A stretch of DNA of 64,000 nucleotides, taken from positions 62,001 to 126,000 of the forward strand of contig NZ_JAAOTJ010000015.1 in NCBI RefSeq assembly GCF_011297335.1. The letters are read 5' to 3'. The stretch comes from Catellatospora methionotrophica. Its GTDB lineage: Bacteria > Actinomycetota > Actinomycetes > Mycobacteriales > Micromonosporaceae. Below are positions 1 through 64,000 of the stretch, piece by piece; the first letter of the stretch is position 1; each line of letters begins with the position of its first letter. A program made the translations under genes and the position numbers. Under the pieces are notes generated by a model that was given only the letters and a program-made list of their open reading frames with translations, did not search any database and was not told the origin of the DNA.

Positions 1-2
1 CC

Positions 3-677
3 CGGTTCCTGGTCTTCGCGCTCACCGACAACCTGACCGTGATCGTCATCGTGACGTTCCTCAGCGGCATGGTGATGTGCTCGGTGAACCCGACCATCGG
101 CGCGGTCATCTACCAGCGGGTACCCGGCCCGATGCTGGCCCGCGCGGGCGGCATCATCATGGCCGTGGCGATGGCCGGCATCCCGCTCGGCGGCGTGCTG
201 GCCGGGGTGGTCGTGGAGCGGCTGGGCTTCGTCAACGGGGTGCTGCTGGCCTCGCTGCTGTACTTCGCGGTCACCCTCACCCCGGTCATCCGGCACCGGG
301 TCTGGCGCGAACTCAACGACGCCGGGGCCCGCGGGCCGACCGCGGACCCGGCGGCGGCGCTGCCCCGGGGGTACGGGCTGGCCGCGACCGCGCTCGGCCC
401 CCGGGTCACGCTGCGCTACGCCGACGGCCAGTGGACGTTGCAGGCCAGCTCAGGGCTGCGCAGGCTGGCCCCGCGGCGGGCGCTGCGCGCCAAGACGGCG
501 GCTCACGCGCTGGCCCAGCTCGAATCCCCGGCGGTACACGAGGCGGTGGGCGAGCTGGCCCGGCGCGAGCACGACGGGGCCGGGCACGAGGCGGCCCGGC
601 TGCGCGCGGAACTGGCCCGGATGGAATCGACGATGAGTCAGATAAGTGTCGGATTGCGGGGCTCTCATCTGCCATGA
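3..677 (+). CDS. MFS transporter, C-terminal part (5' end outside window)
   Basis: This is the end of a major facilitator superfamily permease. The frame is open from base 3, so the gene begins upstream of the window. The first ~100 visible residues form hydrophobic helices ending in a basic loop. They are followed by a ~120-residue cytoplasmic tail with a VTLRYADGQW motif and a charged helix (AARLRAELARME) likely to be a coiled coil. The same tail, with VTLAYANGQW, ends the MFS protein at 15685-17679, so the two are paralogues. Its position at the head of the cluster suggests product export or self-resistance. The fold is clear; the substrate is unknown. Confidence 0.8.
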   Translation, partial: RFLVFALTDNLTVIVIVTFLSGMVMCSVNPTIGAVIYQRVPGPMLARAGGIIMAVAMAGIPLGGVLAGVVVERLGFVNGVLLASLLYFAVTLTPVIRHRVWRELNDAGARGPTADPAAALPRGYGLAATALGPRVTLRYADGQWTLQASSGLRRLAPRRALRAKTAAHALAQLESPAVHEAVGELARREHDGAGHEAARLRAELARMESTMSQISVGLRGSHLP

Positions 678-730
678 AAAGCCCGACTTTTGCCTGGTCC
701 ATTCACGTATCGACAGACTTAGAGTCAGCA

Positions 731-760
731 TTGCAAGTGCATCGATCTGCTTGCTAGTCT
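731..760 (+). promoter_or_regulatory. candidate promoter of the acyl-ligase/ACP/KS operon
   Basis: The 156-nt gap before the ligase gene is much AT-richer than its surroundings. It contains TTGCAA at 731-736 and TAGTCT at 755-760, separated by 18 nt, which resembles a group-2 or housekeeping actinobacterial promoter. TAGAGT at 720-725 is an alternative -10 box without a good -35. No start-site data are available. Confidence 0.35.
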
Positions 761-833
761 CCGGATTCACCGGGTCCGTCGGGGGCGCACAGACCCAGGT
801 TCCAGCACACTTGCGACACCTGGCGGAGCAATC

Positions 834-2246
834 ATGAGCAACACGGGTTGGGCGACCGGCGCACCCCTGACGACGACCCCCGACTGGGTGGACGAACTCC
901 TGCTCGCCGGAGACGACCGGGACGTCTGCCTCCACTTCGGATCCCCCGTGGACCGGGCCGCCCTGCGTCACGCCGTCGCCGACCGTGAGAACACCCTGCG
1001 GCGGCTGGGCCTGGCCCGTGGTGGCGCGATCGCGCTGCGGCTGCCGCCGTCGCTGGCGTACGCGGCGAACCTGCTGGCCGCGTGGCGGATCGGCGCGCAG
1101 GTCGCGCTGCTGGACCACCGGCTGACGGCGTTCGAGACCGACCGCGCCCTGGACCGGCTCCAGCCGCAGGTCGTGGTGAGCTTCACCGGCACGCTGCCGG
1201 GCGGGCTGCGCGCCTTCTACGACGTCACCGACGTCGCGCAGGCCCGCGACGGCCACCCCGCCGCGACCGGCCACGCCGTGATCCAGCTCAGCTCCGGCTC
1301 CACCGGCCCCTCCAAGGTCATCGCCCGGACCGCCGAGCAGTTGGTCGCCGAGATCGACCGGTACACCCGCATGGACGGGGTGCCGTTGCCCGGCGAGCGG
1401 GTGGTGCTGCTGGCCTCCGTGGTACACGTGCTGGGGCTGGTCGGCGGGCTGCTGTACTGCCTGCACGCGGGCGTCGAGCTGGTGCTGCCGGAGCGGCTGA
1501 CCGTCGACGCGATCCTGCGCGCGGTGGCCGCCGGGGACGCGCCGACCACGCTGCTGGGCGTGCCGTTCCACACCGAGCTGCTGGCCTCCAACCCCAACCC
1601 GCCGAAGCTGCCGCAGCTCAAGCGCATGACCACCGGCGGTGAACTGGTACGCGCCGAGGTCGCGCAGCGCTTCACCGACCGCTACGGCATCGTGCTCGGC
1701 AACATGTACGGCATGACCGAGGTCGGCGTCATCGCCACCGACCTGTTCGGCGAGCACCGGCCCTCGCTGATGCCCGCCCCCGGCATCACCGTCCGGGAGT
1801 CCGGCGGCGAGCTGCTGATCGCCACGCCGGAGAGCCCGTACGTCGGTCTGTCCGACCCGACCCGCTGGGTCGACGGCTGGCTGCACACCAAGGACGCGGG
1901 CCGGGTCGACCCGGCGACCGGCCTGATGACGGTGCTCGGGCGGCTGGACTCGCAGGTGTCGGTCGGCGGCCTCAAGGTGGACCTGACCGAGGTGGAGCAC
2001 ACGCTGGCGGCCCTGCCCGGCGTCGAGAGCGCGGTGGTCGTCTACGACGGCGGCATCGAGGCGTACGCCGTGGTGCCCGACGCGGCAGCCGCCGCGACGC
2101 TGGAAGGCGAGCTCGCCGTGCGGCTGGCCCCGTACAAGCGGCCGCGCGTGCTGCACATCGTCGAGCAGCTGCCCCGGACCGCGACGGGCAAGCTCGTGCG
2201 CGACCACGCGGTGCTGCGTACGGCGGACGCGAAGCCGGCCACCTAA
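834..2246 (+). CDS. acyl-AMP ligase / acyl-CoA synthetase family protein (ligase 1)
   Basis: A 470-residue ANL-superfamily adenylating enzyme, shorter than typical acyl-CoA synthetases (~520-600). The P-loop is SSGSTGPSK, the A5-type motif is MYGMTE, and the A10 lysine is in PRTATGKLVRD near the C-terminus. Such enzymes activate a carboxylic acid as its AMP ester and pass it to CoA or to an ACP. Because an ACP gene follows 75 nt downstream, loading of a stand-alone ACP is likely (inference). The ATG at 834 has a GGAG ribosome site at 824-827. It is the first gene of the core operon. Substrate not predictable by eye; an aryl or short acyl acid is plausible from the neighbours. Confidence 0.85.
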   Translation: MSNTGWATGAPLTTTPDWVDELLLAGDDRDVCLHFGSPVDRAALRHAVADRENTLRRLGLARGGAIALRLPPSLAYAANLLAAWRIGAQVALLDHRLTAFETDRALDRLQPQVVVSFTGTLPGGLRAFYDVTDVAQARDGHPAATGHAVIQLSSGSTGPSKVIARTAEQLVAEIDRYTRMDGVPLPGERVVLLASVVHVLGLVGGLLYCLHAGVELVLPERLTVDAILRAVAAGDAPTTLLGVPFHTELLASNPNPPKLPQLKRMTTGGELVRAEVAQRFTDRYGIVLGNMYGMTEVGVIATDLFGEHRPSLMPAPGITVRESGGELLIATPESPYVGLSDPTRWVDGWLHTKDAGRVDPATGLMTVLGRLDSQVSVGGLKVDLTEVEHTLAALPGVESAVVVYDGGIEAYAVVPDAAAAATLEGELAVRLAPYKRPRVLHIVEQLPRTATGKLVRDHAVLRTADAKPAT

Positions 2247-2321
2247 CCGAGCCGCGCCGCCACCCCGACTGCCATCCCGATCCGGGCCCGTTGGGCCGTT
2301 CCACCATGGAAGGAAGTCAAC

Positions 2322-2579
2322 ATGAGCACCGACGTACGCCAGTTCATCATCGACGCGATCGCGGAGATGAACTACCCGATCGACGACGTCGACGCCGACA
2401 CGCCGCTGGGCTCCGCCGGTGTGGACCTGGAGTCGCTGGCCGTCGCCGAGCTCGCGGTGCGGGTTGAGGACACCTACGGCGTGAAGTTCAGCGACGAGGA
2501 GGCCGAGCAGATGGCCGCCATGACGGTGGGCGAGTTCGCCGCCGCGATCCGCGAGCGCGGCAACCTGGCGAGCGCGTGA
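2322..2579 (+). CDS. acyl carrier protein (ACP 1)
   Basis: An 85-residue acidic stand-alone carrier protein. The phosphopantetheine serine lies in GVDLESLAVAEL, where family members usually have DSL; here Ser is preceded by Glu. The rest is the normal four-helix ACP pattern ending in MTVGEFAAAI. The ATG is preceded by a strong GGAAGGA site. It lies between an AMP ligase and a second ACP-like gene, as in type II PKS and aryl-polyene-like systems that use two discrete ACPs. It presumably carries the starter or the growing chain. Confidence 0.9.
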   Translation: MSTDVRQFIIDAIAEMNYPIDDVDADTPLGSAGVDLESLAVAELAVRVEDTYGVKFSDEEAEQMAAMTVGEFAAAIRERGNLASA

Positions 2580-2875
2580 TGGACGCCCCTGTTGCGGCCG
2601 CCGGATCCCTCGGCGTGCCGCGCCAGCGTGCGGGCGAACCGGCGTCGCCGGGTCGCGAAGAGGTCGTCGCGATGCTGGCCAGCTACGGCGAGCGCAGCCC
2701 GGAGCAGGTGCGCGAGCGCATCGACTCGCTGGAGCTGGCGTGGCTGGTGCACCAGGTCGAGCAGCGCCACGGGCGGATGCTCGACCTCGACGACGACGTG
2801 CTCGTGCGGATGACCACGGTGACCGGCGCGGTCGAGGTGCTGGCCGAGGTGCTGGCGGAGCCTGCCGGTGACTGA
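2579..2875 (+). CDS. second acyl carrier protein-like protein (ACP 2)
   Basis: A 98-residue protein with a disordered ~25-residue N-terminus and an ACP-like helical core. The motif IDSLELAWLV contains the expected modifiable serine in a canonical DSL context. ATG at 2579 overlaps the preceding stop (TGATG), so translation is coupled; GTG at 2576 is an alternative start one codon earlier. Its C-terminus overlaps the next gene by 8 nt. The pairing of two divergent ACPs suggests a division of labour between starter loading and extension (inference). Confidence 0.78.
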   Translation: MDAPVAAAGSLGVPRQRAGEPASPGREEVVAMLASYGERSPEQVRERIDSLELAWLVHQVEQRHGRMLDLDDDVLVRMTTVTGAVEVLAEVLAEPAGD

Positions 2876-4010
2876 ACCGCGCCCCGCCGGTGACCGCGCG
2901 CAGGTCGTGGTCACCGGGTTGTCGGCGGTCAGCGCGTACGGCCGGGGCGCGTCCGCGCTGGCGGCCGGTCTGCGGGCGGGACGGCCGGCGTTCGCGCCGG
3001 TCACCCGCTTCGACGTGAGCGCCCGGCGGGTAGGTGTCGGCGCGCTGCTGCCCGGCTCACCGGTGCTGCTCGACGAGCTGCTGTCGACAGTCGACGAGGC
3101 CGCGCACCAGGCCGGGCTTTCCGCTCCGGTCCGGGCGTCGACGCCGCTGCTGCTGGCCGTGCACGGCGAGCCGGACGGAGCCCGCGGGCTGCCCGACCGG
3201 CCGGGGCGCACCGGCGCGTTCACGCTGTCGGTCGCCGAGAAGGCGGGGCTGTCGGACGGCGCACGCACGTACACCAGTGCCTGCGTCGCGGCCAGCACCG
3301 CGGTCGCCGACGCCGCCGCCACGGTGGCCGCCGGTGGCGCCGAACGGGTCATGGTGGCGGCCGGATACCTGGTCGAGCCGGACCAGTTCGCGCTGTTCGA
3401 CGCGGGCCGGGCGCTGGCCGCCGACGGCGCGGTGCGCCCGTTCAGCGCGGGCCGCAAGGGCCTGCTGCTCGGGGACGGGGTGGCCGCGGTGGTGGTGGAG
3501 TCGGCCCGCGCCGCGCAGGCACGAGGCGCGACGCCGCTGGCGCGCCTGCACGGTTGGGGCCGCGCCGGGGACGGTTACCACGTCGTCCAGCCGCGACCCG
3601 ACGGCGCGGGCCTGGCCAGGGCGATCGACGCCGCGCTCGGCCGCGCCGGGCTGACCCCGGAGCAGATCGGCTACGTCAACGCGCACGGGTCCGGCTCCGC
3701 GCAGAGCGATGTCGCCGAGGCGGCCGCGCTGCGCCGTGCCCTCGGTGAGCACGCGTCGGCGGTGCCGATCAGCTCGACCAAGTCGCTGCACGGCCAGGCC
3801 CTGGAAGCCTCTCCCCTGCTGGAGCTGGTCGCCACGGTGCTGTCCCTGCGCGAGGGCTTCCTCCCGGTCAACGCGGGCTACCTCGCCCCCGACCCCGACT
3901 GCCCCCTACACGTACTCACCGCAACGACCGCCGCCCGCCCCGCGTACGCCCTCAGCCTCAACGCCGCCTTCGGCGGCGCGAACACCGCCCTCCTGGTCGG
4001 CGCCCCATGA
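2868..4010 (+). CDS. beta-ketoacyl synthase with Cys-His-Gln active site
   Basis: A 380-residue thiolase-fold ketosynthase related to FabF/FabB. The nucleophile Cys139 is present in TSACVAAS and the first His is His273 in NAHGSGS. The second motif, normally KSxxGH, reads KSLHGQALEAS, so the decarboxylation His is Gln310, with a His two residues earlier. The usual GA after GH is also changed (LEAS). Acylation by Cys should be possible, but normal malonyl decarboxylation is doubtful; an acyltransferase, alternative condensing or partner-subunit role is possible. GTG start overlaps the ACP 2 gene. It ends before a large palindrome. Confidence 0.85.
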   Translation: MTEPRPAGDRAQVVVTGLSAVSAYGRGASALAAGLRAGRPAFAPVTRFDVSARRVGVGALLPGSPVLLDELLSTVDEAAHQAGLSAPVRASTPLLLAVHGEPDGARGLPDRPGRTGAFTLSVAEKAGLSDGARTYTSACVAASTAVADAAATVAAGGAERVMVAAGYLVEPDQFALFDAGRALAADGAVRPFSAGRKGLLLGDGVAAVVVESARAAQARGATPLARLHGWGRAGDGYHVVQPRPDGAGLARAIDAALGRAGLTPEQIGYVNAHGSGSAQSDVAEAAALRRALGEHASAVPISSTKSLHGQALEASPLLELVATVLSLREGFLPVNAGYLAPDPDCPLHVLTATTAARPAYALSLNAAFGGANTALLVGAP

Positions 4011-4024
4011 CCCGCCCCCTCCTG

Positions 4025-4089
4025 CCGCAACTCTTAAAGACTCGCGGCCACCGGGTGCCCTCGAAGGCGCGCCTCTTCAAGAGTTGCGC
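4025..4089. repeat. long palindrome, copy A of a two-copy hairpin family
   Basis: The 15-nt arms 4026-4040 (CGCAACTCTTAAAGA) and 4074-4088 pair with one mismatch around a 33-nt GC-rich centre. C-rich sequence on the left and G-rich sequence on the right extend the pairing. A second copy lies at 14899-14962, with the same outer arms and nearly the same length. Here it separates two same-strand ketosynthase genes, so it may terminate or attenuate transcription inside the operon. Confidence 0.75.
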
Positions 4090-4116
4090 CACGGCGGGGA
4101 CGGGGGGTGGGTCGTG

Positions 4117-4650
4117 ATGGGGCTGGTGGAGGTCGCGCGGGGAGCGTGGCCGGAGGCAGAGGGCGACGTGCAGTTGCCGGTGCTGGCGGGGTTCGTGATG
4201 TCGTCGTTCAGTCCGCTGGTGGCGGAGGCGGCCCGGCGGTGTCTGGGACGGGCGCATGGGGAGCCACCGGTCGCAGCGGGGCGCGGGGCGCGGACTGCGG
4301 TGATCATCTCGTCGGCGACGGGGGACGCGGTCACGGCGGCCGAGGTGGCGCGGGCGGTCGACGCTGGGCGGCGGCTGGGGCCGCTGCTGTTCTTCCAGGC
4401 CGTGCCGAACGCGGTGGCCGGGTACGTGGCGGCGCGGTGGGAGCTGGGCGGACCGGTCGTGTCGCTGAGCCCGGCCGGCGGGGCCGACCCCGTCGCGGAG
4501 TCCCTGGCCGAAGGGCTGGCGATGGCGTCGCTGCTGATCCGCGACGGCGACGCCGACGAGGCCCTGATCGTGGTGGCTGAGCAGGCCCTGACCGACGGCG
4601 AGCACGACCGGGCGCTGGCCGTGCTCGTACGCAACAGCGAAGTGAACTGA
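4117..4650 (+). CDS. ketosynthase-like N-terminal-domain protein (chain-length-factor-like)
   Basis: A 177-residue protein resembling the short Ketoacyl-synt_2 family (PF13723) found beside ketosynthases in aryl-polyene-type clusters. Visible features are an N-terminal hydrophobic segment with SSFSPLVAEAA, VIISSATGDAVTAAEVARAV, and the family-like stretch PNAVAGYVAARWELGGPVVSLSP split by the motif NAVAGY. No nucleophile Cys and no catalytic His motif are present, so it cannot be an active condensing enzyme by itself. It probably pairs with one of the flanking ketosynthases, as a chain-length factor does (inference). ATG 4117 is preceded by a G-rich site; GTG 4114 is an alternative. Confidence 0.7.
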   Translation: MGLVEVARGAWPEAEGDVQLPVLAGFVMSSFSPLVAEAARRCLGRAHGEPPVAAGRGARTAVIISSATGDAVTAAEVARAVDAGRRLGPLLFFQAVPNAVAGYVAARWELGGPVVSLSPAGGADPVAESLAEGLAMASLLIRDGDADEALIVVAEQALTDGEHDRALAVLVRNSEVN

Positions 4651-4666
4651 CCGAAGGAGTGCAGCG

Positions 4667-6283
4667 ATGCGAACCAACCTGCGGGCGATCCTCGCCGCCG
4701 ACGCCGACCTCGGCGCCGGCAATGTCATCACCCGGCTGCTGGCGCACGGGGCCGACCCGGCCGGTCCGGGGCTGACCTTCGACGTGGACGTCGACGGCCA
4801 CCCCGCGTGGGAGCCGCTGACCCTGGGCCAGCTCGACGAGCGGGTCGCGGCGCGCGCCGCGTGGCTGCACGAGCGCGGCATCGGCTGGCGCGACCCGGTC
4901 GCGGTGTACGCCAGCACGTCGGCCGACGTGGTCCTGTCGTTCCTCGCGCTCAACCGGCTCGGGGCGATTCCCGCGCTGCTCAACGGCAACCTCAGCGGCG
5001 AGATCGCGGCCGAGTACATCCGGCGGCTGCGGGCCGAGGCGGTGCTGACCGACGCGAAGCACGCCGCGCTGCTGGAGGGCCGCGACTTCGGCTCGCGCCT
5101 GCTCGGCGACATCACCGAGATGGGCTCGGCGGACCCGGCCGACGCTCCCCCGCCGTACCGGCACCACCCGGACGATCCGATCTCGATCACGCACTCCTCC
5201 GGCACCACCGGCCTGCCCAAGGCGATCGTGCACTCGCACACCACGCTGTTCGCGGCCACCCGCCGGATCCGGCTGTCAGGGCCGCGCGCGCAGGGCACCG
5301 AGCGGGTCGTCTGCGCGCTGCCGTCGGCGCACACCGCGGGCATCCTGTCCATCAACCAGGCCCTGTGCAACCGCGCCGAGCTGGTCTTCCTGTCCTCGCA
5401 GCGGGGCGACTACGTGCTCGACGCGATCGAGCGGTTCAAACCGACCGGTGTCTTCGGCTTCGCGGTGACCTGGGCCGACATGGCCCGCCATGATTTGGGC
5501 ACGCGCGACCTGGACTCGGTGGCGATCTGGTTCAACACCGGCGACTGCGCGCACGAGGCGCACATCCGGCCGCTGGTCGCCGTCGGCAGCCACAACACCG
5601 TCACCCGCGAGGGCGTGACCCGCGTCAAGGGCTCGATGTTCATCGACGGCATCGGCTCGACCGAGATGGGCCACTCCGCGTTCCACATCACCCACCGGGT
5701 CGACACCGAGCGCTACGACCGCTGCATCGGCCGCCCGCACGTGTTCGCCGACGTGGCGGTGCTCGACGACGCCGGGGAGCCGGTCGGCGCGGGCGTGGTC
5801 GGCCACCTGGGGCTGAAGTCGCCGACGGTGAAGCTGATGTACTGGAACGACTCGGTCACCGAGTTCCGCACCCGGCAGTCGGGCTACTACCTGACCGGTG
5901 ACCTCGTGTACCACGACGAGGACGGCTACTACTACCACGTGGACCGGGCGGTGGACTCGGTCGTGCTGGACGGCGGGCAGTGGCTGCACACGTCGCTGAC
6001 CGAGGAGAAGATCCTGGCGAGCTGCCCCGACGTGCTCGACTGCACGGTCGTCGCGGTGCGCGAGGGCGGCGGGGTCGTCACCGACGTGCTGCTGGTGCTC
6101 AAGGCCGGGGCCGACGTCGCGGCGGACCGCCGGGACGCGGTCGTGGCGGCGCTGGGCGAGCACGCCGCGCCGACGCTGCGCGACGTCAACGCGGTACATG
6201 ACGACGACATCCCCACCGGGGCCACCGGCAAGGTGCGCAAGCTGGTGCTGCGCGAGCGCGCGCTGTCCGGTGCTGCGCGATGA
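4667..6283 (+). CDS. acyl-AMP ligase / acyl-CoA synthetase (ligase 2)
   Basis: A 538-residue ANL enzyme of full length. The P-loop is HSSGTTGLPKAIVHSH, the A5 motif is GSTEMG, A7 is YLTGDL, and the catalytic A10 lysine is in TGATGKVRK. Sequence between motifs differs from ligase 1 and from the 17.7 and 27.8 kb pair, so it is a separate subfamily with probably a different acid substrate. A strong GAAGGAG site lies 7 nt before ATG 4667. Its end overlaps the next ketosynthase by ATGA, so the two are translationally coupled and probably act in sequence. Confidence 0.88.
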   Translation: MRTNLRAILAADADLGAGNVITRLLAHGADPAGPGLTFDVDVDGHPAWEPLTLGQLDERVAARAAWLHERGIGWRDPVAVYASTSADVVLSFLALNRLGAIPALLNGNLSGEIAAEYIRRLRAEAVLTDAKHAALLEGRDFGSRLLGDITEMGSADPADAPPPYRHHPDDPISITHSSGTTGLPKAIVHSHTTLFAATRRIRLSGPRAQGTERVVCALPSAHTAGILSINQALCNRAELVFLSSQRGDYVLDAIERFKPTGVFGFAVTWADMARHDLGTRDLDSVAIWFNTGDCAHEAHIRPLVAVGSHNTVTREGVTRVKGSMFIDGIGSTEMGHSAFHITHRVDTERYDRCIGRPHVFADVAVLDDAGEPVGAGVVGHLGLKSPTVKLMYWNDSVTEFRTRQSGYYLTGDLVYHDEDGYYYHVDRAVDSVVLDGGQWLHTSLTEEKILASCPDVLDCTVVAVREGGGVVTDVLLVLKAGADVAADRRDAVVAALGEHAAPTLRDVNAVHDDDIPTGATGKVRKLVLRERALSGAAR

Positions 6284-7548
6284 CCGCCAACCGTCCTGAC
6301 ATCGTCGTCACGGGTATCGGCCTGGTCACCCCGGTCGGCAACGACCTCGACGACATCTTCGACGCCCTGTGCGGCGCGCGGTCCGGGATCGTGACCACCC
6401 CCGAGGGGCACCCCGCGCAGGGGTCCCTGGAGGTGATGGGCAAGGGCCCGGACATCGAGGCGGCCAGCGTGCTGCCCGGCCCGGAGGCGCGCACGCTGGA
6501 CCGGTACATCGTGCACGCGCTGGTCGCCGCCGAGCGGGCGATGGCCGACGCCGACCTGGTGGTGGGCCGCGACGTGGACCCGTATCGGGCGGCCACGGTG
6601 GTGTCCGGCACGGGTGGGCTGGCCACGCTGGAGGCGCAGGTGATCACGCGTACCCAGAAGGGCCGGCTCGGGGTGAGCCCGTACCTGCTGCCGGGGATGC
6701 TGCCGAACATGGCGACCGCGCGTATCGCCATCAAGTACGACCTGCGCGGCTACAGCTCCTCCATCGGCACGGCGTGCGCGGCGGGCGCGCAGTCGATCGC
6801 CGAGGGCATCCGCATCCTGCGCTACGGCGAGGCGGATGTGGTGCTGGTCGGCTGCGGTGAGGCACCGCTGTTCCCGACCCTGGCCGACACCTTCGGCAAC
6901 ACTCGCGCGTTGGCCAAGGGCTGGGCCGACAACCCGTCGGCGGCCAGCCGCCCGTTCGATCTGCGCCGCAACGGGCTGGTGCTGGCCGAGGGCGCGGGCG
7001 TGCTGGTGCTGGAGCGGGCCGCGGACGCGGACGCGCGGGGCCGCCCGGCGTACGCGACGCTGCACGGCTGGGGCGCGACCACCGACGCCCACCACCCGAC
7101 CACGCCCCGGCCGGACGGCTCGGGTCAGGCCGAGTGCATGCGCCGGGCGCTGGCCGACGCGGGGCTGTCCCCCGCCGACATCGGCTACCTCAACGCCCAC
7201 GCCACCAGCACGAAGCTGGGCGACGTGGCGGAGTCGCTGGCGGTCAACACGGTGTTCGCCGCTGCCATGCCGCCGGTCAGCTCGAACAAGGGCGTCACCG
7301 GGCACATGCTCGGCGCGTCGGGGGTGATCGAGGCCGCGGCGACGATCATGGCGCTCGGGCGCGGGCTGCTGCCGCCGACGGTCAACCTCGAGGACCCGGA
7401 TCCCGCGTGCGATCTAGACCATATTCGTGGCAAGGCTCGGCAAAGTCCCATCGATTTTGCACTGTCCAATTCCTTCGGATTCGGCGGACATAATGTGAGC
7501 CTTGTCCTGGGTCGACCCACCACGTCACTCAGCCGTTTTGCTGAGTGA
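6280..7548 (+). CDS. beta-ketoacyl-ACP synthase, FabF type with intact active site
   Basis: A 422-residue ketosynthase. Cys166 (TACAAG), His307 (NAHATST), Lys337 and His342 (NKGVTGHMLGASG) form the complete Cys-His-His set, and the C-terminus has the GFGGHN loop. It should therefore catalyse decarboxylative Claisen condensation between an ACP-bound acyl group and malonyl-ACP. It could work alone, or as the active partner of the short KS-like protein at 4117 or the Cys-His-Gln KS at 2868. It is the last gene of the core operon; base composition becomes AT-rich in its final 150 nt and in the gap beyond. Confidence 0.92.
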   Translation: MTANRPDIVVTGIGLVTPVGNDLDDIFDALCGARSGIVTTPEGHPAQGSLEVMGKGPDIEAASVLPGPEARTLDRYIVHALVAAERAMADADLVVGRDVDPYRAATVVSGTGGLATLEAQVITRTQKGRLGVSPYLLPGMLPNMATARIAIKYDLRGYSSSIGTACAAGAQSIAEGIRILRYGEADVVLVGCGEAPLFPTLADTFGNTRALAKGWADNPSAASRPFDLRRNGLVLAEGAGVLVLERAADADARGRPAYATLHGWGATTDAHHPTTPRPDGSGQAECMRRALADAGLSPADIGYLNAHATSTKLGDVAESLAVNTVFAAAMPPVSSNKGVTGHMLGASGVIEAAATIMALGRGLLPPTVNLEDPDPACDLDHIRGKARQSPIDFALSNSFGFGGHNVSLVLGRPTTSLSRFAE

Positions 7549-7564
7549 GGAGTCACCGAATCGT

Positions 7565-7643
7565 TTGCAAGAGACAACATACTGTCGCAATTAAATATTT
7601 GCGTAGCTAGGTATTGAGGGACATCAGCGACACCCGCTAGCGT
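7565..7643 (+). promoter_or_regulatory. AT-rich control region and candidate promoter of hmaS-like gene
   Basis: The 337-nt gap 7549-7885 holds no gene. It contains TTGCAA (7565-7570), an imperfect 18-bp palindrome at 7586-7603 with arms CGCAA and TTGCG, and a promoter-like pair TTGAGG (7614-7619) and TAGCGT (7638-7643) spaced 18 nt. The spacing matches that of the candidate promoter at 731-760. The palindrome next to the promoter is a plausible operator. Confidence 0.4.
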
Positions 7644-7660
7644 GACAGTCAGACGGCCCT

Positions 7661-7683
7661 CGCCGGAGCGCTCAGCTCCGGCG
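7661..7683 (+). terminator. short hairpin in the leader of the hmaS-like gene
   Basis: A perfect 9-bp stem (CGCCGGAGC / GCTCCGGCG) with a 5-nt loop. It lies downstream of the candidate promoter and about 200 nt before the gene. It has no U tract. It could end read-through from the ketosynthase operon or attenuate the downstream transcript. Confidence 0.4.
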
Positions 7684-7885
7684 GGTCGGCCGTGAACGAC
7701 GGACGTCACAGGGGCACGACGGCCAATCGGAGCGTGGTGAGTTCGTTCGGCGTGCGCCGCGAAAGCGGCAGCGCCAGGGACGAGTCACGAGCCGTGGACC
7801 CGTTCCGCGCCCACCACCTGGCGGGGAGCGAGTCCTAGCAGTCAGTGCAAAACAGGACATCGTACTGCCAAGGGGTAGGTAGCAA

Positions 7886-9001
7886 ATGAACATTCTCGGC
7901 ATCGACCACCTGGAGTTCTACGTCGGTGACGCCCGCCAGACGGCCTACTATCTGTGCACGGCGTTCGGGTTCCGGATCTGCGGACAGGGCGGCCCGCAGA
8001 CGGGCCTGGCCGGGCAGCGCTCGCTGCTGCTGCAGCACGGGGACATCCGGATCGTGCTCACCTCCGGGCTGGTCGCCGACCACCCGGCCACGCTCTACGT
8101 CGGCCGCCACGGCGACGGCGTGGCCGTCATCGCCTTCGAGACCGACGACGCCGCCGGCCTGTACGACTTCGTCGTCGGGCGCGGGGCGAACGCGCTGTCC
8201 GCGCCGACCGTGCACGAGAACGCCGCGGGCCGGGTCGTGGAGGCGAGCGTCTCCGGCTTCGGTGACGTCACCCACCGCCTCGTCGAGCGGCATGGCTCCC
8301 GCTGGGAGCTGCTGCCCGGCACGATCGAGATGACGCTGCCGGAGCAGTCATACGCCGACGATCTGCTGCAGGTCATCGACCACCTGGCGATCTGCGTACC
8401 GGCCGGGGAGATCGCCGCCACCTCGCGCTACTACCAGGACGTGTTCGGTTTCGCCGAGATCTTCGAGGAGTACATCGAGGTCGGCGGGCAGGGCATGGAC
8501 TCCAAGGTGGTGCAGAGCCCGTCGCGGCAGGTGACGTTCACGCTGATCGAGCCGGACCTGTCGCGCCGCCCCGGCCAGATCGACGACTTCCTGTCCTGGC
8601 ACGCGGGCGCGGGCGTGCAGCACATCGCGTTCCGCACCAACGACATCGTCACCGCGGTGCGCACCTTCGCCGAGCGGGGCGTCGGTTTCCTCAGCACGCC
8701 GGGGACCTATTTCGACGCGCTGGAGCAGCGCCTGGGCAGCGTAGACCTGCCCATCGCGGAGTTGCGCCAGCTCGGGGTGCTGGTCGACACCGACCACTAC
8801 GGGGAGCTGTACCAGATCTTCACCCAGTCCATGCACGTGCGCCGGACGCTGTTCCTGGAGCTGATCGAGCGGCACGGTGCGCTGACCTTCGGCAGCAGCA
8901 ACATCAAGGCGCTGTACGAGGCCAAGGAGCGTGAGCTGGGGGCACCCGCCGAAGCGGTGCCCGCGCCGGACGCCCGCCCCGCCGGCCTGGCCGCCGCCTG
9001 A
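7886..9001 (+). CDS. hmaS: 4-hydroxymandelate synthase-like dioxygenase (HmaS/HPPD family)
   Basis: A 371-residue protein with two VOC (glyoxalase-fold) halves. Ligands for Fe(II) are His166 (IDHLAIC), His246 (GVQHIAF) and Glu325 (FLELIERHG). The family uses 4-hydroxyphenylpyruvate: HPPD makes homogentisate, HmaS makes 4-hydroxymandelate. The C-terminal helix reads FGSSNIKALYEA, as in glycopeptide HmaS as I recall it, where HPPDs have GNFKALFEA; the segment VGGQGMDSKVVQS is also HmaS-like. I therefore favour 4-hydroxymandelate as product. The strong site AGGGGTAGG precedes ATG 7886. It heads a unit with the PhyH-type dioxygenase. The usual 4-hydroxymandelate oxidase and HpgT of hydroxyphenylglycine pathways are not in the window. 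Confidence 0.8.
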   Translation: MNILGIDHLEFYVGDARQTAYYLCTAFGFRICGQGGPQTGLAGQRSLLLQHGDIRIVLTSGLVADHPATLYVGRHGDGVAVIAFETDDAAGLYDFVVGRGANALSAPTVHENAAGRVVEASVSGFGDVTHRLVERHGSRWELLPGTIEMTLPEQSYADDLLQVIDHLAICVPAGEIAATSRYYQDVFGFAEIFEEYIEVGGQGMDSKVVQSPSRQVTFTLIEPDLSRRPGQIDDFLSWHAGAGVQHIAFRTNDIVTAVRTFAERGVGFLSTPGTYFDALEQRLGSVDLPIAELRQLGVLVDTDHYGELYQIFTQSMHVRRTLFLELIERHGALTFGSSNIKALYEAKERELGAPAEAVPAPDARPAGLAAA

Positions 9002-9058
9002 GACCGGGACACCCCCGTGCACCATCCCCCACCCCCACCCCTGGCAAGGAGCCTTCCC

Positions 9059-9970
9059 ATGGCTGAGCAGTTCTACCTGACCGACGAGGAGCGGGAGTTG
9101 CTCCCCTCCGACGAGGACGTCGCGTTCTACGCCGAGCACGGCTGGTACCTGACGAAGAAGCTGTTCACCGACGCCGAGGTCGACGAGCTGGTCGAGGCCA
9201 GCGAGCGCTTCTACGCCGGGGAGCGCAGCCGCTCCCTGCCGCTGCGACCGCGCCGCCTGGCGTACTGGGAGCCGCAGCACGGCGACGTGCAGCGGCACAA
9301 CGACTACGTGCACTACGAGCATGACGGGCTGGCCAAGCTGCTGCGCAAGCCGCTGATCGGCGCGGTCGCGGCCCGGCTCGCCCAGGCCGACGAGATCCGG
9401 ATCTTCCAGTCGACCCTGATCTTCAAGCCGCCGCGCCCGGAGGAGCCGACCAACGTCGTGCCGTGGCACTTCGACCGGCACTACTGGGCGTCGTCGACCT
9501 CGGAGCGCATGCTCACCGCGTTCATCCCCTTCCACGACTGTGACGAGGAGATGGGCACCATCACGATGGTCGACGGCAGCCACCGGTGGCAGGAGGTCGG
9601 CAACGACGACTCCACCGCCAAGCACTTCGCCGAGCGCGACAAGGAGGACCTGGAGGTCCTGCTGGCGCGCAACGCGGCGTTCAACGGCACCCAGGTCACC
9701 AAGGTCCCGATGATCATCCCCAAGGGCCACATGAGCTTCCACCACTGCCGCACGTACCACGGCAGCGCCGGCAACCGCAGCGACCGTCCCCGCCGCGCGG
9801 TGTCCCTGCACCTGCAGGACGGCGAGAACCGGTACCGCCCGTACGCCCTCAGCGACGGCTCCGTCGTCGGTTACAACCACGACGAGCTGGTGCGCCGTAC
9901 GCCCGACGGCCACCCCGACTATGCCGACCCGGATTACTGCCCGGTGCTCTGGACCTCGGCTCAGCACTGA
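9059..9970 (+). CDS. phytanoyl-CoA dioxygenase (PhyH) family Fe(II)/2-oxoglutarate oxygenase
   Basis: A 303-residue non-haem iron oxygenase. The facial triad is His137 and Asp139 (WHFDRHYW) plus His234 (TYHGSAGN), with Arg240 or a nearby arginine (PRRAVSLHL) for 2-oxoglutarate binding. PhyH-family enzymes hydroxylate, halogenate or epoxidise small molecules, often in biosynthetic clusters. ATG 9059 has an AAGGAG site 8 nt upstream and is preferred over an in-frame GTG 42 nt earlier, which would add a proline-rich leader. It lies 57 nt after the hmaS-like gene, so it may tailor the mandelate-derived unit or a carrier-bound acyl chain. Confidence 0.88.
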   Translation: MAEQFYLTDEERELLPSDEDVAFYAEHGWYLTKKLFTDAEVDELVEASERFYAGERSRSLPLRPRRLAYWEPQHGDVQRHNDYVHYEHDGLAKLLRKPLIGAVAARLAQADEIRIFQSTLIFKPPRPEEPTNVVPWHFDRHYWASSTSERMLTAFIPFHDCDEEMGTITMVDGSHRWQEVGNDDSTAKHFAERDKEDLEVLLARNAAFNGTQVTKVPMIIPKGHMSFHHCRTYHGSAGNRSDRPRRAVSLHLQDGENRYRPYALSDGSVVGYNHDELVRRTPDGHPDYADPDYCPVLWTSAQH

Positions 9971-9980
9971 AATCTCTTCG

Positions 9981-10022
9981 GCCGCAGCTCACCACCGGCG
10001 TCGCCCGCTGGTGAGCTGCGGC
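9981..10022. terminator. strong hairpin between dioxygenase and methyltransferase genes
   Basis: The perfect 14-bp stem GCCGCAGCTCACCA / TGGTGAGCTGCGGC encloses a 14-nt loop and begins 11 nt after the dioxygenase stop. It lacks a clear U tract, as is common in actinomycetes. It probably separates the 7886-9970 unit from the 10052-13001 operon, or attenuates read-through, since only 29 nt remain before the next start. Confidence 0.65.
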
Positions 10023-10051
10023 TTCGGCACACCCTCGGCTCGGAGAACAAC

Positions 10052-11044
10052 GTGAACGAAGCACTGGCCCGGCGCAAACTCCTCGGCATCCTCTCCGGCA
10101 GCTGGGTCGCCCAGGGGGTGTACGCGCTGGTCCGGCTCGGCGTGCCGGACCAGCTGGCGGACGGCCCCAAGCACGTCGGCGACCTGGCCCACCAGTGCGG
10201 TGCGGACCCCCACGCGCTGGGCCGCCTGCTGCGGGCGCTGTCCCTGATGGGCCTGTTCACCCGCCCGGCCCCGGACACGTACGGGCTGACCCCCACCACG
10301 GAGCTGCTGCGCGCCGACGTGCCCGGTTCGGTCCGCCTCAACGCGCTGATGCAGGGTGACGAGGTGTTCCGCTCGTTCGCCGAGATCATGCACACGCTGC
10401 GCACCGGCCGCCCGGCCTTCGAGGCGGTGTACGGCCGCCCGTTCTACGACTATCTCGGCGACAACCCCGACGCCGCGGCCGTGTTCAACGAGTCCATGGG
10501 CGACCAGCGCCCGCCGGAGGCGCTGTCCGGCTGCGACCTGAGCGAGGCCCGGATCGTGGTCGACGTCGGCGGCGGCAACGGCAGCCTGCTCGCCGAACTG
10601 CTGGAGCGGTATCCGCACCTGCAGGGCGTGCTGCTGGAGCTGCCCGACGCGGCCGCTGCCGCCCGTACGAAGCTGGCCGAGGCGGGCCTGGCCGGGCGCT
10701 CGGCGTGCGTGGAGGGCAGCTTCTTCGACGGCGTGCCCGACGGCGGCGACGTCTACACGCTGGCCCGGGTGCTGCACAACTGGAACGACGACAACGCGAT
10801 CGCGATCCTGCGCCGGGTGCACGCGGTGCTGCCGCCGCACGGGCGCGTCATCGTGCTGGAGGAGTTCCTGCCCGAGGAGGCCGATCCGGCGGGCCGCTCC
10901 GCGGCGGGGCTGGTCGACCTGCTCATGCTGGTCACCCTGGAGGGCCGCGACCGCACCGAGAACGAGTACCGGGAACTGCTGGGCAAGGCCGGGTTCGAGA
11001 TCGTCGACGCCCGCGCGGGAGTGCTGGAGGCACGGGTCGCATGA
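10052..11044 (+). CDS. SAM-dependent O-methyltransferase (acetylserotonin/CarB-type)
   Basis: A 330-residue class I methyltransferase with an N-terminal winged-helix dimerisation domain (residues ~1-90) and a C-terminal Rossmann domain. The SAM loop is DVGGGNGSL at 171-179. HNWNDD and LEEFLPE are typical of the Methyltransf_2 family, which methylates phenolic hydroxyls of aromatic natural products. This fits a 4-hydroxyphenyl substrate from the hmaS-like pathway (inference). GTG 10052 is preceded by GGAG at 10042. The gene ends in an ATGA overlap with the E1 alpha gene, so methylation and 2-oxoacid processing genes are coupled. Confidence 0.9.
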   Translation: MNEALARRKLLGILSGSWVAQGVYALVRLGVPDQLADGPKHVGDLAHQCGADPHALGRLLRALSLMGLFTRPAPDTYGLTPTTELLRADVPGSVRLNALMQGDEVFRSFAEIMHTLRTGRPAFEAVYGRPFYDYLGDNPDAAAVFNESMGDQRPPEALSGCDLSEARIVVDVGGGNGSLLAELLERYPHLQGVLLELPDAAAAARTKLAEAGLAGRSACVEGSFFDGVPDGGDVYTLARVLHNWNDDNAIAILRRVHAVLPPHGRVIVLEEFLPEEADPAGRSAAGLVDLLMLVTLEGRDRTENEYRELLGKAGFEIVDARAGVLEARVA

Positions 11045-12027
11045 GCGAGGACGCGGGGCTGTACCGGACGATGCGGCTGATCCGCAGGTTCGAGGAGCGG
11101 TCGATCGAGCTGGTCCACGCCGGGGAGATCGTCGGCGGGATCCACCCGTACATCGGGCAGGAGGCCATCGCCGCGGGCGTGTGCGCGGCGCTGCGCGAGG
11201 ACGACATCATCACCAGCACCCACCGCGGACACGGGCACGTGCTGGCCAAGGGTGCCGACCCGGTGCGCATGCTCGCCGAGCTGACCGGCCGCGCGACCGG
11301 GCTCAACCAGGGCCGGGGCGGCTCGATGCACGCCGCGGACTTCAGCAAGGGCATCTACGGCGCGAACGGGATCGTCGGCGCGGGCGGGGCCATCGCCACC
11401 GGCGCGGCCTGGGCCGCCGTCAAGGAGGGCAGCGACCGGGTCGCGGTCAGCTTCTTCGGCGACGGCGCGGTCAGCCAGGGCGTGCTACTGGAGACGTTCA
11501 ACCTGGCCGCGCTGTGGCGGCTGCCGGTGCTGTTCGTCTGCGAGAACAACGGGTACGCCACCACGCTCACCGTGGCACAGTCCGTCGCCGGCTCGATCAC
11601 CGGCCGCGCCGAGGCGTTCGGCATCCCCGCGGTCAGCGTGGACGGGGCCGACGCGACGGCGGTGCTGGACGCGGCCCGCGACGCCGTGGCCCGTGGCCGT
11701 GCCGGGGGCGGGCCGAGCTTCATCGAGGCCACCGCGTACCGCTTCGACGCCCACCACACCTGGGAGCACAAGGCCAGGGTGCGTTACCGCAGCGATGAGG
11801 AGGTGGCGGCCGGCCGGTCCCGCGACCCGCTCGACGTGCACGGCTCCCGCCTGGACGCCGACGTCCGCGCCGGGATCGACGCGGAGGTCGAGGCGCTGAT
11901 CACCGAGGCGGTCGCGTACGCGCTGGACAGCCCGCATCCCGACCCGGCCGGGGCACTCGACCACCTCTACGCCACCGGCCTGCGCGGCCGCGACGGCATC
12001 GGACTCCTCGACACGGCGGTGCGCTGA
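11041..12027 (+). CDS. 2-oxoacid (pyruvate-type) dehydrogenase E1, alpha subunit
   Basis: A 328-residue thiamine-diphosphate enzyme subunit. The ThDP/Mg motif runs from GDGAVSQG (Asp141) to Asn169-Asn170 (CENNGYA). The loop HTWEHKARVRYR follows the expected alpha-subunit phosphorylation-loop position. It pairs with the beta subunit encoded next. E1 decarboxylates a 2-oxo acid and transfers the acyl group to a lipoyl or other acceptor. No E2 or E3 gene lies nearby. Similar orphan E1 pairs (PglB/PglC) occur in the pristinamycin phenylglycine pathway, where an aromatic 2-oxo acid is processed, so a cluster-specific arylglyoxylate or branched-chain substrate is likely. Confidence 0.88.
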   Translation: MSEDAGLYRTMRLIRRFEERSIELVHAGEIVGGIHPYIGQEAIAAGVCAALREDDIITSTHRGHGHVLAKGADPVRMLAELTGRATGLNQGRGGSMHAADFSKGIYGANGIVGAGGAIATGAAWAAVKEGSDRVAVSFFGDGAVSQGVLLETFNLAALWRLPVLFVCENNGYATTLTVAQSVAGSITGRAEAFGIPAVSVDGADATAVLDAARDAVARGRAGGGPSFIEATAYRFDAHHTWEHKARVRYRSDEEVAAGRSRDPLDVHGSRLDADVRAGIDAEVEALITEAVAYALDSPHPDPAGALDHLYATGLRGRDGIGLLDTAVR

Positions 12028-13001
12028 TGGCACGACTGTCCTACCTCAAGGCCCTGCAGCGGGCGCTGTCCGACGAGATGGGCCGCGACGAGGCCGTCTG
12101 CGTGCTCGGCGAGGACATCGGCGTGGGCGTCAACAACGTCACCACCGGCCTGCTGGCCAAGTACGGCGCGCAGCGCGTCGTCGACACCCCGCTGTCCGAG
12201 CAGGCCTTCACCAGTTTCGCGACCGGCGCGGCGCTGGCCGGGCTGCGGCCGGTCATCGAGTTCCAGATCCCGTCGCTGCTGTTCCTGGTCTTCGAGCAGA
12301 TCGCCAACCAGGCGCACAAGTTCTCGCTGATGACCGGTGGGCAGGCGAGGGTGCCGGTGACCTACTTCGTGCCGGGTTCGGGGTCGCGCAGCGGCTGGGC
12401 GGGCCAGCACTCCGACCACCCGTACGGGCTGTTCGCGCACGTGGGCGTGAAGACGGTGGTGCCGGCTACGCCGGAGGACGCGTACGGGCTGTTCCTGACC
12501 GCGATCCGCGACGACGACCCGGTGGTGCTGTTCGCCCCCGCCGGGGCGCTCGGGGTGCGGGCCGACGTCGACATGGACGCGCTCGGGCCGGTGCCGCTGG
12601 GCGTCGGGCGGGTGCACCGGGAGGGCACCGACGTGACCGTGGTCGCGGTCGGGCACCTGGTGCAGGCGGCCCTGGCCGTCGCGGAGCAGCTCGCCGACCA
12701 GATCTCGGTGGAGGTCTTCGACCCCCGCACGCTCCACCCGTTCGACTGGGACGGGCTGGCGGCCTCGGTCGCCAAGACCGGGCGGCTCGTGGTGATCGAC
12801 GACTCGAACCGGATGTGCGGCATCGCCGGAGAGATCCTGGCGACCGCCGCCGAGCAGATGCGGCTGACCGTGCCGCCCAAGCGGGTGACCCGGCCCGACG
12901 GCGCGGTGCTCCCGTTCGCCCGCGATCTCGACCTGGCCGTGCAGCCGCAGCAGGACCAGCTGCTCACGGCCGTGCAGGAGGTCTACAAGTCCAGCCGCTG
13001 A
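12027..13001 (+). CDS. 2-oxoacid (pyruvate-type) dehydrogenase E1, beta subunit
   Basis: A 324-residue transketolase-like beta subunit (N-terminal pyrimidine-binding domain, C-terminal transketolase domain). Motifs include VLGEDIGVG, DTPLSEQAF and a C-terminal VVIDDSNRMCGIAGE. The start overlaps the alpha-subunit stop by one base (TGATG), giving coupled translation of the heterotetramer. It is the last gene of the operon before a strong hairpin. Standard housekeeping complexes would be followed by a lipoyl E2; here transcription stops, supporting a specialised role in the cluster. Confidence 0.88.
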   Translation: MARLSYLKALQRALSDEMGRDEAVCVLGEDIGVGVNNVTTGLLAKYGAQRVVDTPLSEQAFTSFATGAALAGLRPVIEFQIPSLLFLVFEQIANQAHKFSLMTGGQARVPVTYFVPGSGSRSGWAGQHSDHPYGLFAHVGVKTVVPATPEDAYGLFLTAIRDDDPVVLFAPAGALGVRADVDMDALGPVPLGVGRVHREGTDVTVVAVGHLVQAALAVAEQLADQISVEVFDPRTLHPFDWDGLAASVAKTGRLVVIDDSNRMCGIAGEILATAAEQMRLTVPPKRVTRPDGAVLPFARDLDLAVQPQQDQLLTAVQEVYKSSR

Positions 13002-13007
13002 CGCGGC

Positions 13008-13041
13008 GGCAGCCGCCGGGCGGGGGGTCCCGGCGGCTGCC
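13008..13041. terminator. bidirectional terminator between E1 beta and protease genes
   Basis: A perfect 13-bp GC stem (GGCAGCCGCCGGG / CCCGGCGGCTGCC) with an 8-nt loop begins 6 nt after the E1 beta stop and lies 20 nt from the convergent protease stop. Its position between convergent genes supports a shared terminator. Confidence 0.75.
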
Positions 13042-13060
13042 CTTACCTGAGGAGGAGGCC

Positions 13061-14122
13061 TCAGTAGACGCTCACGCCGTAGACGCTGAGCGGTTCGGTG
13101 ACCGGCTGGAAGTAGGTCGTGCCGCCGGTGCTGCAGTTACCGCTGCCGCCTGAGGTCAGGCCCAGCGCGACGCTGCCCGCGAACAGCGAGCCGCCGCTGT
13201 CGCCGCCCTCGGCGCAGACGTTGGTCCGGATCAGGCCGGTGACGGTGCCCTGCGGGTAGTTCACGGTCGCGCCGGTGCCGAGCACGCGGCCGCTGCGCAG
13301 GCCGGTGGTGCTGCCGCTGCGGTTCACGGTCTGGTTGACGGTGGCGTTGCCCGCGCTGGTGATGTCCTGGTAGCTGCCGTTGTACAGGTAGACGTTGCCA
13401 GGGTGGGCGATGGCGCTGTCGTAGCGCACGATGCCGTAGTCGTTGCCCGGGAAGCTGGTGCCGGTGCGGGTGCCGATGAAGTTGCCGCCGCCCGACGAGG
13501 CGTACCAGCTGGAGGAGATGTTGGTGCAGTGCCCGGCGGTGAGGAAGAAGTAGACACCGGCGGAGTTGCGCACGTTGAAGCCGAGCGAGCAGCGCGAGTT
13601 GCCGCCGTAGATGGCCTGCCCGCCGGAGATGGTCGGGCTGAGCGTGCCCGCGGTGATCTCCACCCGGACGTTGTCGCCGAGCCGGTCGGTGACGGCCTTC
13701 AGCTTGGCCAGCTTCGCACCGGTGACGGTGCTGTCGGCGGTGACCACCACCTGGTTGCTGATCGGGTCGGTGTACCAGGAGGTGCCGGCGATGCGGGCCA
13801 GCCGGTCCAGGTCGGCGGTCGCACCCTGGAGCTGCGCGGCGCTGCGGGTCACCAGGCGGGCGACGCCGCCGGCGGCCCGTACCTTGTCGGCCGACGCGCT
13901 GTCGGTGACGTTGACGACCATCTTGCCGGCGTTGTCGACGAAGACGCCGGCCGCGCCGAGCTCGGTGGCGAGCGCGGTGGCCGCGTCGGCGGTCAGCGCC
14001 GGGCCGGTGCCGCCGGCCGGAGCGGCCTGCGCCGTGGCCGGGACCAGCAGCCCTGCGGCGAGCAGGGTGGCGGCGGCCGCGCGGACGGTGAAGCGCCGTC
14101 GCGTGGTGGGAGTGTTGAGCAC
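13061..14122 (-). CDS. secreted S1-family serine protease (alpha-lytic/streptogrisin type)
   Basis: A 353-residue preproprotease. A basic N-terminus with RRRFTV and a hydrophobic core ending in TAQAAP is a Sec or possibly Tat signal peptide; the prosegment runs to about residue 160. The triad is His198 (TAGHC), Asp228 (DYGIVRYD) and Ser309 (GDSGGSLF). Cysteines flank the His and Ser regions, as expected for disulphides. GTG 14122 is chosen because GAGGAGGA lies just upstream; an in-frame ATG at 14260 would put 46 non-signal residues in front. It is probably an unrelated extracellular digestive enzyme sitting inside the cluster. Confidence 0.9.
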
Positions 14123-14348
14123 AGGTTCCTCCTCGGGGTTGTGGCATGTGGTGACATGCCGGAGGTGACCGGGTTGCCCGGTTGGGGCGCTCGGTCCTGG
14201 AACACGATGCCAAACGTCGCAAGAATCTTCAATATTTAGGTTGCTAAATGCATGTGCCAAATCTCCTCAGGTCCAGGCCATGCGCCCGGCGGGAAGACGC
14301 GGCCACCCCCGTGAACTGGCGGCTGACCGGCAGGTCCGGCGACGGACG

Positions 14349-14354
14349 TAAGAT
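14349..14354 (+). promoter_or_regulatory. -10 box for a leaderless isochorismatase-like transcript
   Basis: TAAGAT ends 7 nt before ATG 14362 and no ribosome site is visible, so the mRNA is probably leaderless. CTGACC at 14323-14328 is a weak -35 candidate at 20 nt spacing. Confidence 0.45.
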
Positions 14355-14361
14355 CAAAACC

Positions 14362-14850
14362 ATGACCTCGGCACTCGTACTGATCGACCTGATGCCGCGC
14401 ATCGTGGCCCTGCCCGTCGAACCGCACTCCGGCGAGGACGTGCTGCGCCGGTGCACCCAGCTGGCCGCGGCGTTCCGGGCCGCGGGCCGCCCGGTCGTGC
14501 TGGTCCGCGTCGACCGGCCCAACGTGGCCACCCAGCCGCCCGGCAGCGACCTCGTCGACGGCCTCGCCCAGCCCGGCGACGTGCTCGTGGTGAAGCGATC
14601 CATCGGCGCATTCCACGCCACCGACCTGCACGAGCAGCTCCAGCGCCTGGGCGCGACCACGCTCGTGCTGGCGGGCCTGGTCACCACGATGGGCGTCGAG
14701 TCCACCGCGCGGGCCGCCGGCGACATCGGCTACGACCTGGAGTTCGTCGAGGACGCCATGTCCGGCCTGGCCACCGACGAACACGAGATGGCCGTCCGCC
14801 GCACCTTCCCCCGCCTGGGCCGCGTCCACACCACCGCCGACTACCTCTGA
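14362..14850 (+). CDS. isochorismatase-like cysteine hydrolase family protein lacking the Cys
   Basis: A 162-residue Rossmann-like hydrolase. Asp9 (LVLIDLMPR) and a Lys in VVKRSIGAF match the family's catalytic Asp and Lys. The nucleophile position reads VTTMGVESTAR, with Gly111 where the cysteine hydrolases have Cys; true isochorismatases such as PhzD and EntB also lack it. The substrate is therefore uncertain: a vinyl-ether or amide-like small molecule. An upstream ATG at 14248 exists but its extension looks non-coding. The gene ends at the palindrome shared with the convergent SGNH gene. Confidence 0.75.
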   Translation: MTSALVLIDLMPRIVALPVEPHSGEDVLRRCTQLAAAFRAAGRPVVLVRVDRPNVATQPPGSDLVDGLAQPGDVLVVKRSIGAFHATDLHEQLQRLGATTLVLAGLVTTMGVESTARAAGDIGYDLEFVEDAMSGLATDEHEMAVRRTFPRLGRVHTTADYL

Positions 14851-14898
14851 TCCCCCCCGCCGACCGGCCGAGCCGCGCGGCGCGGCGCCCCACCCCTG

Positions 14899-14962
14899 CC
14901 GCAACTCTTAAAGACCCGCGCCTTCAACAGGCGTCAAGGCCGCGACTCTTTAAGAGTTGCGG
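14899..14962. repeat. long palindrome, copy B of the hairpin family
   Basis: Perfect 15-nt arms CCGCAACTCTTAAAG (14899-14913) and 14948-14962 surround a centre with its own inverted CGCG-CCTT / AAGG-CGCG pairing. C-rich and G-rich flanks extend the stem. It lies between convergent genes, which suits a bidirectional terminator. The other copy is at 4025-4089. Confidence 0.75.
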
Positions 14963-15005
14963 CGGAGGGGCGGGGCGGGGCGGGCGGCCGGGGGTGGAGG
15001 GCTGG

Positions 15006-15692
15006 TCAGGGGGTGAGGTGGAGGCCGAGGCGGCGGATGGTGAGGGCGGCGCAGATGCTGTGGCTGCGCAGGTTGCCGTGTACGCCGTCGGCGCTGTAGC
15101 TGGCCGGGTCGCGTTCGGCGGGGTGGCCGGTGCAGTTGACGTGGATCGCGCCGAGGCGGGCGGACAGTGCCGCGGTGCGCGCCGACAGCATGCGCATCCG
15201 CTCCCCCACCTGGTGTTTGACCGGCTCGGGGAACGACGGGGCGTAGGAGACGTCGAACATGCCGACCGTGATGACGTCCGCTCCCGCCTCCTGCAGCGCG
15301 GTGATCATCGCGCCGAGTTCGGCGTCGACCGCGTCCGGCTGGTACGAGCGCCGCAGCGCGTCGTTGCCCCCGGCCGAGATCAGCACCAGATCGGGCGCGA
15401 ACCGCACCGCCGCCGCAAGCTGCTGCTCGCGGATCTCCGCCGCCCGTAGTTCCCGCACACCGAGGTTCAGGTAGCACAGGTCGGGCTGCTGTTCGGCCAG
15501 CTCGCTGCGGATGCGGTCACACCAGGCCTGCTCCACGTATCCGGGCACCGGGTCGCCGACGCCCGAGGCGACGCTGTCGCCGAGCACCGCGAACCGCTTC
15601 CACGGGTGCCCCGCCAGCAGCGCGGCCGCCTCGCCGGGATCCAGGCAGTACGGGTCGGCCGCCTCCAGGGTGGCGGCGTACCCGTCAACCAT
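15006..15692 (-). CDS. SGNH/GDSL-type esterase
   Basis: A 228-residue cytoplasmic-looking SGNH hydrolase. Block I is VLGDSVASG (Ser nucleophile), block II Gly in NLGVREL, block III Asn in SAGGND, and block V has Asp and His in ADGVHGN. Such enzymes hydrolyse carbohydrate or acyl esters. The start ATG overlaps the end of the MFS gene by 8 nt, so the ligase, MFS and esterase genes form one minus-strand operon (19253 to 15006). In a pathway without a visible thioesterase, it is a candidate releasing or deacylating enzyme (inference). Confidence 0.85.
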   Translation of the reverse strand: MVDGYAATLEAADPYCLDPGEAAALLAGHPWKRFAVLGDSVASGVGDPVPGYVEQAWCDRIRSELAEQQPDLCYLNLGVRELRAAEIREQQLAAAVRFAPDLVLISAGGNDALRRSYQPDAVDAELGAMITALQEAGADVITVGMFDVSYAPSFPEPVKHQVGERMRMLSARTAALSARLGAIHVNCTGHPAERDPASYSADGVHGNLRSHSICAALTIRRLGLHLTP

Positions 15693-17679
15693 GGTTCGTC
15701 TTGCTGTTGGGGTTGTGCTGCACCGGCACCCGCACCTCGCTCAGCTCGGCCATCTCCGACAGCCCGGCCAGTTTCGCCTCCAGCTCGGCCAGCTCGCTGC
15801 GCATGCGCTCGGCCTGCCGGGTCGCCTCGGTCTGGTCGACGGTGAGCGCCTCCTCGACGCTGCGGCGTACGCCGGGAACGTCGAGCAGGGCCAGCATGTT
15901 CAGCGCCTCGGCGCTCTTCACCAGGTGCCGCGAGCCGAGCAGGGCCCGGCCCTTGCGCACCTCGACCAGCCACTGGCCGTTGGCGTACGCCAGCGTCACC
16001 GACAACCGGGCGGGCAGCCGTGCCGCGCCCGTCAGCACGGCCGGCGCACCGGCGCTCAGCTGCCGCCAGGTGCGGTACGCGAACACCGGGGCCAGCAGCG
16101 CCACCAGGTAGGCCCCGGCCGCGGCGGCCAGTGCCCAGCGCAGCTCCAGCCGGGGCAGCGCCCAGGCCGCGGCCGCCGTGCCGAGCGGCACACCCAGGTA
16201 GGCGATGCCGGACGCGAACGCGCCGACGCGGCTGCGCACCGGCACCGGCACCCGCTGCGACAGCAGCATGCCCAGCGGCGGCGTCACCGACGACATCGTC
16301 GCCCCGCAGACGGCCGCGACGACGGCGACGATCAGCTGCACCGGCGGCAGTCCCCCGGCCACGGCGGCGGCCCCGCCACCGGCCAGGAAGGCCAGTGCCA
16401 GCAGCAGGTGGCGCGACGGCGCGCGGGTCAGCCCGGTCAGCACCACCGCACCGGTCACCGCGCCGAGCGCGAACGCCCCGCCGACGAGGCCGAGCAGGTC
16501 GGGTTCGCCGAGCACGTGCTCGACCCAGGCCGCGACCAGCAGCACAGCACCGGCCTGCACCAGCAGGTTCGTCACGAACAGCACGGCCGCCAGGCGGCGT
16601 ACCAGCCCGTCGGCCCGCAACTCGGCCATGGCGCCGCGCCGCAGGTCCCGGGCCTGGGTGCGGGCGATGGGCAGGACCTGCCGCCCGTCGTCCGGGCGGG
16701 GTTCCTCCGCCGCGTGCCGCCCGCGCGCGACCGGCCCGTCGCCGAACTGGTCGGCAGCGGTGGACGGCTGCGCGTCGTCACCCGGCGGGTTCGCGACCCG
16801 GCCGTTGAGCCGTGGATCGCCGGCGACCCGGTCGGCGGCGGCGACACGGCCATCGGATGCCGCCTCGCCCGGGACCTGGCCGGTGGTGGCACGGCCGTCG
16901 GACGTCACTTCGCCCTCTGCACCGGACGCCGAGCCGTCCCGGTCGGATGCCCGCGTCTCATCAGCGGATCGCGCCGCGTCGGAACCGGCGGGCAGGACCT
17001 CGCCGGTGAGCACTTCGGATGGAGGCTTCACCCCGTCGGGTCGCGGCCGGACGGTGACCGCCTGCACCAGCATCGCCGCGCCGAGCAGGCACAGCACCGC
17101 GTCGAGCCACAGCACTCCGGCCGCGCCGAGGCGCACCGCGAGCACACCCGCCGCCGCGCCACCGGCCAGTACGACGATCACCTGCAGTGCGCGGACCGCA
17201 CCGGCGACCGGCGGCCGTCCGCCGTCGTCGGCACTGTCGGCGCGCACCGCGTCGCGGGCCCGGTCGCTGATGGCGCGCAGCCCACCGGCCAGCGCGGCCA
17301 GCACACCCAGGCCGATCGTGCCGAGCACTCCCGACGTGGCGGCCAGCGCCGAGTCGGGCAGCGCGAAGTAGGCGATCGCGGCCAGCGCGGGCGCGCTGAG
17401 CAGGTCGGCCGACACCGCCAGCCGCACCGGGCGCAGCCGGTCGGCCAGCGCGACACCCACCGGCCCGGCCAGCAGGTACGCCAGCACCTGCGCCGCCGCG
17501 ACCAGCCCGGTCGCGCGCCAGTCGGCACCGGAGACCAGCATCAGCCACGGCACCACCAGCAGTGACATCCGGGTGGCCAGCGTCGACACCGCCTCGGCGG
17601 CCAGCACCGGCAGCGCCGCGGCCGGCTCGGCCTGCTCCGACGCCGGGTCACCGACCGCGGGTGCGGCGTGGATCGTCAT
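15685..17679 (-). CDS. MFS transporter with enlarged central loop and coiled-coil tail
   Basis: A 664-residue permease, against ~400-450 for typical MFS drug exporters. Two sets of hydrophobic helices are separated by a ~110-residue hydrophilic loop (residues ~235-345) rich in Ser, Asp, Gly and Ala, containing repeated SDGR/NGRVA elements. The C-terminal ~115 residues are soluble, with VTLAYANGQW and a charged helix like the transporter at 3-677. Start ATG overlaps the ligase 3 stop by one base. Probably exports the cluster product or its glycoside; the long loop may be a recent expansion. Confidence 0.85.
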   Translation of the reverse strand: MTIHAAPAVGDPASEQAEPAAALPVLAAEAVSTLATRMSLLVVPWLMLVSGADWRATGLVAAAQVLAYLLAGPVGVALADRLRPVRLAVSADLLSAPALAAIAYFALPDSALAATSGVLGTIGLGVLAALAGGLRAISDRARDAVRADSADDGGRPPVAGAVRALQVIVVLAGGAAAGVLAVRLGAAGVLWLDAVLCLLGAAMLVQAVTVRPRPDGVKPPSEVLTGEVLPAGSDAARSADETRASDRDGSASGAEGEVTSDGRATTGQVPGEAASDGRVAAADRVAGDPRLNGRVANPPGDDAQPSTAADQFGDGPVARGRHAAEEPRPDDGRQVLPIARTQARDLRRGAMAELRADGLVRRLAAVLFVTNLLVQAGAVLLVAAWVEHVLGEPDLLGLVGGAFALGAVTGAVVLTGLTRAPSRHLLLALAFLAGGGAAAVAGGLPPVQLIVAVVAAVCGATMSSVTPPLGMLLSQRVPVPVRSRVGAFASGIAYLGVPLGTAAAAWALPRLELRWALAAAAGAYLVALLAPVFAYRTWRQLSAGAPAVLTGAARLPARLSVTLAYANGQWLVEVRKGRALLGSRHLVKSAEALNMLALLDVPGVRRSVEEALTVDQTEATRQAERMRSELAELEAKLAGLSEMAELSEVRVPVQHNPNSKTNHG

Positions 17680-19253
17680 CAGTGCCCTCCAGAACCCGTG
17701 CGGGCGGCGTACCGCTCCCGCAGTGCCTTCTTGTCGACCTTGCCGGACTCGGTCAGCGGGAAGGACTCGATGAACTCGACCTGCTGCGGTGCCCACATGG
17801 CGTTGAGTTCGGCGGCGGCCAGCGCGATCAGCTCCGCGCCGGTGACCGTGCCCTCGGGCGTACGCACCACGTACGCGTGCACCGCCTCGCCCTCCAGCTC
17901 GTGCGGCACGCCGATGACGGTGGCGGCCAGCACCTCGGGATGGGCGGCGAGCGCGTCCTCGACCGGGCGGCAGAACACGTTGGTGCTGCTCAACCCGGTC
18001 ACGATCATGTCCTTGACCCGGTCCAGCAGGTACAGGTAGCCGTCGGCGTCCAGCCGCCCGACGTCGCCGGTGCGCAGCCACCCGTCGACCAGCGTCTGCG
18101 CGGTCAGCTCCGGCATGCCCCAGTAGCCGCTCATCATCAGCGACCCGGTGATCCACACCTCGCCGACCTCGCCGGGCGGCAGCACCTGCCCGTCCTCGTC
18201 GCGCACCTGCACCCGCACGTCGCCGTACGGGATGCCGCACGAGGCCAGCCGTTCCGGGTGCGCCTCGTCGTGGTCGAGCTCGGGCAGCGCGGAGATGAAA
18301 GGGGACTCGCTCATGCCGTACACGATGCGCAGCACCGGGCCGAAGCGCTCGATGGCCTGGGTGAGCCGGGCCGGGGAGGCCGCCGCGCCGGACACGGTCA
18401 GCGTGTGCAGGCTGCTGAAGTCGGCTCCGGCCGACTTGGGGTCGTCGAGCAGCACGTACAGCAGCGGCGGGGCGAGCAGGGTGCTGTTGATGCGCTCGCG
18501 TTCGATCGTGTCGTAGAACAGCGGGTAGTCCAGGCCGTCGTGCAGGAACGCGGTGCCGCCGGTGAACAGCGTCATGAACACCGCCGTCTGCGCGCTGACG
18601 TGCCAGGTCCCGGCGATCAGCAGGTGCCGCAGGGTGGGCTGGCCGCTGGCCACGTAGTAGTCGGACAGGGCGTGCAGGGCGGCGAAGAAGCGGTGCCCGT
18701 GGTGCACCAGCTTCGGCGAGCCGGTGGTGCCGCCGGTCTGGAACAGCGACGACGGCTCGTCGGTGACCGTGGCCGGGTCGAACGGCAGCTCGGTCGCGCG
18801 CGGCTGCGCGGTCAGGTCCGGCCCCGCGCCGCCCGGCCCGAAGCAGAACACGGGCCGCGGCGCGGCGAGCGCGGCCAGTTCCGCACCCATCTCGGGCAGC
18901 TTGCCCGCGTCGTAGACGAACGCGTCGACCTCGGCGAGGTCGAGGAAACCGCGCCGGAACCGGGGCGGGGCGTTGTTGGCGATCCACGCGGTACGCACAC
19001 CCATCAGGCCCGCCGCGAGCTGGAGGAAGATCGACTCGGCGGGGTTGCGGGCGAGCACGCCCAGCGCCTGTCCGGGGCGTATGCCGTGGGCCCACAGCGC
19101 TCCCGCCATCGCGATCACCTCGGCGTGCACCTCGGCGTAGGAGTAGCGCCGGCCGTCGACCGCGACGAGCGCCTCGGCGTCACCGAATACGGTGAATAAC
19201 GTCAATGCCTTCGCGGCGTAGTTGCCTGCCGGATCGTATGTCCGATCGCCCAC
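17679..19253 (-). CDS. acyl-AMP ligase / acyl-CoA synthetase (ligase 3)
   Basis: A 524-residue ANL adenylating enzyme. Motifs are QTGGTTGSPKLVHHGH (P-loop), VYGMSES, WLRTGDVG, DRVKDMIVTG, and a C-terminal TESGKVDKKAL with the A10 Lys. The whole sequence parallels ligase 4 at 27816-29366, including NYAAKAL versus NYAAQAL at the N-terminus, so they are paralogues. GTG 19253 has a weak GGGGTG site. First gene of the minus-strand operon with MFS and SGNH genes. It presumably activates a cluster acid for loading on an ACP or CoA. Confidence 0.87.
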   Translation of the reverse strand: MGDRTYDPAGNYAAKALTLFTVFGDAEALVAVDGRRYSYAEVHAEVIAMAGALWAHGIRPGQALGVLARNPAESIFLQLAAGLMGVRTAWIANNAPPRFRRGFLDLAEVDAFVYDAGKLPEMGAELAALAAPRPVFCFGPGGAGPDLTAQPRATELPFDPATVTDEPSSLFQTGGTTGSPKLVHHGHRFFAALHALSDYYVASGQPTLRHLLIAGTWHVSAQTAVFMTLFTGGTAFLHDGLDYPLFYDTIERERINSTLLAPPLLYVLLDDPKSAGADFSSLHTLTVSGAAASPARLTQAIERFGPVLRIVYGMSESPFISALPELDHDEAHPERLASCGIPYGDVRVQVRDEDGQVLPPGEVGEVWITGSLMMSGYWGMPELTAQTLVDGWLRTGDVGRLDADGYLYLLDRVKDMIVTGLSSTNVFCRPVEDALAAHPEVLAATVIGVPHELEGEAVHAYVVRTPEGTVTGAELIALAAAELNAMWAPQQVEFIESFPLTESGKVDKKALRERYAARTGSGGH

Positions 19254-19581
19254 GGTCGAGTCACCCCAGTTCGTTCAGGAGGCAGCGGATTCGCTGATGA
19301 TAGGCCGGTTCCTGGTGTGTGGCAGCGGCCTACGCGGGGACGATACCGCCGCCGGGATGAATCAGCCACCACCTCGGGTCGTCGATTCGTACACTCATCA
19401 TTTTCCAATCGGGACATTTGCGTATGCAGACGTATTGAGCGGACGGCACATCGATTCCGATGGTGCCAACGGCACGCCGATCGGCTTAGACTGCCGACCT
19501 GACACCAGCCCGCTGCGCGACGCCCGGGTCCCGGTGATCGATGGTCGACACACCCCTCAGCGACCGAGGAGCTTCGCGCCG
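19254..19581. promoter_or_regulatory. divergent intergenic control region
   Basis: This 328-nt gap between ligase 3 (minus) and the secreted SGNH hydrolase (plus) holds no convincing gene. Its middle (19370-19445) is AT-rich. TAGACT at 19487-19492 is a possible plus-strand -10 without a clear -35. ACATTTGCGTATG at 19414-19426 resembles short TTGCG elements upstream of other cluster genes. Promoters for both directions must lie here. Confidence 0.4.
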
Positions 19582-20877
19582 ATGAACAGCCCCCGGCAAC
19601 GGCAATTCCTGATGGCCCTGGTCACCCTGGTGACCGTCGGCTCGACCCTGCTGGTCGCCACCGCGAACAGCCAGGCCGTCGCCCCCGAGCCGGAGGCCTG
19701 GACCGGCTCCTGGTCCGCGGCGCTGACCCCGGCCGGCGCGGGCAAGTCCAAGGACGGCTTCTCCGACCAGACGATCAGGATGTTCGTCCACACCTCGGTC
19801 GGTGGCACGCAGGCCCGCATCCGGCTGTCCAACCGCTACGGCACCGCGCCGCTCACCATCGGCCGCGCCACGCTCGCCCTGCCCTGGCCCGAGGCGGGCC
19901 CCGGCGATCTGAAGCCCGGCTCGGTGGTCGACGCGACGTTCAACGGGCAGAAGCAGGTCACCATCCCGTCCGGCGGCAGCGCGGTGAGCGACCCGGTGCC
20001 GATGGAGGTCCCCGCCTCGCAGGACATCGCGGTCACCCTGTACGTCCCCGCGCAGGCCAAGCCGAACCCGGCCACCTGGCACCTGTACTCCCGCGAGACC
20101 AGCTACATCGGCACCGGCGACCACGCCGGCGAGGCCAGCGGCGCGAAGCTCGCCGAGACCCGCAACAACTGGTACTACCTGGCCGGGCTCGACGTGCTCA
20201 ACCGCACCGGGCAGGGCTCGATCGTGGTGCTCGGCGACTCGATCACCGACGGCCTGAAGACGACCGTCAACGCCGACCGGCGGTGGACCGACTTCCTCGG
20301 CGCGCGGCTGGTCAAGGAGGCGCCCGGCGGCAACGCGCCCGGCATCCTCAACGCGGGCCTGTCCGGCAACCGGCTCACCCTCAACGGCGCCGACCTCGGC
20401 GTCAACGAGCTGGGCATGAACGGCGCGTCCCGGTTCCACTTCGACGTGCTCGGGCAGACCGGGGTGCGCACCGTCATCCTGGCGCTGGGCATCAACGACG
20501 TGTGGCTGAGCCAGGACAACGCCGACAACATCATCGCGCGCATCCAGCAGATGGCCTCGGTGGCGAAGCAGGCGGGGCTGAAGGTCATCGTGTGCACGCT
20601 GAGCCCGTGGAACGCGTTCGAGTCCGCGCCGGGCGTGGTCGCGTACACCCCGACGCTGGACTCGGTGCGGCTGCAGGTGAACTCGTACATCCGGACCAGC
20701 ACCGAGTTCGACGGGGTCATCGACTTCGACGCCGCGCTGCGCGACCCGGCCAACCCGACCAAGCTGCGCCCGGAGTGGGACAGCGGCGACCACATCCACC
20801 CGAACGACGCGGGCAACGAGGCGATGGCCAAGGCGATCCCGCTCGACCTGCTGCTGGACGACGAGGACGAGGACTGA
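19582..20877 (+). CDS. secreted SGNH/GDSL hydrolase
   Basis: A 431-residue exported esterase. The N-terminus (basic, then a hydrophobic core ending near ANSQA) is a Sec signal peptide. Block I is VVLGDSITDG, block III is ALGINDVW, and block V is SGDHIHPND with the catalytic Asp-His. The first ~180 residues are a beta-rich accessory region usual in Streptomyces secreted SGNH hydrolases. ATG 19582 has GAGGAG 10 nt upstream; longer in-frame starts lack a signal peptide. Only 1 nt separates it from the P450 gene, so the two are co-transcribed. Confidence 0.88.
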   Translation: MNSPRQRQFLMALVTLVTVGSTLLVATANSQAVAPEPEAWTGSWSAALTPAGAGKSKDGFSDQTIRMFVHTSVGGTQARIRLSNRYGTAPLTIGRATLALPWPEAGPGDLKPGSVVDATFNGQKQVTIPSGGSAVSDPVPMEVPASQDIAVTLYVPAQAKPNPATWHLYSRETSYIGTGDHAGEASGAKLAETRNNWYYLAGLDVLNRTGQGSIVVLGDSITDGLKTTVNADRRWTDFLGARLVKEAPGGNAPGILNAGLSGNRLTLNGADLGVNELGMNGASRFHFDVLGQTGVRTVILALGINDVWLSQDNADNIIARIQQMASVAKQAGLKVIVCTLSPWNAFESAPGVVAYTPTLDSVRLQVNSYIRTSTEFDGVIDFDAALRDPANPTKLRPEWDSGDHIHPNDAGNEAMAKAIPLDLLLDDEDED

Positions 20878-20878
20878 C

Positions 20879-22105
20879 GTGGTCGCCGAGGTCTCGCTCG
20901 CGTCGCTGCACACCGACGAGGTACGCCGCGATCCCTACCCGTTCTACGCGCGGCTGCACGAACTCGGCCCGGTCTGCAAGGTCGCGCCCGATGACCGGTA
21001 CAGCTACGTCGTGCACGGGTACGAGGCCTCGGCGGCCGTGCTGCGCGACTCGGCGACGTTCAAGGTGATGGACGAGACCCTGCTCGGGGCCAAGCCCTCC
21101 TGGGAGGGCAACCGGGCGCACGCCGTGTTCATGGACTCGGTCTTCTTCACCAACGCGCCCCGGCACACCCGCATGCGCAAGATGTTCAACCAGGCGTTCA
21201 CCCCGCGCCGGGTCAACGCGCTCGACCCCGCCGTGGAACGGCTCACCGCCGGGCTGCTGGACCGTCTCGCCGAGCAGGCGGGCGGTGGCGCGAAGGTCGA
21301 CTTCATGAGCGAGTTCGCCTTCCCGCTGCCCGCCGACGTGCTCGGCGAACTGCTCGGCGTGCCCGCCGCCGACCGCGCCTGGTACCGCCCCCGGGCGCTG
21401 GCCCTGGGCGCGATCCTGGAACTCGGCGGCGCGACCCCCGACAACGTCGCCGCCGCCAACACGGCAGCCGAGGAGATCACGCCGTACTTCGCCGACCTGG
21501 CCGCGCGGCGGCGCGAGGAGCCGCGCGACGACCTGGTCAGCGCGCTGGTGCAGGCGCTGGAGTCGGACGGCGGGCAGCTGTCCGAGGAGGAGCTGGTCGC
21601 CAACCTGATCGTGGTGTTCAACGCGGGCTTCGTCACCACGACCCACCTGCTCGGCAACGGCCTGACCCTGCTGCTGGAACGGCCCGAGGCACTGGCCCGG
21701 CTGCGCGCCGACCTGTCCCTGACCCCGCAGTACGTCGAGGAGATCCTGCGTTACGAGGTGCCCACCCACTTCTCGGTGCGCTGGGCCGCCCAGGACACCG
21801 AGGTCGCCGGGGTGCCGATCCCAGCCGGATGCTGGGTGCTGGTGCTGCTGGCGGCCGCCAACCGCGACCCGGCGCAGTTCGCCCACCCGGACGTGTTCGA
21901 CCCCGACCGCACCGAGACGTCGACGCTGAGCTTCGGCGGCGGCGCGCACTACTGCCTGGGCGCGGCGCTGGCCCGCCTCGAAGGGCAGCGCGGCCTGGCC
22001 ATGCTGCTGGACCGCTTCGGCGACATCCGGCTCGCCGAGGCGCCCGGCACGCCCCGCCAGCTGATGCTGCGCGGCCACGATCAGCTCTGGTTGACCCTCG
22101 CCTGA
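20879..22105 (+). CDS. cytochrome P450
   Basis: A 408-residue bacterial class I P450. The haem loop FGGGAHYCLG carries Cys359; the ExxR motif is EEILR at 288-291. The I-helix reads AGFVTTT at 249-255: the acidic residue usually before the conserved Thr (A-G-x-D/E-T) is Val252, which can mean substrate-assisted oxygen activation or an unusual reaction. No ferredoxin or reductase gene is adjacent. Sitting opposite the ligase 3 operon, it is a candidate oxidative tailoring enzyme of the cluster. Confidence 0.9.
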   Translation: MVAEVSLASLHTDEVRRDPYPFYARLHELGPVCKVAPDDRYSYVVHGYEASAAVLRDSATFKVMDETLLGAKPSWEGNRAHAVFMDSVFFTNAPRHTRMRKMFNQAFTPRRVNALDPAVERLTAGLLDRLAEQAGGGAKVDFMSEFAFPLPADVLGELLGVPAADRAWYRPRALALGAILELGGATPDNVAAANTAAEEITPYFADLAARRREEPRDDLVSALVQALESDGGQLSEEELVANLIVVFNAGFVTTTHLLGNGLTLLLERPEALARLRADLSLTPQYVEEILRYEVPTHFSVRWAAQDTEVAGVPIPAGCWVLVLLAAANRDPAQFAHPDVFDPDRTETSTLSFGGGAHYCLGAALARLEGQRGLAMLLDRFGDIRLAEAPGTPRQLMLRGHDQLWLTLA

Positions 22106-22112
22106 CCCGCCG

Positions 22113-22511
22113 TCACGCCGGCGGCGGTTCGCCGCTGGTGACCGCTGCGCGCGGTGGCAGCTCGTCCTGGATGCGCTTCCAGTGGTAGATGTAGACCGGG
22201 ACCGCGATGGCCAGCGTGGTGGCCGAGCCGACGATGCTCAGCACCGCCTGGCGGCGCTGCGAGTCGCGGGTCAGCTCCTCGATCCTCTTCTGCTCGGCGG
22301 CGAAGGCCGACTCCTCGGCGGGCGTGCACACCTGGCCGGGCTTGCTCTCAGCGCAGCGGGGCACGTAGCCGTAGTAGCCGGGGTCCGGGTAGAGCAGCTC
22401 GACCGTGCTGCGGACCAGGTTGACCGCCGCGAAGATCGAGATCACGAGGGTGATCAGGCAGACCAGATAGAGGTACATGTTGCGCAGGGTCATGCGGTCC
22501 TGAAAAGCCAT
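22113..22511 (-). CDS. small two-helix membrane protein, function unknown
   Basis: A 132-residue protein with a membrane segment at residues ~10-32 ([17 protein letters not shown]), an extracytoplasmic loop containing two Cys ([12 protein letters not shown]), a charged helix, and a second membrane segment near 95-113. ATG 22511 has GAGGAG 6 nt upstream, so the 18-codon longer reading is rejected. It is convergent with the P450 gene with a 7-nt gap. I do not recognise a family. Confidence 0.75.
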
Positions 22512-22604
22512 CGCGACTCCTCGGTCGCCCGGCGGCAGGGCACCGGTGCTGCGCACATTGTCCAACGGCGATGGCCTGGTCGTGGCGGATATGCGCGTTC
22601 CCGG

Positions 22605-22727
22605 TCACCGGCCGATCAGGTTGAGCCCGACCGTGCAGAGCACCGAGAGCAGGATCGAGACCGCGATCATGGCGAGACATCCCCAGGCCCCGCCGACCGG
22701 CCTGATCTCCGTGTTGCCGATCCTCAT
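22605..22727 (-). CDS. 40-residue single-pass membrane protein
   Basis: A short gene starting [13 protein letters not shown], followed by one hydrophobic helix ([20 protein letters not shown]) and a short basic end. The ATG is 3 nt after the ppgK stop, and a GGGAGG site within the end of ppgK is correctly spaced, so it is probably coupled to ppgK translation. The length, composition and ribosome site support a real small protein; the function is unknown. Confidence 0.65.
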
Positions 22728-22730
22728 CCG

Positions 22731-23483
22731 CTACGCCTCCCCCGCCGGTTGGGATCCGGTTGCCGCGAGCGCGGCGCCGACGATCCCGGCCTCGTTGAGC
22801 AGGACCGCAGGGACCGTGGGCGTGCGGATGTCGATCAGCGGGAGGAACTTCTCGGACTTCTTGCTGACCCCGCCGCCGATGATGAACAGGTCCGGGTTGA
22901 ACAGGTTCTCCATCTCGCGCAGGTATTCCTCGACGTGCTTGGCCCACTTGCTCCAGCCGAGCTTGTCGACCTCGCGCGCGTGCGCCGAGGCGCGCTCCTC
23001 GGCGTCCTCACCGTTCATCTTCAGGTGCCCGAACTCGGTGTTGGGCACCAGCCGGTCGTCGATGAACACGGCGCTGCCGATGCCGGTGCCCAGGGTCAGC
23101 ATGATCGTGACGCCCTTGCGGCCCTTGCCCGCGCCGAAGGTCATCTCGGCGACACCTGCCGCGTCGGCGTCGTTGAGCACCGTCACGGGCACGCCGACGG
23201 CCTGCGTGAACAGGTCGCGGGCGGGCGCGCCGAGCCAGGACTTGTCCACGTTGGCGGCGGTGCGGGTCACCCCGTGCAGCACCACGCCGGGAAAGGTGAC
23301 CCCGATCCGCTCGGTCGCGTCGAAGTGCGCGGCCACCTGGGCGACCGCGGCCACCACACTGGTCACGTCGGACGGTTGCGGTGTCTCCACCCGGAACCGC
23401 TCCTCGACCAGGGTGCCGGTGGTGACGTCCACCGGGGCGCCCTTGATACCGGAGCCGCCGATGTCGATGCCCAGAATCGCCAT
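22731..23483 (-). CDS. ppgK: polyphosphate glucokinase (ROK family)
   Basis: A 250-residue ROK sugar kinase. Signatures are [14 protein letters not shown] (phosphate loop), [19 protein letters not shown] with the catalytic Asp, and [17 protein letters not shown], a motif typical of polyphosphate/ATP-glucose phosphotransferases rather than ordinary ROK kinases. It makes glucose-6-phosphate from glucose using polyphosphate. TAGACT on the minus strand at 23490-23495 ends 6 nt before the ATG and no ribosome site is seen, suggesting a leaderless mRNA. Confidence 0.9.
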
Positions 23484-23560
23484 TGCCTCAGTCTATGCCG
23501 CCCGCCCCGGCGTCCACGTCCCACAAGCGACCTTCCCCCGGCGGATTACAGGTGATCAGG

Positions 23561-24550
23561 TCAGCGGGCCGCGCGCCCGATCCCGGCCAGCGCCTCCCGC
23601 AGCAGCGCGGCGCGGTTCTCGGCGTGGGCGTACTCGGCCAGCACCGCGCTGAGGTGCACGGCCAGCACCCGCGCCCGCGCCGCACGCTCGGGCGGAACGG
23701 GCCCGTACGCGGCGAGCAGGGCGGCGCGGGCCCCGCCGGCGAAGCCGCCGTACGCCAGGGACAGGTCGACGGCCGGGTCGGCCAGGCACACGTCACCCCA
23801 GTCGATGACGCCCGCGGCGCGCCCGTCCCCGGCGAGCAGCAGGTGCCGCTGGTGCAGGTCGCCGTGGACCAGCACGGGCGGGCCGTCCGGCGGGCCGAGC
23901 GGCTCCGCCTCGTCGAGCAGCCGGAACACGGCCGGGTCCGGCTGCCACAGGCCCGCGGCGCTGAGGGCGGCCAGCCGCTCCCGCGCCATCGGCCCCCGTA
24001 CGCCGGGGTCCGCGCGCCGCATCGGATCGTGCGGCAGCACCACCGCAGGCCCGGCCTCGGGTGACCTGTCGCCTGGCGTGGTCGTGGCGGCCGCGGCGAC
24101 TCCGGCCGGCGACACGGTCGCGATCAGTACAGCCAGAGCCGGGTCGTGCAGGCGGCGCAGGAAGCCGCCCAGGTCCACAGCCGCGTGGGTGCGCTGGTCG
24201 TCAGGCAGGCCCGTGTCGGCGAGTTCGACTCCTGGCAACAGGCGGGCGCCCCAGAACGGCCACGGGAACCGCGCCGACGGCGTGCCGAGGAACTCCGGAC
24301 GCGGGATCGGCAGCGGCAGCCGCCCGGCGAGCCGGGGCAGCACCGCGGTCTCGTGAACCAGCAGCCGCAGCGCGATCTCCCGGCGCGGGAAGCGGAACAC
24401 CCACTGCCCGCCGACCAGGTGCACGGTGTTGTCCCAGCCGGTGGCCAGCGGGACCACCGGCTGTCCGGCCAGTGCGGGGAACTGCTCGGCGATCAGCAGC
24501 GCCGCCTGCGCGGCGTCGACCTCGTGCTCGGGCGTCCACGGCGCGGTCAT
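23561..24550 (-). CDS. aminoglycoside/macrolide phosphotransferase family protein
   Basis: A 329-residue APH-fold kinase. The catalytic loop is [11 protein letters not shown] and the metal motif is [14 protein letters not shown]. The N-terminal lobe ([21 protein letters not shown] split around the Lys/Arg region) matches macrolide 2'-phosphotransferase-like sequences. Family members phosphorylate antibiotics or small alcohols and amines. Next to a biosynthetic cluster it could be a self-resistance enzyme, but such genes are common in actinomycetes and the substrate is unknown. A ~45-residue insertion between lobes (around [14 protein letters not shown]) is notable. Confidence 0.82.
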
Positions 24551-24599
24551 CGGGACGCGGCGGGCAGGCGGCCGACGACCGTGGGCGGGCCGGGGGCGG

Positions 24600-25979
24600 T
24601 CATCGGGCGGCGGCGCGGCGTACGGCCTCGATCGAGGCGGCCACGTCGGCGTCGTCGGTGGACCAGTTGCTGACCGACACCCGCAGCACGTCGCGGTCCT
24701 GCCAGCGGGAGCCGGACATCCAGGCGGTGCCGTCGGCGAGCAGCCGGGCGGTGACCTCGCGGGTCCGGGCGTCGTCGCCGAACGTGGCGCAGACCTGCGT
24801 GAACACCACGTCGTTGCGGATCGTGGCGCCCTCGATCGCGCCGATGCCGTCGGCGAGCGCGCGGGCGTGCCGGGTGAGCCGGTCGACCAGGTCGGCGACG
24901 CCGGTGCGGCCGAGCGAGCGCAGCGCCGCCCACACCGGCACGCTGCGGGCCCGGCGGGACAGCTCGGGGACCTTGTCCTGCGGGTCGGCGGGACCGGCTT
25001 CGGCGCGTACCAGATAGCTGGCCTGGGTGCCCATCGCGGCCCGCAGCGCGGCGGGGCGCGCGACCACGACGATGCCGCAGTCGTAGGGCACGTTGAGGGT
25101 CTTGTGCGCGTCGGTGGCCCAGGAGTCGGCCAGCTCGTGCCCGGAGAGCAGGTGCCGGGTCGCCGGGGAGGCGGCGGCCCAGAGGCCGAACGCGCCGTCC
25201 ACGTGCACCCACGCGCCGTGCTGCCGGGCGAGCGCGCAGGCCGCGCCGATGTCGTCGTACGCCCCGGAGTGGATGTTGCCCGCCTGCAGGCACAGGATCG
25301 CCGGGCCGGCACCACGGGCCAGCTCGTCGGCGAGCGCGTCGAGCCGGATGCGGCCCTCGCCGTCGGCGGGAACCAGGGTCGGCGCGCCCAGGCCCAGGTA
25401 GCGCAGCGCCTGGTCGAGGGTGGCGTGGCGCTCCGCGCCCGCGATGACGCGCACCCGGGGCGCGCCGGTCAGGCCGAGGGTGTCGAGGTCCCACCCGGCC
25501 TCGGCCAGCACGTGCTGGCGTCCGGCGGCCAGGCCGGTGAAGTTGGCCATGGTCGCGCCGGTCACGAAGCCGACGTCGGCGTGACCGGGCAGCCCCAGCA
25601 GGTCGAGGACCCAGCGCGCGGCGGCCTCCTCGATCGCGGCGACGGCGGGCGTCGCGTAGCGCAGGGTGGCGTTCTGGTCCCACGCGCTGACCAGCCAGTC
25701 CGCGGCGAGCGCGGCGGGCAGCGTGCCGCCGATGACCCAGCCGAAGAAGCGGCCCGACGGCATCGCCATGAGGCCGGGCTCGGCACGCCGCGCGAGCTCG
25801 TCGACGACCTCGGCGGCGTCGGTGGGGCCGTCCGGCAGCGGACCGCCGAACGCGGCGGCCAGCTCGTCGGCGTCGGCGCGGGGCCGCACCGGGCGGTCGG
25901 GCAGCGAGGACAGCCAGGCGAGCGTATGGGCGACGGCGTGATCCAGCGCGGGCGCGTAGTCCTCGGGTCGGGCGGTCAT
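24600..25979 (-). CDS. pyridoxal-phosphate-dependent group II decarboxylase
   Basis: A 459-residue fold-type I PLP enzyme of the aromatic-L-amino-acid/glutamate decarboxylase group. PLP Lys lies in TDAHKTLNVPYD; HVDGAFGLWAA carries the PLP-ring Asp; VTGATMANFTGL is the phosphate-binding region. The substrate could be an aromatic amino acid (for example Tyr to tyramine), which would suit the cluster's aromatic theme, but this cannot be read from sequence. ATG 25979 is preferred; GTG 25988 is in frame. It is separated by 49 nt from the kinase gene on the same strand. Confidence 0.85.
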   Translation of the reverse strand: MTARPEDYAPALDHAVAHTLAWLSSLPDRPVRPRADADELAAAFGGPLPDGPTDAAEVVDELARRAEPGLMAMPSGRFFGWVIGGTLPAALAADWLVSAWDQNATLRYATPAVAAIEEAAARWVLDLLGLPGHADVGFVTGATMANFTGLAAGRQHVLAEAGWDLDTLGLTGAPRVRVIAGAERHATLDQALRYLGLGAPTLVPADGEGRIRLDALADELARGAGPAILCLQAGNIHSGAYDDIGAACALARQHGAWVHVDGAFGLWAAASPATRHLLSGHELADSWATDAHKTLNVPYDCGIVVVARPAALRAAMGTQASYLVRAEAGPADPQDKVPELSRRARSVPVWAALRSLGRTGVADLVDRLTRHARALADGIGAIEGATIRNDVVFTQVCATFGDDARTREVTARLLADGTAWMSGSRWQDRDVLRVSVSNWSTDDADVAASIEAVRRAAAR

Positions 25980-26046
25980 ACCCTGCACTCTGCTACATCG
26001 GACTGCTGCGGCGATCGACGGGCGCGCACATGGGAGCGCTTCCAGG

Positions 26047-26052
26047 TAGTCT
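26047..26052 (+). promoter_or_regulatory. -10 box for leaderless GNAT gene
   Basis: TAGTCT ends 7 nt before ATG 26060, and no ribosome binding site is present between them. This is the arrangement expected of a leaderless transcript. Confidence 0.4.
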
Positions 26053-26059
26053 TCCGCGC

Positions 26060-26530
26060 ATGACCTACGCCCAGCTGGAGCCGCAGTTCGCCTTCATGCT
26101 GGCCGACGCCGACGACAAGGCCATCGGATACGTGCTGGCCACCGGCGACACCCAGGCGTTCGCCGAACGTCTCCGGCGCAAGTGGCTGCCGCTGGTCACC
26201 GGCCGCCACCCCGCGCTGGACGGCGCCGCGCCCCGGGACGGCGACGAGCTCATGCGGCACCTGCTGCACACCCCGGAGCGCCTGGTCGTGCCCGCGCTCG
26301 CGGCGTACCCGGCGCACCTGCGGATCGACGTGCTGCCCGAGCACCGGCGGCAGGGCCACGGCCGGGCGCTGATGGGGCGGCTCGTGCTGGCGCTACAGGA
26401 GGCCGGGGTGCCCGCCGTGCACCTGGGCGTGGCCGCCGAGAACCTCGCGGCGCGCTCCTTCGCCGAGCGGGTCGGCATGCACGTGATCGACGTGCCCGGG
26501 CCGCTGACCTACCTCGGCCGCAGGCTCTGA
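26060..26530 (+). CDS. GNAT family N-acetyltransferase
   Basis: A 156-residue acetyltransferase. The acetyl-CoA loop is IDVLPEHRRQGHGRALM (about residues 90-107), followed by HLGVAAENLAARSFAERVGM, the classic GNAT C-terminal pattern. The N-terminal half (YVLATGDTQAFAERLRRKWLP) resembles the acetyltransferase-like domain linked to O-GlcNAc hydrolases. Acceptor substrate unknown; it sits between the decarboxylase and the glycosyltransferase. Confidence 0.82.
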   Translation: MTYAQLEPQFAFMLADADDKAIGYVLATGDTQAFAERLRRKWLPLVTGRHPALDGAAPRDGDELMRHLLHTPERLVVPALAAYPAHLRIDVLPEHRRQGHGRALMGRLVLALQEAGVPAVHLGVAAENLAARSFAERVGMHVIDVPGPLTYLGRRL

Positions 26531-26613
26531 TCGAGGTCCATCGACCGTTACGCCACAGTAGACGGTCCGATGGGCGCTTGAGCGCGACCGCCCCGCCCCC
26601 CGACGCTGTGCGG

Positions 26614-27789
26614 ATGGGCCGACACATCGCATTCGTCAACGCGCCTACGGTCGGCGAGGTGTACCCGACCCTGCCGATCGTGACGGAGCTGATCCGGCGC
26701 GGCCACCGGGTCAGTTACGCCACCGTGGCGGCGCGCGCCGAGGCGGTCGCGGCGACCGGCGCGACAGTGCTGCCGTACCTGTCGGGCCTGCCCGCCGAGA
26801 GCAACCGCGACCTGCGGCGACCGGAGCGGGCCGACTACATCACCACCGTGCGGGAGGCGTTCCTCGACGAGGCCCGCGCCACCCTGCCGCAGCTCGCGCC
26901 GTACTTCCGGGACGACCGGCCCGACCTGATGGTCTTCGGGATGCAGAGCCTCGCCGGGCGGCTCATCGCGATCGGCGAACAGCTGCCCGCCGTGCAGTTC
27001 CAGAGCTTCCAGGCGGCCAACGAACACTGGTCCATCGCCCGGCACCTGGGCCTGACCGTCACGCCCCGGCCGGGTATGCCCGAGCACCAGGTGCAGCTAG
27101 ACACGTTCGCGGCCGCCCACGGCGTCGACCCCGACGCGGTCCGCGCCTTCCAGCCGCTGGCGCAGCTGCTGCTCTATCCCCGGTTCATGCAGTTCCGGGC
27201 GGAGACGTTCAGCGGACGCCACCACTTCACCGGGCCGTGCACCGGCCCACGGCCGTTCCAGGCCCGCTGGACACCCCCCGACCCCGGCCGGCCCGTCGTA
27301 CTGGTCTCGCTCGGCACCGTCTACAACCGCCTGCCCGGTTTCTACCGCACCTGTGTCGAAGCGTTCACCGGCAGCCCGTGGCAGGCCGTACTGGCCGTCG
27401 GCGAGCGCACCGACCCCGCCGAACTCGGCCCGCTGCCCGCGAACGTCACCGTGGCGGCGACGGTGCCGCAGCTCGACGTGCTGGCCCACGCGGCCGCCTT
27501 CGTCACGCACGCGGGCATGGGCGGCATCCTGGAGGCGATCCACGCCGGGGTCCCCATGCTCACCGTGCCGCAGACCCCCGAGCAGGAGGTCAACGCCCAA
27601 CGCGTCGCCGAACTGGGCGCGGGCCACCCACTGGCCCCCACCGCCACCGCCGCCGCCCTGCGCACCGCCGTCGAAAACCTGACCACCGACCAGGGCGTAC
27701 GCCAAGCGCTGACGCGCCTCCAAACCGAACTCCGCGCCTACCCCGGCACCCCCCTGGCCGCCGCCCTCATCGAGTCCGCCCTCCCCTGA
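26614..27789 (+). CDS. macrolide-type (MGT/OleD family) glycosyltransferase
   Basis: A 391-residue GT-B (GT1) enzyme. The N-terminal domain begins HIAFVNAPTVGEVYPTLP with the acceptor-site His pattern, and the donor motif is HAGMGGILEAIHAGVPML followed by TPEQEVNAQRV, typical of MGT/OleD UDP-glucosyltransferases. These glycosylate phenols and macrolides, for self-resistance or as a final tailoring step. ATG 26614 and GTG 26608 are close alternatives; neither has a strong ribosome site. It ends 27 nt from the convergent ligase 4 gene. A role in the cluster is plausible. Confidence 0.87.
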   Translation: MGRHIAFVNAPTVGEVYPTLPIVTELIRRGHRVSYATVAARAEAVAATGATVLPYLSGLPAESNRDLRRPERADYITTVREAFLDEARATLPQLAPYFRDDRPDLMVFGMQSLAGRLIAIGEQLPAVQFQSFQAANEHWSIARHLGLTVTPRPGMPEHQVQLDTFAAAHGVDPDAVRAFQPLAQLLLYPRFMQFRAETFSGRHHFTGPCTGPRPFQARWTPPDPGRPVVLVSLGTVYNRLPGFYRTCVEAFTGSPWQAVLAVGERTDPAELGPLPANVTVAATVPQLDVLAHAAAFVTHAGMGGILEAIHAGVPMLTVPQTPEQEVNAQRVAELGAGHPLAPTATAAALRTAVENLTTDQGVRQALTRLQTELRAYPGTPLAAALIESALP

Positions 27790-27815
27790 CCCACTTCCCA
27801 CCCCCTCCGGCGGGT

Positions 27816-29366
27816 TCAGGCGGTGGAGGGGGCGACGCGGAGGGCGCGGAGGGCTTTCTTGTCGACCTTGCCTACGTCGGTGAGGGGGAGGTCGGGGAGG
27901 AATTCGACGGTGTGGGGGGCCCAGAGTTCGTTGAGTTCGGTGACCGCCCAGGCGCGCAGGTCGGTGGCGGTGATCACGGCGTCGTCGGCGGGGACGACGA
28001 AGGCGTAGACGGCCTCGCCCATACTCTGGTGCGGTACGCCGATCACGGCGGCGGCCCGGACCTGCGGGTGGCGCAGCAGCGCGTCCTCGACCGTACGCGA
28101 GTAGACGTTCGTCGAGGTCACGCCGGTGACGATCATGTCCTTGAGACGGTCGACCAGGAACAGGTAGCCGTCGGCGTCGAGCCTGCCCAGGTCGCCGGTG
28201 CGCAGCCAGCCGTCGACGATGGTGCGGCTGGTCAGTTCGGCCTGGCCCCAGTAACCGGCGGTCATCAGTGCCGCCGACACCCACACCTCGCCGATCTGCC
28301 CGGACGGGACGACCCCGCCGCGCTCGTTGCGGATCTCGACCCGCACCCCCGGATAGGGCCGCCCGCACGAGCCGAGCCGTTCCGGGTGCGCCGGATCGTG
28401 GGCCAGGTTCGGGTACGCGGCGATGAAGGTCGCCTCGCTCATGCCGTACACCGGGCGCAGCACCGGTCCGAAGCGCGCGACGGCCTCGGCCAACCGGGTC
28501 GGGGCGGCGGCGCTGCCCGCGCAGGACAGCGTGATCAGGCTGCTGGTGTCGGTCTTGGCCAGGTTCGGATGGTCGAGCAGCTGGTAGAGCATCGGCGGCG
28601 GCAGGGTGGCGCTGGTTATGCGCTCCTGCTCCACGGTGGCCAGGAAGTCCTCGGCCGTGAACCGGTCGTGCAGCACCAGCACCCCGCCGGTGAGCAGCGT
28701 GATCATCGCGGCGACCTGCTGGCTGGAGTGCCAGAACCCGCCGACGGCCAGGTGCCGCAGCGGGCGGCCGTCGGTGACCTGGTAGCTGGCCGCGACCGCC
28801 TGCACCGCCTTGAAGAACCCGTGCCGGTGGTGCACCAGCTTGGGCCGCCCGGTGGTGCCGCCGGTCTGGAACAGCGACTGCGGCTCGCGCACCGACGGAG
28901 GCAGGCCGAGCTGCGCCGCTCCGGGCCGCCGGGGCGCGGCGAGGTCGATGCCGACGCCCGGCCCGAAGCAGAACACGGTCAGGTCGTCGGCGTCCGCCGC
29001 GAGCTGCTCGCCCAGCGGGGCGTGGGTGCGCGCGTCGTACGCGAACGCCTCCACGTCGGCCAGCGCCAGGTAGTCGGCGCACAGCTGCGCAGGCGCGTTC
29101 GGGGCCAGCCACACCGAGCGGCTGCCGAGCAGGTGCAGGGCGAACTGCACGAGGATCGACTCGGGCGGGTTGCCGGCCAGGATGCCGACCGCCGTGTTGG
29201 AGCGCACGCCGTTCTCGTACAGCGTGGCGGCCATGGCCCTGATGCCGGAGGCGAGGTCGGCGTACGTGAGCCGCCGGGGCCCGTGCACGATCGCCTCGTC
29301 CGTGCCGTACCCGTCGAAGACGGCCAGCGCCTGGGCCGCATAGTTTTCCTGGTCGCGCTGGTCCAT
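27816..29366 (-). CDS. acyl-AMP ligase / acyl-CoA synthetase (ligase 4, paralogue of ligase 3)
   Basis: A 516-residue ANL enzyme. P-loop QTGGTTGRPKLVHHRH, VYGMSEA, WLRTGDLG, DRLKDMIVTG, and C-terminal TDVGKVDKKAL. It matches ligase 3 motif for motif along the whole length, showing duplication. ATG 29366 has GGGAG 8 nt upstream and is preferred to an in-frame ATG 10 codons earlier. It is monocistronic, facing away from the cluster core. It may activate a related acid, or be a spare copy left by duplication of a ligase-MFS unit. Confidence 0.86.
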   Translation of the reverse strand: MDQRDQENYAAQALAVFDGYGTDEAIVHGPRRLTYADLASGIRAMAATLYENGVRSNTAVGILAGNPPESILVQFALHLLGSRSVWLAPNAPAQLCADYLALADVEAFAYDARTHAPLGEQLAADADDLTVFCFGPGVGIDLAAPRRPGAAQLGLPPSVREPQSLFQTGGTTGRPKLVHHRHGFFKAVQAVAASYQVTDGRPLRHLAVGGFWHSSQQVAAMITLLTGGVLVLHDRFTAEDFLATVEQERITSATLPPPMLYQLLDHPNLAKTDTSSLITLSCAGSAAAPTRLAEAVARFGPVLRPVYGMSEATFIAAYPNLAHDPAHPERLGSCGRPYPGVRVEIRNERGGVVPSGQIGEVWVSAALMTAGYWGQAELTSRTIVDGWLRTGDLGRLDADGYLFLVDRLKDMIVTGVTSTNVYSRTVEDALLRHPQVRAAAVIGVPHQSMGEAVYAFVVPADDAVITATDLRAWAVTELNELWAPHTVEFLPDLPLTDVGKVDKKALRALRVAPSTA

Positions 29367-29548
29367 CCCGGACACTCCCGTGGCTCGACCGAACACTTGC
29401 GCATCCTGGCTTCGTCGACATGGCGCGCTTCCGAACCGGCACCATAGCGCTGGTTACGAGATCGCAGCCATTCGTCGACAATCGAAATGCATGTGTCTCC
29501 TCAGTGGACGCCGCGCGGTCACAACTGTGCTATGGAGCGCTTTCCCGA

Positions 29549-31252
29549 TCAGTCGCGGGCAAGCCCGAGCTGGTCGGCCAGCTCCCGCGCCCGCTGCCGG
29601 GTACGCAGCCACGGGGCGTCCAGCGCCTCCCGGACCGTCGCCGCCGCCTCGGCCGGGTCGCCGGTCAGCTCCCACAGCGCGCCCGCGGCCGCGAACCGGT
29701 CCTTCAGGTCGGCGTCGCTGTCGCGGATCTCGCGCAGCCTGGCCGCCACGTCCGGGTCGGCGTCGCCGAACACCTCGGCCGCGGCCACGGCCGCCAGCAC
29801 GTCCCGGCGCGGGGCGACCGCGATGGCGGCCCGCAGCGGCGTGTCGTCGCCCCCGGCCAGCCACAGCAGCCGCAGGTAGATGACCTCGCCGTTGGCGATC
29901 GCGGCGATCGCGTCGACCACCTCGGCGTCGCCGCGGCCCGCCTCGGCCAGGAACTCGGCCACCCACAGCCGGGCCGGCCAGGTCATCTGGGCCAGGTGCC
30001 GGGCCAGCGCGCCGACCGCAGCCGGGTCGGCCGCGACGCCGAGGACCCGCAGCAGCCCGACGAGTTCGCGCTGCTCCTTGGCGGTGGTCTTGGCCGAGCG
30101 GTTCACGTCGATCGTGGTGGCCAGGTCCACCACGCGGTGCAGCACCGCCTCGCGCAGGGACTCCCCCAGCGTGGACAGCTCCGCGAGCGCGCCGGGCAGC
30201 CGGGGCGGGGTCCAGCCGCCGCGCAGCGCGGCCTCCGCGTGCTCGGTCCAGCGCGGGTCACCGACCCGGATCAGCGCGTCCAGCGCGGAGCGGCGCATGC
30301 GGGCGCCGCGCGTCACCGCGTCGGCCAGCCAGTCGGCCTGGCGGCGGGTCAGCGCGTCGTCGGCGACCACGGCCCGGTACGCGCAGCGGCGCACCCGCTC
30401 CTCCGGGTCGTCCAGGAACGAGCAGAGCAGGGCCTGCGCCTGCACCGGCAGGGTCTGCGCCGCCGCCCGGTCGGCCAGGGTCTGCGCGACGTCACGGCGA
30501 GCCTGCGCCTGCCCGTCGCGCGCGATCGCGGTCAGCAGCAGGTTCTCGCGTGCCGCGTCCCCGCCCCCGGCGTACTCGACCAGGTCGGCGAGCTTGCCGC
30601 GGCGGGTGGTCCAGCGCAGCGCGTCCGGGTCGGCGGCCCAGCCGGCGGTCAGCGCGGCGGCGGCCTGCGCGGTGGCCGTCAGCCCGGCCTCGCGCATCGC
30701 CAGCACCGCCGCGACCCGCACCGTGGACGAGCGCGACGGGTCCAGGAACTCCGGCAGCCAGTCCGCGGCGGCGGCCGGGTCGAGCTGCGCCGCCGTCACC
30801 AGCGGGGTGACCCGGCGATAGTCGTCGGCGTACTCCCGGGCGCGGGCCAGCAGCACCGCCGACAGCGACGGGTCGGGGCCGCACCAGCCGAGCAGGGCGG
30901 TCGACTCCTCGACGACGCTGTGGTCGTCGAGTTCGGACAGGTTACGCAGCGTGACGATGAACGCGCGCAGCGCCTGGCGCACCGGTTCGCCGGCCGGGTG
31001 CGCGGCCAGCTCGCCGACCAGCATAAGCAGCTGGTCGGGCAGGCGCGTCTTGGGGTCCGCGGCGAACGCCAGGATCGGTGCGACGGCCTGCGCGGCCAGC
31101 GGATGCAGGCCGTCGGCGGGCAGCAGCACCTGCTCCAGCTCGTCCATGCTGTCGTAGTCGTGCGCCGCGGATCCGATGAGCCGCAACAGGTCCACTGGTT
31201 CCACACCCTGGGTCACCGGCTGATAGTAGGCCTGCGGGCCGACCCTACGCAT
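29549..31252 (-). CDS. HEAT-repeat-like protein
   Basis: A 567-residue soluble protein made of Ala/Leu-rich helical pairs with regularly spaced Asp-Pro and Arg-Arg turns, as in HEAT or armadillo repeats (for example DPEERVRRCAYRAVV, STVRVAAVLAMREAG). No catalytic motif or signal peptide is visible. Such solenoids bind proteins or DNA. GTG at codon 17 is an alternative start. It diverges from the next gene with only 23 nt between starts, so their promoters overlap. Confidence 0.65.
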   Translation of the reverse strand: MRRVGPQAYYQPVTQGVEPVDLLRLIGSAAHDYDSMDELEQVLLPADGLHPLAAQAVAPILAFAADPKTRLPDQLLMLVGELAAHPAGEPVRQALRAFIVTLRNLSELDDHSVVEESTALLGWCGPDPSLSAVLLARAREYADDYRRVTPLVTAAQLDPAAAADWLPEFLDPSRSSTVRVAAVLAMREAGLTATAQAAAALTAGWAADPDALRWTTRRGKLADLVEYAGGGDAARENLLLTAIARDGQAQARRDVAQTLADRAAAQTLPVQAQALLCSFLDDPEERVRRCAYRAVVADDALTRRQADWLADAVTRGARMRRSALDALIRVGDPRWTEHAEAALRGGWTPPRLPGALAELSTLGESLREAVLHRVVDLATTIDVNRSAKTTAKEQRELVGLLRVLGVAADPAAVGALARHLAQMTWPARLWVAEFLAEAGRGDAEVVDAIAAIANGEVIYLRLLWLAGGDDTPLRAAIAVAPRRDVLAAVAAAEVFGDADPDVAARLREIRDSDADLKDRFAAAGALWELTGDPAEAAATVREALDAPWLRTRQRARELADQLGLARD

Positions 31253-31275
31253 GCACGCCCGTCTACGATCTCCCG

Positions 31276-32604
31276 ATGCGCAGGCTGGTGCGGTCGTTCA
31301 CGGTGTTGCTCGTGCTGGCGTCGACCGGCCTGGCGGGCATCGAGGTGTCCCGGCTGCACGCGGCCGGCCCGCTGGCCCGCACCGACGCGGAGATCGTCGC
31401 GGACGCGCTGCCCCGGCTCGCCTTCCAGCGCGCGGCGCTCGACGGCGGCAGCGCCGCGCGGATGCAGCGACTGTTCCCCGAGGGCTGGTTCTTCAGTTAC
31501 ACGCTCTACGGCCTGACCTGGCTCGACGTCGGTGCGCGCAGTGCGCAGCTCACCCCGCGGGCGCTGGCCGAGGCGCGCTGGGCCCTGTCGCACGTGGACT
31601 CGGCGCAGGGCAGCGCGGTCTTCGACGCGTCGCTGGACCCGCCGTACGGGGTGTTCTATCAGGGCTGGGCGACCTGGTTGCGGGGCGGCGTGGTCGCGCT
31701 CGACGGGTCGGGCGCGCCGGAGCGGGCGCGGCTGAGCGCGGACGCCGACGTGCTGGCCACGGCGTTCCGGCGGCAGCTCGACGCGACCGGGTCGCCGTTC
31801 CTCACCGCATACCCGGGGCAGGCCTGGCCCTGCGACAGCGCCGTCGGCCTCGCCGCGGTGCGGCTGGCGGGCACGCTGACCGGCGCCGACCGCGCGGACC
31901 TGGTCCGGGACTGGCTCGCCGCGGCGGACGCCCGCCGCGACCCGGCGACCGGGCTGCTGCCGCACACCGTCGACCCGGCCACCGGGCAGCCGACCAGTGG
32001 CGCGCGGGCCACCTCGCAGGTCATGATCCTGCGCTTCCTGCGCGAGGTGGACCCGGCGGCGGGTGCGCGCGACTGGGCGGTGTTCCGGGAGAGGTTCGCC
32101 TCGACCGTGCCCGGCGTGCCCGGCATCCGCGAGCACCCGCGCGGCGTGGACCTCGCCGGCGACGTCGACTCCGGGCCGCTGGTCGGGGGGCTGAGCCTGT
32201 CGGCGAGCGCGGTGGCCCTCGGCGACGCCGTCGTCTACGGCGACGCCCCGGCCGCCGCGGCCCTCACCGGTCTGGCCGAGGCGGCCGGGCTGGCCGTGCA
32301 GTGGGACGGCACCCGCCGCTACCTGGGCGGGCAACTGCCCGTCGGCGACGCGTTCCTGGCCTGGTCGCTGGCCGCGCGTCCGTGGACCGGCGGCGAGACC
32401 AGCGCCGCCACCGGCCCGTCGTGGACCTGGCGGCTGCCCTGGTACGCCGTCCTGTCCGCGCTGCTCGCCCCGGCCTGGCTGCTGGGCCTGGCCGCCGCCG
32501 GGATCGCCCCGTTCGGCCGGGCCCGGCGGCGGACCGGTCCAGCGAGCACCGAGCCTCGGCCCGACGTGCCGCCGGTCGTCACAGCACCCGGTTCAGGGCG
32601 CTGA
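31276..32604 (+). CDS. membrane-anchored protein with predicted helical toroid-like domain
   Basis: A 442-residue protein with an N-terminal signal-anchor helix (residues ~5-25), a large extracytoplasmic Ala-rich helical domain containing PPYGVFYQGWATWL and YPGQAWPCDSAV, and a C-terminal membrane helix (~390-415) with a short proline-rich tail. The aromatic and Asp-containing motifs recall alpha/alpha-barrel enzymes, but I cannot name the family. TACGAT ends 6 nt before ATG 31276, consistent with a leaderless mRNA. Its 3' end overlaps the convergent lipoprotein gene by 26 nt. Confidence 0.6.
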   Translation: MRRLVRSFTVLLVLASTGLAGIEVSRLHAAGPLARTDAEIVADALPRLAFQRAALDGGSAARMQRLFPEGWFFSYTLYGLTWLDVGARSAQLTPRALAEARWALSHVDSAQGSAVFDASLDPPYGVFYQGWATWLRGGVVALDGSGAPERARLSADADVLATAFRRQLDATGSPFLTAYPGQAWPCDSAVGLAAVRLAGTLTGADRADLVRDWLAAADARRDPATGLLPHTVDPATGQPTSGARATSQVMILRFLREVDPAAGARDWAVFRERFASTVPGVPGIREHPRGVDLAGDVDSGPLVGGLSLSASAVALGDAVVYGDAPAAAALTGLAEAAGLAVQWDGTRRYLGGQLPVGDAFLAWSLAARPWTGGETSAATGPSWTWRLPWYAVLSALLAPAWLLGLAAAGIAPFGRARRRTGPASTEPRPDVPPVVTAPGSGR

Positions 32605-33802
32605 GGCCGGGGACGGCGACCGATCCCAGGCGCTGCCCCGTCTCGGCGTCGAACCAGGTGAGCGTGTCGGGCAGGGCGGCGTACACCCGCTTGCCGTCGG
32701 GGCTGGCGGCCAGGCCGCGCACCACGCCCCCGGCGTCCCAGTCGCGCCACACCGGCGCGGCGTCGCGCGGCAGCACGTGCACCCTGCTCCCGACCGCGAC
32801 CAGCACCTGCCGGAACGTCGCCGCGGCGTACGCGGTCCCCGTCCCGCGCGGCCCCGCGCCGGTCTCGCGCACGCTGAGCCCCTGCGTCTCGACCGTCGCG
32901 TGGTGACCGCTGGTCACGTCGACGACGTGGAACTCGCCGCCTTCGGGCGTGATGGCCAGCGCGTGTCCCGCCCCCGGTCCCTCGCCGAACGGCGCGGGCA
33001 GGTCGACGCAGAACGCCCACTGCTCGGCCAGGTGCAGCGTGTGCACGAACGCGTGCACGTTGCCGGGACGGCCCGCGACCAGGTCACGGGTGTGCCGGTG
33101 GTCCGGCTGGTGCGTGTAGAGGGTGTAGAGGACCTGCCGGTTCGGGGCGTACACCGCCATCCGGCCCTCGCCGCTCATCTCCTCCTCGGCCCCCGGCGGC
33201 ACCGGCGTCTTCACCTTGGTCAGCAGCGCCGACGCCTGCCCGGTGGCGACGTCGACCCGGCGCACCCGATACCGGTCGGGGGCGGACGCGGGCAGCCAGT
33301 CCAGCACGAACAGGCCCTCGCCGCCGGACGTGAACGCGTCCGGGACGATGTTGCCGGCCAGTTCCAGCCGGGCCATCTCGCGTACGCCGTCCGCGATCAC
33401 GAGCGGGGTGCGCGCCCGACCGGAGGGCACGTGGGTGACCTCGCCGGAGCCGGGCGCGGCCAGCGCCACCAGCCGCCCGTTCGCCGAGGCGACCCGCGGC
33501 TCCCACGCCCCGGCCAGCCGCGGTCCCGCCGTACGCCGCCCGGTCCGGGTCTCGATCGCGGTCAGCTCGGTGTGCACACCCACCGGGGTGGCCGCGTACA
33601 CGGTCGCGCCGTCCGGGGTGGCCAGCCCGGCGCCGAGGTGGTCCATTCCGGATGGTCGCAGCACGGCCAGCCCGCCGCCGGTTCGTACCAGCACCAGGTC
33701 CGGCACGCCCGCCGGGGTCGTCGGCGACGCCGTGCGGCAGCCCGTCAGCGCTGCCACGGCACCCGCGCCGAACAGGGCCAGGACGTCTCGTCTGTTCGTC
33801 AT
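32579..33802 (-). CDS. Tat-type lipoprotein with beta-propeller-like domain
   Basis: A 407-residue exported protein. The signal has a twin-arginine-like NRRDVLALFG and a lipobox ALTGC (Cys ~22). The rest consists of repeated strands such as VAASPDGKRVYAALPDTL and ATPDGATVYAATP, typical of YVTN/WD-like beta-propellers. A role in surface binding or envelope maintenance is possible. No enzyme motif is visible. It converges on and overlaps the preceding membrane-protein gene by 26 nt. Confidence 0.72.
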   Translation of the reverse strand: MTNRRDVLALFGAGAVAALTGCRTASPTTPAGVPDLVLVRTGGGLAVLRPSGMDHLGAGLATPDGATVYAATPVGVHTELTAIETRTGRRTAGPRLAGAWEPRVASANGRLVALAAPGSGEVTHVPSGRARTPLVIADGVREMARLELAGNIVPDAFTSGGEGLFVLDWLPASAPDRYRVRRVDVATGQASALLTKVKTPVPPGAEEEMSGEGRMAVYAPNRQVLYTLYTHQPDHRHTRDLVAGRPGNVHAFVHTLHLAEQWAFCVDLPAPFGEGPGAGHALAITPEGGEFHVVDVTSGHHATVETQGLSVRETGAGPRGTGTAYAAATFRQVLVAVGSRVHVLPRDAAPVWRDWDAGGVVRGLAASPDGKRVYAALPDTLTWFDAETGQRLGSVAVPGLSALNRVL

Positions 33803-33961
33803 GCCCGGTCGAGTCGCGGGGCCGCGCCGTGGTTCCCGTACGACGGTCGTCGATGAGGACTGGCACGATGGCGGCGGCGGGTTGACCGTCGGCTCCGGAT
33901 TTGCTGACCGAGCGGCCGGTGCGCGACGGGCACCCGCCCATTACGTTTCTCGCTCGTAACC

Positions 33962-34747
33962 GTGACCGGAACTACAGACGGCAGGCAGCTCGCGGTGGAG
34001 GACGATTTCGGGTACGAGGGCCGGCGGCGGATCCGCATTCCGCTGCTGGAGCGGCTGCGCGGCCTGCCACTGGTGGCCACCGGAGTGTTCACCGCCGCGC
34101 TGATCCTGCTCATCCTCACCACCGTCCACCGGCCCGCGACGTGGAACGACGCGCTGCCGTGGGACGACGAGCCGAGCGCCGCGCCCGTCGCCGCACCGGC
34201 GAACCCGGACGCACCGGTGGCGCACACCCCCGCCCCGCGTACGCCCGCCGCCCGGTCCTCGGCGAGCGCCTCCCCGTCGGCCGCGCCGTCGGGCACGGGT
34301 TCGCCGCCGTCACCGGCCGCCTCACCGGCACCGCCCCAGCAGCCCCCACCGCCCGCGCCGCAGCGCACCGTGCGGCACGAGGCCGAGTCGGCGAGCCTGT
34401 CCCAGGCCCGTACGGCCAGCGACCACAGCGGCTACAGCGGCTCGGGTTTCGTCGACTACGACAACGCCTCCGGCAGCTTCCTGCAGTGGAGCGTGCCGGG
34501 CGCGGCCGGGACGGCGACCCTGCGGCTGCGTTTCGCCAACGCCAGTTGCTGCAGCCGCGCCATGGACATCAGCGTCAACGGCAGCACCGTGCTGCGCGAC
34601 GTGCGGTTCGACGCGATGCGCAGCTGGGACGACTGGAACACCGTGACGGTCACGGTGACCCTGATCGCGGGCACGAACACCGTCCGGGCCACCGCCACCA
34701 GCCGGGAGGGTGGCCCGAACGTCGACTACCTGGAAGTGGTCCAGTAG
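33962..34747 (+). CDS. membrane-anchored protein with CBM6/CBM35-like domain
   Basis: A 261-residue type II membrane protein: ~33 cytoplasmic residues, one membrane helix (LPLVATGVFTAALILLILTT), a ~75-residue Pro/Ala/Ser-rich linker, and a C-terminal beta-sandwich beginning RHEAESASL, with GSGFVDYDN and the end YLEVV, which are hallmarks of carbohydrate-binding module families 6 and 35. It probably binds cell-surface or environmental glycan. GTG 33962 has no ribosome site; GTG 33995 is an alternative. Confidence 0.72.
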   Translation: MTGTTDGRQLAVEDDFGYEGRRRIRIPLLERLRGLPLVATGVFTAALILLILTTVHRPATWNDALPWDDEPSAAPVAAPANPDAPVAHTPAPRTPAARSSASASPSAAPSGTGSPPSPAASPAPPQQPPPPAPQRTVRHEAESASLSQARTASDHSGYSGSGFVDYDNASGSFLQWSVPGAAGTATLRLRFANASCCSRAMDISVNGSTVLRDVRFDAMRSWDDWNTVTVTVTLIAGTNTVRATATSREGGPNVDYLEVVQ

Positions 34748-34748
34748 C

Positions 34749-35720
34749 TCACGGGATCAGCAGCAGCTTGCCCGTGGTGCGCCGCGAGGTCAGGTCGTCG
34801 TGCGCCCGCGCCGCCTCGGCCAGCGGGTAACGGCCGCCGATCGACACGTGCAGGGTGCCCGCGTCGACCTGGGACAGCACGTCGGTGGCCCGTTCCAGCA
34901 GCTCCTGCCGGGTGACCACGAAGTCGCCGAGCGTCGGGCGGGTCAGCACCGCCGAACCGGCCGCCATCAGCCGCAGCGGGTCCACCGGGGGCACCGGGCC
35001 GCTGGCCGCGCCGTACAGGGCCAGCACGCCGCGGCGGCGCAGGGAGGCCAGGCTCGCGTCGAACGTGGACGCGCCGACGCCGTCGTAGACCGCGGCCACG
35101 CCCTCGCCGCCGGTCAGCGCGCGCACCCGGTCCGCCAGGTCGTCGACCTGGTCGTAGCGGATGACCTCGGCCGCGCCCGCGACCCGGGCCTGGTGCTCCT
35201 TGGCCTCGGTGGACACCGTGCCGATGACCCGGCCGCCCAGGTGCGTGACGAGCTGGGTCAGCAGCAGCCCCATGCCGCCCGCGGCGGCGTGCACGAGCAC
35301 GGTGTCACCGGCCCGCACCTGGTAGACGTCGTGGGTCAGGAAGTGCGCGGTCATGCCCTGCAGCAGCACCGCCGCCGCGGTCTCGTCGGACACGCCGTCG
35401 GGCAGCGGCACGAGCCGGTCCACGGGCACCGCCGCGGCCTGCGCGTACGCGCCGGGGACCATGACCCAGCCGACCCGGTCGCCGACCGCCGTCCCGGTCA
35501 CCTCCGAGCCGACCGCGACGACCCGGCCCGCCGCCTCCACGCCGGGCGTGAACGGCAGGGGCGTCGGGTAGCGGCCCATCCGGTGGTACACGTCGATGAA
35601 GTTGACGCCCGTCGCGGCGATCTCCACGACCGCCTGGCCGGGTCCGGGCACGGGCAGCTCGGCGTCGGTGGGGGTGAGCACGTCGGCGTCGCCGTACTGC
35701 GTGATCTGAACAGCCTCCAT
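34749..35720 (-). CDS. qor: NADPH:quinone oxidoreductase, zinc-independent MDR family
   Basis: A 323-residue medium-chain dehydrogenase/reductase. It has the quinone-reductase N-terminus (MEAVQITQYG), NFIDVYHRMG, the nucleotide motif AAAGGMGLLLTQL (about residues 145-157) and the C-terminal TTGKLLLIP. It lacks structural zinc cysteines, like QOR. It reduces quinones or enones with NADPH. ATG 35720 is chosen over an in-frame start 18 nt upstream because the protein start then matches the family. It converges with the CBM gene, leaving 1 nt. Confidence 0.88.
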   Translation of the reverse strand: MEAVQITQYGDADVLTPTDAELPVPGPGQAVVEIAATGVNFIDVYHRMGRYPTPLPFTPGVEAAGRVVAVGSEVTGTAVGDRVGWVMVPGAYAQAAAVPVDRLVPLPDGVSDETAAAVLLQGMTAHFLTHDVYQVRAGDTVLVHAAAGGMGLLLTQLVTHLGGRVIGTVSTEAKEHQARVAGAAEVIRYDQVDDLADRVRALTGGEGVAAVYDGVGASTFDASLASLRRRGVLALYGAASGPVPPVDPLRLMAAGSAVLTRPTLGDFVVTRQELLERATDVLSQVDAGTLHVSIGGRYPLAEAARAHDDLTSRRTTGKLLLIP

Positions 35721-35818
35721 GCCCCGAGCCTGCCTCATCGGGGGCGGATGCGGGGGCTGGGGCGCGTTCCCGGAGGGACAATGAGAGCTGCATCGCAGCG
35801 AGCGGGAGGGGGCGCGTG

Positions 35819-36094
35819 ATGAACACCGCGACGATGGCCAGGGCCTGGACGGTGGAGCTGCGGTATGAGGAGGACGCGGACCTGACCAGGGCTGTCGCGT
35901 ACATGCGGCTGCCGTCGGGGCGGTTGCTGACCGCCGAGGGGCAGGCGCGGCGGCACCCGGTCGACCGGCCGCGGGCTTCCATCGGTGAGGAGATGGCGGG
36001 GGCGCGGGCGCTGTCCGGTCTGGCGCACCGGCTGCTGGAGGCGGCTGCTGACGAGGTCGAGGTGAATGTGCACGGGGGTGACCCGGCGGTCTAG
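35819..36094 (+). CDS. DUF1876-type small protein
   Basis: A 91-residue protein, RAWTVELRYEEDADLTRAVAYM followed by GEEMAGARALSGLAHRLLEAAADEVE in broken form, matching the small actinobacterial DUF1876 (dsRBD-like) family as I recall it. GGGAGGGGG precedes ATG 35819 by 6 nt; GTG 35816 is one codon earlier. It overlaps the convergent RecQ gene by 4 nt. Function unknown; family members are often stress-associated in annotation. Confidence 0.68.
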   Translation: MNTATMARAWTVELRYEEDADLTRAVAYMRLPSGRLLTAEGQARRHPVDRPRASIGEEMAGARALSGLAHRLLEAAADEVEVNVHGGDPAV

Positions 36095-38226
36095 GAGGTG
36101 GTGGCCAGGACCAGGGGGAGCACACCGGGAGCGCCTGCCTGGAGGAGCTGGCGGGCCACTATGGCCATGGTCCAGCCGGAGTCGAGCTGGTCGTCGACCA
36201 GGAGCACGGGGCCGGACAGGTGGCGGAGCCTCTCGGCCAGGTCCTCGGGGATGGCGAAGGCGTCGTGCAGGGCTTTGACGCGCTGGGCGCTGTTGGCTCT
36301 GGGCTGGTCGGGGGGCGGGCCGCCCGCGACGGTGCCGAGGTTGTCGAGGCGGCCGACGCGGGCCACGTGTTCGGCCACGCCGGTGATGAGGCGCGGGCGG
36401 GTGCGGGAGTTGATGGCGACCACGGCGGCGGGGCGGGTGGGCCAGGGGTCGGAGCCGTGTGACCAGTCCTTGAGGACTTCGATGAGTACGTTGAGCAGGT
36501 CCTGGGGCGGGGTGGTGTCGGGGCTGTCCACGGCCAGGAGTTCGCGCAGGCGGGTGCCCCAGCCGAGGTCGGAGAGGCGGCCCACGGCGCGGCCGGGGAG
36601 GGTCTGCTCGGCGGCTGGGATCTTGCCGGAGAGGGGCACGCCCGCTGCGGCGAGGCCGGTCGGCCACATCTTGCGGGGTTCGATCTGGACGCCGGGGCGG
36701 CCGAGGAAGGTGTGCGCGGCGTTGAGGGCGTCGGCGGAGACGTCGCTGGTGTAGGCGGGGCCCGCGCAGTTGTCACAGCGGCCGCAGCGGCGGGCCTCGG
36801 GGTCGTCGAGGGTGTGGCGGAGGAACTCCATGCGGCACCGGGTCGTGGTGGTGTAGTCGCGCATCGCGTCCTGTTCGGACTGCCGGGCCTTGGCGATGCG
36901 CGCGTAGCGCTCGGTGTCGTACGCCCAGGGCTGGCCGGTGGCCTCCCAGCCGCCGCGGACGCGTTTGACCGCGCCGTCGACGTCGAGGACCTTGAGCATC
37001 ATCTCCAGGCGGTTGCGGCGCAGGTCGACCTGCACTTCGAGGGCCTGGGTCGACACGGGCCGCCCGGCGGCGCCGAGCACGTCGAGGACGCGGCGGACCT
37101 GGTCCTCGGGCGGGAAGGCGAGCGAGGCGAAGTAGCGCCAGATGGCGGCGTCCTCGGGGCCGGGCAGCAGCATCACGTCGGCCCCTGCCACGGCGCGGCC
37201 CGCGCGGCCGACCTGCTGGTAGTAGGCGATCGGCGAGGCGGGTGCGCCGAGGTGCACGACGAAGCCGAGGTCGGGTTTGTCGAAGCCCATGCCGAGGGCG
37301 GAGGTGGCGACCAGCGCCTTGAGTTTGTTGTCGAGCAGGTCCTGCTCGGCGGCGCGGCGGTCGGCGTCCTCGGCCTGGCCGGTGTACGCGGCCACGGCGT
37401 AGCCCCGTGCGGCCAGGAACTGGGCGGCCTCGTGCGCGGCGGCCACGGTCAGCGTGTAGACGATGCCGGAGCCGGGGATCTGGTCCAGGTGGTCGGCGAG
37501 CCAGGCCAGCCGGTGCGCGGGGCTGGGCAGCTGCAACGCGGCCAGCCGCAGCGACTCGCGGTCCAGCGGGCCGCGCAGCACCAGCGGCTGGTGTCCGGCC
37601 GTCTCGCCCGCGCCGAGCTGCTCGGCGACGTCGGTGGTGACGCGCTCGTTGGCGGTGGCGGTGGTGGCCAGCACCGGCGTGCCGGTGGGCAGCTCGGCGA
37701 GCATGGTGCGCAGCCGCCGGTAGTCGGGGCGGAAGTCGTGGCCCCAGTCGGAGACGCAGTGCGCCTCGTCGACCACGAGCAGCCCGGTCGTGGCGGCCAG
37801 GCGGGGCAGCACGCTGTCGCGGAAGTCGGGGTTGTTGAGCCGCTCAGGGCTGATCAGCAGCACGTCGACCGCGCCGTCGGCGATCTCGGCGGTGATCTGG
37901 TCCCAGTCCTCCAGGTTGGCCGAGTTGATGGTGCGGGCGTGGATGCCCGCGCGGGCCGCCGCGTCGACCTGGTTGCGCATCAGCGCCAGCAGCGGGGAGA
38001 CGATCACCGTCGGGCCGTGGCCGCGTTCGCGCAGCAGGGCGGTGGCGACGAAGTACACCGCGGACTTGCCCCAGCCGGTGCGCTGCACGCACAGCACCCG
38101 CCGGGCGTCGGCGACCAGCGCCTCGATCGCCCGCCACTGGTCCGGCCGCAGCTCGGCGTGTTCGCCCGCGAGCCGCCGTAGCACCGTTTCGGCACGTTCG
38201 CGTAGTTCCGTCCTGTCGTCCGCCAT
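36091..38226 (-). CDS. recQ: RecQ-family DNA helicase with phosphoribosyltransferase-like C-terminus
   Basis: A 711-residue SF2 helicase. Motif I is QRTGWGKSAVYF, motif II is DEAHCVSDWGHDFRPDY (RecQ-type, includes the aromatic loop), motif III TATAN, motif VI QVGRAGR. Four Cys in CRMEFL and RRCGRCDNCAG form the zinc site. The last ~70 residues, with VLLVDDQLDSGWTM, match the PRPP-binding loop of ComF/PRTase proteins, a fusion found in some actinobacterial RecQ proteins. It unwinds DNA in repair or recombination; the tail may bind nucleotides. Confidence 0.88.
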   Translation of the reverse strand: MADDRTELRERAETVLRRLAGEHAELRPDQWRAIEALVADARRVLCVQRTGWGKSAVYFVATALLRERGHGPTVIVSPLLALMRNQVDAAARAGIHARTINSANLEDWDQITAEIADGAVDVLLISPERLNNPDFRDSVLPRLAATTGLLVVDEAHCVSDWGHDFRPDYRRLRTMLAELPTGTPVLATTATANERVTTDVAEQLGAGETAGHQPLVLRGPLDRESLRLAALQLPSPAHRLAWLADHLDQIPGSGIVYTLTVAAAHEAAQFLAARGYAVAAYTGQAEDADRRAAEQDLLDNKLKALVATSALGMGFDKPDLGFVVHLGAPASPIAYYQQVGRAGRAVAGADVMLLPGPEDAAIWRYFASLAFPPEDQVRRVLDVLGAAGRPVSTQALEVQVDLRRNRLEMMLKVLDVDGAVKRVRGGWEATGQPWAYDTERYARIAKARQSEQDAMRDYTTTTRCRMEFLRHTLDDPEARRCGRCDNCAGPAYTSDVSADALNAAHTFLGRPGVQIEPRKMWPTGLAAAGVPLSGKIPAAEQTLPGRAVGRLSDLGWGTRLRELLAVDSPDTTPPQDLLNVLIEVLKDWSHGSDPWPTRPAAVVAINSRTRPRLITGVAEHVARVGRLDNLGTVAGGPPPDQPRANSAQRVKALHDAFAIPEDLAERLRHLSGPVLLVDDQLDSGWTMAIVARQLLQAGAPGVLPLVLATTS

Positions 38227-38283
38227 CCCGCAGTTCTACCAGCCGGGGGTGTCAGCCTGACCGCTGGCGGGTAATCAGGGCAA

Positions 38284-39243
38284 ATGACCAACATCGGATA
38301 CACCCTCATGACCGAGCAGCGCGGGCCGCGCGAGCTGGTCGACGACGCGGTGCGCGCCGAGGCGGCCGGGTTCGACTTCGCGGTCTGCTCCGACCACTAC
38401 TACCCGTGGCTGGACGAGCAGGGGCACGCCCCGTTCGCCTGGTCGGTGCTGGGCGCGGCCGCCCACGCCACGCAGCGGCTGCCGCTGGTCTCCTTCGTCA
38501 CCTGCCCCACCATGCGGTATCACCCGACGGTGGTGGCGCAGATGGCGGCGACCATCGGCGTCATGTCGCAGGGGCGCTTCACGCTCGGGCTCGGTGCCGG
38601 GGAGAACCTGAACGAGCACGTCGTCGGCGCGTATCCGCACGCCACGCAGCGCCACGCGATGCTGTCCGAGGCGCTGGAGATCATCCGGCCGTTGCTGGCC
38701 GGTGAGGTCGTACACCACCTCGGCGAGTACTTCGAGGTGCCCGAGGCGCGGCTGTGGGACCTGCCGGACTCTCCGGTGCCGATCGGCGTCGCGGTGTCCG
38801 GTCCGTCCTCGATCCGGCTGGCCACCCGCCACGACGCGGCCCTGATCGCGACCGAGCCGAAACCCGAGCTGATCCGGCAGTACGCCGACGCGGGCGGCAC
38901 CGGCCCGCGCTACGGGCAGGTCGCCATCTGCTGGGGACCGGACGCCGACGCGTGCGCCCGGATCGCCCACGACCAGTTCCGCTGGTTCGACCTGGGCTGG
39001 GCGGTCAACGCCGAACTGCCGCATCCGCGCTCGTTCGCCGCGGCGACGGCCGTGATGACCCCGGCGATGGTCGCCGAGAAGATCTCGTGCGGGCCGGACG
39101 TGGACAGGCACGTCGCCGCCGTACGCGAGTTCGTCGACGCGGGGTTCACCGACGTGGCGCTCGTCCAGATCGGCGGCGACAGCCAGCCCGACTTCCTCGA
39201 CTTCGCCGAGAAGCAGCTCCTGCCCGCCCTGGCCGGCGTGTAG
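38284..39243 (+). CDS. F420-dependent LLM-class oxidoreductase
   Basis: A 319-residue TIM-barrel luciferase-like protein of the F420-dependent glucose-6-phosphate dehydrogenase-like subfamily. Motifs include FDFAVCSDHYYPW, VTCPTMRYHPTVVAQ, GLGAGENLNEHVVG and ALVQIGGDSQPDFLDF. It uses F420 to oxidise or reduce an unknown substrate. It is divergent from recQ with 57 nt between the starts. Confidence 0.85.
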   Translation: MTNIGYTLMTEQRGPRELVDDAVRAEAAGFDFAVCSDHYYPWLDEQGHAPFAWSVLGAAAHATQRLPLVSFVTCPTMRYHPTVVAQMAATIGVMSQGRFTLGLGAGENLNEHVVGAYPHATQRHAMLSEALEIIRPLLAGEVVHHLGEYFEVPEARLWDLPDSPVPIGVAVSGPSSIRLATRHDAALIATEPKPELIRQYADAGGTGPRYGQVAICWGPDADACARIAHDQFRWFDLGWAVNAELPHPRSFAAATAVMTPAMVAEKISCGPDVDRHVAAVREFVDAGFTDVALVQIGGDSQPDFLDFAEKQLLPALAGV

Positions 39244-39250
39244 CGGCGGG

Positions 39251-40603
39251 TCAGGGGCGGCGGGCGCCGGGGGCGCGCCGGGCCAGGCGCAGGACGCGCA
39301 GGATCATCGCGGGTTTGCGCAGGACGCCGGGTGGGGTCAGCAGGTGCTGGACGGCCGTGAAGACGCGGCGGATCTCGGGGTCGGTCTGGGCGGCGAGCTG
39401 GATGCGGCGGGAGTAGGCGTTGCGCAGGGCGATGCCGCGCGGGCGTACGCCCTGGGTCTGCGGGTAGGCGAAGTCGCCGCCCGCGGCGAACCCCCACGGC
39501 GTGGCGAGGATGTGCGCCGTCTCCTGGTACTGGTCGGCGGCGAGGGCTGCGGTGGCCGCGCCGTGCGCGTCGAGCTGCCTGCCCAGGGCCTGGGCCTCCA
39601 GCGCCGCACAGGTCATGCCCTGGCCGTAGATCGGATTGAAGCTGCAGATCGCGTCGCCGAGCGCCAGGTAGCCGGCGGGATAGGCGGTCAGGTCCTCGAA
39701 GTGGCGGCGGCGGTTGGACGGGAACGTGAACGAGACGGCCTCGGTGACCGGCTCGCACCGGTCGATCAGGTCGGCGATGCCGGGGTGGGGCAGGCTGCGG
39801 GCGTGCGCGGCGAACGCGGCCGGGTCGCCGGGGGCGGGGAAGTCGCCGTGCCAGCCGCCCATCGACACCAGCCAGCGGCCGTCCTCGATCGGCAGGGCCA
39901 GCCCGACCCGGGTCTCGTCCGGCGCGGCGGGCAGCACGAACACCGCGGTGGCCCCGGGCAGGTCGCCGGGCTTGCGGCGCAGGAGGCGGGTGGTGTACCC
40001 GACCCCGATCTTGATCTCGGTGACCGCCGGGGCGGCGAAGCCCAGCTCGGCCAGCCAGCGGTCGGAGCGGCCGCCCCGGCCCGAGCAGTCGACCGTCAGC
40101 GCGCACGGCAGCGTCTCGCCGCCGTCCAGCACCACGCCGGTGACCGTGCCGTCCGCGCCCGCCAGCCCGGAGACCGCGACCCCGGCCCGGATCTCGACGT
40201 TGGGCAGCGCCGCCACCCGGCTCCGGATGGTGTGCTCCAGCAGCGGGCGGCTGAAGGCCAGCAGGGTGATGCCGGTCGGCGACTTCGCCCAGACGCTGCC
40301 GTACCGGTAGGTGATCATCTCGGTGCCCGGTTCGAACGGCACCGCGCCCGCCCCGACCAGCTCGTCGACCAGGCCCTCGAACAGCTCGCCGAGCGCCCGC
40401 TGCCCGGCCGCGAGCAGCACCGCACCGTGGTTGCCCTGCGGGACCCCGCGTCGCGGCACCGCCGACGCGGGCAGCTCGTCCCGGTCCAGCACCACCACCC
40501 GGTCGTACCGGTCGGCCAGCACCCGCGCGGCGCACAGTCCTGCGATCCCGGCTCCGATCACGACGGCGGTGGACGTGGACATACGGGGTGCGCTCTCGGT
40601 CAT
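39251..40603 (-). CDS. FAD-dependent monooxygenase/oxidoreductase
   Basis: A 450-residue flavoprotein. The FAD dinucleotide motif is VVIGAGIAGLCAARVLADR; the second FAD motif is YLALGDAICSFNPIYGQGM, typical of aromatic-hydroxylase/geranylgeranyl-reductase-like enzymes. The substrate is unknown. ATG 40603 is chosen; later starts at codons 8 and 17 shorten only the non-conserved leader. It lies outside the recognisable cluster and may be a general oxidoreductase. Confidence 0.82.
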   Translation of the reverse strand: MTESAPRMSTSTAVVIGAGIAGLCAARVLADRYDRVVVLDRDELPASAVPRRGVPQGNHGAVLLAAGQRALGELFEGLVDELVGAGAVPFEPGTEMITYRYGSVWAKSPTGITLLAFSRPLLEHTIRSRVAALPNVEIRAGVAVSGLAGADGTVTGVVLDGGETLPCALTVDCSGRGGRSDRWLAELGFAAPAVTEIKIGVGYTTRLLRRKPGDLPGATAVFVLPAAPDETRVGLALPIEDGRWLVSMGGWHGDFPAPGDPAAFAAHARSLPHPGIADLIDRCEPVTEAVSFTFPSNRRRHFEDLTAYPAGYLALGDAICSFNPIYGQGMTCAALEAQALGRQLDAHGAATAALAADQYQETAHILATPWGFAAGGDFAYPQTQGVRPRGIALRNAYSRRIQLAAQTDPEIRRVFTAVQHLLTPPGVLRKPAMILRVLRLARRAPGARRP

Positions 40604-40721
40604 CCGTCCATCTTCGACGGCACCGGCCAAGATCGCTGACCGGGGTGGCGGCTCCGGTCATGGATGTGACTAATTCCCGCCAGGCCTAACGATCAACAGC
40701 GATCGATACTAGGGTGCTGGT

Positions 40722-41396
40722 GTGTCCTCATCCGCCGTGGTGTTGCTGGGCGGGCTGCCGTTCACGCTGCTCGCGGTTCTGTTCCTGGGCCTGCTGGCGC
40801 AGGCGCAGCACCGCCGCGACGGCGTGCGCCCGGCCCGGCTCAGCGCATCCGCCCGCGAGAAGCTGACCGTCGAGGTGCGCGAGCTGGAGGAGGTCGCCGC
40901 CGAGGTGCTGGAGGCGGCCCGGACCGCGGTGCTGCTGGCCGAACGCACCGCCGCCGAGCTGGCCGCCGCCGAGGCCGAGCGCGACGTCGCCTGGCAGGCC
41001 CACCTGGACGCCGCGCAGGTGTTGGAGAAGGCGGCCGAGGCACTGCCGCCCGAGCCCGCCGAGGCGGTGAGCTCCGCGGAGAACCTGCGCGAGGTCTCCC
41101 GTGCCGCCCGCGCGGCCTACAAGCGCGGCGACCTGTCCATGGAGCAGTTGCGCGCGGTGTGGCAGCGGGTCGACGGCTGGGACCAGTCCCGCCAGGACCA
41201 CTCGCACGAGCTGTCCCGCCTGCGCGCCGAGGACGCCGAGGCGGCCCGCCTCTACCACGTCGCGGCCTCCCGGGCCCGCCACGCCCGCCGCGCCGCCGAG
41301 GTGGCCCGGGTCTCCTCGCACGCCCTCACCCAGGAGGCGGCCGACGCCGCGTACGAGGCCCAGGTGATCCAGACCGCCCTGCGCGGCCGGGGCTGA
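40722..41396 (+). CDS. membrane-anchored coiled-coil protein
   Basis: A 224-residue protein with one N-terminal membrane helix (residues ~5-27) and a long, highly charged, Ala/Glu-rich helical region (35-215) expected to form a coiled coil. No domain recognised. TAGGGT (40710-40715) ends 6 nt before GTG 40722, suggesting a leaderless mRNA. Tail-side coiled coils on one membrane anchor often act as scaffolds. Confidence 0.65.
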   Translation: MSSSAVVLLGGLPFTLLAVLFLGLLAQAQHRRDGVRPARLSASAREKLTVEVRELEEVAAEVLEAARTAVLLAERTAAELAAAEAERDVAWQAHLDAAQVLEKAAEALPPEPAEAVSSAENLREVSRAARAAYKRGDLSMEQLRAVWQRVDGWDQSRQDHSHELSRLRAEDAEAARLYHVAASRARHARRAAEVARVSSHALTQEAADAAYEAQVIQTALRGRG

Positions 41397-41434
41397 CCCG
41401 ATTGAAGCCGCCGTGTCGCGGGTACTCCCCCAGG

Positions 41435-41710
41435 ATGCGCGACTACGACGAAGTGGTGGAGGTCTACACCTGGCAGCAGGAGCCGGAATCCGGCACGGGC
41501 GTGCCCGCCGCCGACCTCGCCGACGAGGACCTGTTCCGCGAGCTGGCGGCGCTGCACCGCACCCGCCACGCCACCCTGCGCCACGGCTCCGACGCCGCCC
41601 TGTCCCACCACACCGACCGCCTGGTCGAACTGGAGGCCGACTACCTCAGGCGCTTCCCGGACCGCGAGATCGACCCCGAACGCCTGCGCTCCGGCGCCCG
41701 TGCCCGCTGA
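41435..41710 (+). CDS. small DUF6158-like protein
   Basis: A 91-residue acidic protein containing LFRELAALHRTRHATLRHGS and HTDRLVELEADYLRRFPDRE. This pattern recurs in small uncharacterised actinobacterial proteins annotated DUF6158 (from memory). No ribosome site is evident before ATG 41435, which is 38 nt after the previous gene. Function unknown. Confidence 0.6.
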   Translation: MRDYDEVVEVYTWQQEPESGTGVPAADLADEDLFRELAALHRTRHATLRHGSDAALSHHTDRLVELEADYLRRFPDREIDPERLRSGARAR

Positions 41711-41772
41711 CCGGGTGTGGGCTGGGTTACGGGGGTTCGGGGCGGTGGGGTCGGGCGTGAGATTCTTGGGGC

Positions 41773-42900
41773 GTGACTGCGACGTTGATGCTCGGGCGCT
41801 ACCCCGTTGATCCGCCGGTGGTGCTCGCGCCGATGGCGGGCATCACCAATGTCGCGTTTCGGCAGCTCTGTCGTGAACAGGGGGCCGGGATCTACGTGTG
41901 CGAGATGATCACGACGGTCGCGCTCGCGGTACGCAACCCGAAGACCGAGAAGATGATCGAGTTCGCGCCGGACGAGCACCCGCGCAGCATCCAGCTGTAC
42001 GGCGTCGACCCGGAGATCACCGCCAAGGCCGTACGCCGGGTGGTGGACGAGAACCTGGCCGATCACATCGACCTCAACTTCGGGTGCAGCGTCAAGAAGA
42101 TCACGAGCAAGGGCGGCGGCTCGGCGATCCCGTGGAAGCGCCGCCTGTTCGGCGCGATCATCAAGGCCGCCGTCGACACGGCCGCGCCCGCGGGCATCCC
42201 GGTGACCATCAAGATGCGCAAGGGCATCGACGACGACCACCTGACGTACGTCGAAGCCGGTCTGATCGCCCAGGAGGCCGGGGTGAAGTGGGTGGCCCTG
42301 CACGCCCGCACCGCCGCCCAGCGCTACTCCGGCGAGGCCGACTGGGAGTCGATCGCCACCCTCAAGCAGGCCCTCGACGTGCCCGTGCTCGGCAACGGCG
42401 ACATCTGGGAGGCCGACGACGCGCTGCGCATGGTGGCCGAGACCGGCTGCGACGGCGTCGTGGTGGGCCGGGGCTGCCTGGGCCGCCCGTGGCTGTTCGC
42501 CGACCTGGCCGCCGCGTTCGGCGGCCGCCCCGAGCGGGTCATGCCCGACCTGGGCGAGGTCGCGCAGGTGATGCGCCGCCACGCCGAACTGCTGGTGCAC
42601 TGGTGGGGCGCCGAGCGCGAGGCCGTCACCGACTTCCGCAAGCACGTCGCCTGGTATCTCAAGGGCTTCCCGGTCGGCTCCGAGCTGCGCCGCTCGATGG
42701 CCATGGCGTCCTCGCTGATGGAGCTCGACGACCTGCTCGGCAAGCTCGACCCCGACGCCCCGTTCCCGGTCGCCAACCTGGGCCAGCCCCGCGGCCGCAC
42801 CAACTCCCCCGCCAAGGTCGTCCTGCCCTACGGCTGGCTCGACGACCGCGACTCCCAAGCCGTTCCCGAGGACGCCGAACACGACGACTCCGGCGGCTGA
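41773..42900 (+). CDS. dusB: tRNA-dihydrouridine synthase DusB
   Basis: A 375-residue FMN-dependent TIM-barrel enzyme that reduces uridine to dihydrouridine in the tRNA D-loop with NADPH. Seen: LAPMAGITNVAFR, the catalytic Cys in DLNFGCSVKKI (the common GCP has Ser in place of Pro), KMRKGIDD, HARTAAQRYSG and NGDIWEADDA. The C-terminal helical domain contains FRKHVAWYLKGF. GTG 41773 follows GATTCT (41761-41766) by 6 nt, a weak leaderless signal. Confidence 0.92.
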   Translation: MTATLMLGRYPVDPPVVLAPMAGITNVAFRQLCREQGAGIYVCEMITTVALAVRNPKTEKMIEFAPDEHPRSIQLYGVDPEITAKAVRRVVDENLADHIDLNFGCSVKKITSKGGGSAIPWKRRLFGAIIKAAVDTAAPAGIPVTIKMRKGIDDDHLTYVEAGLIAQEAGVKWVALHARTAAQRYSGEADWESIATLKQALDVPVLGNGDIWEADDALRMVAETGCDGVVVGRGCLGRPWLFADLAAAFGGRPERVMPDLGEVAQVMRRHAELLVHWWGAEREAVTDFRKHVAWYLKGFPVGSELRRSMAMASSLMELDDLLGKLDPDAPFPVANLGQPRGRTNSPAKVVLPYGWLDDRDSQAVPEDAEHDDSGG

Positions 42901-42932
42901 CCCCGCCTCCCAGCGTCCCGGCTCCCCCAGCC

Positions 42933-42997
42933 AAGATCGCCGTTTGAGGTCAGGAGCTGCGGTTCAACCACAGATCCTGACCTCAAACGGCGACCTT
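42933..42997. repeat. 65-bp intergenic palindrome, family copy 1
   Basis: Perfect 19-nt arms at 42937-42955 and 42975-42993 (TCGCCGTTTGAGGTCAGGA and its complement) flank a 19-nt centre that itself contains CTGCGGT / ACCACAG pairing with one mismatch. It lies between convergent genes (dusB and doxX), fitting a terminator. The element at 57131-57191, read on the opposite strand, aligns with it without gaps over 61 nt, with paired changes in the stem. Confidence 0.8.
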
Positions 42998-43032
42998 CGC
43001 CCGGAACGGCCCGCACGGCCGGACCTGGCCGG

Positions 43033-43446
43033 TCAGCGGCGGAAGGTGGCCGGCAGGGCGCGGGTGTACGGGGCGCGGTAGCGGGCGAGCAGGGCGAAGA
43101 CCACGGCCAGGGTGCCCGACATGACGGCGTTCGAAGCCGAGCCCGGCAGCACCCACAGGTTCATCACGGTCGCGCCGACCATCAGGGCGGTCAGCCCGAT
43201 CGCGGCCGCCCCGGACAGTCGCGGGACCAGCAGGCCGACGCCGCCCGCCAGCTCGCACGCGCCGACGAACCAGATGAACGCCATGCCCAGCCCGGCCTCG
43301 GCGAAGGCGGGCGGAGCCTCGAAGAACGGCAGGAACTTCGGCACCGCGACGCCGACGAAGAACAGGCCGAGCAGGATCTGAACGGTCCACACCGCGATGT
43401 TCACGGCACGGCGGGGGCGGGCGGCGGGGGCGGCGTACGAGGTCAT
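43033..43446 (-). CDS. DoxX family membrane protein
   Basis: A 137-residue four-helix membrane protein. Conserved DoxX features: LLGLFFVGVAVPKFL in helix 1, GACELAGGVGLL in helix 2 and a short cytoplasmic end. Family members act in redox or thiol stress complexes in mycobacteria or as quinone-linked subunits; the role here is unknown. GGAA site lies 8 nt before ATG 43446. Confidence 0.82.
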   Translation of the reverse strand: MTSYAAPAARPRRAVNIAVWTVQILLGLFFVGVAVPKFLPFFEAPPAFAEAGLGMAFIWFVGACELAGGVGLLVPRLSGAAAIGLTALMVGATVMNLWVLPGSASNAVMSGTLAVVFALLARYRAPYTRALPATFRR

Positions 43447-43550
43447 GACGGGGTTCCTTCCCTAAAGTTCGGTCATCGCGTTACGTCCATGTAGACGGGC
43501 GGCGGACACGGAACTCATCGGTGCCGGGAAGGAATCTTCTGTCGGGGGCG

Positions 43551-45884
43551 TCAGCGGGCGCGGGCGGCGAAGTGCTCGACGATGCCCTGGAGCAGGCGGG
43601 TGTCGAAGGGCAGCGCCGCGCAGCTGTCCACCGCCGCGTCGCGGTGCTGCTCCATGAGCCGCCGCGCCTGCGCGAGCCCGTACACCCGGACCAGGTTGGC
43701 CTTGCCCACGTCGTTGCCGGAGTCCTTGCCGAGCTGCTCGCTGGACGCGGTCGCGTCGAGGATGTCGTCGCGGGCCTGGAACACGATGCCCGCGTGGTCG
43801 GCGTAGCGGGTGACCAGCTCGATCTCGACGCGCGGCCGGTCCAGCAGCATCAGCAGCGGCACCAGCGCGGCCTCGACCATCGTCGACGTCTTGAGCCGGT
43901 ACATCTCCAGGATGGCCTCGCCGGTGACCGGGGAGGCGTCACGGGCGTAGCGCAGGTCGAGGAACTGGCCACGGCACAGGCGCTGCGGGCCGAGCACGGT
44001 GCCGACGTACGCGACGACGTCGGTGACCCGGTGCGCCGGGTAGTGCCGGTCGAGCCGGGCCAGCATGCCGAAGCCCGAGGACAGCATCGAGATCGCCGCG
44101 AGCTGCACGCTGCCCTCGTCGAACACGGTGTGCGCGGCCGGGCGGCCCCGGCGCAGCGTGGCGTCGTCCTGGGCGGGCAGGTCGTCGAAGATGAGGCTGG
44201 CGGTGTGGAACAGCTCGATCGCGCCGAGCAGCGACTCGGGCATGTCCCCGCGTACGCCGAGGCCCTCGGCCAGCATCAGGGTCAGCGCGGGGCGCAGCCG
44301 CTTGGCGGGACCGTCCATCGTGTACGCCAGGATCGGCGCCAGCTCGGCGGCGTTGACCTGGGCGTGGCAGTCGTGCACGATCTCGTTGATCCGCGCCAGC
44401 CGGTCGAGCACGAACGTGCGCGCGTCGACGCTGTTCGGGTCGCGGCGGCCCATCACCACGGCCGCCTCCCGCTTGAGCCGCAGGTCACCGGTGGTCAACT
44501 GCGGCAGCACCCGCCGGGGCGCCCCGGCCGCCGTACGCAGGAACGCGGCGATCTCCGGGGTGACCGGGTACTGGTCGAGCAGCGCCAGCGTGGCCTGCGG
44601 GTCCGCGCACAGGTGCACACCCAGCTTGATCGCACCGACGCCGGTCAGCGCCTCGCGGGCGACGGGGTCGCCGCCGTACACCTGGTCGACGACGTACGCG
44701 TCGTAGGCGAACAGGTCGAGCAGCGGGTTGGTGCGCCCGTCACCGGGGTGCGTGAACGGGGTCGTCCGGCCCGCGCGGCGGTCCTCGTCCCGGTCGGCGA
44801 GGTCGTCCTTGAACTGGCTCAGGAAGATCGTGTTGAGGCAGCGGGCGTAGAAGCCGTCGTCGAGCCGGCGGCGGCCGAGGATGTTCGCGACCACCCGGCT
44901 CAGCCCGGCCTTGAGGAAGATGTCCGGGTACGCCGACTCCAGCGGCTCGTCGGCGCGGCGTCCCGCGTCACGGTGCTGGGCCAGGTACATCGACTCGGCC
45001 GCGTGGTAGAGGTGCCGGTGCGTGGCGAACGGGTAGACCTGCAGCGCGATGCCGTACAGCTCGTGCATCTCCTCGGCCAGCGGATGGTCGGGCACCTCGC
45101 CGGGATCGATCGCGCCGCCGGTGGCCAGGCCGCGCAGGATCAGCCGGTGCAGCCGGTCCCGCTCGCGGGGCAGCATGTGCTCGCCGGGCAGGTCCTGGAA
45201 GCTGTCGTCGATGACGGCGTACGCGGCTCCGTACGCGTACGCGCCGGGCAGGATGCGGGTGAGGTGTTCGCGCGCCGCGGCCCGGCCCGCGTCACGGGTG
45301 TCGTACCCGCCGATGGCCAGCACCCCGACCAGCGTGCGGACCACCTTGCCCATCGCGCCCGCCTGCACCACCGTCTCCGGCAGGGTGCGGTGTAGCCGGT
45401 CCAGCCGCTCGGCCAGCCAGCGCACCTCGTCGACCTCGCGCAGCACCGGGAAGCGCCGCTCCAGCGACTCCACGACCCCGGCCACGCCACGCCCGCGCTC
45501 GATGCCCTCGACGATCTCGCGCACCGTGCGCGCGTGCGCCCGCGCCAGCACCTCGCCCCGGGCCACGTCGGCCGGGTCGGGCACCTCGCTGAGGTTGTAC
45601 ACCCCGAAGTAGTTCAGCTCCAGCAGCGCCTGCTCACGCAGCTCGCGCCGCCGGCGCGGCGGGTAGACCCCCCGCAGCAGCGCGGCGCCCGGCGTGCTGC
45701 GCCTGGCGATGGCGTCGAGCTGGGCGGTGTAGTGCTCCACATGCGACGCGATGGCCGACGGGTTGCCGTCCCGCCACCGCGCGTAGTGCGCCAGCGTATG
45801 CCGCACGCCCTCCTCGAGCCTGCTGTGCTCGAGGTCCTCCTGCCGGAACGGGAACGGCTGCAACAGCTCCGTAGCGACACTCAT
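43551..45884 (-). CDS. two-domain class I isoprenoid enzyme (terpene-synthase-like + polyprenyl synthetase)
   Basis: A 777-residue protein, over twice the length of a trans-prenyltransferase. The C-terminal domain (~490-777) is a polyprenyl synthetase: first Asp motif DDLPAQD at Asp568-569 followed by LRRGRPAAH, second motif DDILD at 706-710, and GKDSGNDVGK. The N-terminal ~480 residues are all-helical with DDSFQD at 226-231 and KDDLADRDED at 360, resembling a degenerate class I isoprenoid fold. The fusion could make a C15-C20 diphosphate and act on it. ATG 45884 follows GGAGG by 11 nt. No terpene tailoring genes are adjacent. Confidence 0.75.
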   Translation of the reverse strand: MSVATELLQPFPFRQEDLEHSRLEEGVRHTLAHYARWRDGNPSAIASHVEHYTAQLDAIARRSTPGAALLRGVYPPRRRRELREQALLELNYFGVYNLSEVPDPADVARGEVLARAHARTVREIVEGIERGRGVAGVVESLERRFPVLREVDEVRWLAERLDRLHRTLPETVVQAGAMGKVVRTLVGVLAIGGYDTRDAGRAAAREHLTRILPGAYAYGAAYAVIDDSFQDLPGEHMLPRERDRLHRLILRGLATGGAIDPGEVPDHPLAEEMHELYGIALQVYPFATHRHLYHAAESMYLAQHRDAGRRADEPLESAYPDIFLKAGLSRVVANILGRRRLDDGFYARCLNTIFLSQFKDDLADRDEDRRAGRTTPFTHPGDGRTNPLLDLFAYDAYVVDQVYGGDPVAREALTGVGAIKLGVHLCADPQATLALLDQYPVTPEIAAFLRTAAGAPRRVLPQLTTGDLRLKREAAVVMGRRDPNSVDARTFVLDRLARINEIVHDCHAQVNAAELAPILAYTMDGPAKRLRPALTLMLAEGLGVRGDMPESLLGAIELFHTASLIFDDLPAQDDATLRRGRPAAHTVFDEGSVQLAAISMLSSGFGMLARLDRHYPAHRVTDVVAYVGTVLGPQRLCRGQFLDLRYARDASPVTGEAILEMYRLKTSTMVEAALVPLLMLLDRPRVEIELVTRYADHAGIVFQARDDILDATASSEQLGKDSGNDVGKANLVRVYGLAQARRLMEQHRDAAVDSCAALPFDTRLLQGIVEHFAARAR

Positions 45885-46047
45885 GAGGCCGACCACCTCC
45901 CCGCGGAACTGACGGCCCCGCACCCCCATGATCCCACCCCCGCGCCAACCCCCGCCCGGACAGAAGGAACGGCACCTTCACCGCACCTCGGAGGGTTACG
46001 TTCCTTTCACGACGGATACGGCGGGCCGGTGTGCCAGGATGTGCGCC

Positions 46048-46542
46048 ATGCTGCCGCCGCCGGAATTCGCCGTGGTCCGCGTGCTCGGTTACCGACGCGA
46101 CAGGGTCGACCGTCTGATCGAAGCGGTGTACCGAGGCGAGGCGAATCTCGCCGGCAAGCGCACGTTCGACCTCCCGGTGGTCATGCACGGCTACGACTGC
46201 GCGCAGGTGGACGCGTACCTGGCCCAGGTCGCGGCGCTGCACGAGGCCCACGGCGCCTTCCGGCCCCTGGCCGACCCGGACAGCGGCGTGCCGACCGTCG
46301 GTCCTGTCGCCTCGCGGCCCCCGGCGTTCCGGCGGGCCATCCCGTTCACCAGGGGGTACGACCCCGCGCAGGTGGACGCACTCGTCGCGCGGATCGCACC
46401 GGTGCTGGCCGGAGGTGTCGGCATCACCTCCGCCGAGATCGAGGAGGCCGACCTGCCGCTGGTCCGCAGGGGCTACGACGTCGAGCGGGTCGACGCCTAC
46501 CTGGACGCGGTGGTGATCAGGTTGCGGGCCGAGGGCCGCTGA
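46048..46542 (+). CDS. DivIVA-motif repeat protein
   Basis: A 164-residue protein built from four copies of the DivIVA N-terminal motif, F-x-x-x-x-x-GY-x-x-x-x-VD-x-L/Y (starting near residues 7, 40, 94 and 134; the clearest reads RGYDVERVDAYL). Real DivIVA has one such motif followed by a long coiled coil; here there is none. The motif binds curved membrane, so a small multivalent membrane-binding protein is possible. CAGGAT ends 7 nt before ATG 46048, a weak leaderless signal. Confidence 0.7.
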   Translation: MLPPPEFAVVRVLGYRRDRVDRLIEAVYRGEANLAGKRTFDLPVVMHGYDCAQVDAYLAQVAALHEAHGAFRPLADPDSGVPTVGPVASRPPAFRRAIPFTRGYDPAQVDALVARIAPVLAGGVGITSAEIEEADLPLVRRGYDVERVDAYLDAVVIRLRAEGR

Positions 46543-46546
46543 GCGG

Positions 46547-47614
46547 TCAGAAGGCGCGGGCGTACTGGTCCGGCCAGTGCGGCTGCCCGCCGAGCTTCGC
46601 CAGCGCCCGGCGCGGCCAGTACGGGTCACGCAGCAGCTCCCGCCCGATCAGCACCAGGTCGGCCTGACCGTCGGCGACGATGCGCTCGGCCTGCTCCGGT
46701 TCGGTGATCAGGCCGACCGCGCCGGTCAGCACCCCGGCGTCACGGCGCACCTGCTCGGCCAGCGGAGCCTGGTAGCCGGGCCCGACCGGGATGTCGGCCT
46801 GCGGCACAACCCCGCCCGACGAGCAGTCGATCAGGTCGACCCCGGCCGTGACCAGCTCACGGGCCAGGGCGACGGTGTCGGTGACGTCCCAGCCGCCGTC
46901 GGTCCAGTCGGTCGCCGAGACCCGGGCCAGCACGGGCACGTCGGGGCCGACGGCGTCGCGGACGGCCGTCGCGACCGCCACGGCCAGGCGCGTGCGCCCG
47001 GCCCGGTCGCCGCCCCAGCCGTCGGTGCGGTGGTTGGTCAGCGGCGAGTAGAACTCGTGCAGCAGGTATCCGTGCGCCGCGTGGATCTCCACGGCCCGGA
47101 AGCCCGCGTCGACCGCGTACACGGCGGCCTGCGCGAATGCGGCGATCACCGCGTGGATGCCGGCCTCGTCGAGGGCGCGGGGCGTGCGGTACGCGGGAAC
47201 GAACGGCTCGGTGCCCGGCGCGACCGGCTGCCAGCCGCCGTCGGCGTCGGGCACCCCGCCCCGCTCCTGCGCGAACGGCCAGTACGTGGACGCCTTGAAC
47301 CCGGCGTGGGCGAGCTGGATCGCGGGCACCGCCCCCTGCGCGGCGACGAACGCGGTGACGGGACGCCACGCGTCCACGTGCGCCGGTGACCAGATGCCGG
47401 CGTCGCGCGGGGAGATCCGGCCCTCCGGCAGCACCGCGCTGGCCTCGGTGATCACCAGCCCTGCCCCGCCGACCGCGCGGGCGCCCAGGTGGGCCAGGTG
47501 CCAGTCGGTGGGCAGGCCGTCCGGCCCGGCCGAGTACTGGCACATCGGCGACATCGCGATGCGGTGGGGCAGCGTCACGCCGCGCAGTTCTAGGGGCTGG
47601 CCGAGTGCGGTCAC
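46547..47614 (-). CDS. NADH:flavin oxidoreductase, Old Yellow Enzyme (YqjM-like)
   Basis: A 355-residue FMN TIM-barrel ene-reductase. Seen: MSPMCQYSA with the YqjM-type Cys, QLAHAG, EIHAAHGYLLHEFYSPLTN with the paired substrate-binding His region, and DLVLIGRELLRDPYWP. It reduces activated C=C bonds. GTG 47614 is selected because TACTGT (minus strand, 47621-47626) lies 6 nt upstream, indicating a leaderless transcript; an ATG 21 codons upstream would add an unrelated basic extension. Confidence 0.88.
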   Translation of the reverse strand: MTALGQPLELRGVTLPHRIAMSPMCQYSAGPDGLPTDWHLAHLGARAVGGAGLVITEASAVLPEGRISPRDAGIWSPAHVDAWRPVTAFVAAQGAVPAIQLAHAGFKASTYWPFAQERGGVPDADGGWQPVAPGTEPFVPAYRTPRALDEAGIHAVIAAFAQAAVYAVDAGFRAVEIHAAHGYLLHEFYSPLTNHRTDGWGGDRAGRTRLAVAVATAVRDAVGPDVPVLARVSATDWTDGGWDVTDTVALARELVTAGVDLIDCSSGGVVPQADIPVGPGYQAPLAEQVRRDAGVLTGAVGLITEPEQAERIVADGQADLVLIGRELLRDPYWPRRALAKLGGQPHWPDQYARAF

Positions 47615-47680
47615 GGCGCAACAGTACGGCCGGGCGCGGGCAGCGTCCTGTGACGCGGCTCGCACCCGGCCGGACATGGT

Positions 47681-47715
47681 GAAGGGCCGGGAAGACGTCG
47701 GTCATCCGGCCCTTC
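47681..47715. terminator. terminator hairpin after the small membrane protein gene
   Basis: A perfect 10-bp stem (GAAGGGCCGG / CCGGCCCTTC) with a 15-nt loop lies 20 nt beyond the stop of the minus-strand gene at 47735. It also precedes the next minus-strand gene at 47614 and would insulate it. Confidence 0.65.
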
Positions 47716-47734
47716 GGCGTTACTGCGTGGCGTC

Positions 47735-47878
47735 CTACGAGAAGATGCTCACGCCCCCAGGTCCTACCAGCAGACCGATGATGATCAGCACGATGCCCCA
47801 CAGGATCTGGCGTCGTACCAGCGAGACGATCCCGGAAACGACCAGGACCACGGCGAGGATCCACAGTAAAAGCTCCAT
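47735..47878 (-). CDS. 47-residue GPGG-motif small membrane protein
   Basis: A short gene with a strong GGAAGGAA ribosome site before ATG 47878. The product has two hydrophobic helices separated by a short basic turn (SLVRRQILWG) and ends GPGGVSIFS. Small actinobacterial proteins with this GPGG ending recur in annotations as a GPGG-motif family (from memory). Function unknown. It lies downstream of the sigma-factor gene on the same strand, 54 nt away. Confidence 0.75.
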   Translation of the reverse strand: MELLLWILAVVLVVSGIVSLVRRQILWGIVLIIIGLLVGPGGVSIFS

Positions 47879-47932
47879 GGTTCCTTCCTGCCCCACGAAC
47901 TCAGTGACGAAACCGCTACGTTAAGAAGCGGA

Positions 47933-48751
47933 TCAGTCCTCCGCCAGCATGCGCTCGCGCAGCTGCGCGAGGCACCGGCTGAGCAGGCGCGACACGTGCA
48001 TCTGGGAGACCCCGATCTGCTCGGCGATCTGGGCCTGGTTGTGGCCCTGAACGAAGCGCAGCATGAGGATCTTCTGCTCACGTTCCGGCAGTTCCTTGAC
48101 GTACTGCCGGACCGCGTGCACGTCCGGAATGGACTCCAGCACGGTGTCGGTCTCGCCGATCAGCTCGCCGAGCTCCACATCGCCGTCCTCGCCGCTCACC
48201 GCGACATTGAGGGAGTTGATGCGGTACGCCTGCGCGCAGTGCATCCCGGCCACCACGTCTTCGACGGTGACATTGAGATGCGTGGCGAGGTCGTCGGCGG
48301 TCGGCCACCGGCCGAGGTCCTGGCAGAGCTGCGGGGACACCCGGTTGATGTCCAGGTACAGCTCCTGCATGCGGCGGCTCACCCGCATGCTCCAGCCCCG
48401 GTCACGGAAGTACCGCTTGAGTTCGCCGACGATGGTCGGCACCGCGAAGTGCACGAAGGCACTGCCACGGGAGGGGTCGAAACGGTCCACGGCCTGGATC
48501 AGGCCGATGGTCGCCACCTGCACGAGGTCGTCGCCATCCACACCGCGGTGTCGGAAGCGGCGGGCCAGGCGTTCGGCCAGCGGCAGCCAGGCACAGATGG
48601 CCTCCTGCCGCACGTCCTCATGTGCGGGGTCTTGCTCGCTCAGCTCTCCGAGACGGCGCAGCAGCACATCGCCGGCGGTCGCGTCGAGGGTGTCGGTCAG
48701 GGACGAGGGGGACGCGGACGCTTCGGTCTCGCGAACCAGTGTTGCAGACAT
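47933..48751 (-). CDS. sigF: RNA polymerase sigma factor, SigB/SigF family
   Basis: A 272-residue group 3 sigma-70 factor. Region 2: LVQVATIGLIQAVDRFDPSRG with FAVPTIVGELKRYFRDRGWSMRVSRR (split), the classic SigF/SigB signature. Region 4: LPEREQKILMLRFVQGHNQAQIAEQIGVSQMHVSRLL. Such factors control stress and developmental genes and are usually held by anti-sigma factors; none is adjacent here. ATG 48751 has GGAGG 7 nt upstream. GTCTAA-N16-GGGTGC on the minus strand (48861 to 48834) is a faint autoregulatory promoter candidate. Confidence 0.88.
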   Translation of the reverse strand: MSATLVRETEASASPSSLTDTLDATAGDVLLRRLGELSEQDPAHEDVRQEAICAWLPLAERLARRFRHRGVDGDDLVQVATIGLIQAVDRFDPSRGSAFVHFAVPTIVGELKRYFRDRGWSMRVSRRMQELYLDINRVSPQLCQDLGRWPTADDLATHLNVTVEDVVAGMHCAQAYRINSLNVAVSGEDGDVELGELIGETDTVLESIPDVHAVRQYVKELPEREQKILMLRFVQGHNQAQIAEQIGVSQMHVSRLLSRCLAQLRERMLAED

Positions 48752-48961
48752 TGCAGGCCTCCGGCGCAGTGAACCGCGTGTGTTCCGGGCGACGGGGGTC
48801 GACCTCGGACACGGTTCGCCTGTGACGGACACAGCACCCGTTTCTTGAGCGCTGTTTAGACGGCTTGGCAGCCGACTCGGCAAGCCGAGCACTGCCGACC
48901 ATACAAGAGGTCGGCCAGAAGTACTAGTCCAAGGAGAGGAAGGTACACGTTCCGGACGCGT

Positions 48962-49921
48962 TCAGAAGGAGAAGCCCGAGGTGACAGCTCGATGGTCGGT
49001 GCCGGGAGTACGCAGCACCCCGGCCTGGGTCGCGGTCAGCCCGCGGTACAGGACATGGTCGGGGCGCATCACCGGCAGTGACGAAGGCCACGTGAAGCCG
49101 TAACCCCAGCCCGCCTCGGCCTGCGCGTCGTCCAGCAGCGCCGCCAGTGGCGCGATGGCCCGGTCGGTCGCCGCGGTGTTCAGGTCGCCGAGCACCAGCA
49201 CCCGCTGCGCCTCGTCCTCGCGGACCGCCTGCGCCAGCATGTCGATGGTGTGGTCCCGGGTGGCCGTGTCGTTGATCCGGGCCGAGCCCAGGTGCACGAC
49301 GTACACCGCGACGTCGCCCTGCGGCGTCTTCACCAGCGCGCGCAGCGCCCGGGTCCACTCCAGACCGGTGTCCACGCCGGTGACGTCCGCGATCGGGTAC
49401 TTGCTCAGCAGGCCCACCGTCGAGCGGACAGCGTAGTGCGGATACGTCTTCGTCAGCTGCTCGGCGACCGTCTCGATGGTGCCGCCGGAGGCCTCCTGCA
49501 GCGCGATCAGGTCGGGGCCGCCGTCGGCCAGCGCCCGCACCGTGGTCTGCGGGTCGGGGTTGTCGGCGTACAGGTTCTGGGTGACCACCCGCAACTGCAC
49601 CTGCCCGCCCGGCGGCGGCAGCAGCGCACGGCCGAACATCGCCGCCCAGATCACCGCGGGCAGCAGCACCACCAGCAGCGCCTTGCCGGAGCGGGCCAGC
49701 AGGGCAGCGATCGCCAGCACCGGCACGGCCAGGCCGAACAGCGGGGCGATGGTGTCGAGCACGCTGCCGATGCCGTGCACATTGGGGACGAGCCGGTGAC
49801 CCGCGAGCACAGCAGCCAGCAGCAGGGCGGCCGCGATGACCAGCCCCGCTCGCCAGGCCGGGCGCCGGGGAGGCGGCTCAGCCGGGCCTCCGGGCGTCTT
49901 CTTCAGCTCGATGGTGGTCAC
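48962..49921 (-). CDS. membrane-anchored endonuclease/exonuclease/phosphatase-fold protein
   Basis: A 319-residue protein: three membrane helices within residues ~25-105, then an EEP domain with RVVTQNLYADNPD, LIALQEAS, VVHLGSAR, LGDLNTA and a terminal DHRAVTSGF. These match the metal- and phosphate-binding motifs of the fold. Substrate could be a lipid headgroup, nucleic acid or phosphoester outside the membrane. TAACAT (minus strand, 49929-49934) lies 7 nt before GTG 49921, so the mRNA is probably leaderless. Confidence 0.82.
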   Translation of the reverse strand: MTTIELKKTPGGPAEPPPRRPAWRAGLVIAAALLLAAVLAGHRLVPNVHGIGSVLDTIAPLFGLAVPVLAIAALLARSGKALLVVLLPAVIWAAMFGRALLPPPGGQVQLRVVTQNLYADNPDPQTTVRALADGGPDLIALQEASGGTIETVAEQLTKTYPHYAVRSTVGLLSKYPIADVTGVDTGLEWTRALRALVKTPQGDVAVYVVHLGSARINDTATRDHTIDMLAQAVREDEAQRVLVLGDLNTAATDRAIAPLAALLDDAQAEAGWGYGFTWPSSLPVMRPDHVLYRGLTATQAGVLRTPGTDHRAVTSGFSF

Positions 49922-49985
49922 TGTCCGTATGTTACCGGGGAGGACCCGAATCAAACTCGGCAAACGTCGCACTACCCGTGTGCGA

Positions 49986-50014
49986 AGTCCCCCGAACCAC
50001 CGGTTCGGGGGACT
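49986..50014. terminator. glyS terminator hairpin
   Basis: A perfect 13-bp stem (AGTCCCCCGAACC / GGTTCGGGGGACT) with a 3-nt loop starts 20 nt after the glyS stop. It sits between two same-strand genes and would separate their transcripts. Confidence 0.75.
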
Positions 50015-50033
50015 CCACGCACGTCAACCAAGG

Positions 50034-51413
<1,380 letters not shown>

Positions 51414-51586
51414 GATCAGGTCTCCATTCCGTTGGAGGTTGCCGCCGGCTGGCTGTCGGCGGAGGGTCGGCGGAAGATCCGCTCGACGTGGATACGGTAC
51501 GGGCCGCTCGAACAGCCCGCATGCGGTTAAACGCTACTGCACACGCAACGTGGTGAGTCCGCCGGTGCGGCGCGCCGACACCCCGG

Positions 51587-52090
51587 TTACTCGCGCCCGC
51601 ATACTTCCAGGTCGGTGGTCTTGGGGTCCTGTGCGAGGCGGTAGACGACCTGCTCGCTGTCACCGTCGGTGTAGCGCTCGGTGACCGGCAGGGTGATCCC
51701 CGACGTGCCCTGCAGCTCGACCTCGCCCAGCTCGTACGACTGGATGCGCTCCGGCCGGGCCTGCTCGCGGCTGGTGAAGCGGGCCAGGTCCAGCCGCTGC
51801 TGCTCGTCCTCGCACAGCAGCTCGTAGGCCTGCTCGTACTTCTTGGCCTTCAGCGCGTCGAGGTAGGTGCCGACCGTGACATGCGCCCGCTCGTTGATCG
51901 CCTGCACGCCGGTGACGGCCAGCCCGACCCCGGCGACCAGGCCGCCGCCGCAGCACAGCGCCACCAGTACGCCCGCGATACCGAGCGCCCAGCCCAACCG
52001 GGTCCCGCCGCCCTCCGACGGCGCGGCCGGGAACGGCGGCACGGCACCCGGACCGGGCGGCACGGGCGGGGGCACGGACGCGTGGGTCAT
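51587..52090 (-). CDS. membrane-anchored protein with DUF4878-like extracellular domain
   Basis: A 167-residue protein: ~30 Pro/Gly-rich cytoplasmic residues, one membrane helix (LGIAGVLVALCCGGGLVAGVG) and an extracytoplasmic domain with TYLDALKAKKYEQAYELLC, a NTF2-like start often labelled DUF4878. Function unknown. TATGAT, a perfect -10 match (minus strand, 52098-52103), lies 7 nt before ATG 52090 and no ribosome site is seen: a leaderless gene. Confidence 0.75.
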   Translation of the reverse strand: MTHASVPPPVPPGPGAVPPFPAAPSEGGGTRLGWALGIAGVLVALCCGGGLVAGVGLAVTGVQAINERAHVTVGTYLDALKAKKYEQAYELLCEDEQQRLDLARFTSREQARPERIQSYELGEVELQGTSGITLPVTERYTDGDSEQVVYRLAQDPKTTDLEVCGRE

Positions 52091-52171
52091 GGCCGCGATC
52101 ATATGGCGTACGCCCCACCCGCCGCCGCCGTGCCCGAAACCCGGCCCCGGCCGACGCCGCGACCTCGCCGA

Positions 52172-52495
52172 TCAGGCCCGGTCGCTGGCCTTCGTCTCGA
52201 CCTGTCCGCCCGGCTCGGCCGCGGCCAGCGTCTCGAACGCGCACGGTTCCATCAGCGATTCGGCCAGCAGGGGCGTGGCCGTCATCTTCACGTCGAAACC
52301 GCCCAGCGCGCGCCGGTACGCCCCCACGCTCTCCCACTCGGTGAGCAGGCACCAGTGCTCCGGCTCGTCGAGCGACCGGGTCAGTTCCCCGCGCAGGTAG
52401 CCGGGGCGGGCCGCGAGGGCCGCCAGCGCCGCGTGGGCGCGCTCGACGAACGCCTCCTCGTTGGCGGCGATCACGAATCGATTGAGCATCAGCAC
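52172..52495 (-). CDS. antibiotic biosynthesis monooxygenase (ABM) domain protein
   Basis: A 107-residue ferredoxin-like dimeric alpha/beta-barrel protein. Seen: NRFVIAANEEAFVERAHAAL, RPGYLRGELTRSLDEPEHWC in the family pattern, and LLTEWESVGAYRRAL. Such proteins are quinol monooxygenases, haem-degrading enzymes or of unknown role. TACTGT (minus strand, 52502-52507) is 6 nt before GTG 52495; ATG 52489 with GAGGTG is the alternative start. Confidence 0.8.
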   Translation of the reverse strand: MLMLNRFVIAANEEAFVERAHAALAALAARPGYLRGELTRSLDEPEHWCLLTEWESVGAYRRALGGFDVKMTATPLLAESLMEPCAFETLAAAEPGGQVETKASDRA

Positions 52496-52512
52496 CTCAC
52501 TACAGTAAGGAG

Positions 52513-52550
52513 GGGCACCTTCCTGTCGTTTTACGGGGTAAAGGGTGCCC
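52513..52550. repeat. GGGCACC...GGTGCCC inverted repeat, copy 1
   Basis: Arms GGGCACC (52513-52519) and GGTGCCC (52544-52550) enclose 24 nt. It lies between the divergent ABM and DUF6703 genes. The repeat at 57225-57264 has the same arms, extended to 10 bp, with a 20-nt loop. It may be a hairpin in the leader of the next gene or a protein site. Confidence 0.5.
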
Positions 52551-52581
52551 TCTTGACCCGTGCCGGAGAGGACCCGCAGTC

Positions 52582-52845
52582 GTGCCCCAGGATGTCGCGA
52601 ACAACCCGCTGCTGCGCAGGCTCGCCCGGGTCCCGAAGCTCACCGCCGTGCTCGGCACGCTGGCGCTGCTGGTGGTGGCGGTGCTGCTGCCGAACCCGTA
52701 CAGCGGGCTGCTGCTGCTCGCGCTCGCCGCCGGGCTGGCCTCGCTCCTGGTGATCACCTGGCCGGTGCAGCCGGTCGGCACCCGCGCCCTGCGGGTGGTC
52801 GTGCTCACCCTGCTCACTGCCGCAGCCCTGACCCGCCTCTTCTGA
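52582..52845 (+). CDS. small DUF6703-like membrane protein
   Basis: An 87-residue protein starting PQDVANNPLLRRLARVPKL, with three hydrophobic helices and the motif LPNPYSGLLLLALAA. This layout recurs in small actinobacterial membrane proteins labelled DUF6703 (from memory). GTG 52582 follows a GAGAGGA stretch. Function unknown. Confidence 0.68.
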   Translation: MPQDVANNPLLRRLARVPKLTAVLGTLALLVVAVLLPNPYSGLLLLALAAGLASLLVITWPVQPVGTRALRVVVLTLLTAAALTRLF

Positions 52846-52903
52846 CCCGAGCGAGCCGGCGCCCGCCTGGTCGGGCGGGGAGGGATATGCACCTATGCGT
52901 TTT

Positions 52904-52924
52904 TGACAATCGTTCTCATTTTCA
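52904..52924 (+). promoter_or_regulatory. Zur-type operator upstream of znuA
   Basis: TGACAATCGTTCTCA followed by TTTTCA matches the AT-rich, TGAnAATnnTTnTCA-like palindrome bound by actinobacterial Zur/Fur repressors. It lies 16 nt before the znuA ATG in an otherwise GC-rich region, over the expected promoter or start site. Zinc-replete repression is expected. Confidence 0.7.
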
Positions 52925-52939
52925 GGGAGAGTTGACGCC

Positions 52940-53863
52940 ATGCTGAGCCGATCTCTCCAGCGTGCCGCCGTCGCCGGTGTCGCCACGCTGCTGGCCCTGG
53001 GCACCCTCACCGCCTGCTCCGACTCCCCCGCCGACGACTCCGGCCGCATCAGCGTCGTGACCGGTTTCTACCCCCTGCAGTTCGTCTCCGAGAAGATCGG
53101 CGGCACCGACGCCGACATGGTCAACCTGGCCCAGCCGGGCGCCGAGCCACACGACATGGAACTGTCCCCGGCCCAGGTCGCCGAGGTCGCCAAGGCGGGC
53201 CTGGTGGTCTACCTGAAAGGCTTCCAGCCGCAGCTCGACGAGGCCGTCGCGCAGAACGCCGCGGACCGCGCGTTCGACGTCGCCACGGTCACCCCGCTGG
53301 TCAGCGGCCCGAACCACCAGGGCGCGACCGAGGAGGGCGGCAACGCCCCCGACCCGCACGTCTGGCTGGACCCCACCCGCCTGGCCGCCATCGCGGGCAG
53401 CGTCTCGCACCGGCTGGCCGAACTCGACCCGGCGCACGCCGCGGGCTACGCCGAGCGCGGCGACGCCCTGGTCGCCGAGCTCAACAAGCTCGACGCCGAG
53501 TTCAGCGCCGGGCTGGCGAACTGCCAGCGGCACGAGATCGTGACCAGCCACGCCGCCTTCGGCTACCTCGCCGACCGGTACAAGCTCAAGCAGATCGCCC
53601 TGTCCGGGCTGACCCCCGACACCGAGCCCACCCCGCAGCAGGTCGCGGCCGTGGCAGCCGAGGCGCGGCAGTACGGCGCGACGACGATCTTCTTCGAGAC
53701 GCTGGTGTCGCCCAAGGTCGCGCAGACCCTTGCCGAGCAGGTCGGGGCGAAGACCGCCGTGCTCGATCCACTGGAAGGGCTCGCCGAGGGCGGGACGGGT
53801 GACTACTTCTCGGTCATGCGGGCCAATCTCGCAACGCTGCGTACCGCGTTGGGCTGTTCATGA
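52940..53863 (+). CDS. znuA: metal (zinc-type) ABC transporter substrate-binding lipoprotein
   Basis: A 307-residue cluster A-I binding protein. The lipobox is LTAC (Cys ~26). Metal ligands are in GAEPHDMELSP (His), DPHVWLDP (His), VTSHAAFGYL (His) and a C-terminal Glu/Asp region (FFETL). The His-rich stretch between the first two sites is short, with NHQG only. The Zur-like box upstream and the znuC/znuB genes with ATGA overlaps indicate zinc uptake; manganese is less likely. A GGGAGAG site precedes ATG 52940. Confidence 0.9.
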   Translation: MLSRSLQRAAVAGVATLLALGTLTACSDSPADDSGRISVVTGFYPLQFVSEKIGGTDADMVNLAQPGAEPHDMELSPAQVAEVAKAGLVVYLKGFQPQLDEAVAQNAADRAFDVATVTPLVSGPNHQGATEEGGNAPDPHVWLDPTRLAAIAGSVSHRLAELDPAHAAGYAERGDALVAELNKLDAEFSAGLANCQRHEIVTSHAAFGYLADRYKLKQIALSGLTPDTEPTPQQVAAVAAEARQYGATTIFFETLVSPKVAQTLAEQVGAKTAVLDPLEGLAEGGTGDYFSVMRANLATLRTALGCS

Positions 53864-54636
53864 ACGCAGACGGCGGGAACCCCCCGGTTCTCGAGATCAA
53901 GCACGGCGCGGTCGCCTACGACCGGCCGGTGCTGCGCGACGTCAACCTGACCGTACGCAGCGGCGAGGTCGTCGCGGTGCTCGGCGCGAACGGCAGCGGC
54001 AAGTCCACGATGATCCGGGCCGGGCTCGGCCTGGTCCCGCTGGCCGAAGGCCAGGTCGAGCTGTTCGGCGTCCCGCTGCCCCGCTTCCGCCAGTGGAAGC
54101 GCATCGGGTACGTGCCGCAGCGGCTCGGCGCGGGCGGCGGCGTGCCCGCCACGGTCGGCGAGGTCGTCTCGTCCGGGCGGCTCGCCCGGCGGGGCTTCCC
54201 CGGCCTGCTGCGCGGCGACGACCGCCAGGCCGTCGCGCGGGCCCTGGCCGCGGTCGACCTGACCGACCGAGCGGGTGACCCGGTCGCCTCCCTGTCCGGC
54301 GGCCAGCAGCAGCGCACCCTCATCGCGCGGGCCCTGGCCGGCGAACCCGACCTGCTGGTGCTCGACGAGCCCACGGCGGGCGTGGACGCCAAGTCGCAGG
54401 AGGCGTTCGCCCAGGCCCTGCGCGACTTCGTACGGCACGGCGGCACGGTGCTGCTCGTCGCGCACGAACTCGGCCCGCTGCAACCTGTCATCACCCGCGC
54501 CGTGGTCGTGCACGACGGGGTCATCGCGCACGACGGCGCGGTGCCCCACCCCGCCGGGCACCACGCCGAACCAGGCCACGACCACGTGCACCCGCACGCC
54601 CCGCAGGACCCGCCGAGCATCTGGGGACGCGAATGA
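53860..54636 (+). CDS. znuC: metal ABC transporter ATP-binding protein
   Basis: A 258-residue ABC ATPase. Walker A is LGANGSGKST, the signature is LSGGQQQR, and Walker B is LLVLDEPTAGVD. The C-terminal tail is rich in His (HHAEPGHDHVHPHAP), a likely zinc-sensing or zinc-holding extension. ATGA overlap with znuA and with znuB couples translation of the three subunits. Confidence 0.93.
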   Translation: MNADGGNPPVLEIKHGAVAYDRPVLRDVNLTVRSGEVVAVLGANGSGKSTMIRAGLGLVPLAEGQVELFGVPLPRFRQWKRIGYVPQRLGAGGGVPATVGEVVSSGRLARRGFPGLLRGDDRQAVARALAAVDLTDRAGDPVASLSGGQQQRTLIARALAGEPDLLVLDEPTAGVDAKSQEAFAQALRDFVRHGGTVLLVAHELGPLQPVITRAVVVHDGVIAHDGAVPHPAGHHAEPGHDHVHPHAPQDPPSIWGRE

Positions 54637-55517
54637 ACGTGAACCTCATCGACATCATGTCGCTGCCCTTCATGCAGCGGGCGCTGCTCGGCGCGCTGAT
54701 CACCGGCCTGATCGCCCCGTCGCTGGGCATCTACCTGGTGCAGCGGCGCATGTCGCTGATCGGCGACGGCATCGGCCACATCGCCCTGACCGGCGTCGGC
54801 GTCGGCCTGCTCACCGGCACCTCCCCCGTGCTGACCGCGATCGGAGTATCAGCGCTGGGCGCGGTCGCCGTCGAGCTGATCCGCGAACGCGGCCGCACCT
54901 CGGGCGACATCGCGCTCGCCATCCTGTTCTACGGCGGCATCGCGGGCGGCGTCTTCCTGGTCGGGCTCGCCCCCGGCAAGGGCAGCGCGAACCTGACGTC
55001 GTACCTGTTCGGTTCGCTGCTCACCACGTCCGCCACGGACCTGGTCACGATCGCGATCCTCGGTGCGTGCGTGCTCGCGGTCACCGTCGGGCTGCGGCCC
55101 TGGCTGTTCGCCATCTGCCAGGACGAGGAGTACGCCAAGGTCTCCGGCCTGCCCGTACGCGCCCTGAACCTGCTCCTCGCCGTGATGACCGCGGTCACCG
55201 TCACCGTCGCCATGCGCTCCGTCGGCCTGCTGCTGGTCAGCGCGCTGATGGTGGTGCCCGTCGCGGCTGCCCAGCTCGTCTCGCGCGGCTTCGGCGGCAC
55301 CATGACCCTGGCCATGCTCGGCGGCGTGATCAGCGCCGGGGCCGGGATACTCGTCTCCGCCGGGTACGACACCGCGCCCGGCGCGACCATCGTGCTCGCC
55401 GCCATCGCACTGTTCATGCTGGTCGCGGCCGTGGGCACGGCACTGCGCCGACGCCGGCGCGCCGAACCGGCCCCGGCGACCGCATGCGATCCGCCCGAGT
55501 GCGTCCTCGACTCATGA
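54633..55517 (+). CDS. znuB: metal ABC transporter permease
   Basis: A 294-residue ABC-3 family permease with about eight hydrophobic helices. Characteristic segments are RRMSLIGDGIGHIALTGVG (family DAxSHA-like motif) and LLVSALMVVPVAAAQL. It forms the membrane channel for the ZnuA/ZnuC system. It overlaps znuC by 4 nt. The next gene, an ArsR regulator, starts 38 nt later with its own likely promoter. Confidence 0.92.
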   Translation: MNVNLIDIMSLPFMQRALLGALITGLIAPSLGIYLVQRRMSLIGDGIGHIALTGVGVGLLTGTSPVLTAIGVSALGAVAVELIRERGRTSGDIALAILFYGGIAGGVFLVGLAPGKGSANLTSYLFGSLLTTSATDLVTIAILGACVLAVTVGLRPWLFAICQDEEYAKVSGLPVRALNLLLAVMTAVTVTVAMRSVGLLLVSALMVVPVAAAQLVSRGFGGTMTLAMLGGVISAGAGILVSAGYDTAPGATIVLAAIALFMLVAAVGTALRRRRRAEPAPATACDPPECVLDS

Positions 55518-55542
55518 TTGGGTGTGCACGCGGACGCGGGGA

Positions 55543-55548
55543 TACGGT
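55543..55548 (+). promoter_or_regulatory. -10 box for leaderless ArsR gene
   Basis: TACGGT ends 7 nt before GTG 55556; no ribosome site lies between. This suggests that the regulator gene has a leaderless transcript separate from znuACB. Confidence 0.4.
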
Positions 55549-55555
55549 GGTCGAT

Positions 55556-55852
55556 GTGAGCCAGACGCAGTCCTACGTCCGCGCCGGAGAGCTGCTGCGG
55601 GCGCTCGCCGCGCCCGTACGGATCGCGATCGTGACCGAGCTGGCCGCCAACGGGGAGCGCCACGTGCACGAACTGGTGGAACGGCTACGGGTGGCCCAGC
55701 CGCTGGTCTCCCAGCACCTGCGCGTGCTGCGCGCGGCCGGCGTGGTCCGCGCCGAACGGCACGGCCGCGAGATCGCATACTCCTTGGTGGACGAGCACGT
55801 CGCGCACATCGTCGCCGACGCGGTCACCCACGCGGCGGAACAGCGCCAGTGA
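55556..55852 (+). CDS. ArsR/SmtB-family metal-sensing repressor
   Basis: A 98-residue winged-helix regulator. The recognition helix region is AQPLVSQHLRVLRAAGVV. The last helix reads DEHVAHIVADAVTHAAE: Asp, His two later, His eleven after that and Glu three later, exactly the D-x-H-x10-H-x2-E alpha-5 zinc site of SmtB/CzrA. Zinc or cobalt should release it from DNA. It sits between znuB and the Zur gene, so uptake repressor and efflux-type sensor are adjacent. No efflux pump gene is in the window. Confidence 0.85.
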   Translation: MSQTQSYVRAGELLRALAAPVRIAIVTELAANGERHVHELVERLRVAQPLVSQHLRVLRAAGVVRAERHGREIAYSLVDEHVAHIVADAVTHAAEQRQ

Positions 55853-55869
55853 CGGAGCGGGGAGAAGGC

Positions 55870-55944
55870 ATGAGCGAACTCGGCGAGCGCATCAGCGGGC
55901 ACGTGAGTCATGCGGCCGACGAGCGCAGCGAGGAGAAGGCATGA
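55870..55944 (+). CDS. possible 24-codon ORF between arsR and zur
   Basis: ATG 55870 has a strong GGGGAGAAGG site 1-2 nt too close for ideal spacing but clear, and the stop overlaps the zur ATG (ATGA). The predicted product is charged with two His (GHVSHAADE). The site GGAGAAGGCATGA occurs at both this start and the zur start, so a small duplication is possible. It may be a leader peptide that couples zur translation, or chance. Confidence 0.35.
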   Translation: MSELGERISGHVSHAADERSEEKA

Positions 55945-56351
55945 CCAGCCCACAGGGCACGGCGGCGCGTAACACGCGCCAGCGGTCCGCGGTGGCGACC
56001 CTGCTGGCCGAGGTGGAGGGCTTCCACAGCGCGCAGGAGCTGCACGCCATGCTCCGCGACCGGGGCGAGCGGGTCGGCCTGACCACTGTGTACCGCACGC
56101 TGCAGGCGCTCGCCGACGCCGGGGACATCGACGTGATGCGCCCGCCGGGTGGCGAGCAGCTGTTCCGGCGCTGCTCCAACGGGCACCACCACCATCTGGT
56201 GTGCCGCACCTGTGGCCGTACGGTCGAGGTGGCGGGACCGGCCGTGGAGTCGTGGGCGGACCGGGTCGCGGCGCAGCACGGGTTCGTCGACGTGAGCCAT
56301 ACGCTGGAGATTTTCGGCACCTGCCAGGGCTGCGCGACGACACGGGGCTGA
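55941..56351 (+). CDS. zur: Fur-family zinc uptake repressor (Zur)
   Basis: A 136-residue Fur-family protein. DNA-binding region GLTTVYRTLQALADAG; regulatory metal motif NGHHHHLVC; structural zinc cysteines in CRTCGR and the C-terminal CQGC. Its place 3' of znuACB and the Zur-like box before znuA support a zinc-responsive repressor rather than an iron Fur. An AGGAGAAGG site lies before ATG 55941. Confidence 0.88.
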   Translation: MTSPQGTAARNTRQRSAVATLLAEVEGFHSAQELHAMLRDRGERVGLTTVYRTLQALADAGDIDVMRPPGGEQLFRRCSNGHHHHLVCRTCGRTVEVAGPAVESWADRVAAQHGFVDVSHTLEIFGTCQGCATTRG

Positions 56352-56394
56352 CGCGGGGCGTTTATCGATCGCCGAAGTCGACCACAATGCTGGC

Positions 56395-57006
56395 ATGAAG
56401 CTCTATGCGGAGAAACCGTGGCGGTTCACCCGGCAGATCGTCGCCGATGTCACCGCACTGGTCTGGAGCGCCGTCTGGATCTGGGCCGCGCTCACGCTGT
56501 ACGACCTGGTCCAGAAGCTGGCGGTGCCCGGCCAGAAGCTGGAGAGCGCCGGCGTGAGCCTGGCGCGCGACATGGTGGAGGCCAAGGCACGCGCGGGGCG
56601 GATCCCGCTCGTCGGTGACGAGGTCGGGGCACCGTTCGGCAGCGCCGCCAACGCCGCGAACTCGATCGCCGAGGCCGGGCGCGACCAGCAGGACGCCATC
56701 GCCAACCTGGCGACCGTGCTGGCGTGGCTCACCGCGGGCATCCCGGTGCTGATGGCGCTGGCGCTGTGGCTGCCGCTGCGGCTGTCGTGGATCCGGGCGG
56801 CCAGCGTCGCCGCGAAGGTGCGCAAGTATCCCGGCGGGGGTGAGCTGCTGGCGCTGCGGGCGCTGGCGACCGCCCCGCTGCGGCGGCTCGCGTCGCTGGA
56901 CAGCGGCGTGGTCGCGGGCTGGCGCACGGGTGATCCGGACGCGATCGAGCAGCTGGCCACGCTGGAGCTACGCCGCCTCGGCCTGCGCGGCACCCCCCGC
57001 CGCTGA
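56395..57006 (+). CDS. membrane protein with two helices, function unknown
   Basis: A 203-residue protein with membrane helices at ~18-40 and ~105-130, separated by a soluble segment, and a basic C-terminal tail with PLRRLASLDS and ATLELRRLGLRG. No family recognised. CACAAT ends 6 nt before ATG 56395, a weak leaderless signal. It is unrelated in sequence to the zinc genes upstream. Confidence 0.68.
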   Translation: MKLYAEKPWRFTRQIVADVTALVWSAVWIWAALTLYDLVQKLAVPGQKLESAGVSLARDMVEAKARAGRIPLVGDEVGAPFGSAANAANSIAEAGRDQQDAIANLATVLAWLTAGIPVLMALALWLPLRLSWIRAASVAAKVRKYPGGGELLALRALATAPLRRLASLDSGVVAGWRTGDPDAIEQLATLELRRLGLRGTPRR

Positions 57007-57084
57007 CACCGTCGCCATCGCACCGCCGCTGCCCCCACCGCAGCCGCCCCACCGTGGCCGGCCCCACCGCGTCGCCGCTGATGC

Positions 57085-57126
57085 CTCGCGGCTCGCGGCT
57101 CGCGGCTCGCGGCTCGCGGCTCGCGG
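57085..57126. repeat. tandem repeat of CTCGCGG, six copies
   Basis: Six perfect 7-bp units run directly into the palindrome at 57127. It lies in the 325-nt non-coding gap 57007-57331. Such a short perfect array is prone to slippage and would vary between strains. Confidence 0.85.
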
Positions 57127-57195
57127 TGATGATCGCTGTCTGCGGTCAGAAAGTGTGGTCTGACCGCAGTTTCTGACCGCAAACGCCGATCATCA
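57127..57195. repeat. 69-bp intergenic palindrome, family copy 2
   Basis: Arms TGATGATCG, 5 nt, TGCGGTCAGAAA, a 17-nt centre, then TTTCTGACCGCA, 5 nt and CGATCATCA. On the minus strand, 57191-57131 aligns without gaps to 42935-42995 (47 of 61 positions by eye). Changes in one arm are matched in the other (CG to AT; GAA/TTC to GGA/TCC). It lies between convergent genes and probably terminates both. Confidence 0.78.
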
Positions 57196-57224
57196 CCCGG
57201 CACCCCGGACGGCGCGCGTTAAGC

Positions 57225-57264
57225 AGGGCACCTTGCTCTACGCATAGCGATGGGAAGGTGCCCT
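57225..57264. repeat. GGGCACC...GGTGCCC inverted repeat, copy 2
   Basis: A perfect 10-bp stem AGGGCACCTT / AAGGTGCCCT with a 20-nt loop in the gap before the acyl-CoA dehydrogenase 3' end. The related copy is at 52513-52550. Possibly a terminator. Confidence 0.55.
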
Positions 57265-57303
57265 TCCTTCGGATAGGGCGCGGGGCGGTGGCCGGGTCGG
57301 GTC

Positions 57304-57342
57304 GGTTAGCGGGGTGGGTTAGCGGGGTGGGTTAGTGGGGTG
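57304..57342. repeat. three 13-bp direct repeats containing the acyl-CoA dehydrogenase stop
   Basis: GGTTAGCGGGGTG occurs at 57304-57316 and 57317-57329 and, with one change, at 57330-57342. On the minus strand the third copy supplies the TAA stop of the dehydrogenase gene; the other copies lie just beyond it. Confidence 0.8.
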
Positions 57343-59233
57343 GGATGCGGCGGCGGGCGTCGGTGGGGGTGGTGGAGGGGCCGGGGGTCCAGGTGGAGAC
57401 CCATTCGCCCTGGTCGGGGGGCGGGATGATGCCCTGTTCGAGGGTGGTGTGGTGGCCGGCGAGGACGGCGCGGGCCAGGGCCACGTCGGCGGCGTCGGTG
57501 TTGTTCCAGAGGGCGTGTTCGAGGATGACGATGCGGCCCCGGGCCTGGTGGCAGAAGAGGTCGGCGAGTTCGCGCTCCTCGGGGCGGCCGGAGGCGGTGG
57601 CGCGGGAGCAGACGGCGGCGATGGCGAACAGTTCCGCGCCGATGTCGACGATGCGGCCCAGGAAGGCCTGCCGGTGCTCCAGTCTGCCCTGCCAGCGGGC
57701 CATACCCTGGAAGGTGTTGCGGGCCAGGCGGCGGGCGGCGCGTTCGGCCCAGCGCACGTGCTTGGCCAGCGGGCCGAACCGGCGATAGCCGCCGAAGGTG
57801 CCCCGTCCGGCGGCGAGGGTGGGCAGCCAGCGGGCGTAGAAGCCGGTGGCGCGCAGCAGCGCCTTGCCCTTGGCGCCGACGCTCGACTTCGGGTCGATCA
57901 GCGCTCCGGCGACGGAGAGGTGCTGGTCGACGGCCTCGCGGGCGATGAACAGGTGCATGATCTCGGTGGAGCCCTCGAAGATGCGGTTGATGCGCAGGTC
58001 GCGCAGGATCTGCTCGACGCCGATCGCCTTCTCGCCACGGGCCGCCAGGGAGTCGGCGCTCTCGTATCCCCGCCCGCCCCGGATCTGCACCAGCTCGTCG
58101 GCGACCTGCCAGGCCAGCTCGGAGCCGTACAGCTTGACGAGGGCGGCTTCGATGCGGAAGTCGTTGCGGTCGTCGTCGGCGAGCATGCAGCACAGGTCGA
58201 GCATGGACTCCATGCCGTACGCCGTGGCCGCGATGAAGGCGATCTTCGTGGCGACGGCCTCGTGCTGCCCGACCGGCCGGCCCCACTGGACGCGCTCCTG
58301 GGACCAGCCCCGGGCCACGGCCAGGCACCATTTCGCCGCGCCGACGCACATCGCGGGCAGGGACAGCCGTCCCGTGTTCAAGGTGCTCAGCGCGATCTTG
58401 AGGCCCTGGCCCTCGCCGCCGATGACGTTGTCGGCGGGCACGAACACGTCGTGGAAGCGGGTGACGCTGTTCTCCAGGCCGCGCAGGCCGAGGAAGGCGT
58501 TGCGGTTCTCGACGGCGACGCCCTCGGCGTCGCCGTCGACGACGAACGCGGTGATGCCGCCGCGGCGGCCCTCACCCTTGGGCACCATCGCCATGACCAC
58601 GAGCAGCGTCGCCACGGTGCCGTTGGTGGCCCAGAGCTTGACCCCGTTGAGGCGGTAGCCGCCGTCGACCGGGGTGGCGGTGGCGCCCATGCGGGCCGGG
58701 TCGGAGCCGACGTCGGGTTCGGTGAGCAGGAACGCCGACACCTCGCCCGCGGCGAGCCGGGGCAGGAAAGTCTGCTTCTGCTCCGTGGTGCCGAACAGCT
58801 TGAGCGGCTGCGGCACGCCGATGGACTGGTGCGCCGACAGCAGCGCGCCGATCGCCGGGCTGACCGAACCGGCGAGCGTGAGCGCGCGGCAGTAGTCGAG
58901 GTGGGACAGGCCGAGTCCGCCGTACGCGGGATCGATCTTCATGCCGAACGCGCCGAGGTCGGCCAGGCCGTGGAAGACCTCGTCGGGGATGCGGGCGTCG
59001 CGTTCGATGGCGGCCCCGTCGACCTCGGTGCCGACGTACTCGCCGAGTGTGGCGAGGAACTGCTCGGCGTCGGGGTCGGGGGCGGGCTGCGGCCACGGGT
59101 GGATCAGGTCCATCCGCAACCGGCCCAGGAACAACTGCTTGCCGAAGCTGGGCTTGCGCCACTCGCTCTCCCGGGCGGCCTCGGCCACCTGGCGGGCCTG
59201 CTCCGCACTCACCTCACGCTGCACGGTCGTCAT
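57332..59233 (-). CDS. acyl-CoA dehydrogenase, long VLCAD/ACAD9-like form
   Basis: A 633-residue flavoprotein with an extra C-terminal helical domain, as in VLCAD-type enzymes. Seen: FLLTEPDVGSDPARM (FAD/substrate), KLWATNGTVATLLVVM, the catalytic-Glu region QIRGGRGYE, and RINRIFEGSTEIMHLFIAR. It oxidises acyl-CoA to enoyl-CoA. ATG 59233 has GGGGAG 7 nt upstream; an earlier in-frame start is rejected. It is monocistronic here, and its stop lies in a tandem repeat. Confidence 0.9.
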   Translation of the reverse strand: MTTVQREVSAEQARQVAEAARESEWRKPSFGKQLFLGRLRMDLIHPWPQPAPDPDAEQFLATLGEYVGTEVDGAAIERDARIPDEVFHGLADLGAFGMKIDPAYGGLGLSHLDYCRALTLAGSVSPAIGALLSAHQSIGVPQPLKLFGTTEQKQTFLPRLAAGEVSAFLLTEPDVGSDPARMGATATPVDGGYRLNGVKLWATNGTVATLLVVMAMVPKGEGRRGGITAFVVDGDAEGVAVENRNAFLGLRGLENSVTRFHDVFVPADNVIGGEGQGLKIALSTLNTGRLSLPAMCVGAAKWCLAVARGWSQERVQWGRPVGQHEAVATKIAFIAATAYGMESMLDLCCMLADDDRNDFRIEAALVKLYGSELAWQVADELVQIRGGRGYESADSLAARGEKAIGVEQILRDLRINRIFEGSTEIMHLFIAREAVDQHLSVAGALIDPKSSVGAKGKALLRATGFYARWLPTLAAGRGTFGGYRRFGPLAKHVRWAERAARRLARNTFQGMARWQGRLEHRQAFLGRIVDIGAELFAIAAVCSRATASGRPEERELADLFCHQARGRIVILEHALWNNTDAADVALARAVLAGHHTTLEQGIIPPPDQGEWVSTWTPGPSTTPTDARRRIPPH

Positions 59234-59378
59234 CGCCGACTCCCCTGTCGTCCGCGAACGAGGGGTCACCGGGGCGGCCTGCGCGCCGCGACTCCCCTGT
59301 TCGGTGGTTTGCGCCCTGGAATCACGCTACCTCGCAGTACTACCGAGCGGTAGCAGTTGGCAAACCACCGGACGGGGG

Positions 59379-60197
59379 CTACTCGTACTGCTCAGCGGGG
59401 GCCGGGATGGACCGCCACTCCAGCACCTCGATGAACGGGATGTCCTCGCCGTTGACCGCGTCGGTGCCCCGCTGGTCGGTGTACGTGCCGGTGATCTCGA
59501 CCCAGCTGTCGGCGGGCAGCCCGGTGGGCACGCTGCCGTTCATGCCGACCTTGATCGGGCGGGCGTCGGCCGCGCAGCAGGACAGGATCATGCGGGTGAG
59601 CAGCTGGCCACCGGCGGGGTTGTCGGACAGGAAGCCGGTGACCTGGACCCGGCGCTCGCCGATGGACAGTCCCTTGTCGAAGATCGCCCGGGTGGCGTAG
59701 TCGAGCACGCTGATCGGGGCGGGATCTCCGTCGGGCAGCGCCGGGAAGTCGGAGACCTGCTGCGACGACAGTGCCGAACCGGCCTGGCCTGCGGCGTACG
59801 AGCCGAGCGCGGGCGGGGCGACCAGCAGCAGGCCCAGCACGGGCGCGATCAGCAGCCAGCCGATCCGCGGCTCGCGATGCCCGGCGTGGGAGTGGCCGGA
59901 GCCGCTCAGGTCGTGGCCGCCGGGGTCCGCGGTGCCGTTGTGCGGCGTCGCGTCGGCGGGGACGGCACCGTTCGGCAGCGCGTCGGCGTGGTCGGCGCAC
60001 TCGGTGTCGGCGGTCGTCCCGTGGCGCAGGTCGTACCAGAGGGTCATCGCGGCCGCGAGCACCAGCAGGGCGCCCGCGCCGATCAGGAACGGCTGCAGGC
60101 CTGCCTTGACGTAGCGCAGGTACATGTCGGTGAGGCTGGCCTTGAGGATCGCGCCGCCGAGCAGCAGCAGCACCACGCCCTGGGCTTGACGGTTCAC
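59379..60197 (-). CDS. TIGR03943/YcgQ-like membrane protein
   Basis: A 272-residue protein with N-terminal helices, a His-rich segment (DPGGHDLSGSGHSHAGHRE) between helices, a further membrane helix, and a soluble C-terminal domain with ILSCCAADARPIKVGM and WVEITGTY. These are typical of the TIGR03943 partner of DUF318 permeases (B. subtilis YcgQ with YcgR, a zinc-regulated pair). Start GTG 60197 overlaps the permease stop (GTGA). It probably works with the next gene in metal handling; no Zur box was seen upstream. Confidence 0.82.
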   Translation of the reverse strand: MNRQAQGVVLLLLGGAILKASLTDMYLRYVKAGLQPFLIGAGALLVLAAAMTLWYDLRHGTTADTECADHADALPNGAVPADATPHNGTADPGGHDLSGSGHSHAGHREPRIGWLLIAPVLGLLLVAPPALGSYAAGQAGSALSSQQVSDFPALPDGDPAPISVLDYATRAIFDKGLSIGERRVQVTGFLSDNPAGGQLLTRMILSCCAADARPIKVGMNGSVPTGLPADSWVEITGTYTDQRGTDAVNGEDIPFIEVLEWRSIPAPAEQYE

Positions 60198-61222
60198 AGC
60201 AGCACCATCCCGACTCCCGTGGCGACCAGGACCGCCATCACGAACGTGGCCGGGGCGAAGCGCATCGCGAAGCGGCGGCCGAACACCCCGGCCTGCATGG
60301 AGATCAGTTTCAGGTCGACCATCGGGCCGACGACCAGGAACGCCAGGCGCGCGGTGAGCGAGAACTGGCTCAGCGACGCGGCGACGAACGCGTCGGCCTC
60401 GGAGCAGATGGACAGCAGCACCGCCAGCACCGCCAGGGCCAGCACGGACAGCACCGGCTGGTCGGCGACGGCCTGCAGGACCGACTCGGGCACCAGCACG
60501 TTGATGGTGGCCGCGGCCATCGCGCCCAGCACCAGGAAGCCGCCCGCGTGCACGATGTCGTGGCGGCAGGCCGCCCAGAACGCCCGCCAGCGCGACAGGT
60601 CGTCGAGTTCGGGCCGGTGCGGCAGCCTGATCCACTCCTGCCTGCCCAGCCGCAGCCAGAGCCAGCCCATCACCATGGCCACGACGATGCTGGCCAGGCC
60701 GCGGGCGACCACCATCTCCGGGTTGTTCGGGAAGGCCACCGCGGTGGCGGTCAGCACGATCGGGTTGATCGCGGGCGCGGCCAGCAGGAACGCCAGCGCG
60801 GCGGCGGGCGTCACGCCGCGGCGGATCAGCGAGCCCGCGATCGGCACCGAGCCGCACTCGCAGCCGGGCAGCACCACGCCCGCGCAGCTGGCCACCGGCA
60901 CCGCCAGCGCCGGGTGCTTGGGCAGCGCCTTGGACCAGAACGAGCGCGGCACGAACACCGCGATGACCGCCGACAGCGCGACACCGAACACCAGGAACGG
61001 CGTGGCCTGCACCATCACCGATACGAACACGGTGGTCCAGGTCTGCAGCAGCGGCGTGGAGATCGCGGCGGCGATCGGCTCCCGGAAGATCAGCAGGACG
61101 ATGAGCAGCGCCGCCAGCACCTCGACGGAGCCGATCCGGCCGCCGAGCAGCGGCCTGCGGGCCGGGCGTCCGGCAGGCGCGGACGGGGGCGCCGCGGGCG
61201 GGCGCTGATCGACGGAGGTCAC
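60194..61222 (-). CDS. permease of the UPF0718/DUF318 (YcgR-like) family
   Basis: A 342-residue membrane protein with about eight to ten helices. The paired-Cys motif VVLPGCECGSVPIAG and LAAPAINPIVLTATA repeat the family pattern. GTG 61222 has AAGGAT 6 nt upstream; a longer reading adds 13 residues only. It is the first gene of the pair with the TIGR03943 protein. The proximity to znuACB-zur (5 kb away) is suggestive but not proof of a zinc role. Confidence 0.85.
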   Translation of the reverse strand: MTSVDQRPPAAPPSAPAGRPARRPLLGGRIGSVEVLAALLIVLLIFREPIAAAISTPLLQTWTTVFVSVMVQATPFLVFGVALSAVIAVFVPRSFWSKALPKHPALAVPVASCAGVVLPGCECGSVPIAGSLIRRGVTPAAALAFLLAAPAINPIVLTATAVAFPNNPEMVVARGLASIVVAMVMGWLWLRLGRQEWIRLPHRPELDDLSRWRAFWAACRHDIVHAGGFLVLGAMAAATINVLVPESVLQAVADQPVLSVLALAVLAVLLSICSEADAFVAASLSQFSLTARLAFLVVGPMVDLKLISMQAGVFGRRFAMRFAPATFVMAVLVATGVGMVLL

Positions 61223-61264
61223 GCGGATCCTTCGCGGTATCGGGGGTGTGCCGACCGGCACAGG

Positions 61265-61292
61265 TTACCGGGCGTGCGTTCGGTGTTAGCCT
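61265..61292 (+). promoter_or_regulatory. candidate promoter of the ykoEDC transcript
   Basis: TTACCG (61265-61270) and TAGCCT (61287-61292), spaced 16 nt, lie about 50 nt before the TPP riboswitch, within the divergent gap between the DUF318 permease and ykoE genes. Confidence 0.35.
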
Positions 61293-61340
61293 TTCCGGCA
61301 CAAGCGCCGCTGTCCAGCGGCCTCATATGAACAAGTAACG

Positions 61341-61424
<84 letters not shown>

Positions 61425-61456
61425 GGTCAACACCTCACCGCCACGTCTGCTTTCGT

Positions 61457-61477
61457 GATACCCCCAAATGGGGTATC
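61457..61477 (+). promoter_or_regulatory. hairpin after the TPP aptamer (expression platform candidate)
   Basis: GATACCCC / GGGGTATC form an 8-bp stem with a 5-nt loop, 33 nt after the aptamer and ~60 nt before the ykoE start. There is no U tract. It might take part in terminator or ribosome-site switching. Confidence 0.45.
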
Positions 61478-61535
61478 GCGGGCGCGACGTGTGCACTTCT
61501 CCTCGTTCGTCCCCTCAACGGACCAGGAGTTATTC

Positions 61536-62117
61536 ATGACAAGCAATCGCTGGCGGACCGTCGACATCGTCGTCGCCTCGATCCTCGCCGTCGCCTTCGG
61601 CGTCGTCTTCTGGGCCTGGGGCCTGCTGTGGTACGGGCCCGGCGACGCTCTCTTCGCCGCGTTCCCGCCCGCCAAGGCCGTCATCTACGGCGTGTGGCTG
61701 CTGCCGGCCGTGCTGGCCCCGCTGATCCTTCGGAAGATCGGCGCCGGGTTCTACACCGAGTTCGTCGCGGCGGTAGTCTCGGCGCTGCTCGGCACCGGAT
61801 GGGGCATCGCCGTGCTGTGGTATGGCCTCGCTCAGGGCGCGGCCGGCGAGCTCGGCTTCGCGCTCGGCGGCTACAAGCGCTGGGGCCTGCCGCAGGCGCT
61901 GCTCGCATCCGCGTTCGCCGGAGCGGCCGCCGCCGGTCTGGACCTGTACTACTACTACGCCGACTGGGCCGCCGACTGGAAGCTGATCTACGTCGTGATC
62001 GTCATGGCCAGCTCCGTCGCCATCGCGGGCGTCGGCGGGCACTTCCTGACCCGGGCCCTGGCCGGGACCGGGGCGCTCGACCGGTTCCCGTCCGGCCGCA
62101 GCCGCGACCTGGTCTGA
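61536..62117 (+). CDS. ykoE: thiamine-precursor ECF transporter S component
   Basis: A 193-residue membrane protein with five to six helices, matching the YkoE family: RTVDIVVASILAVAFGVVFW at the N-terminus and GTGWGIAVLWYGLAQGAAGE in the middle. It binds hydroxymethylpyrimidine or thiamine for the ECF complex. ATG 61536 has CAGGAG 6 nt upstream. It is the first gene after the TPP riboswitch. Confidence 0.9.
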   Translation: MTSNRWRTVDIVVASILAVAFGVVFWAWGLLWYGPGDALFAAFPPAKAVIYGVWLLPAVLAPLILRKIGAGFYTEFVAAVVSALLGTGWGIAVLWYGLAQGAAGELGFALGGYKRWGLPQALLASAFAGAAAAGLDLYYYYADWAADWKLIYVVIVMASSVAIAGVGGHFLTRALAGTGALDRFPSGRSRDLV

Positions 62118-63457
62118 TGATCACGCTCGAGGGGTACGGGTGGCGGCACGCCGGCCGCCGCGCGTGGGCGGTGCGCGGGGTCGACCTGCGCATCGAGCGC
62201 GGCGAGCGGGTGCTGCTGCTCGGCCCCTCGGGCGCGGGCAAGTCCACCCTCCTGCACGCGCTGGCCGGGCTGCTGCCCGACGACTCCGGCGAGGCCGAGG
62301 GCGTACGCAAGGTCGACGCCGGACACGTCGGCATCGTGTTCCAGGACCCGCAGTCGCAGCTGGTGATGTCGCGGGCCGGGGACGAGGTCGCGTTCGGCCT
62401 GGAGAACCTGGGCTGGTCAGCCGACCGGATCTGGCCCCGGGTGGACGAGGTGCTGCGCGAGGTCGGCTTCGGCTACGGGCGCGACCGGGCCACCGACGCC
62501 CTGTCCGGCGGCGAGCAGCAGCGCCTGGTGCTGGCCGGGGCGCTCGCCCCGCGTCCGGAGCTGCTGCTGCTCGACGAGCCCACGGCCAACCTGGACCCGG
62601 CCGGGGCCGCGCTGGTGCGCCGGGCGCTGCGCGAGGCCGTCGACGCCGACACGGCCGTGGTGCTGATCGAGCACCGCATCGCCGAGGTGCTGGACCTGGT
62701 CACCCGCGTGATCGTGCTGGAGCCGGGCGGCGGCGTACGCGACGACATCCCGCCGCACCAGCTGACCGGCCCGCTCGGCGCGGAGCTGGCCGCCGCCGGG
62801 GTCTGGGTGCCGGGCCACCCCGCGCCCGCCCGCCACGCCGCGAACCCGCCCGGCGACACCCTGCTCTCCACCCATGACCTGCGGGTACGCCACCTGTCCT
62901 ACCCCGACGTCACGGTCCGCGCCGGTGCGGCGCTCGCGGTGACCGGCCCCAACGGCTGCGGCAAGTCCACCCTCGCGCTGGCCCTGGGCGGCCTGCTGAA
63001 ACCTGCCGGCGGCGAGGTGCGCAGCCCCGACGGTCCGCCGCACCGCTGGCGGGCCCGCACCCTGGCCGCCCGCATCGGCTCGGTGTTCCAGAACCCGGAG
63101 CAGCAGTTCGTCGCCGCCACCGTGCGCGACGAACTTGCCCTGGGCGGCACCCCGGCGGACCGGGTCGACGAACTCCTGACCCGCCTGCGGCTGGACCGCC
63201 TGGCCGGGGCGAATCCCTTCACCCTCTCCGGCGGCGAGGCCCGGCGGCTGTCGGTGGCGACCGCGCTGGCCGCCCGGCCCCGCCTGCTGATCCTGGACGA
63301 GCCCACCTTCGGCCAGGACCGCCGCACCTGGATCGAGCTGGTCGACATGCTGGCCACCCTGCGCGACGACGGCCACGGCATCGTCGCCGTGACCCACGAC
63401 CCCGACGTCGTCACCACCCTCGCCGACCGCGTCCTGGACCTGGGCGGAACCCCATGA
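62117..63457 (+). CDS. ykoD: ECF transporter tandem ATPase (EcfA-EcfA' fusion)
   Basis: A 446-residue protein with two ABC ATPase domains. Domain 1: Walker A GPSGAGKST, signature LSGGEQQR, Walker B LLLLDEPTANLDP. Domain 2: Walker A GPNGCGKST, signature LSGGEARR, Walker B LLILDEPTFGQD. YkoD-type fusions power YkoE/YkoC. The start overlaps the ykoE stop by 1 nt (TGATG). Confidence 0.93.
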   Translation: MITLEGYGWRHAGRRAWAVRGVDLRIERGERVLLLGPSGAGKSTLLHALAGLLPDDSGEAEGVRKVDAGHVGIVFQDPQSQLVMSRAGDEVAFGLENLGWSADRIWPRVDEVLREVGFGYGRDRATDALSGGEQQRLVLAGALAPRPELLLLDEPTANLDPAGAALVRRALREAVDADTAVVLIEHRIAEVLDLVTRVIVLEPGGGVRDDIPPHQLTGPLGAELAAAGVWVPGHPAPARHAANPPGDTLLSTHDLRVRHLSYPDVTVRAGAALAVTGPNGCGKSTLALALGGLLKPAGGEVRSPDGPPHRWRARTLAARIGSVFQNPEQQFVAATVRDELALGGTPADRVDELLTRLRLDRLAGANPFTLSGGEARRLSVATALAARPRLLILDEPTFGQDRRTWIELVDMLATLRDDGHGIVAVTHDPDVVTTLADRVLDLGGTP

Positions 63458-64000
63458 CCGCCGTCGCCGCCCCGGCCCAGCGCAGTGACGCCACGCTGGC
63501 GCGGCGGGCTCCGGTCGCGAAGATCGTCGCGCTCGCGCTGTTCACGACGGCCGCGCTGCTGACCCGCGACGTCGCCGCGCTGGGGTTCGCGCTGGTGGTG
63601 ACGTTCGCCGCCGCGCCGCTGTTCGGGATCACGCCGTGGGGGCTGCTGCGGCGCGGCTGGCCCGCGCTGCTCGGCGCGGCCACGGTGGTGCTGTCGCTGG
63701 CACTGTTCGCGGCGGACCGGTCGGGCACGGTGCTGGTGGACTTCGGGCCCGTAGTGATCACCTCGACGGTGCTGTCCAACGCGCTGTCGCTGGCGCTGCG
63801 GCTGCTGGCCATCGCCCTGCCGAGCATCCTGGTGTTCAGCACCACCGATCCGACCGACCTGGCCGACTCGCTGGTCCAGCACGCGCGGGTCTCGCCACGT
63901 TTCGCGATCGGCGCGCTGGCCGCGTTCCGGCTGGTCGGGCTGCTCGGCGACGAGTGGCGGATGATCGCGATGGCGCGCCGGGCCCGTGGCATCGACGCCG
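63454..64000 (+). CDS. ykoC: ECF transporter transmembrane (T) component, 3' end outside window
   Basis: The first 182 codons are visible. Hydrophobic helices are followed by STTDPTDLADSLVQ and MARRARGIDA, the EcfT Ala-Arg-Gly coupling motif. The start overlaps ykoD by 4 nt (ATGA). It completes the ykoEDC operon; the missing part should be about 60-80 residues. Confidence 0.9.
   Translation, partial: MTAVAAPAQRSDATLARRAPVAKIVALALFTTAALLTRDVAALGFALVVTFAAAPLFGITPWGLLRRGWPALLGAATVVLSLALFAADRSGTVLVDFGPVVITSTVLSNALSLALRLLAIALPSILVFSTTDPTDLADSLVQHARVSPRFAIGALAAFRLVGLLGDEWRMIAMARRARGIDA

What the first reader, a model, noticed from the sequence alone, without database searches (positions are those of the whole stretch)
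3..13001. Ligase-ACP-KS cluster combined with an HmaS-like enzyme and orphan E1 subunits: no known cluster matched
The core order is ligase, ACP, ACP, KS with Gln, short KS-like, ligase, KS. It recalls aryl-polyene and type II PKS loci, but ketoreductase, dehydratase and thioesterase genes are absent. Instead there is a 4-hydroxymandelate synthase-like enzyme, a PhyH oxygenase, an O-methyltransferase and an E1 alpha/beta pair. I cannot match this combination to a named cluster. Inference: an aryl or 2-oxoacid-derived starter, O-methylated and short-chain extended.
Basis: partly seen in the sequence, partly recalled or inferred. Interest (0 to 1): 0.75.

Follow-up and report, generated by a model that had tools for sequence, protein, structure and literature searches.

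The report
Rewired aryl-polyketide cluster with diazotase-like enzyme
This is a real, widely shared but apparently unstudied actinobacterial gene cluster that looks like a rewired version of the clusters that build aryl acids and then join two nitrogen atoms, here combined with genes for making the unusual amino acid 4-hydroxyphenylglycine.

Summary
The genes are as described, but the cluster does have a known relative. LIG1-ACP1-ACP2-KS1-short KS-LIG2 is colinear with A1-A6 of the avenalumate/p-coumarate (ava/cma) clusters: acyl-ACP ligase, two ACPs, ketosynthase, chain-length factor, ATP-dependent diazotase. The second "ligase" models best onto the diazotase CmaA6, then Tri17, and nests among diazotase-like enzymes. 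KS1 groups with ketosynthases from aryl-acid clusters, not with AmcF-type controls. HmaS is not isolated: 4-hydroxymandelate-oxidase-like and aminotransferase genes lie 13-15 kb upstream, a plausible full gene set for 4-hydroxyphenylglycine. 68 of the 80 loci studied, in 12 genera, carry HmaS or PhyH; 66 of these 68 hold exactly one of three amide-ligase types within the stretch held. Homologues of the aminohydroxybenzoate and nitrite genes that cma has were not found in the 81 stretches searched. Best reading: an ava/cma-type core retooled around 4-hydroxyphenylglycine, with a possible N-N-forming step. Product, starter and nitrite source are unknown. New variant of a known kind.

The parts
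1..677 (+). MFS transporter, 3' part (gene starts at -915)
   Evidence: MFS_1; in the six Catellatospora loci L038-L043
834..2246 (+). LIG1: aryl acid:ACP ligase, AvaA1/CmaA1 position
   Evidence: AMP-binding; nearest PDB benzoate-CoA ligase; Val at the column where four NRPS-type adenylation domains have Asp
2322..2579 (+). ACP1: extender-type ACP (A2 position)
   Evidence: PP-binding; W..H motif in 0 of 62 ACP1 rows
2576..2875 (+). ACP2: starter-type ACP (A3 position)
   Evidence: DSLELAWLVH; W..H in 60 of 60 ACP2 rows, the spacing of Trp38/His41 of CmaA3; no Pfam match
2868..4010 (+). KS1: ketosynthase of the aryl-starter clade (A4 position)
   Evidence: NF058662 AmcF 152 bits, below cut-off 325
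4117..4650 (+). short KS-like partner (A5 position; AmcG-like)
   Evidence: NF058659 AmcG 41 bits, below cut-off 80; Ketoacyl-synt_2
4667..6283 (+). LIG2: diazotase-clade ANL enzyme (A6 position)
   Evidence: NF058622 AvaA6 500 bits, cut-off 975; Foldseek best CmaA6 8ztz, TMq 0.91, 41% id; tree
6280..7548 (+). KS2: FabF-type ketosynthase with intact Cys-His-His
7886..9001 (+). HmaS: 4-hydroxymandelate synthase (probable)
   Evidence: best PDB 2r5v, 316 bits, against 236 for HPPD 1t47, the reverse of the genome's own HPPD; lacks the PxN of that HPPD; also passes the 4HPPD model, 342 bits, cut-off 277
9059..9970 (+). PhyH-family Fe/2-oxoglutarate oxygenase
10052..11044 (+). O-methyltransferase
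   Evidence: Methyltransf_2; in 7 of 68 core loci
11041..12027 (+). E1 alpha, thiamine-diphosphate enzyme
   Evidence: E1_dh; motif conserved
12027..13001 (+). E1 beta
   Evidence: Transket_pyr and Transketolase_C; conserved Glu, 67 of 67
15006..15692 (-). GDSL lipase SGNH1 (syntenic neighbour)
   Evidence: Pfam; 57% to L127; 45 of 68 core loci
15685..17679 (-). MFS transporter MFS2 (syntenic neighbour)
   Evidence: MFS_1; an MFS gene lies at the same place in L126/L127, though MFS2 itself found no match there at E 1e-15
17679..19253 (-). LIG3, AMP-binding ligase (syntenic neighbour)
   Evidence: 50-52% to L126/L127
19582..20877 (+). GDSL lipase SGNH2 (syntenic neighbour)
   Evidence: Pfam; 40-43% to L126/L127
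20879..22105 (+). cytochrome P450 (syntenic neighbour, next to Est-Hmo-HpgT in L126/L127)
   Evidence: Pfam; 43-45% to L126/L127

Best explanation
The locus is a biosynthetic gene cluster of an unnamed Catellatospora-like genome, with a core colinear with ava/cma A1-A6. Shown here by sequence, structure model and trees: gene order, enzyme clades, conserved catalytic residues, recurrence, and neighbouring HmaS, Hmo and aminotransferase genes. Inferred by analogy to characterised ava/cma enzymes: LIG1 adenylates an aryl (or aryl-2-oxo) acid and loads it onto ACP2; ACP1 carries malonyl; KS1 with its short partner adds one C2 unit, perhaps more with KS2. Inferred: HmaS, Hmo and HpgT turn 4-hydroxyphenylpyruvate into 4-hydroxyphenylglycine, which brings the amine that ava/cma takes from aminohydroxybenzoate. 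An ATP-grasp ligase (a condensation domain in other variants) makes an amide. LIG2 uses ATP to activate nitrite as an adenylate and forms an N-N bond on an amine. PhyH, O-methyltransferase and the thiamine-dependent E1 pair tailor or join pieces; the E1 reaction is a guess. Rough likelihoods: ava/cma-like core about 0.85; 4-hydroxyphenylglycine made and used about 0.65; N-N chemistry by LIG2 about 0.5.
For: Order LIG1-ACP1-ACP2-KS1-short KS-LIG2 in the window and in 44 of 80 loci (phosphopantetheinyl transferase and unmatched calls between them ignored); 8 more have LIG1 to short KS with LIG2 further on. This equals A1-A6 of ava/cma (Table 1). W..H starter-ACP motif in 60 of 60 ACP2 and 0 of 62 ACP1 rows, at the spacing of CmaA3 Trp38/His41. 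Foldseek best hits of LIG2 are CmaA6 (TMq 0.80-0.91, 40-43% id) and Tri17 (34-35%), then acyl-CoA ligases at 22-23%. 29 positions are shared by LIG2 (at least 22 of 23) and diazotase-like rows (at least 7 of 8) but differ or are gapped in both LIG1 and LIG3. LIG2 (23 rows, 100/100) nests among 8 diazotase-like rows; 4 of these 8 (L118, L121, L122, L123) sit beside genes read as CreE/CreD, confirmed by search for the genomes of L118 and L121. HmaS: 2r5v 316 bits, HPPD 1t47 236, against 584 for the own HPPD to 1t47. Hmo's best single-copy PDB match is 4-hydroxymandelate oxidase, 323 bits. Hmo and HpgT homologues lie near the block in 4 of 4 genomes checked. One amide-ligase type each in 66 of 68 loci, never two in one stretch; the Micromonospora/Salinispora one has a glutathione-synthetase-like fold.
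Against: LIG2 scores 500 bits where the AvaA6 model's cut-off is 975; its clade has a long stem of 1.26, and 5 positions invariant in LIG2 differ consistently from the diazotase-like rows, so its reaction may differ. The two diazotase-like rows nearest LIG2 in the tree (L119, L120) showed no CreE/CreD in 20 kb. CreE and CreD homologues were not found in the window's genome at E 1e-8 nor in any of 81 stretches at E 1e-10. No aminobenzoate synthase query matched there either. LIG1 has Val where four NRPS-type adenylation domains have Asp (9 of 9 LIG1 rows), which speaks against loading 4-hydroxyphenylglycine itself. The HmaS protein also passes NCBIfam's 4HPPD model (342 bits, cut-off 277), though below the own HPPD (429). 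Hmo is nearly as close to glycolate oxidases (317 bits). Twelve LIG2 loci have no HmaS or PhyH; Hmo was called in 12 and HpgT in 16 of 68 loci within about 10 kb, so their link outside the four genomes checked is unproven. No AvaA4 or AvaA5 sequence was at hand for the tree.
Confidence: 0.5

Rival explanations
1. LIG2 descends from diazotases but now makes an ordinary acyl adenylate, or an ester or amide bond. The cluster makes an aryl-beta-keto amide without any N-N bond.
For: Below the AvaA6 equivalog cut-off; long stem branch; 5 positions unlike diazotase-like rows; no CreE or CreD match in the window's genome.
Against: 29 diazotase-clade positions kept; nearest solved structures are two N-N-forming enzymes; 72 of 134 ava-type clusters also lack the nitrite genes (paper text).
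Confidence: 0.35
2. HmaS, Hmo and the E1 pair convert 4-hydroxyphenylpyruvate to 4-hydroxybenzoyl (through 4-hydroxyphenylglyoxylate and thiamine-dependent decarboxylation) as starter for LIG1. The aminotransferase serves another step.
For: E1 alpha in 65 and E1 beta in 64 of 68 core loci; LIG1 resembles benzoate ligases and lacks the Asp of NRPS-type adenylation domains.
Against: E1 alpha is pyruvate-dehydrogenase-like, though below the model cut-offs; E1 also occurs with LIG2 in loci without HmaS (L060, L079); no E2 among the 26 genes from -7.7 to 22.1 kb.
Confidence: 0.2
3. The ketosynthase pair is a cispentacin/coronafacate-type KS-CYF that builds a five-membered carbocycle from 2-oxoglutarate.
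For: AmcF and AmcG models match KS1 and the short KS, the latter as its only NCBIfam hit at E 1e-6.
Against: Both below cut-off (152 of 325, 41 of 80 bits), and FabF scores KS1 higher (213 bits); two AmcF-type controls lie on the other side of a 100/99 branch; no AmcE-like dehydratase among the 26 genes.
Confidence: 0.05

Closest known systems
cma (p-coumaric acid, Kutzneria albida) and ava (avenalumic acid) clusters
   Same: Order ligase, ACP, ACP, KS, short partner, diazotase-type enzyme; starter-ACP W..H motif; aryl-starter ketosynthase clade
   Different: No match to 3,4-AHBA synthases or nitrite genes and no ketoreductase; adds HmaS-Hmo-HpgT, KS2, PhyH, E1 pair, amide ligase; product unknown
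CmaA6/AvaA6 and Tri17, ATP- and nitrite-dependent N-N-forming ANL enzymes
   Same: Fold, 34-43% identity to the solved CmaA6 and Tri17, 29 clade-specific positions
   Different: Own 100/100 clade on a long stem; about half the AvaA6 model's cut-off score; no nitrite genes found nearby
Cispentacin AmcF-AmcG (KS-CYF)
   Same: Ketosynthase with a short KS-like partner; ACP and adenylating ligase
   Different: Different ketosynthase clade; below model cut-offs; no AmcE-like dehydratase
4-hydroxyphenylglycine pathway of glycopeptide antibiotics (HmaS, Hmo, HpgT; recalled)
   Same: All three gene types, with active-site residues conserved
   Different: No multimodular peptide synthetase beside it; aminotransferase only a general family match

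Membership tests
ava/cma-type cluster | Gene order A1-A2-A3-A4-A5-A6 | tested here: met
   Window and 44 of 80 loci colinear; order from Table 1 of PMC10777205
ava/cma-type cluster | Starter ACP with Trp/His motif, extender ACP without | tested here: met
   60 of 60 against 0 of 62; motif described
ava/cma-type cluster | 3,4-AHBA synthase genes (H, I) | tested here: not met
   Queries read as GriH- and GriI-like (from L033) match 0 of 81 stretches
ava/cma-type cluster | Nitrite genes E and D | tested here: not met
   0 of 81 stretches; none in G000. The paper says 72 of 134 such clusters lack them
ava/cma-type cluster | Ketoreductase (A8) or CmaG | tested here: not met
   No short-chain reductase among 26 genes; the one FMN enzyme is Hmo-like, and CmaG itself was not at hand
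ava/cma-type cluster | Denitrification enzyme A7 | not tested
   No A7 sequence was at hand
ATP-dependent diazotase (AvaA6 equivalog) | Score above the NF058622 cut-off of 975 bits | tested here: not met
   500 bits; 0 of 394 genomes pass the cut-off
ATP-dependent diazotase clade (broad) | Groups with diazotase-like enzymes apart from acyl ligases | tested here: met
   100/99 branch of 31 rows (long outgroup branches flagged); Foldseek
ATP-dependent diazotase clade (broad) | Nitrite- and ATP-dependent N-N formation | not testable with these tools
   Needs an enzyme assay
Cispentacin AmcF/AmcG | Scores above cut-off and AmcF clade | tested here: not met
   152 of 325 and 41 of 80 bits; tree
4-hydroxymandelate synthase | Closer to HmaS than to HPPD; no HPPD PxN motif; Fe ligands present | tested here: met
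   with the own HPPD as control. That 2r5v is HmaS is recalled; hits 2 and 3 are named HPPD in the PDB, and the 4HPPD model is passed (342 bits, cut-off 277)
4-hydroxyphenylglycine pathway | HmaS, Hmo and HpgT together | tested here: met
   in 4 of 4 genomes checked. HpgT is only a general aminotransferase match and Hmo is nearly as close to glycolate oxidase
Pyruvate/branched-chain dehydrogenase complex | E2 and E3 genes beside E1 | tested here: not met
   None among the 26 genes from -7.7 to 22.1 kb; the rest of the genome was not searched

The most novel reading that the evidence does not exclude
LIG2 founds a large unrecognised clade of nitrite-using N-N-forming enzymes acting on an amine derived from 4-hydroxyphenylglycine rather than on an aminobenzoate ring. 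With the C2-extended beta-keto chain this could give an alpha-diazo ketone or, by ring closure, an aryl-4-hydroxypyrazole, then made into an amide by interchangeable ATP-grasp or condensation enzymes. It would be a common but unseen metabolite of Micromonosporaceae.
Probability: 0.2. Interest if true: 0.85.

Novelty: new variant of a known kind. Interest (0 to 1): 0.6.

Why it matters
If right, a widespread cluster family (an HmaS orthologue in 98 of 300 Micromonosporaceae genomes) carries a clade of candidate N-N-forming enzymes with no local nitrite pathway and an amino-acid-derived amine. That makes testable whether this enzyme type reaches beyond aromatic amines and where such cells get nitrite. 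The ATP-grasp and condensation-domain partners, never seen together in one stretch, look like repeated replacement of one step by unrelated enzymes.

Tried and rejected
Cispentacin-type carbocycle: suggested by the AmcF/AmcG models, rejected after cut-offs and the tree. LIG2 as a plain acyl-CoA ligase: weakened. LIG2 as a strict AvaA6 orthologue: rejected by the cut-off. 4-hydroxyphenylglycine as LIG1's own substrate: disfavoured. HmaS as the housekeeping HPPD: rejected, since the genome has a separate HPPD.

Literature: ten searches. Those for hydroxymandelate synthase with ketosynthase or with Micromonospora gave one paper, seen only as a listing. Diazotase with Micromonospora gave only the N-N review. 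Hydroxyphenylglycine with diazo and type II polyketide gave none. Catellatospora with gene cluster gave 17 papers, of which I saw 10 titles and abstract starts and read none. The library holds open-licence papers only, so a published description elsewhere is possible. Read: passages of PMC11705231, passages and section 9 of PMC10698177, parts 1 and 2 of 4 of PMC10777205. A guess that L027/L028 are azoxymycin-like is recalled and untested.
Full report
What is there. The window is bases 62001-126000 of contig C7 of an unnamed 8.39 Mb genome. The second ligase is 97% identical to one of Catellatospora vulcania, so the host is Catellatospora-like. KS1 has Gln310 at a position that is His in most of its relatives. 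Across 58 KS1 rows two states occur: His273 with Gln310 (17 rows each) and Asn273 with His310 (40 rows each), one row gapped. His308 is kept in 57 of 58 and Cys139 in 56 of 58 (the pairing of the two states was read from equal column counts).

Beyond the stated limits. The 20 kb left of the window (L010) holds, from -7.7 kb: an FMN-dependent dehydrogenase whose best single-copy solved relative is 4-hydroxymandelate oxidase (323 bits; a fused lactate oxidase scores 330 by two hits of 166 each, and glycolate oxidase 317), a class I/II aminotransferase, a regulator, an unassigned protein, an esterase, an ATP-grasp/amino-acid-ligase protein and the start of the MFS gene. In two same-family genomes (G095, G196, probably Micromonospora) homologues of Hmo, HpgT, esterase, a P450 and a GDSL lipase lie about 10 kb beyond the block, next to MFS and LIG3 genes. 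The window's GDSL lipases, LIG3 and P450 at 15.0-22.1 kb match them at 40-57% (the SGNH1 match in L126 covers only 51 residues, at 67%). MFS2 found no match in G095 or G196 in that search. I therefore take -7.7 to 22.1 kb as the syntenic cluster; that all of it serves one pathway is inference.

Recurrence. The short KS hit 15 of 394 class genomes at E 1e-5, and LIG2 hit 15 of 394 at E 1e-60 or better, four of them at 59% identity or more (G000, G095, G196, G249). In a GTDB scan 150 stretches encode LIG2 relatives; only the best 80 were kept and studied. These were picked by LIG2, so LIG2 is in 80 of 80 by construction. 68 of 80 have HmaS or PhyH, in 12 genera by record title (Catellatospora, Longispora, Micromonospora, Salinispora, Streptomyces, Allorhizocola, Dactylosporangium, Kitasatospora, Catelliglobosispora, Phytohabitans, Saccharothrix, Actinospica). 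Among the 68: LIG1 60, ACP1 59, ACP2 60, KS1 56, short KS 58, KS2 66, HmaS 66, PhyH 67, DUF3050 52, E1 alpha 65, E1 beta 64, OMT 7, Hmo 12, HpgT 16, esterase 19. Genes were called by my own simple script, and loci are cut at about 10 kb or at contig ends, so low counts are lower bounds. In Dactylosporangium and Kitasatospora loci the block is fused with a condensation domain, a KAS III and an extra carrier protein, and in several of these with Hmo and HpgT. An HmaS orthologue at E 1e-110 or better occurs in 98 of 300 Micromonosporaceae genomes; this counts HmaS, not the whole cluster.

The known relative. Table 1 of PMC10777205 lists cma/ava genes in the order A1 acyl-ACP ligase, A2 ACP, A3 ACP, A4 ketosynthase, A5 chain-length factor, A6 ATP-dependent diazotase. 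The window has this order, as do 44 of 80 loci; 8 more have the first five with LIG2 further on (phosphopantetheinyl transferase and unmatched calls in between, and strand, were not counted). The same paper says A3 carries the starter and A2 the malonyl unit, and that Trp38 and His41 of CmaA3 are conserved in A3 but not A2. Our ACP2 has W..H in 60 of 60 rows and ACP1 in 0 of 62. Saccharothrix loci without called KS1 still pair LIG1 with ACP2, as expected of a loading pair. In an ML tree of 32 rows KS1 falls with six ketosynthases, four of them from loci with aminobenzoate-type genes (100/99); two control AmcF-type proteins, found with the AmcG model over its cut-off in 2 of 394 genomes, fall elsewhere. 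The 'aminobenzoate', 'AHBA' and 'MIO' labels of those loci are my reading of translations, apart from AurF in L027. No AvaA4 sequence was available for the tree.

LIG2. NCBIfam's best match is the AvaA6 diazotase model (500 bits, cut-off 975). The AlphaFold2 model (pLDDT 84.9) matches CmaA6 best, then Tri17, then feruloyl-CoA synthetase at 22-23% identity. Twenty-nine positions are shared by LIG2 and eight diazotase-like proteins and differ, or are gapped, in both LIG1 and LIG3; five positions invariant in LIG2 differ from the diazotase-like rows. The tree puts 23 LIG2 rows in one clade (100/100) nested among diazotase-like rows; the deep acyl-ligase branches are long and flagged as unsafe. 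Four of the eight comparison loci (L118, L121, L122, L123) carry neighbours that I read as the nitrite genes CreE and CreD; the genomes of L118 and L121 were confirmed by search with the L121 proteins. In the other four, among them the two nearest to LIG2, I noticed none in 20 kb. Against N-N chemistry: neither gene matched in the window's genome at E 1e-8 (G095 has only a CreD-like and G249 only CreE-like matches), and none is in the 81 stretches searched. The paper notes that 72 of 134 ava-type clusters lack them, with nitrite possibly from elsewhere.

The 4-hydroxyphenylglycine genes. HmaS matches 2r5v first (316 bits), then 3zgj and 7yvv (293 and 291, named HPPD in the PDB), and HPPD 1t47 only at 236; that 2r5v is a hydroxymandelate synthase is recalled. 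The genome's own HPPD gives the reverse: 1t47 584 bits, 7yvv 191, 3zgj 181. HmaS keeps the Fe ligands in 67 of 67 rows and lacks the Pro and Asn (PxN) that the own HPPD has. It still passes the 4HPPD model (342 bits, cut-off 277; own HPPD 429). With Hmo and HpgT this makes the amino acid plausible; the aminotransferase assignment rests on position and general family. LIG1 has Val in 9 of 9 rows where four NRPS-type adenylation domains have Asp; that this Asp binds the amino group is recalled knowledge. So LIG1 probably does not load the amino acid itself.

Amide step. Each of 66 of 68 core loci has exactly one of three ligase types within the stretch held: a 450-residue protein (41), an ATP-grasp protein like the window's (8), or a condensation domain (17). 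The two exceptions are contigs under 7 kb. The 450-residue protein has no Pfam match; its model (pLDDT 84.9) has glutathione synthetases as its best Foldseek matches (TMq about 0.55-0.66), i.e. an ATP-grasp ligase fold. This points to an amide bond in most or all variants; partners are unknown.

Unsettled. What LIG1 loads, whether LIG2 makes an N-N bond, where nitrite would come from, what E1 and KS2 do, and the product. Searches of open-licence papers found no description of this cluster, which does not exclude one elsewhere.

Noticed in passing
window 4015-4099 and 14880-14981: The same palindromic element (GCAACTCTTNAAGA, inverted) lies between KS1 and the short KS and after the isochorismatase gene; 5 matches with up to 2 mismatches against 0.07 expected by chance.
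   Followed up: partly
window 2868-4010 and KS1 relatives: Two groups of KS1 lack different catalytic His positions (His273+Gln310, 17 rows; Asn273+His310, 40 rows) while a neighbouring His308 is kept in 57 of 58.
   Followed up: partly
L030, L031 and many Micromonospora/Salinispora loci: The block lies beside a second KS-KS pair with cupin, ACP-cyclase and biotin-carboxylase-like genes that look like a spore-pigment cluster (label recalled).
   Followed up: no
L124 (G000:C1:1085798-1087414): The window's genome has a second diazotase-like gene beside genes that read like an adenylation domain, a carrier protein and an amine oxidase.
   Followed up: no
L120: A diazotase-like gene beside genes that read like nitrate reductase and a nitrate/nitrite transporter, a possible other nitrite source (read by eye).
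   Followed up: no
L158 (G000:C6:182001-202000): A second HmaS-like gene (48% identity) beside genes that read like an adenylation-domain protein and P450s.
   Followed up: no
window 9970-10052: The DUF3050 gene found between PhyH and the methyltransferase in five Catellatospora loci (L038-L041, L043) is missing here and in L042.
   Followed up: partly
L060, L079, L088 group: Twelve LIG2 loci have no HmaS or PhyH; 11 of the 12 have a glycosyltransferase and 9 a KAS III.
   Followed up: no
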